Source: Variovorax sp. PCZ-1 (GTDB lineage: Bacteria; Pseudomonadota; Gammaproteobacteria; Burkholderiales; Burkholderiaceae_C). From it: 64,000 nucleotides of DNA. The stretch is taken from positions 1,116,001-1,180,000 of the forward strand of contig NZ_JAHCDN010000001.1 of the NCBI RefSeq assembly GCF_018413605.1. The letters are read 5' to 3'. Shown here piece by piece: positions 1 to 64,000 of the stretch; the stretch's first letter is position 1; each line of letters starts with the position of its first letter. The notes beneath the pieces are model-generated. The model did no database searches. It saw only the letters and a program-made list of their open reading frames with translations, and was not told where the DNA came from. The position numbers and the translations under genes were made by a program.

Positions 1-217
1 AGCGATGTTTGCTCGCCACCAGCGCCGCCACCTCAGGCAAGCTCACGATGCCGTGCGCGAGATAAGGCGAGAGGCCAGAGACTGCGCCATCGAGCGCATT
101 GCGCGTGCGCGCATACGTGGCGGGCGAGATGGCGGCGATGCGAGCGAGCGCGGCTTCTCGGGTGGGCGCGAAGTGTTGAAGATGAAGGGGAATGCCGAGG
201 TGAGTGATTTGCGTCAT
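1..217 (-). CDS. FAD-binding photolyase-like protein, N-terminal part
   Basis: The first 72 codons of a gene that runs off the left edge. The start ATG is at 217-215. The translation begins MTQITHLGIPLHLQHFAPTR and continues with YARTRN, LDGAVSGLSPYLAHGIVS and LPEV. In the photolyase/cryptochrome superfamily, a segment of the form 'TRN.LDG....LSPY..HG' lies in the helical FAD-binding domain. Here it sits close to the N-terminus, so the N-terminal antenna domain of classical photolyases is missing and this is probably a stand-alone FAD-binding domain protein. Whether it repairs DNA cannot be judged from this fragment. Family call from remembered motif, not from a search. Confidence 0.65.
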   Translation of the reverse strand, partial: MTQITHLGIPLHLQHFAPTREAALARIAAISPATYARTRNALDGAVSGLSPYLAHGIVSLPEVAALVASKHR

Positions 218-244
218 AGTCGACCAATGATGTTAGTTCAAAGT

Positions 245-352
245 CCGTTCGCCCTGAGCTTGGCCTGTCCTGAGCTCGTCGAAGGGTCCAAGGGCTCACA
301 AGGGCTTCGACCCTTCGACGAGCTCAGGACAGGCCGAGCTCAGCCCGAACGG
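245..352. repeat. Long inverted repeat, family B
   Basis: Two 44-bp arms (245-288 and 309-352) are complementary with about three mismatches around a 20-bp loop. Each arm contains the motif CTGAGCTCGTCGAAGG. It lies between the 3' end of phoX and the start of the photolyase-like gene, both on the minus strand. A transcript would fold into a very stable hairpin. Related arms occur at 12643-12715 and, as a single arm, at 25856-25885. Confidence 0.9.
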
Positions 353-377
353 AATAACGCAAACGGATTACGCGGCG

Positions 378-2297
378 TTATGTGCCAATGACGCCGCCAT
401 CGATCTTGCGCACCACCACGGTGGAAGAGCGCGGCCTGCCGCCTTGGGTGTAGTCAGGCCAATTAGAAAATTTTGTGGGCTCGGCGGGGTCGGAGCGGTC
501 GCCAGCGGTTTCACCGGGGTGTTGGATGTTGAGGAAGAGGGTTTTGCCATCGGGCGTCCAGGTGCCGCCTGTGACTTCGCTGTTGGTGGGGCCGGTGAAG
601 AAGCGTTTGCATTGGCCCGTGGCTGCGTCATACGCGAGCATTTGGTTGTTGCCGAGATTCGCGAATTCGCCCTTATACATTTGGCTGGCGTGCATATCGG
701 TCTGGATCCATAAGCGGCCTGCGGGATCAAACATGATGCCATCGGCGCAGCCGAAGAGATCGCCTTTGATATTGCCTTTGGCCTCCGCGCGCGCGGCGGC
801 TGGGTCGCCAGCCAGCAAGAGGTGATTCCACTCGAAATTCGCGTTATCAAAATCGCCTGCTTCCTTCCAGCGGATGATGTGGCCGTGTGCGTTGTTGGCG
901 CGTGGGTTGGCGGCATCCACTGCGGGCTGGCCAGTAGCGCCGCGTGCGCTGTTGTTGGTGAGGGTGCAATAGACCCAGCCTGATTTTGGATCGATGGCCA
1001 GCCACTCGGGGCGATCCATCTTCGTTGCGCCAAGAAGGTCGCTGGCTTGGCGGGCTTTGATGCAGACTTCGCCTTGATCGGCGAAGCCGTTGGCCGCTGT
1101 TAAGCCGGCTTGGCCATGCACCATGGGCAGCCATGTGCCTTTGCCGTCTGCATTGAATTTCGCCACGTACAAAGTGCCGTTATCGAGCAGCTCGCGGTTG
1201 GCTTGCGCTTGGGTCAATCCGTTGCCTGCAGGTTTGATTGCATCGCGGCTGACGAATTTGTAGATGTATTCGTTGCGTGCGTCTTCACCGCTGTAGACAA
1301 CGGCTTTGCCGCTTTTCGTGACGGCCACCCACGCGCCTTCGTGCGCGGCGCGGCCAAGGGCTGTGCGCTTGATGGGTGTGCTGGTGGGATCCATCGGGTC
1401 AACTTCGACGACCCAGCCGAAGCGATTGGGCTCATTGGGATTTTTGCTGATGTCAAAGCGCGAATCGTGCTGTTCCCAGCCAAAGAAGGATTCTTTCACC
1501 AAGCCCCAGCGCTGTTGATGCTGGTCTTTGGCGTCAAAGTTGCCAAAGTAAAAGCGGAAATTTTCTTCTCCAGAGAGATAGGTGCCCCAAGGCGTTCGGC
1601 CGCTGGCGCAATTGTTGATCGTACCTAGGATGGTTTCGCCGCGTGGGTCTGCAGCGGTGCGCATCATGGCGTGGCCTCTGCAAGGGCCGCCAATAGAGAA
1701 GGGCGTATTCGCCGTGATGCGGCGGGCATAGCGGCTGGGGCGCACCATGCTCCAATCTTTCCCATCATCGCGCACCTCAATCACACTGATGCCATGCGCC
1801 GCCTGCGATTTGCGCACTTTCTCAGCGCTCCAATCTTTCATGCCGCCCACATGCAGCAAGCCATCGTCCACATACTCATGGTTCATCACCAGGAGGCCGC
1901 GTTTGCTGCCATCTAAGCTGTAGTAATGCAGGCCATCGTGATGCATGCCCATTTGCACGGCTTGATCGGCTGCGCTGTTGCTGCCATCCATTTTGAAAGC
2001 GGGCATATTGCCAGCGATACCCACAGGCTCGCCCCAGGGTGCGAGGGCGTGAGCGCGATAGCCTTCGGGCACAACCATCTTGTCTGTCGTGCCAATAGGG
2101 ATCGGCTTGAAGCTCAAAGTTGTGGCTTGAGCCACTGGCGTGAGCGTAGAGGTTTGCGCGCAGGCGGGGAGCAGGGTGCTTAAAGCGAGAGCGCCTGCCG
2201 TGCCGAGGAACATGCGGCGCTCGGGGCTGCTGATGTTGTGAATGCTGGGGTTGGAAGAGAGGTTGCTGTCTTCCATTTGGGTGAAGTCTTTGCTCAT
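378..2297 (-). CDS. phoX: PhoX-family alkaline phosphatase, Tat-exported
   Basis: A 639-residue protein with a twin-arginine signal (RR at residues 27-28, then MFLG) and a hydrophobic stretch ending LLPACAQ. Cys46 could also be a lipobox cysteine. The body matches the PhoX/DUF839 family, for example RGLLVMNHEYVDD, YLSGEENFRFYFGN, VYSGEDARNEYIYKF and RPEWLAIDP. PhoX enzymes are periplasmic, Ca/Fe-dependent phosphomonoesterases that release phosphate from organic esters. The ribosome binding site AGGAG lies just upstream of the ATG. The gene is divergent from prpE, with 249 bp between them. I see no clear Pho box there. Confidence in the family is high; the substrate is inferred. Confidence 0.88.
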   Translation of the reverse strand: MSKDFTQMEDSNLSSNPSIHNISSPERRMFLGTAGALALSTLLPACAQTSTLTPVAQATTLSFKPIPIGTTDKMVVPEGYRAHALAPWGEPVGIAGNMPAFKMDGSNSAADQAVQMGMHHDGLHYYSLDGSKRGLLVMNHEYVDDGLLHVGGMKDWSAEKVRKSQAAHGISVIEVRDDGKDWSMVRPSRYARRITANTPFSIGGPCRGHAMMRTAADPRGETILGTINNCASGRTPWGTYLSGEENFRFYFGNFDAKDQHQQRWGLVKESFFGWEQHDSRFDISKNPNEPNRFGWVVEVDPMDPTSTPIKRTALGRAAHEGAWVAVTKSGKAVVYSGEDARNEYIYKFVSRDAIKPAGNGLTQAQANRELLDNGTLYVAKFNADGKGTWLPMVHGQAGLTAANGFADQGEVCIKARQASDLLGATKMDRPEWLAIDPKSGWVYCTLTNNSARGATGQPAVDAANPRANNAHGHIIRWKEAGDFDNANFEWNHLLLAGDPAAARAEAKGNIKGDLFGCADGIMFDPAGRLWIQTDMHASQMYKGEFANLGNNQMLAYDAATGQCKRFFTGPTNSEVTGGTWTPDGKTLFLNIQHPGETAGDRSDPAEPTKFSNWPDYTQGGRPRSSTVVVRKIDGGVIGT

Positions 2298-2377
2298 GTT
2301 TTTCTCCTGGTGTTGGTCTATCTTATCTCCTAGCGTGTTTGGTCTGTGTCTGCCACAGGCGCTTGGGTACCTTACTT

Positions 2378-2425
2378 CGCGAATGTCCTCCGCGCTGGCC
2401 TTCGGATGCCCGAAGCGCAGCGCCT
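2378..2425. repeat. Partial repeat, family E, with hairpin
   Basis: The string CGCGAATGTCCTCCGCGCTG (2378-2397) recurs almost unchanged on the other strand at 18573-18593. It leads into a hairpin (CTTCGG / CCGAAG with flanking GCGCT / AGCGC). It lies in the divergent phoX-prpE promoter region. No function is assigned. Confidence 0.5.
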
Positions 2426-2546
2426 CAAGCTCGCTGCCGCTATCTAAAAGGTGAAATCTTCAGAGCGCAATGACCTGTCAGATCAACGCAAGTAAAGCCG
2501 CCATAATTATGAATTCAGATTTCAAAACACCCGAGAGAGACCCAGC

Positions 2547-4466
<1,920 letters not shown>

Positions 4467-4492
4467 TCAGGCGAGTTACACGACTCACCTGC

Positions 4493-4858
4493 ATGACATC
4501 ACCTTTTTTCTTGCGTCTTTTTCTGGTTGCTTTCGCGCTCTGCTTGTGCATGAGCGCCAGCGCGCAAACGGCTGTCAAGCCCGCCAAAAAACTCAAAACC
4601 TTAAGCTTCACTTGCCGCGTGGTTTATGAGCCGTCTAACGCCATGTGGGTACGTGAGCTAGAAGTCGATTACGACAGCAAAGCCTTCAAAGTGCTGCGCA
4701 TCGATGGTATTCAAGCACATGGTTTTTCTGTCGAAGGCGCGAGCATCATCACGCATATGGACAACGAGCGGATTTATCTCGATCTGAGCGTACCCAGCTG
4801 GAAAAGCCAATTCCGTGAGGCCGCGCAGGGGCAGGGCGTTTGTATTAAAAACCGTTGA
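4493..4858 (+). CDS. Small exported protein of unknown function
   Basis: A 121-residue protein with a clear Sec signal peptide, ending SASAQT at about residue 25. The mature part is about 95 residues with two cysteines (in FTCRVV and QGVCIKN), perhaps forming one disulphide. It has alternating polar and hydrophobic stretches suggesting a small beta-rich periplasmic domain. I do not recognise a family. It starts 26 bp after prpE on the same strand and may be cotranscribed with it. A long hairpin (4881-5039) follows 22 bp after its stop. Confidence 0.7.
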   Translation: MTSPFFLRLFLVAFALCLCMSASAQTAVKPAKKLKTLSFTCRVVYEPSNAMWVRELEVDYDSKAFKVLRIDGIQAHGFSVEGASIITHMDNERIYLDLSVPSWKSQFREAAQGQGVCIKNR

Positions 4859-4880
4859 GAAATACAAATACGAAACCAAA

Positions 4881-5039
4881 TACCGGACGCAAAAGCCGCA
4901 AAAGTTGCGCAAAAGACGCAGAAAAGAAAATAGAAAAAAGACCAATTCTTTTTACGTAATTATTGGTGTGGGTGGTTGTAACTTTTCTTTTGTATTTTTT
5001 GCGTCTTTTGCGCAACTTTTGCGCCCTTTGCGTCCGGTA
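4881..5039. repeat. Large inverted repeat, family C, copy 1
   Basis: Two 40-bp arms (4881-4920 and 5000-5039) begin TACCGGACGC and include GCAAAAGTTGCGCAAAAGAC. They are complementary with two to three mismatches and enclose a 79-bp AT-rich loop. It lies between two convergent genes (the small exported protein and hslR). A near-identical element lies at 35168-35326, also between convergent genes. This suggests a bidirectional transcription terminator or a mobile palindromic element. Confidence 0.92.
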
Positions 5040-5048
5040 ATTCTGCCT

Positions 5049-5480
5049 TCAAACTTCAGCACTCCACCGATCGTTCCAAGAAGGCGAAGACTGGCGAGCC
5101 TGCTCCAAAGAGCGCCGATCCCGTTTAGTCGGCCGCCCTTGCGAGATCGCAGCAGCCGGTTCATGCGTAAAGCGGCGAATATCTTGTGCCTTCTCTCTCG
5201 CTGCGATGCTCTCCGCAGTCTCGCGATACAAAGTCTGAGCTTGCGGCGCGCCGCCTCGCTGCTCGCTCACCTGGAGCACATCAATCACCGTGATCAGCCC
5301 CGTGCGCAGCAGCTCGATTTGATCACCTGCCTTCACATCGCGCGAGGCCTTGGCCACTTGCCCATTGAGCTTGATGCGGCCTTTGCCAATTTCTTCAGCC
5401 GCCAAGCTGCGCGTCTTGTAAAAACGCGCGGCCCAGAGGTATTTATCAATGCGGGTGGACACTACAATGCTTAATTCCAT
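5049..5480 (-). CDS. hslR: Hsp15-like S4-domain RNA-binding protein
   Basis: A 143-residue protein with an N-terminal S4 RNA-binding domain: RIDKYLWAARFYKTRSLA, then GRIKLNG and VKAGDQIEL (residues about 10-60). A basic C-terminal tail (GRPTKRDRRSLEQ) follows. This is the layout of heat shock protein 15, which binds stalled 50S subunits carrying a nascent chain. The start ATG is only 6 bp from the divergent RmlD-like gene, so each promoter must lie within or very near the other gene. Confidence 0.88.
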   Translation of the reverse strand: MELSIVVSTRIDKYLWAARFYKTRSLAAEEIGKGRIKLNGQVAKASRDVKAGDQIELLRTGLITVIDVLQVSEQRGGAPQAQTLYRETAESIAAREKAQDIRRFTHEPAAAISQGRPTKRDRRSLEQARQSSPSWNDRWSAEV

Positions 5481-5486
5481 TTCAAG

Positions 5487-6344
5487 ATGATAAAGCGATT
5501 TATGAAAGCTGTACTTTTAGGATCAAATGGGCTTCTTGGCGGCGCAGTATCTGCGCAAGGTGCTCATGAATTTATAGCACCTCGGCATAGCGAGCTTGAT
5601 TTGCTTGATCACGCAGCTGTCAGCGCTTGGATCGCACAGCACAAGCCCGATGTCGTCATCAACTGCACGGCCTACAGCCAAGTCGATACCGCAGAAGACG
5701 AGCCAGACAAGGCCTATGCGCTCAATCATGTCGCTGTGAAAAACCTGGCCGATGCTTGCAACGCGGTGCAAGCCAGTCTTGTGCATTTCTCCACCGATTT
5801 CGTCTTCGACGGAAACAAAGGCTCAGCTTACAACGAGACGGATGCTCCCAACGCCCTCGGCGTATACGGAGCAAGCAAGCTTGCTGGCGAGCAAGCTGTG
5901 TTGGCCAGCCCCGGCGCGCACTTCGCCTTCCGCGTGAGCTGGCTCTATGGTGCCGCAGGAAAGAATTTTTTCAGTGGCGTGCGCAATTGGCTGCAAGAAG
6001 AGCGCCACCTGCCCATCGTGAGCGATCAAACTTCCACGCCAAATGACGTCACGAATCTCGCTCGCGTTTTAAACGCGTGGCTCTCGTTGGCAAAGAATCA
6101 TCCCGCAGGTTGCCAAGCCTTCTTCCAGCAACACAAAGGCCTCTACCATTTCAGCGCCCCAGAGATTATGAGTCGCTATGAATTCGCGGAGCGCGTGGCC
6201 GAAGATTTGAAGTCAAAAGGCATCGCAGTCAAAGCCACGATGGAGCCTGTGCCTGCCAGCCGCTTCCCCATGAAAGCCAAGCGGCCAGCGCATAGCGGTT
6301 TGAATTCTGAAAAGTTTCAAAAGCAGTTTGGCATCAAATTTTGA
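5487..6344 (+). CDS. RmlD-like NAD(P)-dependent sugar nucleotide reductase
   Basis: A 285-residue extended short-chain dehydrogenase. It has the Rossmann motif GSNGLLGG near residue 12, INCTAYSQVDTAE, HFSTDFVFDG, the catalytic YGASK (Tyr about 127, Lys about 131), and the RVSWLYG and PNDVTNLARVL segments typical of RmlD. Those enzymes reduce dTDP-4-dehydrorhamnose. No other rml or polysaccharide genes are near, so the substrate is uncertain. The start could also be ATG 5502, giving MKAVLLGSNG, which is the usual N-terminus of the family. Its 3' end overlaps the convergent hydrolase gene by 11 bp. Confidence 0.82.
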   Translation: MIKRFMKAVLLGSNGLLGGAVSAQGAHEFIAPRHSELDLLDHAAVSAWIAQHKPDVVINCTAYSQVDTAEDEPDKAYALNHVAVKNLADACNAVQASLVHFSTDFVFDGNKGSAYNETDAPNALGVYGASKLAGEQAVLASPGAHFAFRVSWLYGAAGKNFFSGVRNWLQEERHLPIVSDQTSTPNDVTNLARVLNAWLSLAKNHPAGCQAFFQQHKGLYHFSAPEIMSRYEFAERVAEDLKSKGIAVKATMEPVPASRFPMKAKRPAHSGLNSEKFQKQFGIKF

Positions 6345-7161
6345 GGAAAGCAGTCAAAGCCTGCAACACCTCTTCAGGCGATTCCGCCATCATCTGATGC
6401 CCACCAGAGACTCGCGCCACTTTTGCGCCAGGTGCTTTGTCAATCAAGCTCTGCGCAGCCTTCGGTGTCGTCATCTGATCAGCAATGCCTACTATAAAAA
6501 GAATAGCACTCTGCGCAGATTCCTTGCCGGCGAACAGCCGATTTAATGCCTCAAAAGCATTTTCATAGCTGTCACAGGCTTTGAAGCCCGTATGAAACAA
6601 GTTTTCGCGCGGATTACTCGCCAGCACACGCCGCATCAGCGCCCGCGAGCCGCCATACAGCCAAGTACCAGGCCCCAGAGCGGAAGGCGGCGGAGCCATC
6701 GTGCTATGGCTAAACGTATTCACCATCTCAATCGCCTTCATCGGCTGATTGAGCGATGTATCCAGCAAAGCAGGTGACACCTTCATCGGAAACGCCGTGC
6801 CCACCAGCGCGAGCTGGCTCACGCGTTCAGGCGCGAGGCTGGCCGCATGCAGCGCAATCAAACTGCCCCAGCTGTGCCCAATCAACGCCGCCTTTTGTAC
6901 GCCAACAGCATCCAGCAACGCCAAAACAAACTCTGCAGCCTCTTCCACGCTCTTCGGGCAATTCCCCTCGCTCTTCCCATGCCCCGGCAAATCCACCGCC
7001 AGCACATTGAAGCCATGATGCGCAAAGTAGCGTGTCTGCAAAATCCACACGCTGTGATCATTGAGCACGCCATGGATGAACACCAACGTCGGCTTGGCCG
7101 CATCAAAAAGCTTGCCGCTCGTATAGGCGTAAATGGCGGTTTTGTTAACGGTGATGTACAT
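6334..7161 (-). CDS. Alpha/beta hydrolase
   Basis: A 275-residue alpha/beta-hydrolase fold protein with the oxyanion motif HGVLNDHSVW, AVDLPGHGKSEG, the nucleophile elbow GHSWGS (Ser about 96), an acid in VGIADQMT and the catalytic histidine in SGGHQMM. It has no signal peptide, so it is probably cytoplasmic. The substrate is unknown. Between the cap and the acid residue it carries a family A repeat, read as RLFAGKESAQSAILFIVG. That includes part of the strand before the acid, so the repeat may have replaced native sequence. Confidence 0.8.
   Translation of the reverse strand: MYITVNKTAIYAYTSGKLFDAAKPTLVFIHGVLNDHSVWILQTRYFAHHGFNVLAVDLPGHGKSEGNCPKSVEEAAEFVLALLDAVGVQKAALIGHSWGSLIALHAASLAPERVSQLALVGTAFPMKVSPALLDTSLNQPMKAIEMVNTFSHSTMAPPPSALGPGTWLYGGSRALMRRVLASNPRENLFHTGFKACDSYENAFEALNRLFAGKESAQSAILFIVGIADQMTTPKAAQSLIDKAPGAKVARVSGGHQMMAESPEEVLQALTAFLKI
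6489..6551 (-). repeat. Family A repeat inside alpha/beta hydrolase
   Basis: A well conserved copy. It is read by the host gene as FAGKESAQSAI, in the same frame as SARSA in UvrD (45151-45211) and in the Lrp tail (20872-20936). Confidence 0.85.
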
Positions 7162-7166
7162 AAAAA

Positions 7167-7416
7167 TTAAGGCTGTGAGTTGACCGAGAATTTACAGCAT
7201 ATCTCTTCACATTGTGGTGCTCGTCTCGGCGACTCTATCAAGATGGCGAGAGCAATCCAGTCAGCGGACCGATTTATTGCCGCAAAGAAGATGTTCAAGC
7301 CATTCGCCCAAGCGCTTCGCGCGGCTAGCAAAATGATGGACCACATCGTTGCCCTGAATGGTAAAACTAAAGTATTCAGCAGGCGTGATCGCTGTCGCGG
7401 CATGTGAACACAGCAT
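7167..7416 (-). pseudogene. Possible frameshifted small gene
   Basis: From ATG 7416 one frame reads MLCSHAATAITPAEYF and continues through NDVVHHFASRAKRLGEWL to NKSVR, then stops at 7261. The -1/+2 frame takes over at the same place and continues DWIALAILIESPRRA to EEICCKF and a stop at 7167. Both halves look like coherent protein and join near 7261, which suggests a decayed gene of about 82 codons. I do not recognise the family. The rest of the interval up to 7561 holds only the upstream region of the NHL lipoprotein. Chance open frames are a real alternative. Confidence 0.3.
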
Positions 7417-7561
7417 GAAAAAAAACCTTCAATGGCTTGTAACGCTATGAGGCATAGTGTGATGTTTCGTTACACTGGTTACGAGGTTAATTTTTAAACC
7501 ACTGGCGGCATGCTGGATGTCTCCGTGCTTTGAAAACGCTCAAGATAACTGAAGGAACAAC

Positions 7562-10306
7562 ATGAGCCATTCTCTTTCTCACGCCCTAGGTAGGGCTTCA
7601 CACGCAGCTCGCCTTTTGATCGGGATTGCACTGGTGGCTTTCTTGGCCGCCTGCGGCGGCAATGCCACCACCACCGGCGCCGTGGGCGATGACTCTGATG
7701 GCAGTGTGCTCATCGTTTCCACATTCGCGGGAAAGGCGGGAGAGCCGGGCTACGCCAATGGTCAAGGCGGTGCTGCCAGGTTTCAAGGACCGAGTGGTCT
7801 TGCGGTGGATAATTTTGGCAATGTGTATGTGGGAGACAGTGAAAACTATGTTGTTCGCAAAATCACGCCTAGCGGTCATGTGAGCTTATTTGCCGGTACG
7901 CCGGGAGGCATCGGTAACGAGAATGGTCCGCCGGGCACGGCGAAATTTCGCCGTACTCATAGCTTGGCTGTGGATGCATCCTTGAATGTGTATGTTGCAG
8001 ATGTTGTTAACCATAATGTGAAAAAGATCAATGCCTTCGGCGTGGTCAGCTCATTTGCAGGCAGGAGCGATGGTCAGCGCGGAGACGACGATGGCCCGCT
8101 TTCTGAAGCTCAATTTGACGCTCCTCATAGCGTTGTGGCCGGAAAAGATGGCACCATTTATGTTGCGCAAGGGCCTGGTGACGATAAGCTGTATGCCTTG
8201 CGCAGTATCTCGCCCCAAGGCACGGTGACAACGCTTGGCGGAGTAAGCTACGAGGCCATGAATGCGGTGACTTTAGATAATCTTGGCAATCGTTACGTTG
8301 TGCGGAAGAACTCGATCGAAAGGATTTTGGCTGGCGCTTCAGCCTTTTCTGCGTTCAGTGGCAGTTTGGATGTTGATACAAGCTTCAATCCCCTAGGCAT
8401 GGTCCCTAATTTTGCGATTGATAAAAATGGCAACGCTTTCATGATGACAGACGACGTAATTCGTCAAGTCAAACCAGATGGCAGTGTTTCGATCTTCGCT
8501 GGGGCTAAAAATACCAGAGGCAGTCAAGATGGTTTGTTGCTGGATGCACGGTTCAACACAAAGCTTTGGGGAGTGGGTTCGGCTAGCGGATTGGCTATCG
8601 CGCCGGATGGTTCGATGTATGTCTCGGATTTCAACAACCACACCATCCGCAAAATCAGCAAAGGCTTTTATGTGGGCGGTGTCGTCAGAGGCTTGACTGG
8701 CGCCGGTAAAGTGAATGTGCAGAACAATGGCGCAGCGACGCAATCACTTTCGAATGGCAGTTTCACATTCAGCATGCCCGTGGCGCAAAGTGCCACTTAT
8801 AACGTACAAATATTGTCTGCGGAAGGGCATTCCTGCACCGTATCAAACCCAACAGGACAAGTCACCACGACTGTGAGCAGTATCGTGGTGGACTGTGCGC
8901 CTATCGTGCAGCCGCCTCAGTATTCAGCGGGCGGCGTGGTGAGCGGTTTGCTCAGCGGCCAAACGGTGATCCTGAAAAACGGGGCAGACCTCACAGTGCC
9001 TCTGGGCAATGGCAATTACACCTTCTTGGTGAAGGCAGCTAACGGCACCTCATACAACGTCGTTGTGGATACGCAGCCCATCGGGCGCACTTGCAGCGTG
9101 GCCGATGGCAATAGCGCGATCAACAACGCGAATGTGACCAATGTGAATGTCAGCTGCGTCACCAGTACGCATAGCATCTCCGGCTTTGCTTCAGGCTTGG
9201 GTGCTGGCGCGGTTCAGCTCCAAATCAACAGCAGCCCAACGCAGACCGTGTCTGCCAATGGACGGTTCATACTGACCAACACAATCCAATACGGCAGCAA
9301 TTTTGATGTCAATATCACCAGCCAGCCCGTGGGGCAAACTTGCGAGTGGAGCAGCTTAGGCGGTATTGCGGCCAGTAGCGCTCGCGTCACCGGCACGGTG
9401 GCAGGCGATGTGAGCCTGGATATGACTTGCAGCACGAACACCTATACCGTGACGGCGGCTGTCATGGGCACTTCCGGGACTGAAACCGTGAGCTTGCAAA
9501 TGACGGGCACACCCAGCGGCACGCAGACTTTGCTGCTCACTGGCTCGACTCCCAGCGCATTTACCAATCGCGTGCCGCATGGCACATCGGTGGGCTTGGC
9601 GGTTCTGTCTTCGCCTGCTGGCAAGACGTGTAGCTTGACCTCGCCAGCAACGATTACTGTAACGGGTGTGAGCAACGTGACGGTGAATTGTGTGGTCAAT
9701 GCGCCAGTCTTCTACACGGTTGGCGGCACGGTCGGCGTTTTGCCTGCATTCACGACGATCGATTTGATGATGGCGTCGAGCGATTTTGCGAGTAACCAAA
9801 TGCTGACCGGTCTAGGAAATGGCGCCTACCAATTCTTGACCACCGTGCCCAGTGGCAGCACGATCAGTATTGCGACCACTTCACCACCGGGCTACTCTTG
9901 CACTGTGGCGAGTCCGTATGCGGCTGGTATGGTGATCACAGGTAACGTGTCCAACGCGAATGTGAGCTGTGTAAGTACGGGTGGCGGAGGTGGTGGCGGT
10001 GGCTTCACCCCCGGAACGGTCAATGGCCAGGTGACGAACAACGGTCCAGATACGCGTACCATTTTGATGACCAATGGCGTGAACCAAGTCAGTGTCGTGG
10101 TTAACTCCAACAGCACAGCTCACTTCACCCTCCCCGGGCAGCTTGCCCAAGGCGATTCATACAACGTGACAGCCAGCGATGTCACAGCGCCCACACCGCC
10201 TTCTGGTGCGTTGAATTGCTCAGTAGGCAACGGCACTGGCAATATGGTGGCGTTGCCTGGTGCAGTGAGCAATGTGTCGGTGACTTGCCAACTGGCGATA
10301 TTCTAG
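7562..10306 (+). CDS. NHL-repeat lipoprotein with six Cys-containing modules
   Basis: A 914-residue lipoprotein with lipobox LAAC (Cys about 31), preceded by ribosome binding site GAAGGA. Residues about 50-370 hold NHL beta-propeller repeats (GPSGLAVDNFGNVYVGDS, HSLAVDASLNVYVAD, GLAIAPDGSMYVSDF). Residues about 373-914 hold six modules of 80-90 residues, each starting like 'Y.VGG.V.GL' and ending in a 'tC.v...V..V.V.C' cysteine pair. A run of eight glycines precedes the sixth. The layout suggests a surface-anchored stalk of immunoglobulin-like domains with a propeller nearest the lipid anchor. Function, perhaps adhesion or envelope scaffolding, is inferred only. The gene stands alone with its own upstream region. 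Confidence 0.85.
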   Translation: MSHSLSHALGRASHAARLLIGIALVAFLAACGGNATTTGAVGDDSDGSVLIVSTFAGKAGEPGYANGQGGAARFQGPSGLAVDNFGNVYVGDSENYVVRKITPSGHVSLFAGTPGGIGNENGPPGTAKFRRTHSLAVDASLNVYVADVVNHNVKKINAFGVVSSFAGRSDGQRGDDDGPLSEAQFDAPHSVVAGKDGTIYVAQGPGDDKLYALRSISPQGTVTTLGGVSYEAMNAVTLDNLGNRYVVRKNSIERILAGASAFSAFSGSLDVDTSFNPLGMVPNFAIDKNGNAFMMTDDVIRQVKPDGSVSIFAGAKNTRGSQDGLLLDARFNTKLWGVGSASGLAIAPDGSMYVSDFNNHTIRKISKGFYVGGVVRGLTGAGKVNVQNNGAATQSLSNGSFTFSMPVAQSATYNVQILSAEGHSCTVSNPTGQVTTTVSSIVVDCAPIVQPPQYSAGGVVSGLLSGQTVILKNGADLTVPLGNGNYTFLVKAANGTSYNVVVDTQPIGRTCSVADGNSAINNANVTNVNVSCVTSTHSISGFASGLGAGAVQLQINSSPTQTVSANGRFILTNTIQYGSNFDVNITSQPVGQTCEWSSLGGIAASSARVTGTVAGDVSLDMTCSTNTYTVTAAVMGTSGTETVSLQMTGTPSGTQTLLLTGSTPSAFTNRVPHGTSVGLAVLSSPAGKTCSLTSPATITVTGVSNVTVNCVVNAPVFYTVGGTVGVLPAFTTIDLMMASSDFASNQMLTGLGNGAYQFLTTVPSGSTISIATTSPPGYSCTVASPYAAGMVITGNVSNANVSCVSTGGGGGGGGFTPGTVNGQVTNNGPDTRTILMTNGVNQVSVVVNSNSTAHFTLPGQLAQGDSYNVTASDVTAPTPPSGALNCSVGNGTGNMVALPGAVSNVSVTCQLAIF

Positions 10307-10310
10307 TTTT

Positions 10311-10375
10311 TAAAGCAAAATCGGCCACCAGCCGGCATACTATTTGCGCGAAATGCTACCAAATCGGTAGCATTT
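10311..10375 (+). repeat. Family A repeat between convergent genes
   Basis: A forward copy starting just after the lipoprotein stop: AAGCAAAATCGGCC, then CCGGCATAC, TTTGCGCGAAATGCTA. Its right end forms the hairpin annotated separately at 10351-10380. Confidence 0.92.
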
Positions 10376-10380
10376 CCTTT
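10351..10380 (+). terminator. Rho-independent terminator formed by the repeat
   Basis: Perfect 10-bp stem AAATGCTACC / GGTAGCATTT with a 5-base loop, followed by CCTTTTT. It would end the lipoprotein transcript. Confidence 0.8.
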
Positions 10381-10395
10381 TTGTGGTGCACGCCT

Positions 10396-10815
10396 TTAAA
10401 TGTCAGCTATCAAGCGCTTGCCTAAGCTGACGACTTGATCTTGTTGGTATCCCAAACTGTTGTAGAACGCAATCACAGTGGCATTGCTGCTACGAATCTG
10501 CAAATTGATCTTCGGGCAGCCACGCGCCTTGAGCGCTTCTTCGCCCCAGCGCATGAGCGTGCTGGCGTGGCCTTTGCGTTGATGAGCAGGCGAGACGGCA
10601 AGGTAATTTACCCAGCCGCGATGACCTTCGTAGCCAAACATGGCGCTGGCGATGAGTTCACCGTCTTTGATGCCTACTACAAACAGCTCTGGATGAACTG
10701 TGAGTTTGCGGGCAATGTCTTTATGCGGATCGTTCCATGGGCGGGTGAGCTCACACGCTTGCCAGAGCGCGACGACAGCCGCTTCGTCTGAGGCTTGAAA
10801 AGCGCGAATCTGCAT
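10396..10815 (-). CDS. ypeA: GNAT acetyltransferase YpeA
   Basis: A 139-residue GNAT-family N-acetyltransferase. The N-terminal part CELTRPWNDPHKDIARKL and the end VVSLGKRLI match E. coli YpeA closely. The acetyl-CoA loop is AVSPAHQRKGHASTLM. The biological substrate of YpeA is not known. ATG 10815 overlaps the metY stop (TGATG), which suggests translational coupling. An in-frame TTG lies one codon upstream. Confidence 0.88.
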   Translation of the reverse strand: MQIRAFQASDEAAVVALWQACELTRPWNDPHKDIARKLTVHPELFVVGIKDGELIASAMFGYEGHRGWVNYLAVSPAHQRKGHASTLMRWGEEALKARGCPKINLQIRSSNATVIAFYNSLGYQQDQVVSLGKRLIADI

Positions 10816-12131
10816 CAAGCCGCCTTCTCAGCAGCTTTCAAAGCCCGCTTCAAATCGTCGATCAAATCATCGGCATCTTCCAAGCCGATGGAGAGGCGTA
10901 TCGTGCCGGGGCCGATGCCTGCGCCAGACAGCGCATCGTCTGTCATTCGGAAATGGGTGGTGCTGGCGGGGTGGATCACTAGGCTGCGGCAATCGCCGAC
11001 GTTAGCTAAGTGGCTGAACACTTTGAGCATTTCGATGAATTTTTTGCCTTGCTCGCGGGAGCCTTTCATGTCGAAGCTGAAGACGCTGCCTGCGCCGCGC
11101 GGCAAGAGCTTTTGCGCCAGCGCGTAGCTCGGATGCGATTCGAGCATGGGATGGCCGACTCTGCTGACGAAGGGGTGGCTGGCCAAGAATTGCACGACTT
11201 TTTCTGTGTTGCGGGCGTGTTGCGCCATGCGTAGCGGCAGTGTCTCGATGCCTTGCAGGATGAGCCAAGCGGTGTGGGGGCTCATGCAGGCGCCGAAATC
11301 TCTCAGACCTTCGCGGCGGGCGCGCAGGAGGAATGCGCCCACGGTGGATTCTTCGGTGAAGACCATGTTGTGGAAGCCTTCGTAGGCCTCGCTGAGTTCG
11401 GGGAATTTGCCAGATTTCTCCCAGTCAAATGAGCCACCGTCAACCACGATGCCACCAATCACTGTGCCATGGCCGCTTAGGAATTTGGTGGCCGAGTGAT
11501 ACACGATGTCTGTGCCATGCTCGAAGGGTTTGATGAGCCAAGGGGAGGTGAGGGTGCTGTCAACGAGCAATGGCAAGCCTGCTTCATGCGCTATTTGCGC
11601 GACGGTGGGAATGTCGAGCACATCCATGCCGGGGTTGCCTACGGTTTCGCCAAAAAGCAGTTTGGTATTCGGGCGGATCGCGGCTTTCCAGCCATCGATA
11701 TCACCGGGCTTCACGAAGGTCGTATCTATGCCGAAGCGCCTCAGCGTGTAGTGCAGCAAATTCTGACTGCCGCCATAGAGCGCAGTGGAGGCGACGATGT
11801 GCGAGCCTGCGCCCATGATGGTCGCTATTGATAAATGCAAAGCCGCTTGGCCAGAAGCGGTGGCAATCGCGCCGATGCCGCCTTCCAAAGCCGACACACG
11901 CTGCTCCAGCACCGCATTGGTCGGATTGCTGATGCGGCTGTACACATGCCCGGCGCGCTCTAGGTTAAAGAGCGAAGCGGCATGCTCGCTGGATTCAAAG
12001 ACGAAGCTGGTGGAGAGGTGAATCGGCACGGCGCGTGCGCCCGTGGCGGGGTCAGGCGCTGCGCCTGCGTGCAAGGCGAGGGTGTCGAAACCGGGATCAG
12101 AGTAGCCGGGCATGGGTTTTCCTAGTGACAA
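10815..12131 (-). CDS. metY: O-acetylhomoserine sulfhydrylase family enzyme
   Basis: A 438-residue PLP enzyme of the Cys/Met metabolism family. Motifs are VYSRISNPTNAVLEQR, LYGGSQNLL, the PLP lysine in HSATKFLSGHGT, and GGSFDWEKSGKFPEL, an insertion seen in the longer MetY type rather than in MetZ or MetB. It makes homocysteine directly from O-acetylhomoserine and sulfide. O-succinylhomoserine as substrate is not excluded. A second possible start is ATG 12113 (MPGYSDPGFDTLALHAG). It heads a likely two-gene operon with ypeA. No riboswitch is seen in the 62 bp upstream. Confidence 0.9.
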   Translation of the reverse strand: MSLGKPMPGYSDPGFDTLALHAGAAPDPATGARAVPIHLSTSFVFESSEHAASLFNLERAGHVYSRISNPTNAVLEQRVSALEGGIGAIATASGQAALHLSIATIMGAGSHIVASTALYGGSQNLLHYTLRRFGIDTTFVKPGDIDGWKAAIRPNTKLLFGETVGNPGMDVLDIPTVAQIAHEAGLPLLVDSTLTSPWLIKPFEHGTDIVYHSATKFLSGHGTVIGGIVVDGGSFDWEKSGKFPELSEAYEGFHNMVFTEESTVGAFLLRARREGLRDFGACMSPHTAWLILQGIETLPLRMAQHARNTEKVVQFLASHPFVSRVGHPMLESHPSYALAQKLLPRGAGSVFSFDMKGSREQGKKFIEMLKVFSHLANVGDCRSLVIHPASTTHFRMTDDALSGAGIGPGTIRLSIGLEDADDLIDDLKRALKAAEKAA

Positions 12132-12193
12132 GGATGCGGAGAGGTTCGTACTATTGTGAGCTATATTTGAGTCAGTTCAAGAGGAGAGAGTCC

Positions 12194-12637
12194 ATGAAAG
12201 TCAGTGATATTTTGCGTGTGAAGGGTGGCACGCTCTACACCATCACCCCCGAAGACAGTCTGCAAACCGCCATGAACATGATGGCCGAGAAAGACATCGG
12301 CTCCCTCGTGGTCATGAGCCATGGCCTCGTGGTGGGCATGCTCACTTTCCGCGAGGTGATTTTGGCTGTGAATAAAAATGGTGGTGTGGTGGGCACGACC
12401 ACGGTGTATCGCGCGATGGACGATGGCCCGCTGATCTGCACACCCGCCACCGAGCTCGATGAAGTGCGCCGCATGATGCTGGAGCGCCACGCCCGCTACA
12501 TGCCCGTGATCGACAACCGCATGCTCATGGGCGTGATCAGCTTCTACGATGTGGCGAAAGCTGTTGTGGATGCGCAGAATTTTGAGAACAAGATGCTCAA
12601 GGCCTATATTCGCGATTGGCCTGAGCAAGAAGGCTAA
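12194..12637 (+). CDS. Tandem CBS-domain protein
   Basis: A 147-residue protein made of two CBS motifs (residues about 1-60 and 70-130): TPEDSLQTAMNMMAEKDIGS and ARYMPVIDNRMLMGVISFYD. CBS pairs bind adenosyl ligands such as AMP, ATP or SAM and act as sensors. No catalytic domain is attached. The start at 12194 follows a good ribosome binding site (AAGAGGAGAGAG); the frame is open further upstream but without comparable support. The gene is divergent from metY, with 62 bp between. Confidence 0.9.
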   Translation: MKVSDILRVKGGTLYTITPEDSLQTAMNMMAEKDIGSLVVMSHGLVVGMLTFREVILAVNKNGGVVGTTTVYRAMDDGPLICTPATELDEVRRMMLERHARYMPVIDNRMLMGVISFYDVAKAVVDAQNFENKMLKAYIRDWPEQEG

Positions 12638-12642
12638 TCCCT

Positions 12643-12715
12643 CCGTTCGGCCTGAGCTTGTCCAAGGCTCTTGTGAACCTCAAACCATGCGTTTCGACAA
12701 GCTCAACGCGAACGG
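12643..12715. repeat. Inverted repeat, family B, copy 2
   Basis: Imperfect arms 12643-12668 (CCGTTCGGCCTGAGCTTG) and 12689-12715 (TTTCGACAAGCTCAACGCG) around a 20-bp loop, just after the CBS gene. Related to 245-352. Confidence 0.8.
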
Positions 12716-12742
12716 AAAAATGACTGTGATCAGCTAGATTTC

Positions 12743-13234
12743 ATGTCCAAGAAATCCCACATCTCTGAAACACCTGCTACTGCTTTGCTCAAAGCGAACA
12801 AGATTGAATTCACCGAGCATCCTTACGAATACCTAGAGCTTGGCGGGGCAAACCATAGCGCAGAAGTGCTGGGGCAGGATCCGTTCATTGTGGTGAAGAC
12901 TTTGATCATGCAAGACGAAGCGGCCAAGCCATTGGTGGTGCTCATGCATGGCAACCGCAAGGTAAGCACGAAGAATTTGGCGCGGCAGATCGGGCGCAAA
13001 TCGGTGGAGCCTTGCAAGCCGGAGGTGGCTAATCGGCATTCTGGGTATTTGGTGGGCGGCACATCGCCTTTTGGTACGAAGCGAGAGATGCCTGTATATA
13101 TCGAGCAAACGATTTTGGAATTGCCGCGCATTTTTATCAATGGCGGGCGGCGGGGCTACTTGATCAATATCGATCCGCAGGTTTGCGTCAAGCTTTTAAG
13201 TGCACAGCCCGTGAACTGCGCTCTCGAAGATTAA
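12743..13234 (+). CDS. ybaK: Cys-tRNA(Pro)/Cys-tRNA(Cys) deacylase
   Basis: A 163-residue YbaK/EbsC-type trans-editing protein. Seen are HPYEYLE, VVKTLIMQDEA, LVVLMHGNRKVSTKNLARQI, GYLVGGTSPFGTKREMPVYI and FINGGRRGYLI, which are signature segments of the family. It hydrolyses cysteine mischarged onto tRNA(Pro). Its stop overlaps the stop of the convergent methyltransferase gene. Confidence 0.93.
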   Translation: MSKKSHISETPATALLKANKIEFTEHPYEYLELGGANHSAEVLGQDPFIVVKTLIMQDEAAKPLVVLMHGNRKVSTKNLARQIGRKSVEPCKPEVANRHSGYLVGGTSPFGTKREMPVYIEQTILELPRIFINGGRRGYLINIDPQVCVKLLSAQPVNCALED

Positions 13235-14007
13235 TTGCCTTTTGAGGTGGACTGAGCGCTTGGGCTCGCCGCACGCGGCGCAACTGACACCGGCGCTGTA
13301 GCCCGCTGCGGCACTTTCTTCCAGCTCGGGCTGATCATGCGCATGCCTTGCACGCGCTTCACGGCCACCACGCAATAGGCCGCGCCCAAAATGGGCCAAT
13401 AGCGTTTGCCTAAAGCGTTCATCCATTCCATGCGAGAGAGCCAAGCCTCCGAGCGATGAGCAGGCTGCCAAAGGCCGAAATTGCTGGATTCGACTTCAAA
13501 GCCCAGCAGTTTGAGCCAATCGCGTAGCCGCCAGTAGCCCAAAAATTCGCCAGAATCAGGTAAATACAGCTTGCCCATGCCAAAGCGCTCATAAAACCGC
13601 TCGCGCTGCTGCTTCCATCCCCACAGACTCGTCGGATTGAAGCCGCAAATCACCACGCGACCTTCTGGCACGAGCACACGCGCGGCCTCGCGCAGGCTGG
13701 CGTGGGGATCGAGGCTGTGCTCGAGCGCATGCGGCATCACGACCAGATCAAGGCTGGCTTCGCGAAAAGGCAGGGCCTCAAAGTCGCAATGAAATTGCAC
13801 CTCGCTGGCCAAGTCACGGTCTGCCTGCCATTGATGCGGCATGCGATTGGCTTGCAGTGCAAACACCCGTGGCATGCCCAATTGCAAGGCATGGTAGCCA
13901 AACACATCGGCCACAGCAGCGTCCAGCTGCGCCTGCTCCCAGGCGAGGAGTGTTTGGCCAGGAGGCGTTTCGAGCCAAGTTTGCAAATTTATAATGGAAT
14001 CACTCAT
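13231..14007 (-). CDS. Class I SAM-dependent methyltransferase
   Basis: A 258-residue protein starting MSDSIINLQTWLETPPGQ. It has a type 11 methyltransferase core: CDFEALPF, SLDLVVMPHALEHSLDP, LREAARVLVPEGRVVICGFNP. The glycine-rich SAM motif I is weak (VFGYHALQLG). A gene of this type beside gloB is common in Betaproteobacteria. The substrate is unknown. A start at 14034 is possible, but ATG 14007 gives the family-like N-terminus. It shares the bases of its start codon with the divergent gloB start. Confidence 0.82.
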   Translation of the reverse strand: MSDSIINLQTWLETPPGQTLLAWEQAQLDAAVADVFGYHALQLGMPRVFALQANRMPHQWQADRDLASEVQFHCDFEALPFREASLDLVVMPHALEHSLDPHASLREAARVLVPEGRVVICGFNPTSLWGWKQQRERFYERFGMGKLYLPDSGEFLGYWRLRDWLKLLGFEVESSNFGLWQPAHRSEAWLSRMEWMNALGKRYWPILGAAYCVVAVKRVQGMRMISPSWKKVPQRATAPVSVAPRAASPSAQSTSKGN

Positions 14008-14788
14008 GGAATTAATCGCGCTGCCTGCCTTCACTGATAACTACATCTGGATGATCCATGATGGTGCGCAGGCCGTGGTGGTGGACCCAGGCGATGCGCT
14101 GGTGGTGAAAGCTGCTTTGCAAGAGCATTCTCTCCAACTTGCGAGCATTCTACTGACGCATCATCATGCTGACCATACGGGTGGTGTGGATGAGCTGCGG
14201 CAAGCTACAGGTTGCCAAGTGATAGGGCCAGCGTTTGAGAAGATGCCTGAGCCTTTGCAGCGCGTCTCAGGTGGCGAGCTTGTTCAGGCGATGGGGCATA
14301 CTTTCAAAGCGATGGATGTACCTGGTCACACGGCTGGGCATATTGCTTATTACTGTGATGCTTTTGAAGGCAAGCCGCTGCTCTTTTGTGGCGACACACT
14401 CTTTTCTGGCGGTTGCGGCAGGCTGTTTGAAGGTACGCCTGCGCAGATGCTTGCTTCGCTCGATAGCCTTGCTGTGCTGCCGGGCGAGACGCGGGTTTGC
14501 TGCACGCATGAATACACGCTCTCAAATTTACGCTTTGCCCGCACCGTTGAGCCTGATAATCAGGAATTGGCGCAATATGAGCAGCAATGCATCACTTTGC
14601 GTGCAAATCATCAATTCACCCTGCCCAGCAGCATTGCGCTGGAGCTTGCCATCAACCCTTTTTTACGCAGCCGCTTGAACTCTGTGAGGCAAGCGGTGTC
14701 TCAATTCGATCCTCAATTACTGCCCTCCGTGGCCGATGACGCAGCATGCTTTGCAGTGCTGCGCGAATGGAAAAACCAATTCAAATGA
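14006..14788 (+). CDS. gloB: Hydroxyacylglutathione hydrolase (glyoxalase II)
   Basis: A 260-residue metallo-beta-lactamase fold enzyme. It has the binuclear metal motif THHHADHTGG (residues about 51-60), VPGHTAGHIAYY, LFCGDTLFSGGCGRLFEGT, and the C-terminal substrate-binding CTHEYTLSNLRFA. It hydrolyses S-lactoylglutathione to lactate and glutathione. ATG 14006 gives the usual MELIALPAFTDNYIW start; ATG 13994 is also in frame. The last bases overlap the mltD start (ATGA). Confidence 0.95.
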   Translation: MELIALPAFTDNYIWMIHDGAQAVVVDPGDALVVKAALQEHSLQLASILLTHHHADHTGGVDELRQATGCQVIGPAFEKMPEPLQRVSGGELVQAMGHTFKAMDVPGHTAGHIAYYCDAFEGKPLLFCGDTLFSGGCGRLFEGTPAQMLASLDSLAVLPGETRVCCTHEYTLSNLRFARTVEPDNQELAQYEQQCITLRANHQFTLPSSIALELAINPFLRSRLNSVRQAVSQFDPQLLPSVADDAACFAVLREWKNQFK

Positions 14789-16353
14789 AGTTATCTCTGC
14801 TCTCACAAACGCTTCGCATCAGTCTTGCGCTTTTTGCTTTCTCCATCACTTTAGTAGCCGCTCAAACGCAGGCCACGCTCCCAGTGCCCGCCCCGGTATC
14901 TGATGCCAAGCCAGTGGACGTGAGCAAAACCCCCAAAGAGGCGGATCGTGCGCCGGGGCAACAAGCTGCGCCCGCTGTGCAAACCCAAGAGCCCTCAGTG
15001 CTCATTGACAACTCCACACCGATCACCGCTACAGCTGTCTTCGTACAACCCCAAGTGCATGCAGACCTGTGGGCGCGTATTCGCTCTGGCTTCGGAATGC
15101 CGGATTTGAACGATCAATTCGTCTTGAGCCAAGAGCAGTTCTATGGCAGCCGGCCTGAATACATCACGCGCATGACAGCGCGCTCCAGCAAATACCTTTA
15201 TCACATCGTCGATGAACTCGAACGCCGCCAAATGCCAATGGAGTTGGCCTTGCTGCCTTTCATTGAATCTGCTTTCAATCCACAAGCGGTATCTAGCGCG
15301 AAGGCTGCAGGCATGTGGCAGTTCATTCCCAGCACAGGGAAATTTTTTGATCTGAAACAGAATGCCTTTCGTGATGATCGCCGTGATGTCTTGCAATCGA
15401 CGCGCGCTGCTTTAGATTATTTGCAAAAGCTCCAAGGCATGTTTGGCGATTGGCATTTGGCTTTGGCTGCCTATAACTGGGGCGAAGGCTCCGTAGGCCG
15501 TGCGATCAAAAAGAACCAGGCCGCGGGCTTGGGTACCAGCTATTCTGATCTGAATATGCCTAATGAGACGCGCCAATACGTGCCCAAGCTACAAGCCATG
15601 AAAAACATCGTAGCTGATCCAGGCCGCTTCAACGCTCAGCTTCCTAATATTGCCAATCACCCTTATTTCCAATCCGTGAATCTCTCGCGAGATATGGATG
15701 TGCAGCTTGCAGCGCGCTTGGCCGAGATGAAGGTGGAAGATTTTCGCGCTTTGAATCCATCGGCCAACAAACCCGTGATGCTTGCCTCGGGCACACCGCA
15801 AATTTTGCTGCCTTGGGACAACGCCGATGTGTTCATGCGCAATCTGCAAAGCCATCGCGGGCAGGCCGCCACATGGACAGCTTGGCGTGTACCTGCCACC
15901 ATGAAAGCGGGCGAAGCGGCCAAGCGTTTTGGTATGGCTGAGGATCAGTTCCGCAGCATCAACAATATTCCCCCGCGCATGCTGATCAAAGCGGGCTCCA
16001 CCTTGCTCGTACCACGGGGTTCGTCGCAGCTCAATCAAGATGTCTCGGCGCAAGTGGCCGATAACGCACAAATTTCTCTCGCACCCGAGATCGTGCTGCG
16101 ACGCGCTTCCGTGAAAGCCCGCAAAGGTGATACCGTTGCCAGCATTGCACGGCGATACAACGTGAGCGCGGCTCAAGTGGCGCAGTGGAACAAAGTGAGC
16201 GCGGGAGCTGCGCTCAAAGCCAATCAAGCGGTGGTGATGTATTTGCCAGTGAAGGCCAAAGCCAAATCGGTCACCCGAGCTAAAGCTAGGAAGCTTGCGG
16301 CCAAGGCTGCTCCTGCTAAGAAAGCTCCAAGCGTTGTGAAGAAGCGCCGCTGA
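14785..16353 (+). CDS. mltD: Membrane-bound lytic transglycosylase D
   Basis: A 522-residue exported protein with a signal peptide ending near TLVAAQ. The SLT catalytic domain (residues about 130-270) contains the catalytic glutamate in LPFIESAFNP (about 161), AGMWQFIPSTG, and ALAAYNWGEGSVGRA. A C-terminal LysM domain follows (RKGDTVASIARRYNVSAAQVAQWN), with a possible degenerate LysM before it (MKAGEAAKRFGMAEDQFRSINN). The protein ends in a Lys/Ala-rich basic tail of about 35 residues (KLAAKAAPAKKAPSVVKKRR). No lipobox is seen. It cleaves peptidoglycan to anhydromuropeptides. Translationally coupled to gloB through ATGA. Confidence 0.92.
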   Translation: MKLSLLSQTLRISLALFAFSITLVAAQTQATLPVPAPVSDAKPVDVSKTPKEADRAPGQQAAPAVQTQEPSVLIDNSTPITATAVFVQPQVHADLWARIRSGFGMPDLNDQFVLSQEQFYGSRPEYITRMTARSSKYLYHIVDELERRQMPMELALLPFIESAFNPQAVSSAKAAGMWQFIPSTGKFFDLKQNAFRDDRRDVLQSTRAALDYLQKLQGMFGDWHLALAAYNWGEGSVGRAIKKNQAAGLGTSYSDLNMPNETRQYVPKLQAMKNIVADPGRFNAQLPNIANHPYFQSVNLSRDMDVQLAARLAEMKVEDFRALNPSANKPVMLASGTPQILLPWDNADVFMRNLQSHRGQAATWTAWRVPATMKAGEAAKRFGMAEDQFRSINNIPPRMLIKAGSTLLVPRGSSQLNQDVSAQVADNAQISLAPEIVLRRASVKARKGDTVASIARRYNVSAAQVAQWNKVSAGAALKANQAVVMYLPVKAKAKSVTRAKARKLAAKAAPAKKAPSVVKKRR

Positions 16354-16360
16354 AGTTTTC

Positions 16361-16422
16361 TATTAAGAAAATAGCACGCCGCCGGCGTAGATACTGCGCA
16401 AACAGCTATTGAATTAATAGCA
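16361..16422 (+). repeat. Family A repeat between mltD and dnaG
   Basis: Forward copy with GCCGGCGTAGATACTGCGCA and hairpin GCTATT / AATAGC at its right end. It lies 19 bp before the dnaG start. Confidence 0.92.
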
Positions 16423-16441
16423 GTCTACACTTTGCCGTGAT

Positions 16442-18334
16442 ATGGCCATTCCCACCAGTTTCATTCAAGAGCTCGTCGCCCGCGCAGATGTGGTCGATGT
16501 GGTGGGGCGGCATGTGCAGCTCAAAAAGGGCGGTGCGAATTTTATGGGGCTGTGCCCCTTTCATGGCGAGAAGTCTCCCTCATTCAGCGTGAGCCCGACC
16601 AAGCAGTTTTATCACTGCTTTGGCTGCGGCAAGAATGGCAATGTGCTCAGCTTCATGATGGAGTTTCAGGGCATGAGCTTCATCGAAGCGGTGAAAGATC
16701 TCGCGCAGAGTATGGGCATGCAAGTGCCTGAAGACGAGCGCAGCCCGCAGGAGCGCGCGCGCGATGCACAGATGCGCACAAGGCAGGCGAGCCTGAGTGA
16801 TGTGCTTGCCAAAGCTGCTGAGGGATATCGCAAGCAGCTCAAGGGTAGCGAACGTGGCGTGAATTACTTCAAAGGGCGTGGTCTCTCGGGCGAGATCGCG
16901 TTGAAATATGGCTTGGGCTATGCACCTGAGGGCTATCGCTTTCTTGCTGGTGTGTTTCCTGATTACGATGATCCGCTGCTGGTAGAAAGTGGCATGGTGA
17001 TTGAGCGTCTGGAAGACGACAACGACCCCAATTCAGAAAAACGCAAATACGACCGCTTCCGCGATCGCGTGATGTTCCCCATTCGCAATGTGAAGGGCGA
17101 GACGATTGGCTTCGGTGGCCGCGTGCTGGATAAAGGCGAGCCCAAGTATTTGAATTCGCCCGAAACGCCCGTCTTCAGCAAAGGCCGCGAACTCTATGGC
17201 TTGTTCGAAGCACGCGAGAGTTTGCAAAAAGCCGGCTATGTGCTCGTCACCGAAGGCTACATGGATGTGGTGGCGCTGGCGCAGCTGGGCTTTCCCAATG
17301 CGGTGGCCACGCTGGGCACGGCGTGTACGCCGGATCATGTGCAAAAGCTGTTTAGGTTTACCGACAGCGTGGTATTCAGTTTCGATGGCGATGGAGCAGG
17401 GCAGAGAGCTGCTATCAAAGCTTTGAACGTGGCGATTCCCTTTGCCACAGACACCCGTAGCATCAAGTTCCTCACCTTGCCGAAAGAACACGATCCAGAC
17501 AGCTACATCCGCGAGCATGGCACCGAGGCTTTCCTGCGTTTCGTTGGTAGCGCCAAGCCGCTTTCTGTGGCCTTGATTGATACGGCGCGTGAGGGTCTGG
17601 AGATCGATACCGCAGAAGGCCGCGCGCACATCGCTGCGAATGCCAAGCCGATGTGGACTGCATTGCCAGAAGGCACGCTTAAAAAGCAGTTGTTGCGCGA
17701 GCTGGCGAATCTTGTCGGCATTGATGAACGCGAGTTGGCAGACCTTTGGAAGCCCGCTCCCACGCCCTCGTATAACAAATCAAATTCAGGCGAGCGCTAT
17801 CAAAAAGGAAGCGCTTCGCGCAGTCAATACGCCGGCGAGAGCAACTTTTCTTCAGATAAATTCAGTAGAAAAAGCTTCGGTAGCCCAGCCACCAGCCGCA
17901 TCCCGGGCAGCCCTGTAGGCCGCAACACCCCGCCCAGCCGTGCAGACCGTTTGCTGCAAATCACCTTGCTAGAGCCGCAAACTTGGGAGCAACTCACTGC
18001 CGCCGATCATCACATGCTCTGCGATTTGCCAGCACCTTATGGCGCGGCGTTTGCGTGGCTAGACACCCAAAGCCAAGAACACGGCCCCCAGCCTTGGGCT
18101 GCTCTCTCTATCGCTCTGCAAGGAACAGCTCACGACGCTTTTCTACGCAAGCTGGTGCAATCCATCCCCGAGACGATTGAAAACGATCCACAAGAGCTCG
18201 CGAGCATCATGAAAGAGCTACGCAGGAAGTCCATGCAAGATCGAAAAGCTGAGCTCTTGCAGCGCGCAAGCTCTGATCCTGCTGCTTACGAGGAATACAA
18301 GCAGCTCTTAGCGCAAGAGGCTTCTGAGAAGTAG
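16442..18334 (+). CDS. dnaG: DNA primase
   Basis: A 630-residue primase. The N-terminal CHC2 zinc finger is visible as CPFHGEKSPSFSVSP...CFGCG (residues about 39-66). The TOPRIM domain has VTEGYMDVVALAQLGFPN (about 268) and VFSFDGDGAGQRAA. The C-terminal helicase-binding domain starts near residue 500 (ADRLLQITLLEPQTWEQL). A low-complexity linker (about 440-500, rich in Ser, Asn, Gly) contains a family A repeat, read as ERYQKGSASRSQYAG. The rpoD gene that often follows dnaG is not here; a hairpin terminator follows instead. Confidence 0.95.
   Translation: MAIPTSFIQELVARADVVDVVGRHVQLKKGGANFMGLCPFHGEKSPSFSVSPTKQFYHCFGCGKNGNVLSFMMEFQGMSFIEAVKDLAQSMGMQVPEDERSPQERARDAQMRTRQASLSDVLAKAAEGYRKQLKGSERGVNYFKGRGLSGEIALKYGLGYAPEGYRFLAGVFPDYDDPLLVESGMVIERLEDDNDPNSEKRKYDRFRDRVMFPIRNVKGETIGFGGRVLDKGEPKYLNSPETPVFSKGRELYGLFEARESLQKAGYVLVTEGYMDVVALAQLGFPNAVATLGTACTPDHVQKLFRFTDSVVFSFDGDGAGQRAAIKALNVAIPFATDTRSIKFLTLPKEHDPDSYIREHGTEAFLRFVGSAKPLSVALIDTAREGLEIDTAEGRAHIAANAKPMWTALPEGTLKKQLLRELANLVGIDERELADLWKPAPTPSYNKSNSGERYQKGSASRSQYAGESNFSSDKFSRKSFGSPATSRIPGSPVGRNTPPSRADRLLQITLLEPQTWEQLTAADHHMLCDLPAPYGAAFAWLDTQSQEHGPQPWAALSIALQGTAHDAFLRKLVQSIPETIENDPQELASIMKELRRKSMQDRKAELLQRASSDPAAYEEYKQLLAQEASEK
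17793..17849 (-). repeat. Family A repeat inside dnaG linker
   Basis: Reverse copy (GCGCTATCAAAAAGGAAGCG, then CGCGCAGTCAATACGCCGGC) in the flexible linker between the TOPRIM core and the C-terminal domain. Confidence 0.85.
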
Positions 18335-18458
18335 TTCTTTGCAGTGGCTGGCGGGATCGCATGATCTGCACGTTTTGCTCCGTGTCCTCCGGCGGCGTTG
18401 AGTATTTATTTTCCTCCGGTGCGAGAGTTTCGCCGCCTCCTCCTTTACCTACGCAAAA

Positions 18459-18490
18459 CGCACAGACCACGCGATCTGTGCGGTGTTTTT
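18459..18490 (+). terminator. Terminator after dnaG
   Basis: Stem CGCACAGA / TCTGTGCG with an 8-base loop followed by GTGTTTTT. Confidence 0.65.
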
Positions 18491-18516
18491 AGCGATCTTA
18501 GAAAAGACCATTCGCA

Positions 18517-18618
18517 GCCATCGACATGGCGTATCCACCGCAGCGAAATAAAGGGGGAGGCACGCGCGTAGCGCCAGCCGGGGGACATTCGCGGAGGTGG
18601 GTGCGCCGTGGCGATGGC
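18517..18618. repeat. Imperfect inverted repeat, family E
   Basis: Arms 18517-18539 and 18596-18618 match at about 18 of 23 positions. The interior contains the reverse complement of the string at 2378-2399 (GGGGGACATTCGCG). GC-rich and not coding. Confidence 0.6.
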
Positions 18619-18660
18619 GAGCTCAGCAAATATCAAAACACCAAAACACCAAAACAGCAG

Positions 18661-18690
18661 ACAACAAAAAACCGCCCGAAGGCGGTTTGT
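18661..18690 (-). terminator. Terminator of the SWIB gene
   Basis: Read on the minus strand: stem AAACCGCC / GGCGGTTT with loop TTCG, followed by TTTTGTTGT. It lies 20-50 bp after the stop codon. Confidence 0.85.
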
Positions 18691-18710
18691 AGCTTCACAG
18701 CAAGAGTCAA

Positions 18711-19172
18711 TTACTTGACGTGCTTACCGATCAGGCCGGCCATCTCGAACATGGAGACTTGGGCTTTGCCGAAGACTTCTTTGAGCTTGGCATCTGCATT
18801 GACCATGCGCTTGTTCAGCTTGTCTTGCAGATTGTTTTTCTTGATGTAAACCCAGAGCTTGGAGACGATCTCGGTGCGTGGGATGGGGTTAGAGCCCACC
18901 ACAGCGGCCAGAGCGGCGCTAGGGGTCAAAGCCTTCATGAAGGCAGCGTTAGGCGTGCGCTTCTTTGCTGGGGCTTTTTTAGCAGCAGCTTTCTTAGCTG
19001 GTGCAGCCTTTTTAGCAGGAGCAGCTTTCTTCGCTGGAGCAGCCTTCTTAGCAGGCGCTTTCTTAGCTGCAGCTTTTTTAGCTGGTGCAGCTTTCTTGGC
19101 CGGTGCGGCCTTCTTCGCGGGAGCTTTCTTTGCAGCAGCTTTTTTAGCTGGAGCTTTCTTTGCAGTTGCCAT
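18711..19172 (-). CDS. Histone H1-like Lys/Ala-rich protein with SWIB domain
   Basis: A 153-residue protein. Residues 1-70 are tandem repeats of KKAPAKKAAAKKA type, like bacterial and eukaryotic H1 tails. Residues about 72-150 form a SWIB/MDM2 domain: FMKALTPSAALAAVVGSNP, RTEIVSKLWVYIKKNNLQD, MVNADAKLKEVFGKAQVSMF. The basic tail should bind DNA without sequence preference. SWIB domains in eukaryotes mediate protein contacts in chromatin remodelling; their bacterial role is not settled. This fusion is known from Betaproteobacteria and, in related form, Chlamydia. The repeat DNA is internally repetitive, so length is likely to vary between strains. Single-gene unit with its own terminator. Confidence 0.88.
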   Translation of the reverse strand: MATAKKAPAKKAAAKKAPAKKAAPAKKAAPAKKAAAKKAPAKKAAPAKKAAPAKKAAPAKKAAAKKAPAKKRTPNAAFMKALTPSAALAAVVGSNPIPRTEIVSKLWVYIKKNNLQDKLNKRMVNADAKLKEVFGKAQVSMFEMAGLIGKHVK

Positions 19173-19346
19173 GATTGATGATCCTTATAGAGTTAATTAA
19201 CTTGTCTTCGGATGGTCACCTTGCGGCTTTCACACGTTGACAGAGCGGATGCTACTGTAAAAATAGCATTTCCTCCAGTGAAAAATGCATTTTTACGTGA
19301 GGAAAAACGCGAATTCCCCTCTGGAGCCGCAAAAAATCTGCTTAGC

Positions 19347-20297
19347 TCACTTTTTCGGAGCATCTTCGGAGTGTGTTTTTAAGCGCGCCGCGAAGAACAT
19401 CAACACCCCAAACAAGATCACCGCGCAGGCCAGCCACTCGTTTTTCTGCACCACTTCACCACCCAGCCACACCCCTAAAAACAGCGCGATCACGGGGTTA
19501 ACGAACGCATAACTCGTCGCCAACGCAGGCGAGACATTTGCAAGCAGAAACAGATACGCACTGAAGGCAATGAGCGAGCCAAACACGATGAGATAGCCCC
19601 AACCGAGCAGCGCGCGAGTATCAAGTGGCCAAGAAATTTTTTCACCCAATACGAGAGAAAAGAGGAGCAACACCGCGCCACCACACAACATTTCACTCGC
19701 AAAGCCTATGGGCCCCGGCGCGAGCGGCAGCTTGGTGGTTTGCAGCACAGAGCCGATTGACCATGAAAGCGTGGCGCCAAACATGGCCAGCAAGCCTACG
19801 GTGGATAAGCCAAAACTCTTACCTTGCACGAGCAAAATCACGCCGCCAAAGCCGATCAACATGCCGATAATTTCGAGCTTCGAAGGCCGCTTGCCAAAGG
19901 CCAAACCGATCAGCGCTACCATCATCGGCACGATGGCAATGAAGGTGGCAATCAGCCCTGAGCCAATCGTTTGCGAGGCTACGCCCACCAACCCCATGCC
20001 GCCGCCGAGCATCAATGTGCCCACAATGAGTGCGTTGCGCCAATACCACGGTTGAGGTGAAGATGGGGTGCTCTCTTTTTGGAACTCCGGCACTTTTTCT
20101 CCTCTGAGCTTCAGAAACAGCATGAGCAAAACGCCCGCCACGACGAAGCGCGAGCCCATTTGGAAAAACGGTGGAAAGCTCACGAGCGCGAAGCGAATGG
20201 CCAAATAGGTGGAGCCCCAGACGAGATACACGGCAGCGAGCGCGGCGGCGATCAGAGCGGTAGATGGTTTGTGGAGTAGAGCAGTGGTGCTTGTCAT
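19347..20297 (-). CDS. DMT-family exporter (EamA, YedA-like)
   Basis: A 316-residue protein with about ten hydrophobic segments and two EamA repeats. VYLVWGSTYLAIRFALVSFP at the start and NVSPALATSYAFVNPVIALF near the end match E. coli YedA. Likely exports amino acids or small metabolites across the inner membrane. It is divergent from an Lrp-type regulator 86 bp away, a common pairing in which the regulator controls the exporter. Confidence 0.88.
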   Translation of the reverse strand: MTSTTALLHKPSTALIAAALAAVYLVWGSTYLAIRFALVSFPPFFQMGSRFVVAGVLLMLFLKLRGEKVPEFQKESTPSSPQPWYWRNALIVGTLMLGGGMGLVGVASQTIGSGLIATFIAIVPMMVALIGLAFGKRPSKLEIIGMLIGFGGVILLVQGKSFGLSTVGLLAMFGATLSWSIGSVLQTTKLPLAPGPIGFASEMLCGGAVLLLFSLVLGEKISWPLDTRALLGWGYLIVFGSLIAFSAYLFLLANVSPALATSYAFVNPVIALFLGVWLGGEVVQKNEWLACAVILFGVLMFFAARLKTHSEDAPKK

Positions 20298-20383
20298 GCA
20301 TCAATTGTCGCAAGCTGCAGTTCATCACACCATGCATGATTGAAGTTAAGATGAAAACATCACCTTGAAATCGAAGGCAATCC

Positions 20384-20932
20384 ATGCTCAGCACAGAGAA
20401 TTCAGAAATCGATAGCTACGACACACGCATCCTCGCCGAGCTGCAGCGCGATGCCCGCATCTCCATGAGCGAGCTTGGACGGCGCGTGCATCTCTCCCAG
20501 CCCGCCGTGGCAGAGCGCGTGAAAAAGCTGGAGATTTCTGGCGTGATCACTGGATACCACGCTGCTGTGAATCCCGCGCGCCTCGGCTACGGCATCCGCG
20601 CCTTGGTGCGCGTAGGGCGGGCCGATTACGCCACTGTGCTGAGGCGCGTGGAGCAATCGCCCGAGGTGATCAATGCGTTTAACGTCACAGGTGAAGACAG
20701 CTGGACGCTAGAAATCGCGGTGCAAGATGTGTCGCATCTGGATGAAGTAGTCACAAAATTCTGCTTGCTCACCGAAACTTCAACGAGCATCATCTTGAAT
20801 GCCCCAAGAGAAAATCACGCCCTGCAGCCCGTGCGCCTCGTGCGCAGCGCGCAAGGCAATCCTGCAAAGAATTTAAGCAAAAAACGGCCAGTCGCCGGCG
20901 TAAAATCTGCGCGAAGTGCTATTAAAAAGTGA
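20384..20932 (+). CDS. Lrp/AsnC-family regulator
   Basis: A 182-residue protein with an N-terminal winged helix (residues about 8-60: DTRILAELQRDARISMSELG, LSQPAVAERVKKLE) and a C-terminal RAM ligand-binding domain (about 70-150). It is likely to sense an amino acid and regulate the divergent exporter. Family members are usually about 150-160 residues. The last 20 or so residues here (KKRPVAGVKSARSAIKK) are encoded by a family A repeat and look like an acquired tail. Confidence 0.9.
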   Translation: MLSTENSEIDSYDTRILAELQRDARISMSELGRRVHLSQPAVAERVKKLEISGVITGYHAAVNPARLGYGIRALVRVGRADYATVLRRVEQSPEVINAFNVTGEDSWTLEIAVQDVSHLDEVVTKFCLLTETSTSIILNAPRENHALQPVRLVRSAQGNPAKNLSKKRPVAGVKSARSAIKK

Positions 20933-20936
20933 GTAA
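20872..20936 (+). repeat. Family A repeat forming the end of the Lrp-type gene
   Basis: Forward copy containing CGGCCAGTCGCCGGCGTAAA and CTGCGCGAAGTGCTATTAAA. It supplies the C-terminal codons and stop of the Lrp-type gene and ends 5 bp before the next start codon. Confidence 0.92.
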
Positions 20937-20941
20937 TTATC

Positions 20942-21457
20942 ATGACGCTATCTGTATGTGACCTATGCGATACCCATGAGGCTGAGTTCGCCGGCAGCAA
21001 TTCCAAGCAGCTGCGCATTCTTCCTGATGTGTACAAAAGCTATGGCGGCAAGATGAGCTTTCATGGCCAAGCCCACACGCTGCGCTGCTTTGAAGACAAC
21101 TCCCGCGTGCGCGAAGCCGTGGCGCAGCCGGGTCAATTGAATGGGGTGGGCAGAGTGCTCGTGATCGATGGCGGCGGCATGACCCGCCGCGCCTTAGTCG
21201 GAGGCAACCTCGCTGTGACGGCTGCGAAAAACGGCTGGGCAGGCATCTTGGTGCATGGCGCAGTGCGCGATATCGCGGAGCTACGTGTTGCGTCTCTCGG
21301 CATCAAGGCTCTGGCGCTATGTCCCTTGCGGACGGATAAGCGCGGCTTGGGCGATGCAGGTGTCCCCGTCATGATCTCCGGCCATCTCGTGCAACCGGGA
21401 GATTGGGTGTATGCGGATGAGGATGGGGTGCTGATCTCTTCAGTCGCTTTGCACTGA
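20942..21457 (+). CDS. rraA: RraA-family protein
   Basis: A 171-residue protein. It has the family core GRVLVIDGGGMTRRALVGGNLAVTAA (signature DGGG..R.AL.G), GWAGILVHGAVRDI, and PGDWVYADEDGVLI. RraA in E. coli binds RNase E and lowers its activity. Sequence-similar proteins are 4-hydroxy-4-methyl-2-oxoglutarate aldolases, so either role is possible. It follows the Lrp-type gene by 9 bp and may be cotranscribed. Confidence 0.88.
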   Translation: MTLSVCDLCDTHEAEFAGSNSKQLRILPDVYKSYGGKMSFHGQAHTLRCFEDNSRVREAVAQPGQLNGVGRVLVIDGGGMTRRALVGGNLAVTAAKNGWAGILVHGAVRDIAELRVASLGIKALALCPLRTDKRGLGDAGVPVMISGHLVQPGDWVYADEDGVLISSVALH

Positions 21458-21494
21458 GGTTTTTCTCTTCCTGCTGCGCTTCGCGTCTCGCTCG

Positions 21495-21650
21495 ACCCGC
21501 TCGCCTGCTCCGTGACGTGCCCGAAAAAGCCGATGCCTTTCTTGTTGGGCGCTCTTGCCCGCAAGCTCTAAGCTGCGATCATTTGTAGCGATCCGAGCTT
21601 GGTTGGCCGCGCTCGACTGAGTAAGGCTCGTCTTTTTCAGACCCATCACG
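21495..21650 (+). repeat. MITE-like repeat, family D, left copy
   Basis: A 156-bp unit found in inverted orientation at 22427-22583. The outer 95 bp (21495-21589) match at 92 of 95 positions. The unit's two ends are themselves imperfect inverted repeats of about 45 bp, built on CGTGACGTGCCCGAAAAAGC and GCCTTTCT. It carries no gene. Confidence 0.9.
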
Positions 21651-21745
21651 CATCTAGAAACTGCATGCGATCAATGCCAAAACGCACAGTGCGTGTGATG
21701 TAATCAATGATAGTACTTGCTACTTGGTGAATTGAGTTAAATGAT

Positions 21746-22375
21746 ATGAATCCTTCCGACATTCGAGCTGAAACAATCCGCCGATTTGCAAATTGGCAAA
21801 TCAAAGCAAATGAAAACTTACCTCTTATTGAGTCATTGACCGATTTACAGCCCAAATCGAGTGCACAGGTTGCAGCTCGAGCTACTGCGGCTGGCTACTT
21901 AGCAGCATTCTGCTTTGGTGCACCGGCAGAGAAAGTACACAAAGACATCATGTGTTTTCAGCTTTGGGAGCATCTCAGTGCTGAAGAACAATCCCTTCTA
22001 TCCAATCCTGATGCCGATGGTCAATCGAAAGCATCCCACGGCTGGCTCGTAGAAGCCATTCAGTTCATGGCGTGGAGCCTAGGCTTGGTGACACTAGACA
22101 ACTTTGCCCAATGTAGCGATGACTTGTCCAGTCATTTTTCAAAAGCTGGAACCGATCCAAGCCAATTTATAGCCAGCGCACGGTTACGGCCCTTGAGCGA
22201 GTTACTTCAAGAAGCAGACACGCTGTATATGCTTCATTGGTATGCAGTCGAAGCAAGTCTGCAAGGAACGCCAGATAAACGTATTTTGCTCCCACGAATT
22301 AGTTTCAGGCGACATGCAGCAGATTGGATTGTTGGTGTGGCTGACCAGTGGGATGACATATCCTTGGATACCTAG
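21746..22375 (+). CDS. DUF4272-like protein inside an inverted-repeat cassette
   Basis: A 209-residue protein, probably cytoplasmic, with no signal or membrane segment. RATAAGYLAAFCFGAPAEKV near the start, HGWLVEAIQFMAWSLGL in the middle, and LYMLHWYAVEASLQG with the final RRHAADWIVGVADQWDDISL fit my recollection of the DUF4272 family, whose function is unknown. Base composition is clearly more AT-rich than its neighbours. It is bracketed by inverted family D repeats, which suggests arrival by transfer. The upstream region (21651-21745) is AT-rich and could hold its own promoter. Confidence 0.7.
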   Translation: MNPSDIRAETIRRFANWQIKANENLPLIESLTDLQPKSSAQVAARATAAGYLAAFCFGAPAEKVHKDIMCFQLWEHLSAEEQSLLSNPDADGQSKASHGWLVEAIQFMAWSLGLVTLDNFAQCSDDLSSHFSKAGTDPSQFIASARLRPLSELLQEADTLYMLHWYAVEASLQGTPDKRILLPRISFRRHAADWIVGVADQWDDISLDT

Positions 22376-22426
22376 TCAAGCAACTGGATGCCAGCCTGCA
22401 ACGACGCTCCTACTCCTCACCAGCTT

Positions 22427-22583
22427 CGTGACGTGCCCAAAAAAGACGAGGCCTTTCTCAGTCGAGCGCGGCCAGTCAAGGCAATAACGCTACAAAAGAT
22501 CGCAGCTTAGAGCTTGCGGGTAAGAGCGCCCAACAAGAAAGGCATCGGCTTTTTCGGGCACGTTACGGAGCAGGCGAGCGGGT
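22427..22583 (-). repeat. MITE-like repeat, family D, right copy
   Basis: Inverted partner of 21495-21650. Its right end stops 22 bp before the 3' end of the next, convergent gene. Confidence 0.9.
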
Positions 22584-22604
22584 GGCGTGAAAGCGAAGCA
22601 GTCT

Positions 22605-22997
22605 TCAATCTGCCAAAAACACACCCAACACATGCCGCCCTTCGCCCGCCAGAATGTTGTAAGTCCGGCAAGCGGCCAAAGTGTCCATCGTCTCTAGGCC
22701 AATTCTCGCCTGCATGAGCGCGCGCTGATGTGCAGGCGAAGGAAAGCGGAGTTTGCTGCCGCTGCCGAAAACGACGAGTTCGGGCTTGAACTCGGCCAGT
22801 TGCTCGAAATGCTCGGCGGTGAGTTGATCGAAGGAGATGCCCGGCCAATCTAGCCTCTCTCCATGTGATCCGATCATGAAGGAGTGGGTGAGTTTCTCTT
22901 GCTGAGGCTGCCCATCGACGAAAAAACCGACGCTGACCCAGCCGGGGCCGTAGCCAGTGATGACTTGGGTGTCGGCTTTATCGGGTTGAAGTTTCAT
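22605..22997 (-). CDS. Mth938-like domain protein
   Basis: A 130-residue protein starting MKLQPDKADTQVITGYGPGW. It matches the small Mth938/DUF498 fold: HSFMIGSHGERLDW, ELVVFGSGSKLRFPSP, GLETMDTLAACRTYNILAGEGRHVLGVFL. The biochemical role of this family is not established; it occurs in bacteria, archaea and a mitochondrial assembly factor. ATG 22997 was chosen over 23021 because it gives the typical N-terminus. Confidence 0.85.
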   Translation of the reverse strand: MKLQPDKADTQVITGYGPGWVSVGFFVDGQPQQEKLTHSFMIGSHGERLDWPGISFDQLTAEHFEQLAEFKPELVVFGSGSKLRFPSPAHQRALMQARIGLETMDTLAACRTYNILAGEGRHVLGVFLAD

Positions 22998-23089
22998 GAA
23001 TCTAGGTGCTGCGGTGCACAAAAAGTAGGCGGGATTGTGGTCAAATTATAGGTTTTCAGTGTTCCGAAACACCCTCGGAGGGGTAAGCG

Positions 23090-24373
23090 ATGAAAACGAT
23101 CAACAAATCTGCCAAATTAGCCAATGTGCTTTACGACGTGCGCGGGCCCATTGTGGACGCGGCCAAGCGCATGGAGGATGAAGGCCAGAAGATCATCAAG
23201 CTCAATATTGGCAACCTCGCGCCCTTTGGCTTTGATGCGCCCGAGGAGATTCAGCAAGACATGATTCGCAATCTGCCCAATTCGGCGGGCTACTCGGACA
23301 GCAAGGGCATCTTCGCCGCGCGCAAGGCCGTGATGCACTACACGCAGCAGCAAGGCATTGCGGGCGTGACGCTTGATGATATTTACCTTGGCAATGGCGC
23401 CAGCGAGCTGATCGTGATGGCGGCCAATGCGCTGCTAGACAATGGCGACGAGCTGCTCGTGCCTTCGCCGGATTACCCGCTGTGGACGGCGGCCACCTCG
23501 CTCTCCGGCGGCAGCCCCGTGCATTACCAGTGCGATGAAGACAATGGCTGGATGCCGAATTTGGCTGACATTCGCGCCAAGATCACGCCGCGCACCAAAG
23601 GCATTGTGGTGATCAACCCGAACAATCCGACGGGTGCTTTGTATAGCGACGAGCTTTTGAAAGGCATCATCGAGATCGCGCGTGAGCATGAGCTGGTGTT
23701 GCTCGCCGATGAGGTGTATGACAAGGTGTTGTATGAAGGCGTGAAGCACACCGCTTTAGCTAGCCTTTCAACAGCCGTGCTCACGCTCACCTTCAATTCC
23801 CTCTCCAAAGCCTACCGCTCCTGCGGCTATCGCGCGGGCTGGATGATCATCTCGGGTAACAAGACGATTGCCAAAGATTTCATCGAAGGCCTGAACATGC
23901 TGGCCAATTTGAAGCTTGGTTCGAATGTGCCCGGCCAATACGCGATTCAAACCGCGCTTGGCGGCTACCAGAGCATTCACGATCTCACGAAAGAGGGCGG
24001 CCGCCTGCGCCGCCAGCGCGATCTGGCCTATGAGCTGATCACCGCGATTCCCGGCGTGAGCTGCGTTAAGCCCGAGGCGGCGCTGTATATGTTTCCCAAG
24101 CTCGATCCGAAGATTTACCCGATTGAAGACGATCGGCAATTCTTCCTTGAGGTGCTCAAAGAGACGCGCGTGATGCTCGTGCAAGGCACAGGTTTCAACT
24201 GGAGCGCGCCCGATCATTTCCGCATCGTCTTTCTGCCGCATGAAGATGATCTGCGCGAGGCGATCAACCGCTTGGCCAAGTTCTTTGAGAGCTATCGCAA
24301 GAAACATGGTACGGATGGCTTGGCTGCATCTTCCAAAGCATCTGCTATTAAATTAGTAGCTGCTCGCGCATGA
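23090..24373 (+). CDS. alaA: Alanine-type aminotransferase
   Basis: A 427-residue class I/II PLP aminotransferase. Motifs are KLNIGNLAPFGFDAP, GNGASELIVMAANALLD, NPNNPTGALYS, LADEVYDKVLYEG, and the PLP lysine in FNSLSKAYRSCGYRAGW. It is closest to E. coli AlaA, which makes alanine from pyruvate with glutamate. It sits directly before hom, a gene order common in Betaproteobacteria. The last residues (KASAIKLVAARA) are encoded by a family A repeat and extend the protein beyond the usual length of about 405. Confidence 0.9.
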   Translation: MKTINKSAKLANVLYDVRGPIVDAAKRMEDEGQKIIKLNIGNLAPFGFDAPEEIQQDMIRNLPNSAGYSDSKGIFAARKAVMHYTQQQGIAGVTLDDIYLGNGASELIVMAANALLDNGDELLVPSPDYPLWTAATSLSGGSPVHYQCDEDNGWMPNLADIRAKITPRTKGIVVINPNNPTGALYSDELLKGIIEIAREHELVLLADEVYDKVLYEGVKHTALASLSTAVLTLTFNSLSKAYRSCGYRAGWMIISGNKTIAKDFIEGLNMLANLKLGSNVPGQYAIQTALGGYQSIHDLTKEGGRLRRQRDLAYELITAIPGVSCVKPEAALYMFPKLDPKIYPIEDDRQFFLEVLKETRVMLVQGTGFNWSAPDHFRIVFLPHEDDLREAINRLAKFFESYRKKHGTDGLAASSKASAIKLVAARA

Positions 24374-24406
24374 TTTATGCCGGCGATCGGCACTTTTTCC
24401 TTTAAA
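24342..24406 (-). repeat. Family A repeat spanning the alaA stop
   Basis: Reverse copy (TGCTATTAAATTAGTAGC, then CTCGCGCATGATTTATGCCG). It supplies the end and stop of alaA and reaches to 6 bp before the hom start codon, leaving hom without a clear ribosome binding site. Confidence 0.9.
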
Positions 24407-24411
24407 TTCAC

Positions 24412-25752
24412 ATGAAAAACATACAAGTAGGTCTTCTCGGTATCGGCACAGTCGGCAGCGGCGTGTTCGCTGTGTTACAGCGCAATTTTGATGAAATCCA
24501 GCGCAGAGCAGGGCGCGGTATTGAGATCACGATGGTGGCGGATTTGGATACGGCGCGCGCTAAGCAAATCGTGGGCGACAAAGTTCAGGTGGTGAACGAT
24601 GCGCGCGCCATCATCGCCAATCCTGAGATTGACATCGTGATCGAGCTGATCGGCGGCTATGGCATTGCCAAGGCGCTGGTGTTAGAGGCCATTGCCTCTG
24701 GCAAACACGTCGTCACAGCCAACAAAGCTTTGCTCGCCGTGCATGGCAGCGAGATTTTCCAAGCGGCGCAGGCCAAGGGCGTGATGGTGATGTTTGAAGC
24801 GGCTGTGGCCGGCGGCATCCCCATCATCAAATCGCTGCGCGAAGGCTTGACTGCGAACCGCATCCAGTGGATCGCCGGCATCATCAACGGCACAACGAAT
24901 TTCATCTTGAGCGAGATGCGCGACAAGGGGCTTGATTTCAGCGTGGTGCTCAAAGAAGCGCAACGCTTGGGCTATGCCGAGGCAGACCCGACCTTCGACA
25001 TCGAAGGCGTGGACGCAGCCCACAAAGCCACCCTAATGGCCTCCATCGGTTTCGGCATCCCCGTGCAGTTTGACAAAGCGCATGTGGAAGGCATCACCGC
25101 GCTCACCGCGACTGACATCAAATACGCCGAGCAACTGGGCTATCGCATCAAGCTCTTGGGCATCAGCAAGCGCCGTGAAGCTGCTGATAAAAGTGTGCTG
25201 GGCATTGAACTGCGCGTACACCCCACGCTTATTCCCACGAAGCGCCTGATCGCCAACGTCGAAGGCGCGATGAATGCCGTCGTGGTGAATGGTGATGCAG
25301 TAGGCACCACTCTGTACTACGGCAAAGGCGCAGGCGCCGAGCCCACCGCCAGCGCGGTGATCGCTGATTTGGTAGACATCACCCGCATGCAAAGCGCCAC
25401 CGCCGCGCAGCGCGTCCCCGCGCTCGCCTTCCAACCCGGCAGCATGAGCGCCATGCCCATCCTCCCCATGAGCGACGTGATCACCAGCTACTACCTGCGC
25501 CTCCGCGTTGCAGACGAGGCTGGCGTGCTCGCAAAAGTCACAGGTTTGATCGCCAACGCAGGCATCAGCATCGACGCCGTGCTTCAGCGCGAAGCAGACG
25601 AGGTGAGCGGCGACGGCGGCAACCAAACCGACCTCATCATCCTCACGCACGACACCACAGAAGGCACGATGAACGCCGCGCTCGCTCAAATGCAAGCCCT
25701 GCCCACCGTACTCGCACCGATTGTGCGGATTCGCAAGGAAGAGTTGGCTTGA
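24412..25752 (+). CDS. hom: Homoserine dehydrogenase
   Basis: A 446-residue enzyme with an N-terminal NAD(P) domain (LGIGTVGSGVFAVLQ), a central catalytic domain (GGIPIIKSLREGLTANRI, GIINGTTNFILSEM, EADPTFDIEGVDAAHK) and a C-terminal ACT domain (residues about 365-440) for threonine feedback. It reduces aspartate semialdehyde to homoserine for threonine and methionine. thrC, its usual neighbour, is 5.4 kb downstream. A hairpin terminator follows at once. Confidence 0.95.
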   Translation: MKNIQVGLLGIGTVGSGVFAVLQRNFDEIQRRAGRGIEITMVADLDTARAKQIVGDKVQVVNDARAIIANPEIDIVIELIGGYGIAKALVLEAIASGKHVVTANKALLAVHGSEIFQAAQAKGVMVMFEAAVAGGIPIIKSLREGLTANRIQWIAGIINGTTNFILSEMRDKGLDFSVVLKEAQRLGYAEADPTFDIEGVDAAHKATLMASIGFGIPVQFDKAHVEGITALTATDIKYAEQLGYRIKLLGISKRREAADKSVLGIELRVHPTLIPTKRLIANVEGAMNAVVVNGDAVGTTLYYGKGAGAEPTASAVIADLVDITRMQSATAAQRVPALAFQPGSMSAMPILPMSDVITSYYLRLRVADEAGVLAKVTGLIANAGISIDAVLQREADEVSGDGGNQTDLIILTHDTTEGTMNAALAQMQALPTVLAPIVRIRKEELA

Positions 25753-25753
25753 G

Positions 25754-25785
25754 ATTAATTGGGGTCAGAACCCAATTAATTTAAT
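25754..25785 (+). terminator. Hairpin after hom
   Basis: Perfect 10-bp stem ATTAATTGGG / CCCAATTAAT with loop GTCAGAA, then TTTAATTCTT. The GGGGTCAGA..CCC core is common in dispersed palindromes of proteobacteria. Confidence 0.75.
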
Positions 25786-25795
25786 TCTTGAAGCT

Positions 25796-25852
25796 TTTTG
25801 GGCAGTTCGCACGCATGTTTGCTGCGCGGAGTGCTACTGAATTCATAGTAAC
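25796..25852 (+). repeat. Degenerate family A repeat
   Basis: Only the right half is well conserved (TGCGCGGAGTGCTACTGAAT, TCATAGTAA). Confidence 0.7.
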
Positions 25853-26131
25853 TCACCGTTTACCCTGAGCTTGTCGAAGGGTTTTGGTGTGCTATGCGCT
25901 TCGCTCCGCCCGCTCGCCTGCGTCGTACCATCGGGCAGTTGCCTCATAAATTTTTTGAAAACACACGCGATTGAGGCAACGAAAATCTAAAGCTGGTCTC
26001 CGCGCGCCTTCCAAAAAAATTCTGATTCAACCGCCCAATGGTTTCCGCTGGAAATGCGGCTGGTTAACGTTCAAGCAATGCGTTATATCGTTAGCGCTCC
26101 ACTTAAGAAAGGCAACTTTCAGTGGTCTTTG

Positions 26132-26686
26132 CTACCCTGGTTGTTCAAGGAATTTTTCCATTTCAAACGGCATTCGTGAGCTAAGCAACTGCGGAAAAAT
26201 TAATTCACCGCTCGGGTTGGCTGCATAAAAGAAGCCTACGTAGTCGTCTGCATCGTCAGGTATATAGATTTCTCTACCAGATGCACTGTTCATGATGTAA
26301 GCAGCTTGGCCGTTAATGATCTGCACGAGCGCTATCTTGTGAGCAGATGCGTATTCGATTGCGCCGCTTTGGAAGTCTGATGTTGCGACAACCATGGCTT
26401 TATGCGCACCAACCGCCTGCTGCTTGTCGTGTAAGGCTTGGAGAACCTCGCGCTTAATCGGATTCTTATGTTTCTTGCATTCAACAATTACAAGGAAGTC
26501 AGCGCCGCCTAAAGCTTTGAATCGTGCGGTTACATCGAATGTGTACTCTCCATCCAAGCCTTGAATTTGATCAAGGTGTGCAGTCTTAAAGTGATCTAGC
26601 GTATGCCCTGTTGATGACAGCCACTTTTTCACAAGCAGCTCAAACTGGCTTGGGGTGATAGTGGAGACTGCCGGAAAGCGCTTCAT
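26132..26686 (-). CDS. Mrr-like restriction endonuclease
   Basis: A 184-residue protein with a PD-(D/E)XK nuclease core of the Mrr_cat type. ITPSQFELLVKKWL is the N-terminal helix, FDVTARFKALGG has the first catalytic aspartate, FLVIVECKKHKNPI carries the E-C-K pair, and HKAMVVATSDFQSGAIEYA is the following conserved segment (residues about 10-125). The remaining 60 residues contain no recognised domain. Mrr enzymes cut foreign, often methylated, DNA. There is no methylase or ATPase partner nearby, so it is an orphan type IV-like candidate. Base composition is more AT-rich than the core genes, consistent with transfer. Confidence 0.82.
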   Translation of the reverse strand: MKRFPAVSTITPSQFELLVKKWLSSTGHTLDHFKTAHLDQIQGLDGEYTFDVTARFKALGGADFLVIVECKKHKNPIKREVLQALHDKQQAVGAHKAMVVATSDFQSGAIEYASAHKIALVQIINGQAAYIMNSASGREIYIPDDADDYVGFFYAANPSGELIFPQLLSSRMPFEMEKFLEQPG

Positions 26687-26842
26687 ATGTCAGTACGAGT
26701 AGGTTTGGTAAGGCGAGTGTTTAAAGTTCCATGCCTAGCTTGGGTGAGGTCCACAATAAATAGTTAGATGTAGTGTAGATCTCAATTAGACACGTATATT
26801 CGTCTTGCTGGGTGGGCGTTTAAGCATTTGTTCGGAAGCCAT

Positions 26843-26870
26843 AAGGCCGCAACTAAAGTTCAATCGCCTT
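26843..26870 (+). repeat. Direct repeat, copy 1
   Basis: A 28-bp string containing CCGCAACTAAAGTTCAATCG, repeated with about four changes at 27449-27476. The two copies bracket the lipoprotein gene at 26973. The remainder of the 286-bp gap from 26687 to 26972 shows no gene. Confidence 0.6.
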
Positions 26871-26972
26871 AGTCGCGGTTTTCGAAGTGATTTGCGTCAT
26901 GACAAAGCCACTTTCATCATGCTATCGTCACAAACAGTCGCCAACCTCAAAGCTCTTTGAAAAAATGCATTC

Positions 26973-27407
26973 ATGAAATTTCGCCCATTCCTCGTTACTG
27001 TGTTGTTGATGCTTTCTTTGGCGCTCACCGCATGCGGCCGCAAAGATCCGCAAACGGCGTTGGAAGCTGCTGTGCAGAAGCTGCAAACAAACCTAGAAGC
27101 CAAGGACACCAGTGCGGTGATGCAACAACTTGACCCGAGTTTTCAGGCTCAGGCGGAGTTTGATGGTGAGTGGGCGCGCAAGACGATGACGCTGATGTTT
27201 TTGCGCTATGCCAACGTGAAGGTGATCGCTGTGAGTCAAACGAGTGCCGTTAACCCGGCCTCGCAAAAGCCTGGCGTGACGGAGGCGAAGATTTTGGTCA
27301 CTGGGGCGCAGGGTTTGATTCCCGAACGGGCTGAGCCATTCGATGTGCGCTTGGAGTGGAAGCTCGTGTCTGGCGAGTGGAAGTTGGCGGCTATCAGGTG
27401 GGAGTGA
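26973..27407 (+). CDS. Small lipoprotein of unknown function
   Basis: A 144-residue protein with a lipoprotein signal (lipobox LTAC, Cys21). Residues about 28-144 (AVQKLQTNLEAKDTSAVMQQ, then a beta-rich end EWKLVSGEWKLAAIRWE) look like a small NTF2-like or cystatin-like domain. I cannot assign a function. It is preceded and followed by direct repeats. Confidence 0.7.
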   Translation: MKFRPFLVTVLLMLSLALTACGRKDPQTALEAAVQKLQTNLEAKDTSAVMQQLDPSFQAQAEFDGEWARKTMTLMFLRYANVKVIAVSQTSAVNPASQKPGVTEAKILVTGAQGLIPERAEPFDVRLEWKLVSGEWKLAAIRWE

Positions 27408-27448
27408 GCGCGCGCGGGGCGAGATACTCAGCTCGCAAGTCAGGGCTG

Positions 27449-27476
27449 AAGACCGCAACCAAAGTTCAATTGCCTC
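27449..27476 (+). repeat. Direct repeat, copy 2
   Basis: Contains CCGCAACCAAAGTTCAATTG; see 26843-26870. It lies about 40 bp before the next start codon. Confidence 0.6.
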
Positions 27477-27518
27477 CGATACAGTCTGGCTCATGTTCAA
27501 TTGATTCAGGAGAAACCG

Positions 27519-27971
27519 ATGAGCCCAGAGGTTAAAGAGTTTTCAGCATTTGCTGTGCAAGGTTTGCAGGTGCGCACGACGAATGCGGCGGAGCAGACAG
27601 CTGAAGCCAAAATTGGGGCGCTTTGGGGGCGGTATTTCAGCTCTCCAGGGGCTGGAGCCTCTGCGGTGTATGGTGTGTACAGCGGCTATGAGGGCGATTG
27701 GACGGGGGCGTTTGATGCGATGGCGGGCAACGAAGTTGCGATGGGCGCTGCGCCCCAAGAAGGCCGAGTGATCGTGCAGGTTCAGGGCGGCCAGTATTTG
27801 GTGTTTCGCGCCAAGGGCGCGATGCCGCAGGCCGTGATTGAGGCTTGGGGGCGGGTGTGGCAATACTTTTCTGCATTACGTACCGATTGGCAGCGCTGCT
27901 ACGCGACAGATTTTGAGCAGTATTTGAGCGCGGATGAAGTGGCGGTGTGTATTGGGGTGAAGCCGGTTTGA
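27519..27971 (+). CDS. GyrI-like effector-binding domain protein
   Basis: A 150-residue protein starting MSPEVKEFSAFAVQGLQVRT after a clear AGGAG ribosome binding site. IGALWGRYFS, VYGVYSGYEGDWTGAFDAMAGNEV and QYLVFRAKGAMPQAVIEAWGRVW fit the stand-alone GyrI-like (AraC effector-binding) fold, as in E. coli YdeE. Such proteins bind small hydrophobic ligands. It is followed 7 bp later by an AraC regulator with its own GyrI-like domain, so the two may share a ligand. Confidence 0.75.
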   Translation: MSPEVKEFSAFAVQGLQVRTTNAAEQTAEAKIGALWGRYFSSPGAGASAVYGVYSGYEGDWTGAFDAMAGNEVAMGAAPQEGRVIVQVQGGQYLVFRAKGAMPQAVIEAWGRVWQYFSALRTDWQRCYATDFEQYLSADEVAVCIGVKPV

Positions 27972-27978
27972 TCGGCTG

Positions 27979-28926
27979 ATGGCTATGAGCGGATTTTTAG
28001 CTGACGCGAACCCAAGCCACGAGACGCGAGAGGTGACGCTCCAGGCTTGGCGCACGCGCGTGCAGCGGGTGACGGATTGGTTGGTGGATCACCTCGATCA
28101 GCCTTTTGATCTGGATCGCATGGCGGAGCTGGCGCATTTCTCGCCTTATCACTTTCATCGCGTCTATACCGTGGTGATGAATGAGCCGATTGCTGAGACG
28201 ATGCGGCGGATGCGGCTGCATCGGGCAGCGGTGATGCTGGCCACCACTGATAGAGCTGTGCTGGCGATTGCGAAGAAGGCGGGCTATGGCAGTGTGCAGG
28301 CGTTTGGGCGTGTATTTCGCGATGCCTATGGTTTGCCGCCAGCACAGTATCGGCAGCATGCGGTGAATTCGTTGGCTTTGATTAAGCAGAGTGCAAAGCA
28401 AGGAGCAAATATGAAAGCGACTTTTCCTTCCGGCTTGGGCGCATCGCCTGAGCAAGCAGTGCAGATCGTCTCGCTCACGCCTGTGCGCGTGGCTGCGCTG
28501 CCGCATGCTGGAAGCTACAACAGCATTGGCGATAGTTTTCAGAAGCTCACGGCTTGGGCGATTGGGCGCAATCTCTTCGGCGCGACGACGCAGATGTATG
28601 GCATCTATTACGACGATCCAGATTCCAAGCCTGTGCATGAGCTGCGCAGCGATGCTTGCATCAGCGTGCCAGAAGGTTTTTCGCTGACTGCGCAAGACGC
28701 GCCTTTTCACATCACACAGACGAGTGGCGGGCGCTGCGCGCGAATGGTGTTTACCGGGCCGTATGCGGAGCTGCACACAGCTTACTCTTGGCTTTACTAC
28801 GTTTGGCTGCCAGCAAGCGGTGAGGAGCCGGGCGAGCAACCGCCGATTGAAGAGTATTTGAATGATCCGCGCAGTGTGCCGCCTGCGCAGTGGCAGACGG
28901 CGATTTCGATTCCCTTAGCGGATTAA
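27979..28926 (+). CDS. AraC-family regulator with GyrI-like domain
   Basis: A 315-residue protein. An N-terminal pair of helix-turn-helix motifs (residues about 25-130: MAELAHFSPYHFHRVY, AIAKKAGYGSVQAFGRVFRD) is followed by a C-terminal GyrI-like effector domain (about 155-315: VRVAALPHAGSYNSIGDSF, MYGIYYDDPDS). This is the SoxS/Rob-like layout in which the ligand domain follows the DNA-binding domain. It probably forms an operon with the preceding gene. Target genes and ligand are not evident. Confidence 0.87.
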   Translation: MAMSGFLADANPSHETREVTLQAWRTRVQRVTDWLVDHLDQPFDLDRMAELAHFSPYHFHRVYTVVMNEPIAETMRRMRLHRAAVMLATTDRAVLAIAKKAGYGSVQAFGRVFRDAYGLPPAQYRQHAVNSLALIKQSAKQGANMKATFPSGLGASPEQAVQIVSLTPVRVAALPHAGSYNSIGDSFQKLTAWAIGRNLFGATTQMYGIYYDDPDSKPVHELRSDACISVPEGFSLTAQDAPFHITQTSGGRCARMVFTGPYAELHTAYSWLYYVWLPASGEEPGEQPPIEEYLNDPRSVPPAQWQTAISIPLAD

Positions 28927-28942
28927 CCCTAGGCGCGACTAG

Positions 28943-31072
<2,130 letters not shown>

Positions 31073-31123
31073 GCCAGAACCCTCAAGCTTTTACAATACT
31101 GGATTGTTTCCCGATCCAGTTTC

Positions 31124-32551
31124 ATGAAATATCTCTCTACCCGTGGCCATTCTGGCCGACTTGGCTTCTCTGACATTCTTCTCGAAGGCTTGGCGCCCGA
31201 TGGCGGGCTGTATATGCCCGAGACTTATCCGCAGATGGATGATGCGGCTTTGACGCGCTTGCGTGGCGTGTTGGCCACTCAAGGCTACGCCGCATTGGCT
31301 TTTGAGATTCTCTCGCTTTATATCGACGATATTCCCGCAGCGGATTTGAAGCGCTTGTGCGAGAAAACCTATACCCAAGAGGTGTATGGCACAAAAGAGA
31401 TCACGCCAGTGACGCCGCTGGGCAGCACGGGCTTGCATCTGGAAGCGCTGTCAAATGGCCCCACGCTCGCTTTCAAAGACATGGCCATGCAACTGCTGGG
31501 CAATTTGTTTGAATACGAGCTGGCGCGGCGTGGCGAAACGCTGAATATTTTTGGCGCAACCAGTGGCGATACCGGTAGCGCTGCGGAATATGCGATGCGC
31601 GGCAAAAAGGGTGTGAAGGTGTTCATGCTCAGCCCGCATGGCCGCATGAGCCCGTTTCAGCAGGCGCAGATGTTTAGCCTGATGGATGAGAATATTTTTA
31701 ACATCGCTGTGGAAGGCGTGTTTGATGATTGCCAAGACATGGTGAAAGCCGTGTCGAATGATTTGGTTTTCAAGAAGAAATACAAGATCGGTACCGTGAA
31801 TTCGATCAACTGGGCGCGGCTCTTGGCACAGGTGGTGTATTACTTTGCGGGCTATTTGTATGCCACGAAGAGTAATTCAGAGAAGGTGAGCTTCACAGTA
31901 CCGAGCGGCAATTTTGGCAACGTCTGCGCTGGCCATGTGGCGCGCATGATGGGCTTGCCGATTGACAAGCTGATCGTCGCCACCAACGAAAACGATGTGC
32001 TCGATGAGTTTTTCCGCACAGGCGTGTATCGCGTGCGCGGCAGCGCGGATACGCATGAGACCTCCAGTCCGTCGATGGATATTTCCAAGGCCAGCAATTT
32101 CGAGCGCTTTGTGTTTGATCTGATCGGGCGCGATGGCGCGGCTTTGAAAGACCTGTTTGCAACTCAGATCAGCGCCAAGGGCAGCTTTGATTTGAGCGGT
32201 GATGCGCGCTTTGCGCAGGCTGCAACGAAATACGGCTTTGCCAGCGGCAAGAGCACGCATGCTAACCGTTTGCAAACGATCAAAGAAGTGTTTGAACAAC
32301 ATGGCGTGATGATTGATACGCACACGGCAGATGGCGTGAAGGTGGCGCGCGAGCATGTGAAGAGCGGCGTGCCAATGATCGTTTTAGAGACTGCGCTGCC
32401 GATCAAGTTTGCTGCGACGATAGTGGAAGCGCTTGGCCGCGAGCCTTCTCGCCCTGCTAAGTTTGAGGGGATTGAAGCCTTGCCTAAGCGCGTGCTGGTG
32501 ATGAAGCCTGATGTAGCAGCAGTCAAAACTTTGATCGAGAAAAACGCTTAA
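31124..32551 (+). CDS. thrC: Threonine synthase
   Basis: A 475-residue PLP enzyme. It begins MKYLSTRGHSGRLGFSDILL, a hallmark of the family. The PLP lysine is in LAFKDMAMQLLGN (about 117), with ATSGDTGSAAEYAMRGKKGV and FTVPSGNFGNVCAGHVA. It converts phosphohomoserine to threonine. In related genomes hom lies next to it; here 5.4 kb of other DNA intervenes. Confidence 0.95.
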   Translation: MKYLSTRGHSGRLGFSDILLEGLAPDGGLYMPETYPQMDDAALTRLRGVLATQGYAALAFEILSLYIDDIPAADLKRLCEKTYTQEVYGTKEITPVTPLGSTGLHLEALSNGPTLAFKDMAMQLLGNLFEYELARRGETLNIFGATSGDTGSAAEYAMRGKKGVKVFMLSPHGRMSPFQQAQMFSLMDENIFNIAVEGVFDDCQDMVKAVSNDLVFKKKYKIGTVNSINWARLLAQVVYYFAGYLYATKSNSEKVSFTVPSGNFGNVCAGHVARMMGLPIDKLIVATNENDVLDEFFRTGVYRVRGSADTHETSSPSMDISKASNFERFVFDLIGRDGAALKDLFATQISAKGSFDLSGDARFAQAATKYGFASGKSTHANRLQTIKEVFEQHGVMIDTHTADGVKVAREHVKSGVPMIVLETALPIKFAATIVEALGREPSRPAKFEGIEALPKRVLVMKPDVAAVKTLIEKNA

Positions 32552-32552
32552 A

Positions 32553-32617
32553 TTTTAAGCAAAATCAGCATTTCGCCGGCATAGAATCTGCGCAAAGTGC
32601 TATCAAATAAAGAGCAA
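32553..32617 (+). repeat. Family A repeat between thrC and mobB
   Basis: One of the best-preserved copies: TTTTAAGCAAAATCAGCA, TTCGCCGGCATAGAATCTGC, GTGCTATCAAATAAAGAGCA. It fills the whole intergenic gap and includes the weak AAAGAGC ribosome binding site of mobB. Confidence 0.95.
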
Positions 32618-32618
32618 T

Positions 32619-33161
32619 ATGAAAGTCATCGGATTTGCTGGTTTCTCGGGTTCAGGTAAGACCACTTTGGTGGAAAGCCTGATCGGCGCTTTAAAAATTC
32701 GAGGGTTGCGTGTATCCGTCGTTAAGCATGCACACCATGCTTTTGATATTGATCATCCGGGCAAAGATACTTTTCGCCACCGTGAAGCGGGTGCGTTTGA
32801 GGTGGTGGTGGCTTCGAGCAAGCGCGTAGCTTTGATGCGTGAGTTTGAGAAAGAAGCAGAACTCAACGTACATCACCTGCTGGCAGAACTCTATGATGGT
32901 GTGGACTGGGTGCTGGTGGAGGGCTTTAAGCGCTCGGATATCCAGAAGATCGAGGTCTACCGCCCAAGTGCTGGCAAGCCTGCGCTCTACGACGAGGATG
33001 ATTTCATCGTTGCGATTGCCACCGACGCACCGCAAGTGTTTGAGGGAAAAACACTGCGCCCTGTACTGGATGTAAACAGCGCGGACAGCATAGCGCAATG
33101 GCTCGTCGATCAAGGTGATCGCTTTGAATATGATGCGAGCCGGTACACTGGCTCGCTATAG
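32619..33161 (+). CDS. mobB: Molybdopterin-guanine dinucleotide biosynthesis adaptor MobB
   Basis: A 180-residue P-loop GTPase. Walker A is GFSGSGKTTLVESLIG (residues about 8-15), followed by VSVVKHAHHAFDIDHPGKDTFRHREAGA and VLVEGFKRSDIQKIEVYRP, both typical of MobB. It assists MobA in attaching GMP to molybdopterin. First of four consecutive molybdenum cofactor genes; moeA starts 9 bp after it. Confidence 0.93.
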   Translation: MKVIGFAGFSGSGKTTLVESLIGALKIRGLRVSVVKHAHHAFDIDHPGKDTFRHREAGAFEVVVASSKRVALMREFEKEAELNVHHLLAELYDGVDWVLVEGFKRSDIQKIEVYRPSAGKPALYDEDDFIVAIATDAPQVFEGKTLRPVLDVNSADSIAQWLVDQGDRFEYDASRYTGSL

Positions 33162-33170
33162 TTCTGATTT

Positions 33171-34427
33171 ATGAACGCTCCCAAATTTCCTGCTTTACGC
33201 TCATTGGAAGAAGCTCTGGCCGAGCTGCTGACTGCTGTGCAGCCACTGGATGAGGTAGAAATCGTTTCTACCTTCGAAGCTGACCGTCGTGTGCTCGCGC
33301 AAGACGTGATCAGCCCGCTGGATGTGCCTGGCTTTGACAATTCCCAAATGGATGGCTACGCGCTGAGAAGTGCGGATGTGCGCGAAGCAGGCGTTGTGCT
33401 GCAAGTAACGCAGCGCATTCCTGCGGGGCATTTCGGCAAGGCAATGGAGCCGCTTTCTGCCGCACGGATTTTCACCGGTGCGCCAATGCCACCGGGCGCC
33501 GATTGCGTGGTGATGCAGGAAGATTGCGAAACCGTCAATGAATGCGAGGGCGGTGTGCGAATCAACACCGTGCCCAAGCTTGGCCAATGGGTGCGCTCAC
33601 GTGGCGAAGATGTGAAGCAGGGCTCGTTGGCGCTCTCAAAAGGAGAGCTGCTTGCGCCCGCTGCGCTTGGTCTGGCGGCCAGTTTGGGTATGGATAAGCT
33701 GCAAGTGAGTCGTCGCCCCCGCGTGGCTTTGTTTTCCACGGGTGATGAGTTGGTGATGCCAGGCGAAGTGGCTCCACACGATATGAAGCCCGGCGCGATC
33801 TACAACTCTAATCGCTTTTTCCTACGTGCCATGCTGCTGCGCGCAGGTTGCGAAGTGACGGATTTGGGCATCGTGCCGGATCAGCGCGATGCCACTTTGA
33901 ATGCGCTGCAAAAAGCTGCGGTATCACATGATGTGATCTTGACGAGCGGCGGCGTGAGTGTGGGCGAGGAAGACCATATCAAGCCTGCTGTGCAGCAGCT
34001 GGGTAGCTTGGATTTGTGGAGCATTTCCATGAAGCCGGGCAAGCCGTTTGCTTATGGCCGAGTGAACCGAAGCGGCCAAGGTTTTGCGCATTTTGTCGGC
34101 TTGCCGGGCAATCCAGTTTCGAGTTTCGTCACTTTCTTATTGCTCGTTCGCCCGCTGCTGGCTCGTCTCCAAGGGCAGAGTGGTGATCTATCTACTATAG
34201 ATTCCGTAGCGCTCCGCGCAGATTTCACGCTGGCCAAAGCCGATAAACGTCGTGAATTCTTGCGTGCAAGGCGTAATGTGGCCGGCGGGCTCGATCTCTT
34301 CCCCAATCAAAATTCCAGCGTGCTCACCTCGGCTGTGTGGGCAGATGGCTTGGTGGATGTTCCTGCCGGGCACAAGATCACAGAAGGTGATATGGTGCGA
34401 TTCATTCCTTTTTCTTCTTTGCTCTGA
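33171..34427 (+). CDS. moeA: Molybdopterin molybdenumtransferase
   Basis: A 418-residue protein with the standard MoeA order: DVPGFDNSQMDGYALRS, FTGAPMPPGADCVVMQED, PRVALFSTGDELVMPGE, ILTSGGVSVGEEDHIK, MKPGKPFAYGRV and FVGLPGNPVSSFVTF, then domain IV. It inserts molybdate into adenylylated molybdopterin. Near residue 345 a family A-like stretch encodes STIDSVALRADFTLAKAD. LRADF is a native family motif, so the repeat may have inserted just before it. The stop overlaps moaD (TGATG). Confidence 0.94.
   Translation: MNAPKFPALRSLEEALAELLTAVQPLDEVEIVSTFEADRRVLAQDVISPLDVPGFDNSQMDGYALRSADVREAGVVLQVTQRIPAGHFGKAMEPLSAARIFTGAPMPPGADCVVMQEDCETVNECEGGVRINTVPKLGQWVRSRGEDVKQGSLALSKGELLAPAALGLAASLGMDKLQVSRRPRVALFSTGDELVMPGEVAPHDMKPGAIYNSNRFFLRAMLLRAGCEVTDLGIVPDQRDATLNALQKAAVSHDVILTSGGVSVGEEDHIKPAVQQLGSLDLWSISMKPGKPFAYGRVNRSGQGFAHFVGLPGNPVSSFVTFLLLVRPLLARLQGQSGDLSTIDSVALRADFTLAKADKRREFLRARRNVAGGLDLFPNQNSSVLTSAVWADGLVDVPAGHKITEGDMVRFIPFSSLL
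34191..34247 (-). repeat. Family A repeat inside moeA
   Basis: Reverse copy (TAGCGCTCCGCGCAGATTTC, then ACGCTGGCCAAAGCCGAT). It partly overlaps a conserved MoeA motif, so some of the match could be native sequence. Confidence 0.65.
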
Positions 34428-34681
34428 TGACTCAAATCTCCATCAAGTATTTCGCTTCCGTGCGTGAGGCGCTGGGCTCAAGTGGCGAGCAATTGCAGAC
34501 CACGGCTTCAACAGTGGCTGCTCTGCGCGATGAGCTGATTGCTCGCGGCGGCGCATTTGCGCAAACGCTCGCGCGCGGCCAAGCTTTGCGTATTGCGCTC
34601 AATCACACGATGACAGAAGAAGACGCAGCTTTGACCGAAGGCTGCGAAGTAGCTTTCTTCCCACCAGTCACTGGAGGCTAA
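34427..34681 (+). CDS. moaD: Molybdopterin synthase small subunit
   Basis: An 84-residue ubiquitin-like protein beginning TQISIKYFASVREALG and ending FFPPVTGG. The C-terminal Gly-Gly is the site of thiocarboxylation, which provides sulfur for molybdopterin. Coupled to moeA by a TGATG overlap and followed 4 bp later by its partner moaE. Confidence 0.95.
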   Translation: MTQISIKYFASVREALGSSGEQLQTTASTVAALRDELIARGGAFAQTLARGQALRIALNHTMTEEDAALTEGCEVAFFPPVTGG

Positions 34682-34685
34682 AGCC

Positions 34686-35159
34686 ATGGCTCCCCGCGTC
34701 GTGATCCAAACCCAAGATTTCGATCTCGGCGCTGAGATTGCTGCTCTGCGTGCGGCTGACAAACGCGTAGGCGCAGTGTGCAGCTTCATCGGCACTGTGC
34801 GTGATCGCAATGACGGACTCAATGTGAGCGTGCTGGAGCTGGAGCACTACCCCGGTATGACGGAAAAATCCATCGAGGGCATGATTGATGAGGCCATGAA
34901 ACGCTTCGATATTTTTGCAGCGCGAGTGATTCATCGCATCGGGCCACTCAAGCCACTTGATCAAATCGTCTTGGTCGCTGTGACTTCCGCTCATCGTGGC
35001 GAAAGCTTCCAAGCCTGTGAATTCCTGATGGACTACCTCAAAACCCAAGCGCCCTTTTGGAAAAAAGAGCAAACACCTGATGGCGCAAGATGGGTGGATG
35101 CGCGAGTGAGCGACGATGCGGCTTTGGCGAAATGGGGCATTGTGGCTAGCAACGGGTGA
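34686..35159 (+). CDS. moaE: Molybdopterin synthase catalytic subunit
   Basis: A 157-residue protein with VGAVCSFIGTVRDRN, LELEHYPGMTEKSIEGM, HRIGPLKPLDQIVLVAVTSAHRGESFQACEFLMDYLK (positions about 85-120) and the active-site lysine region APFWKKEQT. It forms a heterotetramer with MoaD. Last gene of the mobB-moeA-moaD-moaE run. A 41-bp-armed hairpin follows 8 bp after the stop. Confidence 0.95.
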   Translation: MAPRVVIQTQDFDLGAEIAALRAADKRVGAVCSFIGTVRDRNDGLNVSVLELEHYPGMTEKSIEGMIDEAMKRFDIFAARVIHRIGPLKPLDQIVLVAVTSAHRGESFQACEFLMDYLKTQAPFWKKEQTPDGARWVDARVSDDAALAKWGIVASNG

Positions 35160-35167
35160 AACACTGA

Positions 35168-35326
35168 ATACCGGACGCAAAGGGCGCAAAAGTTGCGCAA
35201 AAGACGCAGAAAAGAAACAGACAAAAACTCAAAAACTATCACGCAGAACGAAGCTTATTGTTTTGAAATTCCCTCTTGTATTTTTTGCGTCTTTTGCGCA
35301 ACTTTTGCGCCCTTTGCGTCCGGTAT
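35168..35326. repeat. Large perfect inverted repeat, family C, copy 2
   Basis: Arms 35168-35208 and 35286-35326 are perfectly complementary over 41 bp (starting ATACCGGACGCAAAGGGC) with a 77-bp AT-rich loop. It lies between the convergent genes moaE and the gene at 35343. Copy 1 is at 4881-5039; loop edges (GAAAAGAAA, TTGTATTTTT) are also shared. Confidence 0.95.
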
Positions 35327-35342
35327 TTTTGTATTCAAAACC

Positions 35343-35945
35343 TCAATTCAAATACTTAGGTCGCTCCCCGCCGCCCATATTGCCTTCTCCGGGTAAAGCA
35401 GGTTCTGGCTCATTGGTTACTGAAACGCCAGCCCACTGCGAAGTCTCGACTGCTTTTTGCAGCAAATGCACGAAACCATGCACGAGCTTTTGCTCTAGCG
35501 CCACGCGAAAGCCGCGTGGGTTCGGGTGGGGCTCACCGTTGTCTAGTGGTAGCTTTTCGTTGAACGAAAGTTGAAGCTGACCTGAAGGCAAGGGCGTGAC
35601 GCTGAGCTCTGTGACCAGGAGTGGCTCAGGGCCTAGAGGCAAGGCGTTGGGTGCCTTGTAGGGTGTTTGGAAGTCTGATTTTTGCAGAGATTCCTCGCGC
35701 TTGAATTCAGCGAGCATGGCTTGAGTTTGCGCGTCGGCAGCGGCTGTGGGTGAAATGGCAGGCGAGTTCACAGCTTCTTGCTTGGCCACCCATTCGGCCA
35801 CGATCTTTTCCACCATGGGCATCAAACCCAGCGTGAGTCGGCGCGTGAACCACAGGCGCAACTCTTCGCCTGCAGTCGTATTGATTCGCACCAAGATGCG
35901 GTCATGCTCTTGGATGTAATTGACGGAAAGTTGATGAATGTTCAC
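35343..35945 (-). CDS. Conserved hypothetical protein, divergent from clpB
   Basis: A 200-residue protein without signal or membrane segments. The N-terminal third (HDRILVRINTTAGEELRLWF, TRRLTLGLMPMVEKIVAEW) looks like a compact folded domain. It is followed by an Ala/Gln-rich linker and a second segment (LSVTPLPSGQLQLSFNEKLP, NPRGFRVALEQKLVHGFVHL). I have no function to give. It is divergent from clpB, with 100 bp between that also carry the clpB heat-shock-type promoter. Confidence 0.75.
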   Translation of the reverse strand: MNIHQLSVNYIQEHDRILVRINTTAGEELRLWFTRRLTLGLMPMVEKIVAEWVAKQEAVNSPAISPTAAADAQTQAMLAEFKREESLQKSDFQTPYKAPNALPLGPEPLLVTELSVTPLPSGQLQLSFNEKLPLDNGEPHPNPRGFRVALEQKLVHGFVHLLQKAVETSQWAGVSVTNEPEPALPGEGNMGGGERPKYLN

Positions 35946-35985
35946 GTTGAGTGCGCAGTGGCTTGATCTAGGTCAAATTTTATGC

Positions 35986-36013
35986 CTTGAAAAGTGGCAA
36001 TTCGGGCGTATCT
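35986..36013 (+). promoter_or_regulatory. Sigma-32-like promoter of clpB
   Basis: CTTGAAA (35986-35992), 14-bp spacer, then CGTATCT (36007-36013), compared with the sigma-32 consensus CTTGAAA / CCCATNT. It lies 33 bp before the clpB ATG, which has the ribosome binding site GAGGGA. Confidence 0.7.
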
Positions 36014-36045
36014 TCCGATAAGAATGCAATCTGAGGGAATAACCT

Positions 36046-38652
36046 ATGAGACTTGACAAACTCACCACCAAATTCCAAGAGGCGCTGTCTGAGGCGCAGA
36101 CTCTGGCGCTGGGCGCGGATCACGCGTATATCGAACCAGCGCACGTGTTGGCCGCCATGTTGCGCCAAGAAGATGGCCCGCGCGCGCTGCTGCAGCGTGC
36201 GGGAGTAAACCTGCCTGCTCTGGCTGCTGCGGCAGACAGTGGCATCAAGAAGCTGGCTTCAGTGCAAGGGCATGAGCAGGTGACCGTTAGCCGCGATCTG
36301 GTATCGCTGATTCAAGCGGCTGAGAAAGAGGGCATCAAACGCGGTGATCAGTTCATCGCTGGTGAATTGTTTTTGTTGGCTTTGGCCGATAGCAAAACGG
36401 ATTTGGGTAAGAGTGCCAAAGAAGCTGGCCTGTCCCGTAAAAGCTTGGAAGCAGCGATTGATGCTGTGCGCGGCGGGCAGAGTGTGGATTCGCCGGAGGC
36501 GGAGGGTCAGCGCGAGGCCTTGAAAAAGTATTGCATTGATCTCACCGAGCGTGCGCGGCTTGGCAAGCTCGATCCAGTGATTGGTCGTGATGATGAAATC
36601 CGCCGCGCGATTCAGGTGCTGCAACGCCGCACGAAAAACAATCCTGTGCTGATTGGCGAGCCTGGCGTGGGCAAGACGGCGATTGTGGAAGGCTTGGCGC
36701 AGCGCATTGTGGCGGGCGAAGTGCCAGACTCATTGAAGGGCAAACGCGTGCTATCCCTTGATATGGCCTCACTGCTCGCAGGCGCGAAATTTCGCGGTGA
36801 GTTTGAAGAGCGTTTGAAAACAGTGCTCAACGAATTGGCCAAAGACGAAGGCCAAACGATTGTTTTCATCGATGAGCTGCACACCATGGTCGGCGCTGGC
36901 AAGGCAGAAGGCGCTTTGGATGCAGGCAATATGCTCAAGCCTGCGCTCGCACGCGGCGAGCTGCATTGCGTAGGCGCGACCACGCTGGATGAATACCGCA
37001 AATACATCGAAAAAGATGCTGCGCTAGAGCGCCGTTTCCAGAAAATCATCGTGGGCGAGCCCAGTGTGGAAGCCACGATTGCGATTCTGCGCGGCTTGCA
37101 AGAGAAGTATGAAGTGCATCATGGTGTAGAGATCACTGATCCTGCGATTGTTGCAGCTGCTGAACTCTCGCATCGCTATATCTCAGACCGCTTCTTACCT
37201 GATAAAGCCATTGACTTGATCGACGAAGCCGCCGCCAAAATCAAGATTGAAATTGATTCCAAGCCCGAGGTGATGGACAAACTCGATCGGCGCTTGATCC
37301 AGCTGCAGATCGAGCGTGAAGCAGTGCGCCGCGAAAAAGACGATGCTTCCAAGAAACGCTTGGAGCTCATCGAAGTGGAAATCACCAAACTCAAAAAAGA
37401 AGCCGCTGATCTGGAAGAGATTTGGAAAGCGGAGAAGGCGCAGGCTCAGGGTAGTGCGCATATCAAAGAAGAGATCGATAAGCTGCGCTTTGCGATTGAG
37501 GAATCCACCCGCAAAGGCGATTTCAACAAAGTGGCCGAGTTGCAATATGGCAAGCTGCCTGAGCTGGAAAAGCAGCTCAAAGATGCGCAGGCCAAAGAAG
37601 CCAAGAAAGGCAAGACAGATGCGCCTCGCCTGCTGCGCACGATGGTGGGCGCAGAAGAGATCGCCGAAGTGGTGGCGCGAGCGACCGGCATTCCCGTGAG
37701 CAAGCTGATGCAAGGCGAGCGCGATAAATTGCTGCAGATGGAGACCAAGCTGCATGATCGCGTGGTGGGCCAAGATGAGGCCATCACAGCCGTGGCGAAT
37801 GCGATTCGCAGAGCACGAGCTGGTTTGTCCGATCCTCAAAAACCCACGGGCAGCTTCCTCTTCCTCGGCCCCACGGGCGTGGGCAAGACGGAGCTATGCA
37901 AAGCGCTGGCCAACTTCATGTTTGATTCCGAAGAGCAGCTCATTCGCATCGATATGAGCGAATTCATGGAAAAGCATTCCGTGAGCCGCCTCATTGGTGC
38001 GCCGCCCGGCTATGTGGGCTACGACGAAGGCGGCTATCTCACCGAAGCCGTGCGCCGCAAGCCCTACAGCGTGGTGCTGCTCGATGAAGTGGAGAAAGCG
38101 CACCCTGATGTGTTCAACGTCTTGCTGCAAGTGCTTGACGATGGTCGCTTGACCGATGGTCAAGGCCGCACGGTGGACTTTAAAAACGTCGTGATTGTGA
38201 TGACGAGCAATATCGGCTCGCCCATCATCCAAAGCATGGCTGGCAAACCTCATGAGGAAATCAAAGATGCCGTATGGGAAGAGCTCAAAACCCATTTCCG
38301 ACCAGAGTTCTTGAACCGAATCGACGAAACCGTGGTGTTCCACGGCTTGGATGCCAAGCACATCGAAGGCATCGCTCGCATCCAGCTCGCCACGCTGATC
38401 AAGCGCATGGAGAAGATGGAGCTTGCATTGGAGGTATCTCCAGCCGCACTCGCTGAGCTGGCCAAGGTGGGCTTCGATCCTGTGTTTGGCGCGCGGCCTC
38501 TGAAGCGCGCCATCCAGCAGCGCATCGAAAACCCGCTGTCCACTCTCATTTTGCAAGGTAAATTCCCACCCAAGAGCGTGATCCCGGTCGATGTCGATCC
38601 GATTCACGCCCCAGGTGTTTTTATATTCAAAAATGGCTTATCGCCGGTATAG
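36046..38652 (+). CDS. clpB: ATP-dependent disaggregase ClpB
   Basis: An 868-residue AAA+ chaperone. The N-domain covers residues about 1-145. NBD1 has Walker A GEPGVGKT (about 204) and Walker [15 protein letters not shown]. The coiled-coil middle domain is about 405-525. NBD2 has Walker [11 protein letters not shown] (about 608), [22 protein letters not shown], and [15 protein letters not shown]. With DnaK it rescues aggregated proteins. A sigma-32-like promoter precedes it. The last residues ([10 protein letters not shown]) are encoded by a family A repeat, so the natural C-terminus has been replaced or extended. Confidence 0.96.
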
Positions 38653-38685
38653 AATCTGCGCAGAGTGCTATTAATTTAGTAGTAA
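38621..38685 (+). repeat. Family A repeat spanning the clpB stop
   Basis: Forward copy (AAATGGCTTATCGCCGGTAT, AGAATCTGCGCAGAGTGCTA, TTAATTTAGTAGTAA). It fills the gap to the convergent msbA stop and contains the clpB stop codon. Confidence 0.93.
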
Positions 38686-38686
38686 T

Positions 38687-40480
38687 TTAAACCGTGCCGG
38701 TAGCGCTGCCCAGCTGATGCAGGCGTGCGTAATGTCCGGCGGTGGCAAGCAGTTGGGCATGTGTGCCGCGCTCAACAATGCGGCCCTGATGCATGACGAT
38801 GATTTCATCCGCGTGCTCGATGGTCGAAAGCCGATGCGCGATGATGAGGGTGGTGCGGCCAGCGGTGAGTTTGGCCAGAGCCGCTTTCACGGCCTGCTCC
38901 GATTCGGTGTCAAGCGCGGAGGTGGCTTCGTCCAAGATCACAATGGGCGCATTTTTGTAGAGGGCGCGTGCAATGGCCAAGCGCTGGCGCTGGCCGCCGC
39001 TCAAAGTGCTGGCGTTGTGGCCTACTTGTGTGTCCAGGCCTTGAGGCAGGGCATTGGCCCAGTCTTGAAGATGCGCAGCCTGCAGCGCGGCTTGGACGCG
39101 TTGAAAATCTGGCTGTTCCCCCAAGGCCACATTGGCTGCCACGCTGTCGCTGAACATCACGACATCTTGGCTCACGAATGAGAACTGCTGCCGCAAGGCA
39201 TCGATTTGCCATTGCCGCAAATCCACGCCACCGAGTAAGACCTTGCCCTCGGTGGCATCGACGAAACGTGGCAGCAAATTCACCAGGGTGGTTTTACCCG
39301 AGCCAGAGCTTCCCACAAGCGCAATCGTGCGGCCGGGGGCGATGTCGAGATCAATTCCTGCAAGGGCGCTGTGCTCTGCGCCCGGATAAGTCAAATGCAC
39401 AGCTTCAAATCGGAGCGGCAAAGGGCTGGCGGCATCTGCCGCGGGGCGATAGCTGCCGCTGGTTTCTTGCGGTGTGTGCTCCAACAAGTCCAGGCCACGC
39501 TCGAGTGCTGTGAGCCCGCGCGTGAGATTGCCGGCGATTTCTGACAAGGCCCGAAGCGGCGTGATGAGCAGCAGCATGGCGGTGACGAAGGCCACAAAGC
39601 CGCCTACGCTGGTTCCTGTGGTGGCGTTTTGCCAAAGCGCGGCAGTGATCACTGCTGAGAGCGCCACTGCAGCCAGGATTTGCGTGATCGGCATCACGGC
39701 GGCCGAGGCAATCGTGGATTTCACTGCCAGGCGGCGCAGGCTACGAGCCAGGCCTGTAAAGCGCTGTTGTTGAGTTGCCTCAGCGTGATGCAAGCGCACC
39801 GTGCGCCAAGCCAGCACATTTTCTTCCACCACATAGGCCAGTTCATCGGTGGCGCTTTGGCTTTGTTTGGTTAAACGGTGCAGTCGTTTGGAGAGGGTTT
39901 GGATCGTCCAGGCGATCGCGGGCCCGACTGAAAAAACGATCAGTGTCAGCTGCCAGTTCAGATACAGCAAATAGGCCAGCAGGGCGACGACCGAGAGCAG
40001 GTTTTTTGACAGCGCCAGCAGGGAATTGACCACGAAGGTCGCTCCGGTTTGCACTTCATACACCATGGTGTTGACCAAGCTGCTGGCGGTGTTTTTGGTG
40101 TAGAGGCTGGGATGGGCTTTGTGGAGCACGGCAAACTGCGCAGCAGCCAAGCGCTCCACAATGCCGTAAGCCACTGCGCTGGTGCCATATTTGGCGACGA
40201 ATGTGGACAGGCCACGCACAGCAAATAAGCCAATCAGCGCTGCTGGCACGATCCACAGCGCGATGCGGTTCGCACCAAACCCGCGATCCAGCAGGGGTTT
40301 CATGAGCGCGGGCACAAGCGGCTCGGTGATGGCGGTCACGATCACAGCCAGCACGATCAAGGCCAGATAGGGGCCAGAGCCTTGCGCATAAGGGCGCAGG
40401 CGACGCAGCATGCGCAGCAAGCGGCTACCTTTGGCATCCGGCTCGGCTGCGGGCGCATCTGATCTAGGGCTATCACTCAT
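38687..40480 (-). CDS. msbA: Lipid A export ABC transporter MsbA-like
   Basis: A 597-residue half-transporter. Six membrane segments occupy residues about 35-320. The ATP-binding domain has Walker A VGSSGSGKTTLVN (about 395), signature LSGGQRQRLAIARALY, Walker B IVILDEATSALD and the H-loop IIAHRLST. This is the layout of MsbA, which flips lipid A-core across the inner membrane. Other exporters of this class cannot be fully excluded. The first 30 residues are polar and charged. It is divergent from tolB. Confidence 0.88.
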   Translation of the reverse strand: MSDSPRSDAPAAEPDAKGSRLLRMLRRLRPYAQGSGPYLALIVLAVIVTAITEPLVPALMKPLLDRGFGANRIALWIVPAALIGLFAVRGLSTFVAKYGTSAVAYGIVERLAAAQFAVLHKAHPSLYTKNTASSLVNTMVYEVQTGATFVVNSLLALSKNLLSVVALLAYLLYLNWQLTLIVFSVGPAIAWTIQTLSKRLHRLTKQSQSATDELAYVVEENVLAWRTVRLHHAEATQQQRFTGLARSLRRLAVKSTIASAAVMPITQILAAVALSAVITAALWQNATTGTSVGGFVAFVTAMLLLITPLRALSEIAGNLTRGLTALERGLDLLEHTPQETSGSYRPAADAASPLPLRFEAVHLTYPGAEHSALAGIDLDIAPGRTIALVGSSGSGKTTLVNLLPRFVDATEGKVLLGGVDLRQWQIDALRQQFSFVSQDVVMFSDSVAANVALGEQPDFQRVQAALQAAHLQDWANALPQGLDTQVGHNASTLSGGQRQRLAIARALYKNAPIVILDEATSALDTESEQAVKAALAKLTAGRTTLIIAHRLSTIEHADEIIVMHQGRIVERGTHAQLLATAGHYARLHQLGSATGTV

Positions 40481-40612
40481 AAATATGTAGCAAAACCGTG
40501 TTGCTTTCTAATGTTTGGAAACGATTTTTGTAGGCCGCCGGTGTGAGGTAACTGCCCGTTTACGGAACCTATGCGTTAGGATTATCGTCTGAGTCAATAA
40601 CAACTTAAGCTT

Positions 40613-41929
40613 ATGCCATTGCCAACCCGTCCTCAGATGATTCTTCGCCGCCATAGCCTACAAGCCGTATTGTTGGCTGCGGGATGCGCGCCTCTGGCCG
40701 CTTTGGCGCAGTTTCGTGTCGAAATCTCGGGCGTGGGCGTGACGCAGCTGCCGATTGCGGTGATGGCTTTTCGGGGCGATGATGCTGCTCCGCAAAAAAT
40801 CGGTGCGATTGTGTTGGCTGATTTGGAGCGCAGCGGCCAGTTCAAATCGATCGATCCCGGCTTGGCTAATTTGGATGAAAGCAGCCGCCCCGAGATGAGA
40901 GAGCTGCGGCAAAAAGGCGCTGATCATTTGGTGGTGGGCAGCACCACGCGCTTGGCCGATGGCCGCTTTGATGTGCGCTTTCGGCTTTGGGATGTGGTGC
41001 GTGGGCAAGATTTAGGCGCGCAGAGTTATGCTGTGCCAGCCGGGGATTTGCGCTTATCTGCGCACCGCATCGCAGATTTCATTTACGAAAAACTCACGGG
41101 CGAAAAGGGTGTGTTTTCCACGCGCATCGCTTATGTCACGAAAAGTGGCCAAGGCAATGCTCAGCGGCATAGCTTGTGGATTGCTGATTCGGATGGCGAG
41201 GGCGCGCAAAGTGCTTTGGCCTCTCCAGAGCCCATCATCTCAGCGAGCTGGTCGCCCAATGGCGCGCAGCTGGCTTATGTGTCGTTTGAATCGCGCAAAC
41301 CTGTGGTCTATGTGCATGAGGTGGCCAATGGTCGGCGCAGAATGTTGGCCAATTTCCGGGGCTCCAACAGCGCGCCCGCTTGGTCACCTGATGGCCGGCA
41401 GATCGCCATCACCTTAAGCCGCGATGGCAACTCGCAAATTTATGTGATGGACAGCGCTGGCAACAGTGAGCCACGGCGCCTGACGCAATCAGGCGGGATC
41501 GACACCGAGCCAGTGTATTCGCCAGATGGCAAATCCATCTATTTCGTGAGCGATCGTGGCGGTGCGCCGCAAATTTACCGCATGCCTGCCGGTGGCGAAG
41601 CCGCTGGCCGCGCAGAACGCGTCACCTTCAGTGGCAACTACAACATTTCTCCGGCCATCAGCCCCGACGGCAAGCGCATGGCGTTCATCTCACGCGTCTC
41701 TGGCGATTTCCGCCTGCACGTGATGGAGCTGGGCGGGCAAGCGGCGCTGGCGCTGACCGAAACCAGCGCAGATGAGCGCCCCAGCTTTGCGCCCAACAGC
41801 AAATTGATTTTGTATGCCACCCGCCAAGGCGGCAGAGAGGCTTTGATGACGTCCACCTTGGATGGCAAGATCAAAGCACGCTTAGCGACACAAGGCGGCG
41901 ACATTCGCGAACCGCAATGGGGCAAGTAA
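40613..41929 (+). CDS. tolB: Tol-Pal system beta-propeller protein TolB
   Basis: A 438-residue periplasmic protein. The N-terminal signal contains RRHSLQAVLLAAG, with twin arginines that could suit Tat or Sec export. Mature sequence starts near QFRVEISGVGVTQLPIAV. Residues about 30-160 form the N-terminal domain. The rest carries WD40-like PD40 repeats (SASWSPNGAQLAYVSF, APAWSPDGRQIAITLS, EPVYSPDGKSIYFVSD, SPAISPDGKRMAFIS). It links Tol proteins to Pal during outer membrane constriction. The start could instead be ATG 40637. tolQRA are not in the window. Confidence 0.95.
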   Translation: MPLPTRPQMILRRHSLQAVLLAAGCAPLAALAQFRVEISGVGVTQLPIAVMAFRGDDAAPQKIGAIVLADLERSGQFKSIDPGLANLDESSRPEMRELRQKGADHLVVGSTTRLADGRFDVRFRLWDVVRGQDLGAQSYAVPAGDLRLSAHRIADFIYEKLTGEKGVFSTRIAYVTKSGQGNAQRHSLWIADSDGEGAQSALASPEPIISASWSPNGAQLAYVSFESRKPVVYVHEVANGRRRMLANFRGSNSAPAWSPDGRQIAITLSRDGNSQIYVMDSAGNSEPRRLTQSGGIDTEPVYSPDGKSIYFVSDRGGAPQIYRMPAGGEAAGRAERVTFSGNYNISPAISPDGKRMAFISRVSGDFRLHVMELGGQAALALTETSADERPSFAPNSKLILYATRQGGREALMTSTLDGKIKARLATQGGDIREPQWGK

Positions 41930-41973
41930 TTTAAAACAAGCCCAGATCTGATCACACACACAAGGAGTTCAGT

Positions 41974-42546
41974 ATGATTTTTCAACAACGCATCACTTCG
42001 ATCTTCATGACCATCGGCGCAGCTTTCGCTTTGGCTGCCTGCGGCTCTAGCGTCAAGCTAGATGATGTGCCTGTGCGTGATGCCACCAGCACACAAATCT
42101 CAACCCCCGTGGCGGTCACGAGCACCATGCCACAAGGCACGCAAACCGGCGTGGCCGAGCGCAATGTGCAGGCCGTCAATGTCTCGCCCACAGCTGGCGA
42201 CGCTGCTGGCCCTGCTGGCGTGGCCAAGGTGATACTGTTTGATTACGACAGCTATGTGATCAAGCCAGAGTATCAAAGTGCGATTGATGCACACGCCAAG
42301 TTTTTAACCGCGAACAAGGGCCGCAAAATGGCCATCGAAGGTCACACGGATGAATCTGGCGGGCGAGAATACAACCTGGCTTTAGGGCAAAAACGTGCAG
42401 AAGCGGTGCGCCGCGCGCTGGGGCTGTTAGGTGTGGTGGATGCTCAGGTGGAAGCGGTGAGCTTTGGCGAAGAAAAGCCAGCTGATGCCGCCAGCAATGA
42501 GCAAGCCTATGCGAAGAATCGCCGTGCCGAATTGAATTACAAGTAA
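41974..42546 (+). CDS. pal: Peptidoglycan-associated lipoprotein
   Basis: A 190-residue outer membrane lipoprotein with lipobox LAAC (Cys about 23). After a flexible linker, the OmpA-like domain (about 80-190) contains LFDYDSYVIKPEYQSAIDAH, KMAIEGHTDESGGREYNLAL, GQKRAEAVRRAL and KNRRAELNY. It anchors the outer membrane to peptidoglycan and binds TolB. Between tolB and cpoB in the same direction. Confidence 0.96.
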   Translation: MIFQQRITSIFMTIGAAFALAACGSSVKLDDVPVRDATSTQISTPVAVTSTMPQGTQTGVAERNVQAVNVSPTAGDAAGPAGVAKVILFDYDSYVIKPEYQSAIDAHAKFLTANKGRKMAIEGHTDESGGREYNLALGQKRAEAVRRALGLLGVVDAQVEAVSFGEEKPADAASNEQAYAKNRRAELNYK

Positions 42547-42550
42547 ATCA

Positions 42551-42607
42551 TATGCTATTATTTTGGAAGCATTCAGCGCAGTATCTATGCCGTCTAGTGG
42601 CCATTTC
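42551..42607 (-). repeat. Family A repeat at the start of cpoB
   Basis: Reverse copy (GCTATTATTTTGGAAGCA, TTCAGCGCAGTATCTATGCC). It includes the cpoB start codon and its first 18 or so codons. The reading AQYLCRL is shared with MutS at 49580-49639. Confidence 0.85.
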
Positions 42608-43373
42608 GGCATGTTTTTTGGCCTTGCAACCAGCGCATGCTGGCTTGTTTGATGATGAAGAGGCGCGCAAAGCGATATTAGATTTGCGCACCCGCGTGGA
42701 TCAACACCGGCAGGCGCAAGAGGCACAAAACGCCGAGATCAAACGCAACCAAGACAAAGCATTGCAAGATGCCAATGAAAGCAATGCCGCTTTACGCCGC
42801 AGTTTGCTGGATTTACAAGCTCAGATGGAAGCCTTGCGTGCTGATCTTGCGCGATTGAGAGGGCAAGATGAGCAATTGGCTCGTGATGTGGCAGAAATGC
42901 AGCGCCGTCAAAAAGATTTGGCGCAAGGCGTGGATGAGCGCGTGCGGCGCTTCGAGCCCACCAAGGTGCAGCTGGATGGCCGCGAGTTCATGGCCGAGCC
43001 CAACGAGAAGCGCGATTACGACAATGCCTTTGCGCTGTTTCGCAAACCTGATTACGCCGCATCGTCTAGCGCTTTTGCCGATTTCATCCGCCGCAATCCG
43101 CAGAGCGGCTACACGCCATCGGCCTACTTTTGGCTAGGCAATGCGCAATACGCCAACAAAGAATATTCTGCTGCCATCACCAACTTCCGCGCCATGATCA
43201 GCGCTGCGCCCGATCATCCGAAAGCGCCCGAGGCCGCTCTGGGCTTGGCCAACAGCCAAATCGAGCTCAAAGACAACCGCGCAGCCCGCAGAACGCTGGA
43301 TGATTTGATCAAAGCCTATCCGCAATCGGAAGCGGCAGTAGCTGCGAAAGACAGGTTGACCAGACTGCGATAG
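42552..43373 (+). CDS. cpoB: Cell division coordinator CpoB
   Basis: A 273-residue protein of the YbgF/CpoB family. The signal peptide ends QPAHA near residue 33. A coiled-coil trimerisation segment follows (about 38-130, heptad-like with QAQEAQNAEIKRN), then TPR repeats to the end (YDNAFALFRKPDYAASSSAF, AYFWLGNAQYANKEYSAAI, AALGLANSQIELKDNRAAR). It coordinates peptidoglycan synthesis with outer membrane constriction. The first half of the signal peptide (LLFWKHSAQYLCRL) comes from a family A repeat. The native start may have been lost and replaced, or ATG further in could be used. Confidence 0.92.
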   Translation: MLLFWKHSAQYLCRLVAISACFLALQPAHAGLFDDEEARKAILDLRTRVDQHRQAQEAQNAEIKRNQDKALQDANESNAALRRSLLDLQAQMEALRADLARLRGQDEQLARDVAEMQRRQKDLAQGVDERVRRFEPTKVQLDGREFMAEPNEKRDYDNAFALFRKPDYAASSSAFADFIRRNPQSGYTPSAYFWLGNAQYANKEYSAAITNFRAMISAAPDHPKAPEAALGLANSQIELKDNRAARRTLDDLIKAYPQSEAAVAAKDRLTRLR

Positions 43374-43412
43374 ACCCAGCGATTCGCTGACTTTCTGGGG
43401 GACAATCAAGGC

Positions 43413-45950
43413 ATGTTGTTTCCCGCCTCCGATGAAGTTTCCTCCCAGCGCAGCGATTCTGGCTTGCTGCGCAATCTCAACCCTGAGCAGCACGCTGCTG
43501 TCACGCTACCTAATGAACACGCTCTGATTCTCGCAGGCGCGGGCTCGGGCAAAACTCGGGTGCTCACCACGCGCATTGCCTGGCTGATGCAAACGGGACA
43601 GATTTCACCCGGTGGCGTGATGGCGGTCACGTTCACCAATAAAGCTGCGAAAGAAATGCTCACGCGCCTCTCCAGCATGCTGCCTGTGAATGTGCGCGGC
43701 ATGTGGATTGGCACGTTTCACGGGCTTTGCAATCGCTTTCTGAGAGCGCATTACAAGCTAGCGAATTTGCCGCAGAGCTTTCAGATTTTGGATACACAGG
43801 ATCAGCTCTCAGCGATCAAGCGGCTCATGAAACAGTTCAATGTGGATGAAGAGCGCTTTCCACCCAAGCAATTGCAGTATTTCATCAGCGGCTGCAAGGA
43901 AGAGGGGCAGCGGCCTTCGGATGTGATTGTGCGCGACGATGAAACGCGCAAGAAGGCGGAGTTTTATGCACTGTATGAAGAGCAATGCCAGCGCGAAGGT
44001 GTGGTGGATTTTGGTGAGCTGATGTTGCGCTCTTATGAGTTGCTGCGCGATCAACCAGCGGTGCGAGAGCATTATGCGCGGCGCTTCAAACATATTTTGG
44101 TGGATGAGTTTCAGGATACGAACAAGCTGCAGTACGCTTGGTTGAAGATGTTTTCGGGCTGGAGCCCAGAGAATCCGTGCGCTGGCAGCTATAAAAATGA
44201 GAGCGAATACACGAATGTAGCGAGTGTGTTCGCTGTAGGCGATGACGATCAGAGTATTTACGCTTTTCGCGGTGCGCGCGTGGGCAACATGGCGGATTTT
44301 GTGCGCGAATTCGCTGTGCAAAAGCAAATCAAGCTGGAAGAGAACTACCGCAGCTACGCGCATATTCTCAATAGCGCGAACCATCTGATCGGCCACAACA
44401 GCAAACGCTTAGGGAAAAACTTGCGCACGAGCCAAGGTGTGGGCGAGCCCGTACGCGTGCAGGAGAGTGGCAGCGATTTTTATGAAGCGCAGTGGCTGAT
44501 TGAAGAGATCAAGCATTTGCTGCGCGATAACGGCACGGAAGCTGGCCTCAAGCATTCTGAGATTGCGATTTTGTATCGCAGCAATGCGCAAAGCCGCGTG
44601 ATCGAAACGACGCTCTTCAACGCGGGCATTCCTTATCGCGTGTATGGCGGTTTGCGATTTTTCGAGCGGGCAGAGATCAAGCACGCCTTGGCTTATCTGC
44701 GCTTGCTAGAGAACCCGCACGATGACACCAGTTTCATGCGGGTGTGCAATTTTCCACCGCGTGGCATTGGGGCGAGAAGCATTGAGCAGTTGCAAGATGC
44801 TGCGCGGGCTTCGGGCTGCTCGTTGCATGATGCGGTGAGTGTGGTTACTGGCAAGGCGGGTACTTCGCTGGGCAGCTTCGTCGCCAAGATGGATGTGTTG
44901 CGCGAGCAAACGCAAGGGCTCACGCTGCGCGAGATCATTGAGCTGGTCTTACAACACAGCAATCTCATTGAGTATTACAAGGCGGACAAAGAGGGCGCAG
45001 ACCGTATTGAAAACTTGGAAGAGTTGGTGAGCGCCGCTGAGAGTTTTGTGACGCAAGAAGGCTTTGGTCGTGATGCGGTGGCGCTTCCGGTGGATGAGTT
45101 GTCACCGGGCGGCTTGACGCAATCTCCAGTCAGTCAAGGCATCAATTTCGATCAAAATACCGATAATGGCGGCATAGGGTCTGCGCGGAGTGCTCCTGAA
45201 TTTATAGCAAATGAGTTGCCTGCGCCTGATGCTGAGACGGGTGAAACACTGTCTCCACTGGCCGCTTTCCTCACGCATGCTGCGCTCGAATCGGGCGATA
45301 ACCAAGCCCAGGCGGGCAAAGAAGCTGTGCAGATGATGACGGTGCACTCGGCCAAAGGCTTAGAGTTTGATGCAGTGTTCATCACGGGGCTGGAAGAGGG
45401 CTTGTTTCCGCATGAGAACTCTCTCTCCAGCCACGAAGGTTTGGAAGAAGAGCGGCGCCTCATGTATGTGGCGATCACGCGGGCAAGAAAGCGCCTTTAT
45501 TTAAGCTTCGCACAAACCCGCATGCTGCATGGTCGCACCAGCTACAACATCAAGAGCCGCTTCTTTGACGAGCTGCCAGAAGATGCCTTGAAATGGCTCA
45601 GTCCCAAAAATGCAGGCTTTGGCAGCGGCTTCAATCCCGGATATGCCAGTGGCTACGGCGGCAGCAATGCATGGCGCGGTGATAATAAATTCGCTATGAA
45701 ATCTGTAGCTGGCAGCGCAGATTACACGCCGGGAGAAAGGCCATTTACCTCTAAAAAGGAAGACTCTGTCCCATCGGCCAGTGGCTTAGCCATCAAGGCG
45801 GGCATGCAAGTCTTTCACAACAAATTCGGCGAAGGCAAGGTGCTGGCGATTGAAGGCGCGGGTGAAGATGCCAGAGCCCAGGTGCAGTTTGGCCGCCATG
45901 GTGTGAAATGGTTGGCACTTTCGGTGGCTAAATTAACGCCCGTGACGTAA
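43413..45950 (+). CDS. uvrD: UvrD/PcrA-type DNA helicase
   Basis: An 845-residue superfamily 1 helicase. Seen in order are the Q-motif LNPEQHAAVTLP, Walker A AGAGSGKTRVLTTRI (about 40), MAVTFTNKAAKEM, WIGTFHGLCNRFLRAHY, Walker B HILVDEFQDTN (about 227), VGDDDQSIYAFRGA, TVHSAKGLEFDAVFITGLEEG, and YVAITRARKRLYLSFAQTR. The C-terminal end VFHNKFGEGKVLAIEG is the RNA polymerase-binding Tudor-like part. It unwinds DNA in mismatch and excision repair. Two family A repeats lie in frame, both in poorly conserved linkers: before motif V (GGIGSARSAPEFIAN) and in the C-terminal linker (KSVAGSADYTPGER). Confidence 0.94.
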   Translation: MLFPASDEVSSQRSDSGLLRNLNPEQHAAVTLPNEHALILAGAGSGKTRVLTTRIAWLMQTGQISPGGVMAVTFTNKAAKEMLTRLSSMLPVNVRGMWIGTFHGLCNRFLRAHYKLANLPQSFQILDTQDQLSAIKRLMKQFNVDEERFPPKQLQYFISGCKEEGQRPSDVIVRDDETRKKAEFYALYEEQCQREGVVDFGELMLRSYELLRDQPAVREHYARRFKHILVDEFQDTNKLQYAWLKMFSGWSPENPCAGSYKNESEYTNVASVFAVGDDDQSIYAFRGARVGNMADFVREFAVQKQIKLEENYRSYAHILNSANHLIGHNSKRLGKNLRTSQGVGEPVRVQESGSDFYEAQWLIEEIKHLLRDNGTEAGLKHSEIAILYRSNAQSRVIETTLFNAGIPYRVYGGLRFFERAEIKHALAYLRLLENPHDDTSFMRVCNFPPRGIGARSIEQLQDAARASGCSLHDAVSVVTGKAGTSLGSFVAKMDVLREQTQGLTLREIIELVLQHSNLIEYYKADKEGADRIENLEELVSAAESFVTQEGFGRDAVALPVDELSPGGLTQSPVSQGINFDQNTDNGGIGSARSAPEFIANELPAPDAETGETLSPLAAFLTHAALESGDNQAQAGKEAVQMMTVHSAKGLEFDAVFITGLEEGLFPHENSLSSHEGLEEERRLMYVAITRARKRLYLSFAQTRMLHGRTSYNIKSRFFDELPEDALKWLSPKNAGFGSGFNPGYASGYGGSNAWRGDNKFAMKSVAGSADYTPGERPFTSKKEDSVPSASGLAIKAGMQVFHNKFGEGKVLAIEGAGEDARAQVQFGRHGVKWLALSVAKLTPVT
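45151..45211 (+). repeat. Family A repeat inside uvrD, first
   Basis: Forward copy: AATGGCGGCATAGGGTCTGC, GCGGAGTGCTCCTGAATTTA. Read as GGIGSARSAPEFIAN. Confidence 0.88.
45691..45747 (-). repeat. Family A repeat inside uvrD, second
   Basis: Reverse copy: CAGCGCAGATTACACGCCGG with flanking GCTATGAAATCTGTAGC. Read as AMKSVAGSADYTPGE. Confidence 0.82.
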
Positions 45951-46025
45951 TTGAATGTTTTGATGCATCCGAGATGAACTCGCCCGCCGTAGATCACTCC
46001 TAACCTCAACTTTTCGGAGAAACCC

Positions 46026-46505
46026 ATGAAATCTACTCTTCAAGCTAGCATTGTGGCTGCTTTGCTGGCTATCAGCGCTACAGCATTTCAAGCGGCTCAC
46101 GCGGCAGATACGCCCAGCACTGCCCAGCCCACAGTGAGCGAGCGTATGCAAAATGCGCGTGATGCGATCAAGGCCAATAAATGGCAACCTGCCATTGCCG
46201 AGCTGCGCATTGCAGTGCGTGATGAGCCTAAGAATGCCGATGCGCACAACCTTCTGGCCTACAGCTACCGTAAGCAAGCCAAGCCAGATCTTGCCAAAGC
46301 TTTTGAGCATTACAAGATTGCGCTTCAGCTAGATCCCAAGCACAAGGGCGCGCACGAATACATCGGCGAAGCCTATCTGATGGATAAAAAACCTGCGGAA
46401 GCGGAAAAGCATCTCGCTTCGCTTGAGCAAATCTGCGGCAACAAAACCTGCGAAGAGTATGCTGATTTGGCAGCAGCGATTGCCAAATTCAAAGCGGCTA
46501 AATAA
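46026..46505 (+). CDS. Periplasmic TPR protein
   Basis: A 159-residue exported protein with a signal peptide ending AAHAAD (about residue 26). Three TPR-like units follow: DAIKANKWQPAIAELRIAVR, HNLLAYSYRKQAKPDLAKAF and HEYIGEAYLMDKKPAEAEKH. Two cysteines near the end (QICGNKTCEEY) have a C-x4-C spacing and may form a disulphide or bind a metal. Partner proteins are unknown. Good ribosome binding site (CGGAG) upstream. Confidence 0.83.
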   Translation: MKSTLQASIVAALLAISATAFQAAHAADTPSTAQPTVSERMQNARDAIKANKWQPAIAELRIAVRDEPKNADAHNLLAYSYRKQAKPDLAKAFEHYKIALQLDPKHKGAHEYIGEAYLMDKKPAEAEKHLASLEQICGNKTCEEYADLAAAIAKFKAAK

Positions 46506-46526
46506 GCGCGGCAATGGGCGAGGCGA

Positions 46527-47330
46527 TCAGCCCATCGCCTTGATCGCCCCTTCCACCAAAGCCGCTGTTGCCAGCGGCTTTTCCATGGGGAAGAGGTGTG
46601 TGCCATCTATCCAGCTCATGCGGCCTTGGGTGAATTTTGAAGTCAGGTCTGTGCCAGTTTGTTTCAGCTCTGCGGATTGCAAGCCCCCGATGAATGCGGC
46701 AGGGCACTGAAGAGGTTTGCGGCGCAGAAGGCTTGGCAAAATGTCGGGCAGAGTGTTGTAGATCTGGGTTTCTACGGCGCGATCGAAGCTCAGGTGGCGT
46801 TTGCCGTCTTCTCCTGTGAACGTGCCGTGGGCAATGTAGTCGCGAAGCACCTCGTCTTCCCACAAGGCGAAGGCGCGCTTGGATTTGAAACTGTTGTAGG
46901 CGGCTTCTTCACTGGCCCAGGTTTGCGTACGGCGCTGGCTGATTTTTCCGGGTGAGATGCTGCCGACGATGCCGCTGACTTTGGCAGCACCCAAAGCGGT
47001 TGCTTTCCAGCCACCGATCACTGGCGAATCAAGCAATACGATGCCGCGTGCCAGTTCGGGATGCCGTGCAGCGCACATGGTGCTGAGGATACCGCCGAGC
47101 GAATGGCCAACCAGCCAAGCTTTTTCGCCGGATTTTTCAACCAAAGGCTGTACAAACTCTGCGAGTTGTTGCACCAGATGGGGCCAATTATTGGTCACAG
47201 GATAGCGCGCATCGTGCCCGAATTTTTCAATGCATTTGACGGTAAAGCCACGTTTTTTTAACGAAGCTAGCATCACGCCGTATGTGCTGGCAGGGAAGCT
47301 GTTGCCATGAGAGAAGATCAGCAGACTCAT
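46527..47330 (-). CDS. Alpha/beta hydrolase
   Basis: A 267-residue alpha/beta-hydrolase. FSHGNSFPASTYGVM provides the oxyanion-hole region, AWLVGHSLGGILSTMCAARH the nucleophile elbow (Ser about 95), and IDGTHLFPMEKPLATAALV the catalytic histidine. The substrate is unknown. It lies 7 bp after the Anbu gene and on the same strand, so mutS, the Anbu gene and this hydrolase may form one transcript. Confidence 0.82.
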   Translation of the reverse strand: MSLLIFSHGNSFPASTYGVMLASLKKRGFTVKCIEKFGHDARYPVTNNWPHLVQQLAEFVQPLVEKSGEKAWLVGHSLGGILSTMCAARHPELARGIVLLDSPVIGGWKATALGAAKVSGIVGSISPGKISQRRTQTWASEEAAYNSFKSKRAFALWEDEVLRDYIAHGTFTGEDGKRHLSFDRAVETQIYNTLPDILPSLLRRKPLQCPAAFIGGLQSAELKQTGTDLTSKFTQGRMSWIDGTHLFPMEKPLATAALVEGAIKAMG

Positions 47331-47337
47331 CGGGTGA

Positions 47338-48162
47338 TCAAATCAATTTTTCTTCAGGTGTGGTGATCTTTTTGAGCGGAACGCTGCGCGTGCTCGTTGC
47401 CTTCAGAGGTGCATCTGTATGGCCACCATTCCATTGGGGATCTTCCAAGCTGTCAAACACCTCGCGCAGTTTGCCGCCCCAAGTGCGGCGCAGCATCATG
47501 AAATACGGGTTGTTTTCTTCGATACACACCACGCGATCGCTCTGCAGCTTGCCTTCTTCATACACCACCAAATCCAGCGGCAGGCCGACGGAAAGGTTCG
47601 ACTTGAGTGTGGAATCCATGGAGACGAGGGCGCATTTGGCGGCTTCGTCCAATGGCGTGTCTGGATGGATCACACGATCAAGCACGGGCTTACCGTATTT
47701 GGATTCGCCCACTTGGAAATAAGGCGTTTCTTTCGTGGCTTCTATGAAATTGCCAGCGGAATACACCTGAAATAAGCGCATGCCTTCGCCTGCAATCTGG
47801 CCACCGAAGATCAGCGAGACATTGAATTCCACGCCAGCTGCCTTGAGCGATTCACCATCGCGCGCATACACATGGCGAATAGCAGAACCCAGCACGCGCG
47901 CGGCTTCAAACATGCTCTTGGCATTCCAAATCGTGATCGGCTCGCCATCTTCATTTTTGAGCTGCTCGACTTGCAGCATCTCGCGCACGCTTTGGCTGAT
48001 GCTCAAGTTGCCAGCCGAGAGCAAGACCATGAAGCGATCACCCGGCTTCTCATACACGATCATTTTTCGGAAAGTGCTGATTTGATCCAGGCCCGCATTG
48101 GTGCGCGAATCCGAGAGGAAGACGAGGCCGGCGTTGAGTTTGATGGCGACGCAGTAAGTCAT
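47338..48162 (-). CDS. Anbu-type proteasome-like peptidase
   Basis: A 274-residue Ntn-hydrolase resembling the 'ancestral beta subunit' (Anbu). It starts [20 protein letters not shown]; after Met removal, Thr2 would be the nucleophile. [20 protein letters not shown] supplies the usual Asp and Lys region, and [19 protein letters not shown] the next core strand. Anbu proteins assemble into open rings, and their substrates are unknown. The partners usually encoded beside Anbu (transglutaminase-like protease, alpha-E and ATP-grasp proteins) are not in the window. The start overlaps the mutS stop by 4 bp (ATGA), so translation is probably coupled. Confidence 0.85.
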
Positions 48163-50765
48163 GGTGTTGTTGTCTGTATTTTTTTCAATTTGTACAAAGC
48201 ATCGAGCGCCTCGCGGGGGCTCAGATCATCGGGATTAATGGCATTCAGCGCCGATTCTACTGCGCTGAATGCTCCTGAATTTATAGTATTCGCAGGGGGT
48301 GCAGCAAAGAGATCGACCTGTGCTTGACTCGCCTGTTGGCTGGCTTCTAAGCGCTCTAGCGCGGCTCTTGCATGGTTGACGACCTGTGCAGGCACGCCTG
48401 CCAACTTTGCGACTTGAATACCGTAGCTCTTGCTGGCGGGGCCGGCTTCGATGCTGTGGAGGAAGGCGATATCTCTGCCCGTTTCCACTGCGCTCACGTG
48501 TACGTTCACAGCGCCATGGTGATCAGCGGGAAACTCGGTGAGTTCGAAGTAATGCGTGGCGAAAAGCGTGAAAGCCTGCGATTTGTGCAGATGCGCAGCG
48601 ATACCGCTGGCCAGGCTGAGGCCGTCAAAGGTGCTGGTGCCTCGGCCAATCTCGTCCATCAGCACCAAGCTTTGTGGCGTGGCAGCGTGCAGGATTTGCG
48701 CGGCTTCTGTCATCTCCAGCATGAAGGTGGATTGCGCGTTGGCCAGATCATCGGCTGCGCCAATGCGGGTGTAGATCGCATCCAGCGGCCCCAAACGGCA
48801 GGTGCTAGCAGGCACATACGAGCCCATGCAAGCGAGCAGGGCGATCACTGCGATCTGGCGCATGTAGGTGGATTTACCGCCCATGTTGGGGCCAGTGATG
48901 ATTTGCATGCGCGTCTTGGCACTTAAATTTGTGTCGTTGGCGATGAAGGGTTTGTTCACCGTTTCGGCTAAGCGTGCTTCCACCACAGGATGGCGGCCGC
49001 CTGTGATTTGAATGCAAGGCTCGGCGGCGAAGCTTGGTGCGTTCCAGTTGAGCGTGAGCGAGCGTTCGGCCAAAGCGCAGATGGCGTCTAACGTGGCGAT
49101 AGCGGTAGCAGCAGCTGTGAGTGCTTTCACGTGCGGCTGCAGGTGATCCAGCACTTGCTCGTAGAGGAATTTTTCACGCGCTAGCGAGCGCTCCTGCGCG
49201 GAGAGGGCTTTGTCTTCAAAGGTTTTGAGCTCGGGTGTGATGAAGCGCTCGGCGTTTTTCAGAGTCTGGCGGCGGCGATAGTCTTCGGGCACTTTGCTGG
49301 CCTGGCCTTGCGTGACTTCGATGTAGAAGCCATGCACTTTGTTGTATTGCACGCGCAGATTGGCGATGCCTGTGCGCTCGCGCTCGCGAGTTTCGAGATC
49401 GAGCAGGAAGGCATCGCAATTGGTTTGGATGCCACGCAGTTCATCCAGCTCTGCATCGAAAGCGTGGTTGATCACATTGCCATCGCGCACCAAAGACGAT
49501 GGCTCGGGCAGGATAGCGGCTTGCAGGAGCAGGGCGGTCTCTTGCAGATGCTCTGAGGCCTGTAGTGACTCAAAAATATAAGAGAAATCAGAACCTAGTC
49601 GGCATAGATACTGCGCGAGATGCTCTGATTTTGATAGTGTGTTGAGGAGAGCGACGAGCTCGCGTGGCTTGACTTGGCGTAGCGCAATGCGCGCCGCAAT
49701 GCGCTCCACATCGCTGCTGCCCTTGAGCTGCTCGCGCAGTTTGTTCGCATGGCCTTCGCGCAAGATGCTGATCATGCTTATGCGCTGCTGGGCGATGCTG
49801 CGATCTCGCGCCACATTGAGCAGCCAGCTTTTCAGAGAGCGGCTGCCCATGCCTGTCATGCAGGTATCGAGCAGGGAAAAGAGGGTGGGGCTGTCTTCGC
49901 CACGCAGGGTTTGCGTGAGCTCTAAATTACGGCGTGTGGGCAGCGGAATGTCCATCAACTCCGCTTCGCGTTGCACACGCAGGCGGCTCACGTGCGCGAG
50001 TTGCGCGCCTTGCGTGTGCTCCGCATAGGCGAGCAGGGCGCATGCGGCCGCCTGCGCATGAGGCAGCTCTTGCGCACCGAAGGCGGCTAGGCTTGCGACT
50101 TGCAATTGCGAGCAGAGCTTTTGTGAGCCTAGGCCGCTGTCAAACTGAAACGCGGGGCGCAGCGTGAAGGAAAGCGATTGAGAAAAACGCAATGCTTTGA
50201 TTTGCTGCTCAAATGCTGGCGTCACATCGCTCGCATAAAGCAATTCACTGGGCGCAATGCGCGAGACCCAGCCTGCCAGCTCATCATGGCTGCATTCAGC
50301 CAATTTGATTTCCGATTGCGTGAGGGCGAGCCAGGCAAGGCCCAGGCGATTACGCGGGGCTTGATGCACAGCGAGCAGGGTCGCTTCGGATTTATCGCTC
50401 AGTAATTCGGTATCAGTCAAAGTACCCGGCGTAACGACGCGCACCACTTTGCGCTCCACTGGCCCTTTGCCTGTGACTTCACCCACTTGCTCGCAAATCG
50501 CCACCGATTCGCCGAGCTTGATCAGCCGCGCGAGATAAGTTTCTACAGAATGAAATGGCACGCCAGCCATGACGACGGGTTGTCCGCCAGATTGCCCACG
50601 CTGCGTCAGGGTGATATCTAAGAGCCGCGCAGCTTTCTCAGCATCCGCGAAAAACACCTCGTAAAAATCCCCCATGCGATAAAACACGAGGGTGTCGGGA
50701 AAGTCTTTCTTCAGATGCAGGTATTGCTGCATCATTGGCGTGTGATGGGACAGATCAGCGCTCAC
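48159..50765 (-). CDS. mutS: DNA mismatch repair protein MutS
   Basis: An 868-residue protein. The N-terminal mismatch-binding domain has [20 protein letters not shown], which includes the Phe-x-Glu-type recognition segment (DFYEVF). The clamp and lever domains follow, then the ATPase: Walker [14 protein letters not shown] (about 625), Walker [17 protein letters not shown] and [10 protein letters not shown]. It recognises mismatches and recruits MutL. Two family A repeats lie in frame: one in the core/lever region ([13 protein letters not shown], about 380) and one in the C-terminal linker ([16 protein letters not shown], about 828). Both positions vary between homologues. Confidence 0.95.
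48241..48292 (+). repeat. Family A repeat inside mutS, C-terminal linker
   Basis: Shortened copy (GATTCTACTGCGCTGAATGC, TCCTGAATTTATAGTA). On the mutS strand it reads [11 protein letters not shown], alignable with TIDLGALRAVD in PrpE. Confidence 0.75.
49580..49639 (+). repeat. Family A repeat inside mutS, lever region
   Basis: Copy with CCTAGTCGGCATAGATACTG and CGCGAGATGCTCTGATTTTG. On the mutS strand it reads [12 protein letters not shown], sharing AQYLCRL with CpoB. Confidence 0.85.
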
Positions 50766-50783
50766 GCTGCAAGCTTCTTGAAA

Positions 50784-51680
50784 TTACAGAGGAGCTTCTT
50801 CGTCTGCAACTGGCTCTGAGCCAGCACCTTTGAGCGTGCCCGCTTGGCGCACAGCTGCTTTCTCGCCAGCGCTGGCAAATTTGCTGTATTTGCCGAGCAA
50901 GCCCACCATTTGCGCGTAGATCTTTGGGTTGGCTGCCATGCATTCTTTTTGCTCGAGGTAGTTGGCTTCGCCAGTGAAGTTGCCAATCAAACCGCCAGCT
51001 TCTGTCACGAGCAATGAGCCTGCGGCCATGTCCCAGGGCATGAGGCCAGTTTCAAAGAAGCCCTCGGTGTAGCCAGCGGCGACGTAGGCCAAATCCAACG
51101 CGGCAGCGCCAGGGCGGCGCAGGCCGGCGGTCTTGGTCATGATGTCGCTCATCATGGCCATGTAGGCGGAGAAGTTGTCACCGGGGCGGAAGGGAAAGCC
51201 GGTGGAAATCAGTGATTGCGCGAGAGTCTCGCGCTTGCTCACACGAATGCGGCGATCGTTGAGATAAGCGCCGCGACCGCGTGTGGCGTAAAACAAATCA
51301 TTTCGTGTGGGATCAAACACCACAGCATGATCGACCTTGCCTTTGATTTGCAAAGCAATGCTTACGCAATACACGGGGAAGCCGTGGATGAAATTGGTCG
51401 TGCCATCTAGGGGATCAATGATCCAGATGTGATCGGAAAATTTATTGCCTTGACTGGTGCCAGATTCTTCGGCCCAGATACCGTGATTGGGGTAGGCCTC
51501 AAGAATGGTTTCGATGATGGCCTGCTCTGCTGCCGCATCCACCTCGGTGACGAAATCGTTGACTTGCTTTTGCTTGATGCGCACGGATTCGATGTCGAGC
51601 GCAGCACGGTTGATGATGGCGCCAGCGGCGCGGGCGGCACGCACGGCCACGTTGAGCATGGGGTGGGAAGAGGCAGTCAT
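50784..51680 (-). CDS. suhB: Inositol monophosphatase family protein SuhB
   Basis: A 298-residue Mg-dependent, Li-sensitive phosphatase. Metal-binding motifs are [23 protein letters not shown] and [20 protein letters not shown] followed by [19 protein letters not shown]. coli SuhB dephosphorylates inositol-1-phosphate and also joins the rRNA antitermination complex. A C-terminal extension of about 30 residues ([20 protein letters not shown]) is low in complexity. The start could also be the second ATG ([13 protein letters not shown]). It lies upstream of mutS on the same strand, 18 bp away. Confidence 0.92.
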
Positions 51681-51956
51681 ATTGTGTGGGAGCTAATGGG
51701 GCGGCTGCACGATCACAGCCGTTATGGGGCTATATTTTCCCATGATTGGCTGACAGCATCTACAAATCGCTAAAAAGTATTAAAAATCAATCGATTGGAC
51801 GCTCTAGTTACCAATTTGCTTTGTAAACCTTCGGGTAATCCCGTAATCCGCCATTAAAATTTAAATAGTTAATGTAAGTGCTTGATATTGCATTACATTT
51901 TTCTATCCGCTATACTTTCCGTAGCACAGCAAACAAAGCCTTTAGGCTGATACACC

Positions 51957-53102
51957 ATGGCAACACTTTTCACGGCTGGTTTCTCGCTCGGTTCCATAGC
52001 GAAGATGCGCGTTTTAGCCACGACTGCGCTCGCCACTTTGGCGCTTACTCTGATGCCAGCTGCCCAAGCTGAGGCTGCGCCTAAGAAGCAGGCAAAGGCA
52101 GCACAAAAAACCACGGCGAAAACGATGCGTGCTGCGAAAAGCAACAAGGCCATCAAGCCAACTCGATCAAGCAAGGCCCAAGCTGCCACCAAGATGCAGC
52201 GCGTGGTGGTGATGAAAAATGGCAAGCGTGTGGTGGCGATGCGCCGCGTACCTGTCGTCGTGGCTGAACCTCCACGCCCATCCTACGGTCAACTCGCTGG
52301 CTTGCATGCCACGCAAGATCCGCTGGATCTGAAATCCAGCGTAGCCTACGTGCTGGATCAAGACACGAACGAAATTCTTTTTCAGAAAAATGAAAATGCG
52401 GTGCTGCCGATTGCCTCACTCACCAAGCTGATGACGGCTGTGATCGTGAGCGAAGCGCAGCTTGACCCCAATGAAATCATCACCATCAGCGAAGCCGATG
52501 TAGACACCGAAAAAGGCAGCCGCTCTCGTTTGAAAGTCGGCACGCAGCTGCCTCGTGGCGAACTGATGCTGCTTTCTCTCATGAGCAGCGAAAACCGCGC
52601 TGCGCATGCCTTAGGTCGTAACTATCCCGGTGGTTTGCCGCGTTTCGTGCAAGCCATGAATGCCAAAGCCAAGCTGCTCGGTATGAATGACACCCGCTAC
52701 TCTGAGCCTACTGGCTTGTCCAGCCGCAATCAAAGCAGCGCCAAAGATTTGGCCACGCTCACGTCGTACGCCTACAACGACAAAATCATCCGCGAGCTCT
52801 CCGTGGCGCGCGATCATCAGGTGGTGATTGACGAAAAGCCGCTGAACTATGTGAACACCAACCGCTTGGTGCGTGGTTCGGACTGGGAGATTGGCCTGCA
52901 AAAAACCGGCTTCATCTCAGAAGCAGGGCAGTGCCTGATCATGCAAGCCAAAATTTCAGGCCGTCGCTTGATCATGGTTTTCCTAGATTCAGCTGGCAAA
53001 CTCAGCCGCTTGGGCGATGCCGAGCGCGTACGCCGCTGGGTGGAAGGGCAGCCTGCGATGATGCAGAAGATAGGCAGTGCGCCGGCTAAGCAGCCAGGCT
53101 AA
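51957..53102 (+). CDS. pbpG: D-alanyl-D-alanine endopeptidase PbpG
   Basis: A 381-residue penicillin-binding protein of the S11 family. The active-site motifs are SLTK (Ser about 161), SSEN and QKTGF. Before them lies a 70-residue Lys/Ala-rich region (KKQAKAAQKTTAKTMRAAKS). Alternative start ATG 52005 (MRVLATTALATLALTLMPAA) would give a cleaner signal peptide. The enzyme cuts D-Ala-meso-DAP crosslinks in peptidoglycan. The 276 bp upstream are AT-rich, contain TTGATA...TATACT-like promoter strings near 51880-51915, and hold no gene. Confidence 0.9.
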   Translation: MATLFTAGFSLGSIAKMRVLATTALATLALTLMPAAQAEAAPKKQAKAAQKTTAKTMRAAKSNKAIKPTRSSKAQAATKMQRVVVMKNGKRVVAMRRVPVVVAEPPRPSYGQLAGLHATQDPLDLKSSVAYVLDQDTNEILFQKNENAVLPIASLTKLMTAVIVSEAQLDPNEIITISEADVDTEKGSRSRLKVGTQLPRGELMLLSLMSSENRAAHALGRNYPGGLPRFVQAMNAKAKLLGMNDTRYSEPTGLSSRNQSSAKDLATLTSYAYNDKIIRELSVARDHQVVIDEKPLNYVNTNRLVRGSDWEIGLQKTGFISEAGQCLIMQAKISGRRLIMVFLDSAGKLSRLGDAERVRRWVEGQPAMMQKIGSAPAKQPG

Positions 53103-53167
53103 TTTTTAAATAAAAACGGTCTATAGCCGGCTTAGAATCTGCGCAGGCAGCTATCAAAAAGATAGTA
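53103..53167 (+). repeat. Family A repeat between convergent genes
   Basis: Forward copy (TTTTTAAATAAAAACGGTCT, ATAGCCGGCTTAGAATCTGC) with hairpin GCTATC / GATAGT. It fills the whole gap between pbpG and the dehydratase stop. Confidence 0.94.
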
Positions 53168-53168
53168 T

Positions 53169-54128
53169 TCAGATCTTCAATGTTGCAAGATCTAGATTAG
53201 CGCCGCAGATCACAAGGCACACTTTTTCGTCTGTTTTTGGCTTGTAAACGCCAGTTTGTAATGCGGCCAAGCCCAGTGCTGCAGAAGCCTCAGCGGCAAT
53301 TTGCAAATGCTGCCATAGCCAGAGCTGCGCAGCGCGTATGGCTTCATCGGAAAGCAGCAAACTCTGATGCACATGTGCCTGCGTCACATTCCAAGCAATG
53401 CGGCCGATTTGCTTGGCTCCTAAAGCATCCGCGGCGATACCGCTCACGCCCACATCCACAGGCCTGCCCGCGGCGCGCGCTGCATGCAGGGTCGGGGCGA
53501 GTTCAGGCTCGAGCGCGATCACGCGGGTGGCGGTGTTGGCATACCAAGTGGCAATGCCTGCAATCAAACCGCCGCCGCCCACGCTCACGAGCACGGAGTC
53601 TGGCGTGCCGCTGGATTGCCGACCTATCTCTGCAGCCAATGTGCCTGCGCCAATCACAGCCTCTTCTTGATCGTAGGCATGCGTCAGCAATGCGCCAGTT
53701 TGCTTTTGGCGCTCCAGGCATGCAGCCAACGCTTCGGCATAGGCGCTGCCTGTCACCTGCAAAGTCGCGCCCAAGGCTTTGAGCCGCGCCTGCTTGGCCG
53801 GCGATGAAATGCTAGGCACAAACACTTCGCAAGGCACACCGAGCAGCTGAGCCGCTGCCGCGGTGGCAATGCCCGCATTGCCACCCGAAGCCACGATCAC
53901 GCCGCTTTTGGGAATGGTGTTGGAGAGCAAACGATTGAGCATGCCGCGTGCTTTGAAGCTGCCGCTGGTTTGCAATTGCTCCAGCTTCAGCCAAACTTCA
54001 GCGCAATCGATACCGAGGGCTGACCCCGGTAGCTTCATCAACGGAGTTTCATGCAAAAAGTTCCGGTAGCCGGCATCGAATGTGCGCAGAGTGCTCTCAA
54101 TTTGTGAGCGATGGATGCTCGTGCTCAT
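53169..54128 (-). CDS. Threonine/serine dehydratase-like PLP enzyme
   Basis: A 319-residue fold type II PLP enzyme. The PLP lysine is Lys59 in SGSFKARGM. ASGGNAGIATAAAAQLLG holds the substrate loop and SVGGGGLIAGIATW the phosphate-binding glycines. It has only the catalytic domain, without the ACT-like regulatory domain of biosynthetic IlvA, so it resembles catabolic threonine dehydratases. Serine racemase activity is an alternative. Residues about 9-25 (QIESTLRTFDAGYRNFL) are encoded by a family A repeat. The start overlaps the ispH stop (ATGA). Confidence 0.85.
   Translation of the reverse strand: MSTSIHRSQIESTLRTFDAGYRNFLHETPLMKLPGSALGIDCAEVWLKLEQLQTSGSFKARGMLNRLLSNTIPKSGVIVASGGNAGIATAAAAQLLGVPCEVFVPSISSPAKQARLKALGATLQVTGSAYAEALAACLERQKQTGALLTHAYDQEEAVIGAGTLAAEIGRQSSGTPDSVLVSVGGGGLIAGIATWYANTATRVIALEPELAPTLHAARAAGRPVDVGVSGIAADALGAKQIGRIAWNVTQAHVHQSLLLSDEAIRAAQLWLWQHLQIAAEASAALGLAALQTGVYKPKTDEKVCLVICGANLDLATLKI
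54053..54109 (+). repeat. Family A repeat near the start of the dehydratase
   Basis: Copy with GGTAGCCGGCATCGAATGTG and CGCAGAGTGCTCTCAATTTG. Transcribed in reverse by the host gene as IESTLRTFDAGYRN. Confidence 0.85.
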
Positions 54129-55060
54129 TCGATCTTCAATCCCTTGGGTAGCGGGAATTTCACGGTTTCTTCAATGCCATCCATCTTGCGCACACTGGTC
54201 GCACCCAAGGCTTTGATGCGCTCGATCACTTGCTGCACGAGAATCTCAGGCGCAGAGGCGCCAGCTGTTAAACCCACGCGCTGCACGCCGGAAAACCATT
54301 CGTCTTGCAGTTCCGAGGCATCGTCCACCATGTAGCCGGGTACGCCGCGTTTGCGCGAGAGTTCAGCCAAGCGGTTGCTGTTGGAACTGGTAGGGCTGCC
54401 CACCACGATGATCAAATCCACTTGCCCCGTGAGCACTTTGATCGCATCTTGCCGATTTTGAGTGGCGTAGCAAATGTCTTGATGTTTGGGTTCGCGAATG
54501 TGCGGGAAGCGGGCTTTCAAGGCGATGGAAATTTCGGCGGTGTCGTCCACGCTCAATGTGGTTTGCGTCACCACGGCGAGTTTCGCAGTCTGCTTCGGGC
54601 TCACGCGAGCGATGTCTTCAATGTCTTCCACGAGGTGAATGCCCTCAGAGAGCTGCCCCATCGTGCCTTCCACCTCGGGATGCCCTTTGTGGCCGATCAT
54701 GATGAATTCATAGCCTTCTTTGGAGAGTTTGGCCACTTCCACGTGCACTTTGGTGACCAGCGGGCAGGTGGCATCAAAAATTTGGAAACCGCGTTGCTCA
54801 GCTTCTTTTTGCACCGCTTTGCTCACGCCATGCGCGCTGAAGACCAAGGTCGCACCGGGAGGCACATCGGAGAGTTCTTCAATAAAAATTGCACCCTTGG
54901 CTTTGAGATCGTTGACGACGTAGGTGTTGTGCACGATCTCGTGGCGCACATAGATCGGGCGCCCAAATTTGGCGAGGGCTTTCTCCACGATCTCAATCGC
55001 GCGATCCACCCCTGCACAAAAGCCGCGTGGCTCGGCAAGAAGAATTTCATTGACTGTCAT
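54125..55060 (-). CDS. ispH: 4-hydroxy-3-methylbut-2-enyl diphosphate reductase
   Basis: A 311-residue iron-sulfur enzyme, last step of the MEP isoprenoid pathway. Cluster cysteines are Cys15 (EPRGFCAGVDRAIEIVE), one in DATCPLVTKVH (about 99) and one in ICYATQNRQ (about 200). Substrate-binding segments include RHEIVHNTYVVNDL, GHKGHPEVEGTMG and VVGSPTSSNSNRLAEL. Start overlaps the fkpB stop by 4 bp, a conserved pairing. Confidence 0.97.
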   Translation of the reverse strand: MTVNEILLAEPRGFCAGVDRAIEIVEKALAKFGRPIYVRHEIVHNTYVVNDLKAKGAIFIEELSDVPPGATLVFSAHGVSKAVQKEAEQRGFQIFDATCPLVTKVHVEVAKLSKEGYEFIMIGHKGHPEVEGTMGQLSEGIHLVEDIEDIARVSPKQTAKLAVVTQTTLSVDDTAEISIALKARFPHIREPKHQDICYATQNRQDAIKVLTGQVDLIIVVGSPTSSNSNRLAELSRKRGVPGYMVDDASELQDEWFSGVQRVGLTAGASAPEILVQQVIERIKALGATSVRKMDGIEETVKFPLPKGLKIE

Positions 55061-55497
55061 AACACCCCAATCACTTTCACTTCAAAGCTCACAGGCTGGC
55101 CAGCCAGCGGGTGATTGAAGTCAAACAGCACTTTATCAGCATGCACTTCACGCACCGCCCCAGCGTATGTCCCCTCGCCAGAAGGTGCAGGAAACTGCAC
55201 CACATCGCCAACGCTGTATTTCTCCAATGGATCGCCATGCTGCGCCAGCAGTTTCTTTGCCACCCATTGCATCATCTCGGGATTGCGCTCGCCAAAGGCT
55301 GCACCTGCGGGAAGATCAAAGGTGGTGTGCGTGCCTTCCTCGAGGCCAAGCAAGCGTTGTTCTACAGCAGGCGAGAGTTCGCCCGTGCCCAAAGACAGGG
55401 TGGCAGGCTTGTCGTTGAAGGTATTGATGATGTCGCCTTGCGGGCCGCTCAGGCGGTAGTGCAGGGTGAGAAAGGAGGAGGGTTCGATCTGCGGCAT
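55057..55497 (-). CDS. fkpB: FKBP-type peptidyl-prolyl isomerase
   Basis: A 146-residue SlpA/FkpB-type protein. FLTLHYRLSGPQGDIINTF and SLGTGELSPAVEQRLLGLEEG form the FKBP half-domain, and AAFGERNPEMMQWV leads into the inserted flap (IF) domain. DFNHPLAGQPVSFEVKVIGV is the conserved end. These are ribosome- or client-associated folding helpers. First gene of the run fkpB-ispH-dehydratase, all with 4-bp overlaps. Confidence 0.92.
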   Translation of the reverse strand: MPQIEPSSFLTLHYRLSGPQGDIINTFNDKPATLSLGTGELSPAVEQRLLGLEEGTHTTFDLPAGAAFGERNPEMMQWVAKKLLAQHGDPLEKYSVGDVVQFPAPSGEGTYAGAVREVHADKVLFDFNHPLAGQPVSFEVKVIGVL

Positions 55498-55558
55498 GTG
55501 GCCTTGGAGAATTGCGTAAACTGTGTATTGTAAAAAGCTTCACAACATCCCAGATTTC

Positions 55559-56233
55559 ATGCCCCTCAAAGACCTTCCAGCAGATGCCCGACCTCGTGAA
55601 AAATTGCTAGCGCGTGGCGCTGCAGCATTGAGCGATGCTGAGCTGCTGGCTTTGCTGCTGCGCACGGGCATTGAAGGCAAAAACGTGGTGGCGCTGGCGC
55701 AAGAGATCGTAGATCGCTTTGGCGGTATCAGTGGTTTACTCCATACAGATGCTGCATCGCTCAAAAATATCAAAGGCCTGGGGCCTGCCAAGCAGGCAGA
55801 GCTTCTTGCTGTGCTGGAGCTGTCTCGCCGGGCATTGGCTGAACAAATGATGCACAAGACGGTGTTCGATTCCCCATCCAGCTTGCTAGATTTTGTGCGC
55901 CTGAAGATCGGAGGCAAACCCTATGAATGCTTCATGGTGATCTTTGTAGATGCGACACAAAAACTGATCGCCTCGGAAGAGCTATTTCGAGGCACGCTCA
56001 CAGCGGCAGCGGTCTACCCTAGAGAGGTCGCGCTGAGAGCGCTGCATCACCATGCGGCAGGCGTGATTTTGGCGCACAACCATCCCAGCGGCGAAGTCCA
56101 ACCCAGCTATGCAGATCAATCACTGACCTCTAAGCTGCAAGCTGCCTTAGGATTGCTGGATATTGCCGTGCTTGATCATGTGATCGTCAGCCGCGATAAA
56201 GCACTCTCAATGCATGCGCAAGGGCTGCTATGA
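55559..56233 (+). CDS. radC: RadC-family JAB-domain protein
   Basis: A 224-residue protein starting [21 protein letters not shown] helix-hairpin-helix region (residues about 50-85: [20 protein letters not shown]) is followed by an MPN/JAMM domain with the metal motif [15 protein letters not shown] (about 173-187). The historical link to DNA repair is weak, and its substrate is unknown. Coupled to the next gene by ATGA. The divergent gap to fkpB is 61 bp. Confidence 0.92.
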
Positions 56234-56913
56234 GCAAACACGCTTTGAAAATCACCCAGCTGGCCGATCTCAAGCAGGTGAAAAAAGAAATTGAACGCCA
56301 AGCGGCTGATGCCGCAGCGAAGCTGGCTGCGCGGATCGAGGCAGAGAAAAAAATCAAAGCGGAAAAAGAACTGTTTGCCAACTCGGTGGGGCGGGTCAAG
56401 CCTCTGTTGGCTGAGAAGAAAGCTAATCTCCTGCCCGATTTGCCACCCCCGATTCCAGCGCAAAAGCAGCTTGACGAGCAGGCCGTGCTGCGCGAGGCAT
56501 TGAGTGATGAATGGGACACGGGCAGCTTGCTCGATACGGATGAAGCTTTGAGCTTTCGCCGCCCTGGAATCGGAGCCGATGTGGTGCGCAAACTTCGCAA
56601 AGGCGAGTGGAGCGTGCAAAAGCAATTGGATTTGCACAATCTGCGCACGGAAGAGGCACGCGATGCACTGGGGCGTTTCATCCGAGAAAGCCATAAAAAC
56701 GGCATCCGTTGCGTGCGTGTGGTGCACGGCAAAGGCTTGGGCTCGCCGGGTAAGGTATCGGTCTTGAAACCCAAAGTGCAAAGCTGGTTGATTCAGAAGA
56801 ATCAGGTCTTGGCCTTCGTGCAGGCCACGCCCGCGCAAGGTGGTGCGGGTGCACTGGTGGTGCTGCTGCAGGGTGGCGCTGCGCGTCTAGCGAGGGCTGA
56901 GGCTGCACCATGA
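56230..56913 (+). CDS. Smr-domain protein
   Basis: A 227-residue protein. The first half is charged and probably helical ([36 protein letters not shown]). The Smr domain (about 135-215) shows [34 protein letters not shown] and [20 protein letters not shown]. The motifs DLHNLR and HGKG are those of Smr endonucleases such as SmrA/SmrB, which cut DNA or mRNA on collided ribosomes. Overlaps radC upstream and the histidine kinase downstream by 4 bp each. Confidence 0.9.
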
Positions 56914-58769
56914 GCGCGCGACAGATCAAGCCGCTGCCCAAAGCCGATGACGCCGATGCCCTCTGGCCTATCGTACGGGTTGATGCGCGTACGCAGGCCG
57001 AAGTCGCGCGCATTTTCTTCGGCAATGTCGTCACAGGCGCAACCGTTACTTTGCCGTCTATGGCGATCTTGGCGTGGCTGTATCACGGCACGGTTGATCA
57101 TGCTTGGCTCTACAGCTTGATTGCTTTTATTGTCGTCATGCAGATCTTGATTTTGCTGCATTGGCATCGCTACAGCAGCGAAGTTCAGACCCATGAGGTG
57201 GCGGGGCGCTGGGATTGGTCAGTGAAGCAATTACAGCTTGCCAGCGCTTTGAGTTTCATCATCATTGGGGGTATCAGCGCATTAGCTGTGGTGATTGCGC
57301 AATCCAGCATTGCCGCCTCGCCCTTGATTGCTAGCGTGATGGTGCTGACCTATTTGATCGGTGCTACTGTGGCTGATTTTATTCATCGCCCGGCAGTGAT
57401 CGGCTACCCCATTTTGCTACTCGGTCCTATGGGTATCTTGCACGCCACGAGTGCCCAGCCTGCGCAATGGGCGATGGCGGTGTTTTTTCTGTTTTATTTC
57501 TTCGGTGTGCTCAATTACAGCAGCATGTACAGCAAGCGTTTGCAGTTGTCGATTTATCAACGCTTTGAGCTGGATGCATTGGCGCAGCGTTTGGAAGGCG
57601 AGCGTGAGCGCGCACAGCTGGCGCATGACGCCAAGGTGCGTTTCTTTGCGGCGACCAGCCACGATGTGCGTCAACCCTTGCAAGCCATGTCGATCCTGCT
57701 GGATGCGATGCGTTTGCAAGGCGCTGACTCGGAACACAGAAAGCGGCTGATCCATGATCTGGATGTCAATATGGATGCGCTGCGCGCGCTGTTTGATCAA
57801 GTGCTGGAAGTCTCGCGTTTGCAAGCAGGCGCTGTGCAGTTGCAGCCGCGACCCGTGCGTCTGGCTGATTTGTTCAGCCGCTTGCAGGCGCGCTTTGCCT
57901 TGCAAGCGATCAATGAGGGAGTTCGTCTGGATTTCGGCCTGAAAAGCGCTTGGGTGATGGCTGATCCGCTGGCCCTGGAGCGCATGGTGGCGAATTTGCT
58001 GGGTAATGCGCTGAAGCACACACCCGCTGGTGGTGCCATATGGGTGGGCTGGCGCGGCACGCGTGGTCGCATTGAAGTGCGGGACAGCGGCTCAGGGATT
58101 GCCAGCGATGAACAGCTGCGCATTTTTGATGAGTTTTATCAGATCGAGAAGAGCACGGATCACAGCCAAGGCTTGGGGCTGGGCTTGGCCATTGTGCGGC
58201 GTTTGGCGCAGCTCGGAGGTAACAGCGTGGGTGTGCGTTCAGCGCTGGGGCAGGGCAGTGTGTTTTGGTTGAATCTGCAAGCGACATCAGAGCCTCTGCC
58301 TCAAGCCGAACTTCAAGCGACGGCTTTGCCTGAGATTGCACTGCCTGAAGTGCGGGGCGATTTGCTCTATGTGGAAAACGATGCCACTTTGCTTCGCCTG
58401 ACCAGTAGCCTGTTGCGCATGAATGGCTGGCAAGTGCATGCATTTGCTGATCCACAGCAGGCCTTGGATTGGCTGTCTCAAGTACAGCACTGCGATTTGC
58501 TGCTCACCGATTTTCGTATGGGCGAGCTTTGGGATGGCGCCAAGCTGATCGAGGCGGCGCGCGCGCTACCAGGGCTTGAAAACCTGCCAGTCATTGTCAT
58601 GACCGGCGACGGCGCGGTGGCTGAGGTGGGCAGCATGCGCCGCTTGCTTAGCTCGGCGGCTGATGAGCACCAACACACCCAAATCACGCGCCTGCTACAC
58701 AAGCCAGTGAAGACTGCGTATTTGTTAGAGGTGATTTCACAATCGATCTTGCGCCCGGTGTCTGCTTGA
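56910..58769 (+). CDS. Hybrid sensor histidine kinase with C-terminal receiver
   Basis: A 619-residue membrane kinase. Residues about 30-200 hold about six hydrophobic segments with little periplasmic sequence, suggesting an intramembrane or ligand-in-membrane sensor. The phosphoacceptor His251 lies in FAATSHDVRQPLQAMSILL. The ATP-binding domain (about 350-460) has NLLGNALKHTP, VRDSGSGI and GLGLGLAIVRRLA. The receiver (about 485-615) has acidic residues reduced at its start (LYVENDATLL) and Asp534 in LLLTDFRMG. HDVRQP-type kinases often regulate through small hybrid systems. Its start overlaps smr, so it is cotranscribed with radC and smr. Confidence 0.88.
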   Translation: MSARQIKPLPKADDADALWPIVRVDARTQAEVARIFFGNVVTGATVTLPSMAILAWLYHGTVDHAWLYSLIAFIVVMQILILLHWHRYSSEVQTHEVAGRWDWSVKQLQLASALSFIIIGGISALAVVIAQSSIAASPLIASVMVLTYLIGATVADFIHRPAVIGYPILLLGPMGILHATSAQPAQWAMAVFFLFYFFGVLNYSSMYSKRLQLSIYQRFELDALAQRLEGERERAQLAHDAKVRFFAATSHDVRQPLQAMSILLDAMRLQGADSEHRKRLIHDLDVNMDALRALFDQVLEVSRLQAGAVQLQPRPVRLADLFSRLQARFALQAINEGVRLDFGLKSAWVMADPLALERMVANLLGNALKHTPAGGAIWVGWRGTRGRIEVRDSGSGIASDEQLRIFDEFYQIEKSTDHSQGLGLGLAIVRRLAQLGGNSVGVRSALGQGSVFWLNLQATSEPLPQAELQATALPEIALPEVRGDLLYVENDATLLRLTSSLLRMNGWQVHAFADPQQALDWLSQVQHCDLLLTDFRMGELWDGAKLIEAARALPGLENLPVIVMTGDGAVAEVGSMRRLLSSAADEHQHTQITRLLHKPVKTAYLLEVISQSILRPVSA

Positions 58770-58772
58770 ATA

Positions 58773-58837
58773 CACTATCATTTCAATAGCACTTTGCGCA
58801 GATTCTGTGCTGGCAAACAGCACTTTCCGCTTTTAAA
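58773..58837 (-). repeat. Family A repeat between convergent genes
   Basis: Reverse copy (ACTATCATTTCAATAGCACT, TTGCGCAGATTCTGTGCTGG). It fills the gap between the hybrid kinase and the convergent receiver-cyclase-kinase gene. Confidence 0.94.
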
Positions 58838-58839
58838 AC

Positions 58840-61026
58840 TCAATCAATCCGTGCTTTGGGTAAGCTCCCAGTTTTGTTGGCCAAGATATCCAAGCCACGC
58901 CAAATACCCATGGCATCCGCAGGTCGATCAATCGCTTGTTTGGCCATCAAGCTATCAAGCAGCATTTGAAAGATGGCGTGCTCAGGTGGCAAGCGTGGAA
59001 TCTCGGCATGCAGATGGCGCGCCAACAGCTCATTGAGTGAATCACCCTTGTAGGGGCGTGAGCCCGTGAGCATCTCATAGAGCATCACGCCCAGACTGTA
59101 AAAATCACTGCGATGCGTGACCTCTTGCCCAGTGGCTTGCTCGGGGCTCACGTAGTACGGTGTGCCGATCACTTGACCATGCTCGGTGCTGACCAAGCGT
59201 TCAGGCATGAGGCCGACGGTGTGCTCCCCCACATTTTTGACGATACCAAAATCCACCAACACCAGCTCACCACCTTCTGAGCGGAACATCAAATTGTCAG
59301 GCTTCAAATCACGATAGACCAAGCCCAGTTTGTGAATGGCGTTAAGCGCGCTGGTGATCTGGCGCAGCAAATCGATCACGCGGCCATGCACTTGCGCAGG
59401 AGAGCCGGTGAATGAGTTGCCGGGTGTGCCGCGCCCACGAATTTCCTCTTTCAGAGTACCGCCCGAGAGGTATTCCATGGCGATGTAGGCGTAATCATCC
59501 GTGAAGCCTTGGTCATAAATCCGCGATACATGGTGATGCGTCAGATTGGCCAATACCGCATATTCTTGTATGAAACGACGCAGCATTTCGGCATCGTTGG
59601 AGAGCGAAGTGCGCAGCACCTTCAGCACCACTTCACTCTTCTGCGCAGCTGAAAAAGCCAAATACACATCGCTCATGCCTCCTTCGCCGAGCTTTCGTAT
59701 GATCTGGTAGCCACGAAAGCTCTGCTGCATGCTTTGGAAGCTGCCTGATTGCAGGCTCCACAACGATTCTTTCAGCGCTTCTTTGGCGGCGCGCGCAGTC
59801 ATCTCAGAGTTTTGCACAGCGGCAGCTTGCAGCGAAGCAGGGTCGTACTTGAAAGGTGGGTGAGTTTGCTGCAACGAAGGTACAGCTGAAATACCCAATA
59901 CTTCACAGGCCGCCACAGGCTTTTCCCGCCCGCGCAAGCTCACCAGCTCTTGGCGGCCATGACGCAAGCATTCACCGGCCAGTTGCGCCGTATCGATACT
60001 TGCCACCACCAGCCAGCCCAGCTCTTTGCCCGCTGCTTGCAGGCGCGAGGCGATATTCACGCTATCGCCTAATGCCGTGACCTCAGGAGAATCCATTCCA
60101 CCTAAGCGGCTGAGCGTGACTTCTCCACTGTGCAGTCCGATGCCCACGCTGAAACTGGGCAGGCCGCGCTGACCATATTGCTCCTGCACCCACTGCTTGA
60201 AGCTACCCACCGCATCTTGTATACCGACAGAAGCCGCCAAAGCGCGCTGCGCGTGTGACAGCGCATCTTCCTGCGGCTGGGCATCCTCTTCAAACAAAGC
60301 CAGCAAGCCATCGCCCAGCATCTTCAAATGTGTACCGCCAAAAGCCACGACAGGGCGGCAGGCCAATTCAAAATAGCGCCCCAGCAGAGCGGCCAGTTCG
60401 GCAGCGGATAGGCGCTCTGCCATCGTGGTGAAGTTGCGGATATCCGCGAACATCACAGTGGCTTGCAAGGTTTGTGTACTGCTGCTTTCTGGGGGCAGGG
60501 AAACGCCAAAACCCGATGAGCCATCGGGGGTGTAGCCTGAAAATTGGGAGGCTGGAAAACTGCTGCCAGCAAATTGCTCGCGGAAATGCTCGCGGGTTTT
60601 CTCTTCGGTCAGTGCTGTGGCTTTGGCAACAGCATTGTCTTTCTCGCGGTTAAAGCGAGCGAGTTTTTTGAGCTGCGAATTGATCGCATCGAGCAGTTCC
60701 TCCCGGCGGAAGGGCTTGGTGAGGTAATCGTCTGCTCCTAAGCGCATGCCCCGGCGCATGCTATCGCGTTCGTCAGCGGCTGTGAGCATGATCACGATGG
60801 CGCGATCAAGCTCTGGGTGATGGCGAATGGCATCGAGCATGGCAAAGCCATCCATGCCGGGCATATTGATATCGGTGATGATGATATCGGGCAGCATCGA
60901 GCGCGCGATCACCAAGCCGTGCTGTCCGTTGGGCGCGGTGGCTACCTCATAGCCTTCCAAACTGAGCAGACGCTCAATGTTCTTGCGTATAGCCTCTTCG
61001 TCGTCTACAACCAATATGCGATGCAT
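58840..61026 (-). CDS. Receiver - adenylate cyclase - Ser/Thr kinase fusion
   Basis: A 728-residue protein with three signalling domains. Receiver: residues 1-120, acidic pocket at 8-10, phosphoacceptor Asp52 (TDINMPGMDG) and Lys104. Class III cyclase: about 185-370, metal aspartates Asp195 (MFADIRNFTT) and Asp239 (GDGLLALF), Lys235 before the second metal site, and the VTALGDSVNIASRL segment with catalytic Asn and Arg. Lys plus Thr suggest ATP as substrate. Ser/Thr kinase: about 437-715, glycine loop LGEGGMSDVYLAF, Lys in EVVLKVLR, catalytic loop YRDLKPDN (Tyr replaces His), VDFG and SPE. No membrane segment. It is divergent from a PAS histidine kinase 49 bp away, its likely phosphodonor. 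Confidence 0.9.
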   Translation of the reverse strand: MHRILVVDDEEAIRKNIERLLSLEGYEVATAPNGQHGLVIARSMLPDIIITDINMPGMDGFAMLDAIRHHPELDRAIVIMLTAADERDSMRRGMRLGADDYLTKPFRREELLDAINSQLKKLARFNREKDNAVAKATALTEEKTREHFREQFAGSSFPASQFSGYTPDGSSGFGVSLPPESSSTQTLQATVMFADIRNFTTMAERLSAAELAALLGRYFELACRPVVAFGGTHLKMLGDGLLALFEEDAQPQEDALSHAQRALAASVGIQDAVGSFKQWVQEQYGQRGLPSFSVGIGLHSGEVTLSRLGGMDSPEVTALGDSVNIASRLQAAGKELGWLVVASIDTAQLAGECLRHGRQELVSLRGREKPVAACEVLGISAVPSLQQTHPPFKYDPASLQAAAVQNSEMTARAAKEALKESLWSLQSGSFQSMQQSFRGYQIIRKLGEGGMSDVYLAFSAAQKSEVVLKVLRTSLSNDAEMLRRFIQEYAVLANLTHHHVSRIYDQGFTDDYAYIAMEYLSGGTLKEEIRGRGTPGNSFTGSPAQVHGRVIDLLRQITSALNAIHKLGLVYRDLKPDNLMFRSEGGELVLVDFGIVKNVGEHTVGLMPERLVSTEHGQVIGTPYYVSPEQATGQEVTHRSDFYSLGVMLYEMLTGSRPYKGDSLNELLARHLHAEIPRLPPEHAIFQMLLDSLMAKQAIDRPADAMGIWRGLDILANKTGSLPKARID

Positions 61027-61075
61027 ACAGAGCCTTTGCTTTTTTTCGTTTCCGTGGCAATGTTAGACTGGAATC

Positions 61076-62992
61076 ATGACATTAAACAAGTCTGTCACCT
61101 CCGCCCATACCTTGGCAAATACTAGCATTGCTCAAGTTAGCTTGGAGCAGTTGCATCTGATGCTCGATCATTTGCAAGCGATGGTTGGTTATTTTGACAC
61201 GTCCAACCGCTGTCTGTATGCCAACCATGCTTATGCCAGAGCTTTTAATACGACCGTGCAGAACATGCTTGGCAAGCATACGCGTGAGATCGTTGGCGAA
61301 GCTGGCTGGGCGGTAATCGAGCCCTACACGCTACGTGCTATGGCTGGCGAGGCCGTGCGCTATGTGCGCGAGGTTGATGAGGGCCAGCACAGCTCACGCT
61401 GGATCGAGGTGCACATCGTTCCCAATGTGATCGAGGGTGGCGAAGTGTTTGGCGGCTTCGTGTTCATTGACGATGTGAGTGAACAATACCGCGCTGAGCA
61501 AGCGATACGAGAGAGTGATGAGCGGGCAGAGCGCTTTGTACAAGCGGGCATGGAAGGCATTGTTTTTTACCGCGACGGAATCATTTTCGACTGCAACGAT
61601 GCATTCACCCGCATGCTGGGTAAAAGGCGCGAAGATTTGATTGGCACACGTGCCAGTCATCTGTTCCAGAAAAAGGATTGGGAGTTTGCTGAAAAGCATA
61701 TGCATTTAGGGCGCGAGCACTTGTATCCCGCGCAACTGCCGCGAGGCGATGGTTCACTGGTCACGGTTGAAATCATGGGGCGGCCTGTGATGCTCAATGG
61801 GCAAAGCGCCTCGGTGGCAAGCGTACGTGATAACTCTCAACTGGCCAGCATGAACGAAGCTCTGCTGCGCTCGCAGTCTCGTTATCGCTCCTTGGTAGAC
61901 AATTCTGACCAAAGCGCCTTGTTCATTTTGGATCGCATGGTGGTGTATTCCAATCCAGCAGCACATCGGTTTTTTGGTTTGAGCGAAGTGCAGTTGCGCG
62001 GTGTGCAATCACTCAATCTATTGCACCCAGACGACCGCGCCCTGGCACTGATGCGGCGCAAGCAAATGATCGCTGGCGATCCAGACCGAACCGTGGTGCT
62101 GCGCACCATCACGCCGCCTTCCCAGAAGCTCACGCCTGAAAGCAAAATTGGTTGGGTGCGACTGCATGGCTCCATGATGGAGTGGGATGGGCGCTGGGGT
62201 GTGTTGGTCTTTTTGACAGACATCACAGAAATGCGTGAATCCCAAGAGAAGATGCGCAAATCATTAGCGCAAGAAAAAGAGCTGGGCGATCTCAAGACGC
62301 GCTTTGTTTCCATGGCTTCGCATGAATTTCGCACCCCATTGGCCACCATTCAAACCAGCTCCGAACTGCTAGAGCACTACAACGAACGCCTCTCTGCAGA
62401 GGAGCGCGCAGATGCCGTGGCAGATATTCAGCGCGCCGTTCAGCGTATGCAGAGCATGATGGATAGCTTTCTCGCTTTTGGTCGAATGGATGCAGGTATC
62501 ACCGCTTTCGCTCCAACCGCCACCTCCGTGCTCAGCTGTTTACAAGGCTTTGTGCAAGAGACGCGCGCCGCCCAGCCACGGCAATACGCCGTTTCCATCT
62601 ACCTAGAGCCGCCTCTGGATGGGCATACCAAGCTCATGCTCGATCAAACCCTGCTAGGCCAGATGGTGATGAATCTGATCACCAATGCATGCAAGTATTC
62701 CTCTGCCGATTCGCAAGTGCAGATGCGGGTGGCGCAGCGCAGGAGCGAAGAAGGTATTTTCTTGCTGATCAGCGTGCGAGATCAAGGCATAGGCATCCCT
62801 GAGAAAGAGTTGCCGCGTCTCTTTGAAAGCTTCTATCGCGCCTCCAATACCGCCACCATTCCCGGCACAGGGCTCGGCCTTGCAATCGTCGATCGCGCTG
62901 CCAGGGCCCATGGCGGTAGCGTGCATGTCAAAAGCGCGCTTGGGCAGGGCGCACTCTTCTCCTTGCTTTTACCTTGGGTTCAAGCAGTCTGA
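61076..62992 (+). CDS. Multi-PAS sensor histidine kinase
   Basis: A 638-residue soluble kinase. Three PAS-like domains precede the kinase: about 25-140 (MVGYFDTSNRCLYANHAYAR), 150-270 (GIVFYRDGIIFDCNDAFTRM) and 275-385 (ALFILDRMVVYSNPAAHRFF). The dimerisation domain has His416 in FVSMASHEFRTPLATIQ. The ATPase domain (about 520-635) has NLITNACKYSSADS, RDQGIGIPEKELPRLFESF and GTGLGLAIVDRAA. No membrane segment is seen, so it senses a cytoplasmic signal such as redox state or a ligand. It has no receiver of its own; the divergent receiver-cyclase-kinase protein is the obvious partner. Confidence 0.92.
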   Translation: MTLNKSVTSAHTLANTSIAQVSLEQLHLMLDHLQAMVGYFDTSNRCLYANHAYARAFNTTVQNMLGKHTREIVGEAGWAVIEPYTLRAMAGEAVRYVREVDEGQHSSRWIEVHIVPNVIEGGEVFGGFVFIDDVSEQYRAEQAIRESDERAERFVQAGMEGIVFYRDGIIFDCNDAFTRMLGKRREDLIGTRASHLFQKKDWEFAEKHMHLGREHLYPAQLPRGDGSLVTVEIMGRPVMLNGQSASVASVRDNSQLASMNEALLRSQSRYRSLVDNSDQSALFILDRMVVYSNPAAHRFFGLSEVQLRGVQSLNLLHPDDRALALMRRKQMIAGDPDRTVVLRTITPPSQKLTPESKIGWVRLHGSMMEWDGRWGVLVFLTDITEMRESQEKMRKSLAQEKELGDLKTRFVSMASHEFRTPLATIQTSSELLEHYNERLSAEERADAVADIQRAVQRMQSMMDSFLAFGRMDAGITAFAPTATSVLSCLQGFVQETRAAQPRQYAVSIYLEPPLDGHTKLMLDQTLLGQMVMNLITNACKYSSADSQVQMRVAQRRSEEGIFLLISVRDQGIGIPEKELPRLFESFYRASNTATIPGTGLGLAIVDRAARAHGGSVHVKSALGQGALFSLLLPWVQAV

Positions 62993-63051
62993 TGTCTTGT
63001 GTGTGATCTGCTGGGTTGGCATGCGAAGCTGCCCACCCAGCAGATGCCAGA

Positions 63052-63573
63052 TCAATGCACCCAGTCGCAAGAGCTCATCTCATAAGCGCGTACTTTTTTG
63101 AGAATAGGCTCAGGCAAACGTTGAATCCGTTTGTCATGCGATGCAAACACGATCTGCTGATAGCCCTGCGATACTGGCTTGCCGTCCACAAGGAAGCGGA
63201 AGAGCAGATACAGCGAGCAGGATTTCACATCGAAAGTGTTGAGCTCGCACTGAATGGTTTGAAACGGAAAGGTTTCTTGTAGGTACTCTTGGTGTGCACG
63301 CTTGGTTATTAATACACCTTGGGTTTGCAGCAAGTCTTGGGCAATGCACTGGTGCAGCCAACGCTCACGACAAATACCCTGCCACTCAAAATAGCGCGCA
63401 AAGTATGTATTGCCATATGCGTTCGATTCTTTCAGATAGATATCAATATTGTGATGAAAGGTCTGAATACCTATTTGCCGGCTAGGTACGATGATTTGCT
63501 CTGCACTCCCGCTGGGAAAGCTCGGTTGAATCTGCACGTTGATAAGTTCGGGGGAGGTATTGCTGTGTAGCAT
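63052..63573 (-). CDS. Acyl-CoA thioesterase-like hot-dog protein
   Basis: A 173-residue protein starting MLHSNTSPELINVQIQPSFP after the ribosome binding site AAGGAA. The core VYLKESN-like segment (IYLKESNAYGNTYFARYFEW, then QGICRERWLHQC) resembles hot-dog thioesterases of the enediyne/polyketide type, in which the position of Asp in 4-hydroxybenzoyl-CoA thioesterases is often Glu. The end (FLVDGKPVSQGYQQIVFASH) fits the last strands. The first 35 residues are extra. It could release an acyl product from a carrier protein, but no polyketide or fatty acid synthase gene is in the window. It lies beside a histidine kinase gene on the same strand. Confidence 0.72.
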   Translation of the reverse strand: MLHSNTSPELINVQIQPSFPSGSAEQIIVPSRQIGIQTFHHNIDIYLKESNAYGNTYFARYFEWQGICRERWLHQCIAQDLLQTQGVLITKRAHQEYLQETFPFQTIQCELNTFDVKSCSLYLLFRFLVDGKPVSQGYQQIVFASHDKRIQRLPEPILKKVRAYEMSSCDWVH

Positions 63574-63765
63574 GTTGATTTCCTTGAAAGTTGAGATGGA
63601 CCGTTGTAGCGGCCCGGCGTATTTGCTCGTCATGGAGCATTTCCAAGGCAGTGCCCAGCATTTGAGGCGCGACGCTCTATCTTGCTAAGCATGAAGAAAG
63701 CGATAGACCGCAAATGCTGGATTCGGCCCTGAAACTGGTGTGAGTAGGCCGCATAGCGCAGCCGC

Positions 63766-64000
63766 TCAGGTGGTGCTCAGGCTCTCGGGCCGATCTGGCG
63801 AAGGCAGCGACAGAGCAGTTGTTGGTATGGATACGGTGAAGGTCGTGTATTCGCCTTCGACCGAGTCGCAGCGGATCTGCCCGCCGCATGCTTTGATGAC
63901 ACGTTGGCAAAAGGCCAAACCTACGCCTGCACCGGCTGATTGTTTGGTGCTGTAGTAGGTATCAAAAATACGTTTGATCACAGCTTTAGGAATGCCGCTA
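63766..64000 (-). CDS. Sensor histidine kinase, C-terminal end
   Basis: The last 78 codons of a gene that enters from the right edge. The visible part SGIPKAVIKRIFDTYYSTKQ, then AGAGVGLAFCQRVIKACGGQ and IRCDSVEGEYTTFTVSIP, is the end of a histidine kinase ATPase domain (F box and G2 box). The form 'GLAFC..V...GG.I.C.S.EGEYT.F' recalls CqsS/LqsS-type quorum-sensing kinases, which is a recollection and not a search result. There is no receiver after it. 192 bp separate it from the thioesterase-like gene; this gap holds no other gene. Confidence 0.78.
   Translation of the reverse strand, partial: SGIPKAVIKRIFDTYYSTKQSAGAGVGLAFCQRVIKACGGQIRCDSVEGEYTTFTVSIPTTALSLPSPDRPESLSTT

Follow-up and report, generated by a model that had tools for sequence, protein, structure and literature searches.

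According to PMC12616744, Neisseriaceae and Pasteurellaceae are the only families with known uptake sequences, motifs by which bacteria discriminate their own DNA for uptake. In the same source, the USS of Pasteurellaceae consists of a GC-containing core with AT-rich blocks about two helical turns off, and dialects occur within the family (PMC12616744). For the DUS of Neisseriaceae, two papers describe family-wide dialects, intergenic copies close to the ends of genes, intragenic copies that are common within the limits set by stop codons, and conservation even though the copies lie in permissive places (PMC3630211, PMC2397512). DUS are continuous, measure about 12-13 nt and occur as inverted pairs that serve as terminators; USS extend over up to 32 nt. 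Among other dispersed repeats, the RPE of Rickettsia are insertions with a hairpin that are read in frame inside genes, and REP/BIME and MITEs are dispersed, abundant, short and enriched between genes.

Here we describe a DNA motif from a 64-kb window, the whole stretch of DNA that was analyzed, and from the genome and family to which it belongs. The motif is probably recognized by a protein and mostly built in place, and our analysis puts at slightly better than even the chance that it works like a DNA uptake sequence, the most likely of the readings weighed. As in the USS, there are hundreds to thousands of copies, intragenic as well as intergenic, and the AT-rich blocks stand about two turns apart (a USS feature according to PMC12616744). 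Unlike the USS, it has an unrelated sequence, spans 54 nt with several separated conserved blocks, and belongs to another bacterial class. With the DUS it shares dialects, genic copies, intergenic copies near gene ends and conservation in permissive places; it differs in its length and in being multi-block. Since 54 nt exceeds the length of either known type, we assign the motif to neither and compare it with them only in its likely mode of working. Overall, it appears to resemble uptake sequences better than Rickettsia-type insertions.

Results

The analysis started from short peptides shared by unrelated proteins. The earlier note had ascribed the peptide AQYLCRL, common to MutS and CpoB, to a repeat read in the same frame, and this ascription is borne out: one motif lies beneath both peptides, antisense to the gene, and both are read in a common phase, in which the motif consensus itself gives HFAQILCRR. 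The mutS copy is located at 49585..49639 (+), the gene occupying 48159-50765 on the minus strand; it stands in the same register in other genera and has no length excess. The copy at the start of cpoB lies at 42553..42606 (−). Read from a presumed ATG at 42552, CpoB starts MLLFWKHSAQYLCRLVAI, and the copy encodes LLFWKHSAQYLCRLVAI if translation starts there; a codon-based gene caller puts the start at 42618, and for this reason the copy is counted as intergenic below. The second peptide, attributed to PrpE, MutS and MoeA, proved to be the motif read in the other antisense phase. It reads STIDLGALRAV in PrpE, where a partial motif lies at 3149..3179 (−), and STIDSVALRADF at 34193-34240 in MoeA, within the copy at 34193..34241 (−); its MutS counterpart is the 3′ half of the motif at 48259..48288 (+), near the 3′ end of mutS. 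The same short peptide thus recurs in unrelated proteins because copies of a dispersed DNA motif share a reading phase. Since a single motif supplies these common residues, and does so within open frames of genes that are conserved, it is very probably translated; that much of the earlier note is supported.

Behind the repeat is a 54-nt pattern in fixed register with the core TGCGC-N5-GCT-N11-AG and AT-rich blocks at columns 1-3, 23-25, and 44-46. There are 139 copies in 464 kb, which extrapolates to about 1060 genome-wide, and control sequences gave no copy at ≥12 bits. The set was derived from nhmmer matches (166 at ≥8 bits, 141 at ≥14 bits), those below 14 bits being dropped and overlaps merged. 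All 139 copies, and likewise the 102 near-full-length ones, have G30, GCT37-39, and A51 without exception. No copy (0/139) has a net gap within its matched part, under a gap-penalizing search that favors ungapped copies and with 37 of the 139 being partial matches extended in register to 54 columns. In the source genome, the core pattern has at least 400 + 400 matches and the reversed pattern 4 + 4. Orientation is balanced (69 versus 70 copies per strand) and spacing is more even than random, with 2.5% of neighboring copies less than 500 bp apart versus 15.3% at random. About half of the 139 copies lie inside genes; the 63 intergenic ones fall in about 13% of the DNA, so that the motif is enriched between genes. 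Of 69 genic copies, 52 occupy the one stop-free phase of their strand. Genic density is 0.084 per kb in the fifth of genes with the strongest codon bias and 0.291 in the fifth with the weakest; in-gene copies are commonest in the two lowest codon-bias quintiles, with no depletion in weakly biased genes. Phage and plasmid collections gave no match to one motif copy used as query, which is a weak test of scarcity in acquired DNA, and neither did a protein search of the own genome with both peptides joined, a query too short to be informative. Overall, we judge the repeat to be a genuine motif at the level of DNA, most of it built in place.

Further genic copies in the window lie in a uvrD linker whose length varies widely among relatives (45157..45209 (+)), in the C-terminal linker of uvrD, also of variable length among relatives (45692..45746 (−)), in a primase-like gene that we take from its sequence to be dnaG (17795..17849 (−)), and in an alpha/beta-hydrolase gene (6490..6544 (−)), where the copy encodes NRLFAGKESAQSAILFIVG. 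Others are found at the 5′ end of an RmlD-like gene (5525..5579 (+); within the ORF if it starts at 5487, otherwise counted as intergenic), near the 5′ end of a gene for a PLP-dependent enzyme (54056..54110 (+)), at the 3′ end of an AsnC-family gene (20881..20935 (+)), for which the comparison genome G001 is without the core, overlapping the 3′ end of an aminotransferase gene (24343..24397 (−)), and across the stop codon of a gene that, judging by its sequence, is presumably ClpB-like (38630..38684 (+)). Within this window, the genes with copies include mutS, uvrD, and the dnaG-like gene, which serve genome maintenance. A weak partial motif in a uvrD loop (44178..44205 (+)) scores 14.6 bits with the window model and stands outside the 139-copy set. 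Intergenic copies lie shortly past a stop codon at 10318..10372 (+), 16368..16422 (+), 32562..32616 (+), and 53113..53167 (+); two more lie at 25800..25850 (+) and 58773..58826 (−). In G001, the copies at 10318 and 25800 are unaligned, TGCGC and GCT are present with different spacing at 32562, and the sequence at 53113 aligns with a single gap and is without the core; for the copy at 58773, alignment to G001 or G002 was not obtained.

Inside genes, the motif core is conserved between species above its flanks. With gap cells excluded, the 10 high-information columns of in-gene copies changed in 4/98 cells (G001) and 1/70 (G002), compared to 939/5665 and 636/3584 cells of the flanks; middle-information columns change as fast as the flanks (56/309 and 43/214). 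Other Comamonadaceae genera share the mutS site, which scores above 0 bits in the same register in 40 of 109 MutS orthologs, one of them from the same genus. Orthologs with the same segment, whose presence in distant bacteria the earlier note had held would speak against it, therefore do occur inside the family. The partial site at 48259-48288 also scored in Rhodoferax L006, L033, and L070 and in others. Across 102 family orthologs, the 8-codon windows of mutS with the lowest mean GC3 coincide with the motif site (0.53 versus a median of 0.82), and seven other-family orthologs have no GC3 dip there. The mutS case suggests a motif that, in several genera, keeps part of a DNA-repair gene to particular residues and to codons ending in A or T.

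The core pattern is abundant in at least 40 of 250 genomes of the family, with 194 other-family genomes at background; the family counts are lower bounds because the pattern misses TGCCT-type dialects. In place of TGCGC, L055 and L065 have TGCCT and L032 has TACGC, TACAC, or TGCAC; related motifs in other dialects were found in G150, G215, and G240, and G016 yielded only 4 motif sites. As the dialect searches were seeded with the TGCGC pattern, constancy of the core across genera is partly built in. The mutS site was detected in 37 of 80 genomes, 23 of which had another site and formed the testable set. Over columns 12-36, its likeness to the other sites of its own genome was 0.501, compared to 0.433 when permuted (0/5000); reversed sequences reached scores of up to 18.1, above the threshold of 13, which means that some of these other sites, all retained, are spurious, and flank controls were weakly positive (60 and 184 of 2000). 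The mutS site thus tends toward the dialect of its own genome.

These signs of DNA-level selection would fit equally well with a site for a chromosome-organizing or other cytoplasmic DNA-binding protein, kept by selection and unrelated to uptake, as would the even spacing and the equal use of the two strands. Dialects that differ genome by genome, however, and copy numbers that swing widely within a genus, as in g16 (62, 531, and 242 pattern matches), are odd for a housekeeping site and expected of uptake motifs. We consider such a site unlikely, though a serious contender.

The earlier note had regarded the shared segments as insertions, which homolog lengths contradict at the central mutS site, prpE, and moeA. 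At the central site (MutS residues 376-394), none of 80 Comamonadaceae orthologs is shorter, 56 being equal in length and 24 longer by 2-19 residues. In a second alignment of 32 rows, 20 of the 25 family rows are equal and five longer; among the seven other-family rows, five are 1 residue longer, one is 5 longer, and one is 1 shorter. The solved MutS 5x9w, from Neisseria, is 5 residues shorter at this site. The own MutS has 3 extra residues downstream of it and, at the C-terminal site (48259-48288), exceeds 78 of 80 orthologs by 2 residues in length. The prpE site aligns without gaps to the solved homolog 5gxd, and the moeA site shows differences of only a few residues from the solved MoeA 1fc5. 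For these three sites, where length excess is limited to a few residues, the insertion model was rejected. The result differs at the weak uvrD copy at 44178: in 10 of 20 extra-genus relatives, the loop that holds it is shorter by precisely 18 residues (54 nt). A copy in L172 also lies in an extended loop, which exceeds that of 12 of 14 relatives by 5-16 residues; this copy is weak (15.2 bits), and its matched residues are also present in relatives. In G001, 17 of the 21 window copies aligned through and four could not be aligned; none of the 17 showed an empty site with a clean 54-nt gap.

A covarying hairpin was not found: columns 40-50 pair in 87 of 139 copies, compared to 93.9 in shuffles. 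Fourteen column pairs are linked above the shuffled maximum, 12 of them adjacent, one 2 apart, and one 6 apart. The hairpin model was rejected, its paired motif columns being without covariation; the structure of model R1, of 6 pairs only, was used just as a search profile. There was no sign of motif subfamilies, the best pair of copies being 89% identical and the SD of copy identity in low-information columns 0.146 versus 0.136 in shuffles.

The long uvrD loop is what would be left behind by an element inserted in frame into a gene, be it a palindromic one like the RPE of Rickettsia, a REP, or a MITE, and the L172 loop may be of the same kind. Like RPE, the motif is repeated DNA in frame inside unrelated conserved genes and gives rise to shared peptides, and its preference for the stop-free phase could also result from insertion followed by selection; like REP/BIME and MITEs, it is dispersed, abundant, short, and enriched between genes. 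Set against RPE are the missing length excess at the three sites above and the lack of pairing covariation; against REP/BIME and MITEs, the fixed register, the absence of subfamilies and of clean empty sites, and the location of half of the copies in genes. A core conserved above its flanks also argues against insertion, and we regard this origin as improbable.

An RNA element, for example a transcription terminator or processing hairpin, would agree with the position of intergenic copies, 43 of 57 scorable ones lying ≤30 nt from the upstream stop codon and 19 of 63 lying between convergent genes, compared to 35 of 211 of all gaps >54 nt. But half of the copies are in genes, both orientations occur, the paired columns do not covary, and Rfam gave no match within the window, which makes this explanation more improbable still.

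Although seven residues is short and the weak L172 copy matches residues that its relatives also have, chance likeness is next to impossible and is refuted for the MutS and CpoB copies, whose leave-one-out matrix scores of 49.5 and 57.3 bits lie far above the control maximum of −3.9 (927,894 positions).

Discussion

An uptake-like role would account for the motif as follows. A putative protein would recognize the motif, which is spread over the chromosome, and a pilus-borne receptor would prefer DNA fragments that carry it. Recombination after uptake would then spread and maintain it, by drive or by selection through transformation. The motif would mostly arise in place, where the sequence tolerates change, and not via an inserting element; inside genes, it would be translated as a by-product. 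Re-tuning lineage by lineage would give rise to the dialects. All seven family genomes in which ComEC was sought have it, but so do 10 of 14 controls.

The literature searched, outside which lie subscription journals and preprints, gave no report of an uptake sequence for Comamonadaceae among the matches listed and no occurrence of six motif strings; "uptake signal" stood beside Comamonadaceae in one paper, in its reference list only. We put it at just under an even chance that Comamonadaceae possess a third, independently evolved uptake-sequence system, one whose motif spans 54 bp in multiple blocks and differs in dialect between lineages, and which is old enough for an intragenic site in mutS that several genera share to have been re-tuned to the dialect of each genome. 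If true, a third such system, in Comamonadaceae, would make it possible to examine independently what drives the evolution of these tags, how their dialects shift, and to what extent protein sequence can be rewritten by drive at the DNA level.

Shared peptides lie over a dispersed 54-nt motif

The earlier note had read peptides common to MutS and CpoB, and to PrpE, MutS and MoeA, as inserted repeat DNA under translation. The peptides themselves were all found: MutS and CpoB both contain AQYLCRL over the same motif (49585-49639, antisense to mutS; 42553-42606, antisense to cpoB), and a second peptide is common to PrpE, MutS and MoeA through the repeat. Using a matrix from which the scored copy was left out, scores were 49.5 bits for MutS and 57.3 bits for CpoB, against a maximum of −3.9 bits over 927,894 control positions. 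The peptide sharing among the four proteins is real and non-accidental.

The motif was enumerated in 464 kb of the PCZ-1 genome, made up of the window plus twenty stretches of 20 kb drawn from four contigs, using an iterated profile seeded with seven window copies and a cut-off of at least 14 bits. This gave 139 non-overlapping copies, or about 1060 in 3.54 Mb by extrapolation, while 464 kb of reversed sequence and 928 kb of Markov sequence gave no match at or above 12 bits and, at 10 bits, 1 match and 2 matches, respectively. The copies, 102 near full length and 37 partial, are balanced between strands (69 versus 70) and follow the consensus AATCGGCCTTTCGCCGGCATAGAATCTGCGCAAAGTGCTATTAAATTAATAGCA, with the core TGCGC-N5-GCT-N11-AG. 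The matched part is free of net gaps in every copy, a result that the gap-penalising search favours. Every one of the 139 copies, the 102 near-full-length ones included, has G30, G37, C38, T39 and A51, and A or T occupies columns 1-3, 23-25 and 44-46 in 86-100% of copies, forming AT-rich blocks about two helical turns apart.

By our codon-based gene calls, 87% of the sample is coding; 69 copies are genic, 7 lie at gene edges, and 63 are intergenic. Among the genic copies, 52 of 69 occupy the single phase per strand where the consensus has no stop, which yields peptides that recur, among them AGIESAQSA and IALRADSMPA; the MutS copy uses a rarer antisense phase, found in four other genic copies of the sample. 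An upstream stop codon lies within 30 nt of 43 of the 57 scorable intergenic copies. With genes ranked by codon bias, the least biased fifth carries 0.291 genic copies per kb and the most biased fifth 0.084. Only 2.5% of spacings are below 500 bp, versus 15.3% under random placement. Spacing has a coefficient of variation of 0.80, attained in 2.4% of 1000 simulations, versus 0.93 at random.

Two motif-free runs were seen elsewhere in this genome. One of 9.7 kb with weak codon bias (L168 6643-16341) encodes two caspase-domain proteins (one with WD40 repeats), a sigma factor and a ShlB-type transporter, and looks like an accessory island. Within the other, of 10.3 kb, a pilus-type locus of interest for a DNA receptor (L174 560-5585) encodes a T2SSE/MshEN ATPase and two proteins with prepilin N-methylation motifs.

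Insertion versus convergence

Of 80 Comamonadaceae orthologues of MutS, 56 match the length of the PCZ-1 protein over residues 376-394 and the other 24 exceed it by 2-19 residues, leaving none that is shorter. A second alignment gave 20 of 25 family members equal and 5 longer (2 to 19 residues) at this central site; of its seven rows from other families, five are 1 residue longer, one is 5 longer, and one is 1 shorter. As close and middle relatives have no shorter site, a 54-nt insertion in the PCZ-1 lineage is excluded there. The site is 5 residues shorter in the solved MutS 5x9w. Downstream of the central site, PCZ-1 MutS has 3 extra residues that only the same-genus genome G001 shares; at the partial site near its C terminus, it exceeds 78 of 80 orthologues by 2 residues. 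At the motif site, PrpE aligns without gaps to 5gxd, and MoeA differs from 1fc5 by a few residues. The shared segments are not insertions in mutS, prpE or moeA, contrary to the earlier reading; sharing in these genes arises from convergence on a DNA motif rather than from a common insertion.

The copies in uvrD and in L172, another PCZ-1 sequence, sit in variable-length loops or linkers. Around the weak uvrD copy (44178), the PCZ-1 genus exceeds 10 of 20 relatives by exactly 18 residues, precisely the outcome expected from a 54-nt insertion, and 9 more by 8-16 residues. At the strong L172 copy, the loop is 5-16 residues longer than in 12 of 14 relatives and 7 shorter than in the other 2. Given these excesses, some copies may have arrived as blocks, through insertion or recombination. 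In Neisseria, an excerpt of PMC2397512 argues, many new DNA uptake sequences (DUS) come from recombination, not point mutation.

In the comparison with G001, 17 of 21 window copies could be aligned throughout, none of them opposite a clean 54-nt gap that would mark an empty site; the remaining 4 gave no alignment. Indels of 12 and 15 nt lie at or beside two of the 17. G001 lacks the core of the copies at 53113 and 20881, yet its sequence aligns there, the gaps amounting to 1 and 4 cells, respectively. Across copies, 14 column pairs exceed the shuffled maximum of mutual information, 12 adjacent, one 2 apart and one 6 apart; the linked adjacent columns are AA/TT, AT/TA, GT/CA and the like. Low-information columns are near shuffle-level independence (sd 0.146 versus 0.136 shuffled), and the two most similar copies are 89% identical. 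No covariation was found at the pairing columns of the apparent 3′ hairpin in the 139 copies, and columns 40-50 pair in 87 of them versus 93.9 in shuffles. The motif is not obviously a copied element.

The window holds other repeats. A second, different inverted-repeat family with GCGCAAAAGTTGCGC-type arms of 45-60 nt occurs in two places (4878-5042 and 35167-35339), with several related matches in G001 and in a further genome, G002. A 140-nt inverted repeat (21488-21627/22451-22590, 89% complementary) flanks a 209-aa ORF (21746-22375), and several similar pieces occur in G001, as in a small mobile element. The stretches at about 18354-18631 and 25784-26069 have many related copies elsewhere in G001, distinct from the 54-nt motif and possibly another repeat family. 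A minus-strand ORF (18711-19172) carries the internal short repeats D2 and D4 and looks like an Ala/Lys-rich tail.

Conservation, dialects and distribution

Genic copies were compared with G001 (10 window copies) and G002 (7) over ten high-information columns and the remainder, excluding gap cells. Differences from G001 were found in 4/98 high-information, 56/309 middle and 34/130 low-information cells and in 939/5665 flank cells; for G002, the values were 1/70, 43/214, 27/91 and 636/3584. By these counts, change is held down in the core, flank-like in the middle columns and faster in the low-information columns. In intergenic copies, 4/40 high-information cells and 440/2348 flank cells differ from G001.

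In the same register, 40 of 109 mutS orthologues give positive bit scores, for example 44.5 in the relative L008, 41.0 in a same-genus sequence and 40.9 in a Rhodoferax. Averaged over 102 family orthologues, the lowest-GC3 8-codon windows of 830 begin at residues 373-377, on the motif site (GC3 0.53-0.56 versus a median of 0.82), and the 15 lowest windows include those beginning at 820, 824 and 825, beside the second site. No dip was found at the first site in seven other-family orthologues (0.79 versus 0.76 elsewhere).

Motifs built for three other genera from a TGCGC seed pattern retain the 54-nt frame but vary at columns 12-26, which read GCCGGC in PCZ-1, GCCCTAGA in G150 (61 sites), GGCGCCCG in G215 (24) and GCGCAGATA in G240 (26). 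The mutS site tends to follow the dialect of its own genome: when detection ignored columns 12-36, the mutS site and the other sites of a genome had a similarity of 0.501, versus 0.433 for permuted genomes (0/5000; 23 genomes). Two relatives, L055 and L065 (Comamonadaceae and Polaromonas MAGs), have a diverged dialect with the core TGCCT, mostly preceded by ATTTGT or ATTTAT; TGCCT stands at the mutS site of both, at 3/3 other sites of L065 and at 3/4 of L055. Leaving both out gave 1/2000. Flank controls were weaker but not nil (60/2000 and 184/2000), and therefore composition or relatedness contributes something to the signal.

Matches to a TGCGC-type core pattern on the two strands numbered at least 400 + at least 400 in PCZ-1, 281 + 298 in G001, 252 + 279 in G150, 196 + 230 in G215 and 219 + 221 in G240, with controls of at most 5 per strand. 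A count by eye gave at least 40 matches in total for 40 of 250 family genomes, PCZ-1 included; one of these, G243, has 48 versus a control of 25, and counts swing widely inside genera. None of 194 genomes from other families of the order exceeds 17 (by eye), about control level. As other dialects, such as the TGCCT one of L055 and L065, escape the pattern, this background holds for this pattern only.

Likeness to uptake sequences

Present in hundreds of copies on both strands in a fixed register, the motif resembles uptake sequences in its more even than random spacing, tolerance in genes, conserved core and dialects at a shared site. As excerpts of PMC12616744, PMC3630211, PMC2397512 and PMC2346458 describe them, uptake sequences likewise have dialects, AT-rich blocks two turns away, a link to terminators, positions that are permissive but conserved, and limits imposed by stop codons. 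Unlike them, the motif is 54 nt long; ComEC is present but uninformative as to uptake. We therefore propose that the motif probably works like an uptake sequence but do not file it as one. The main rival explanation is a site for a cytoplasmic DNA-binding protein. In mutS, the motif appears to have shaped both codons and residues in several genera.
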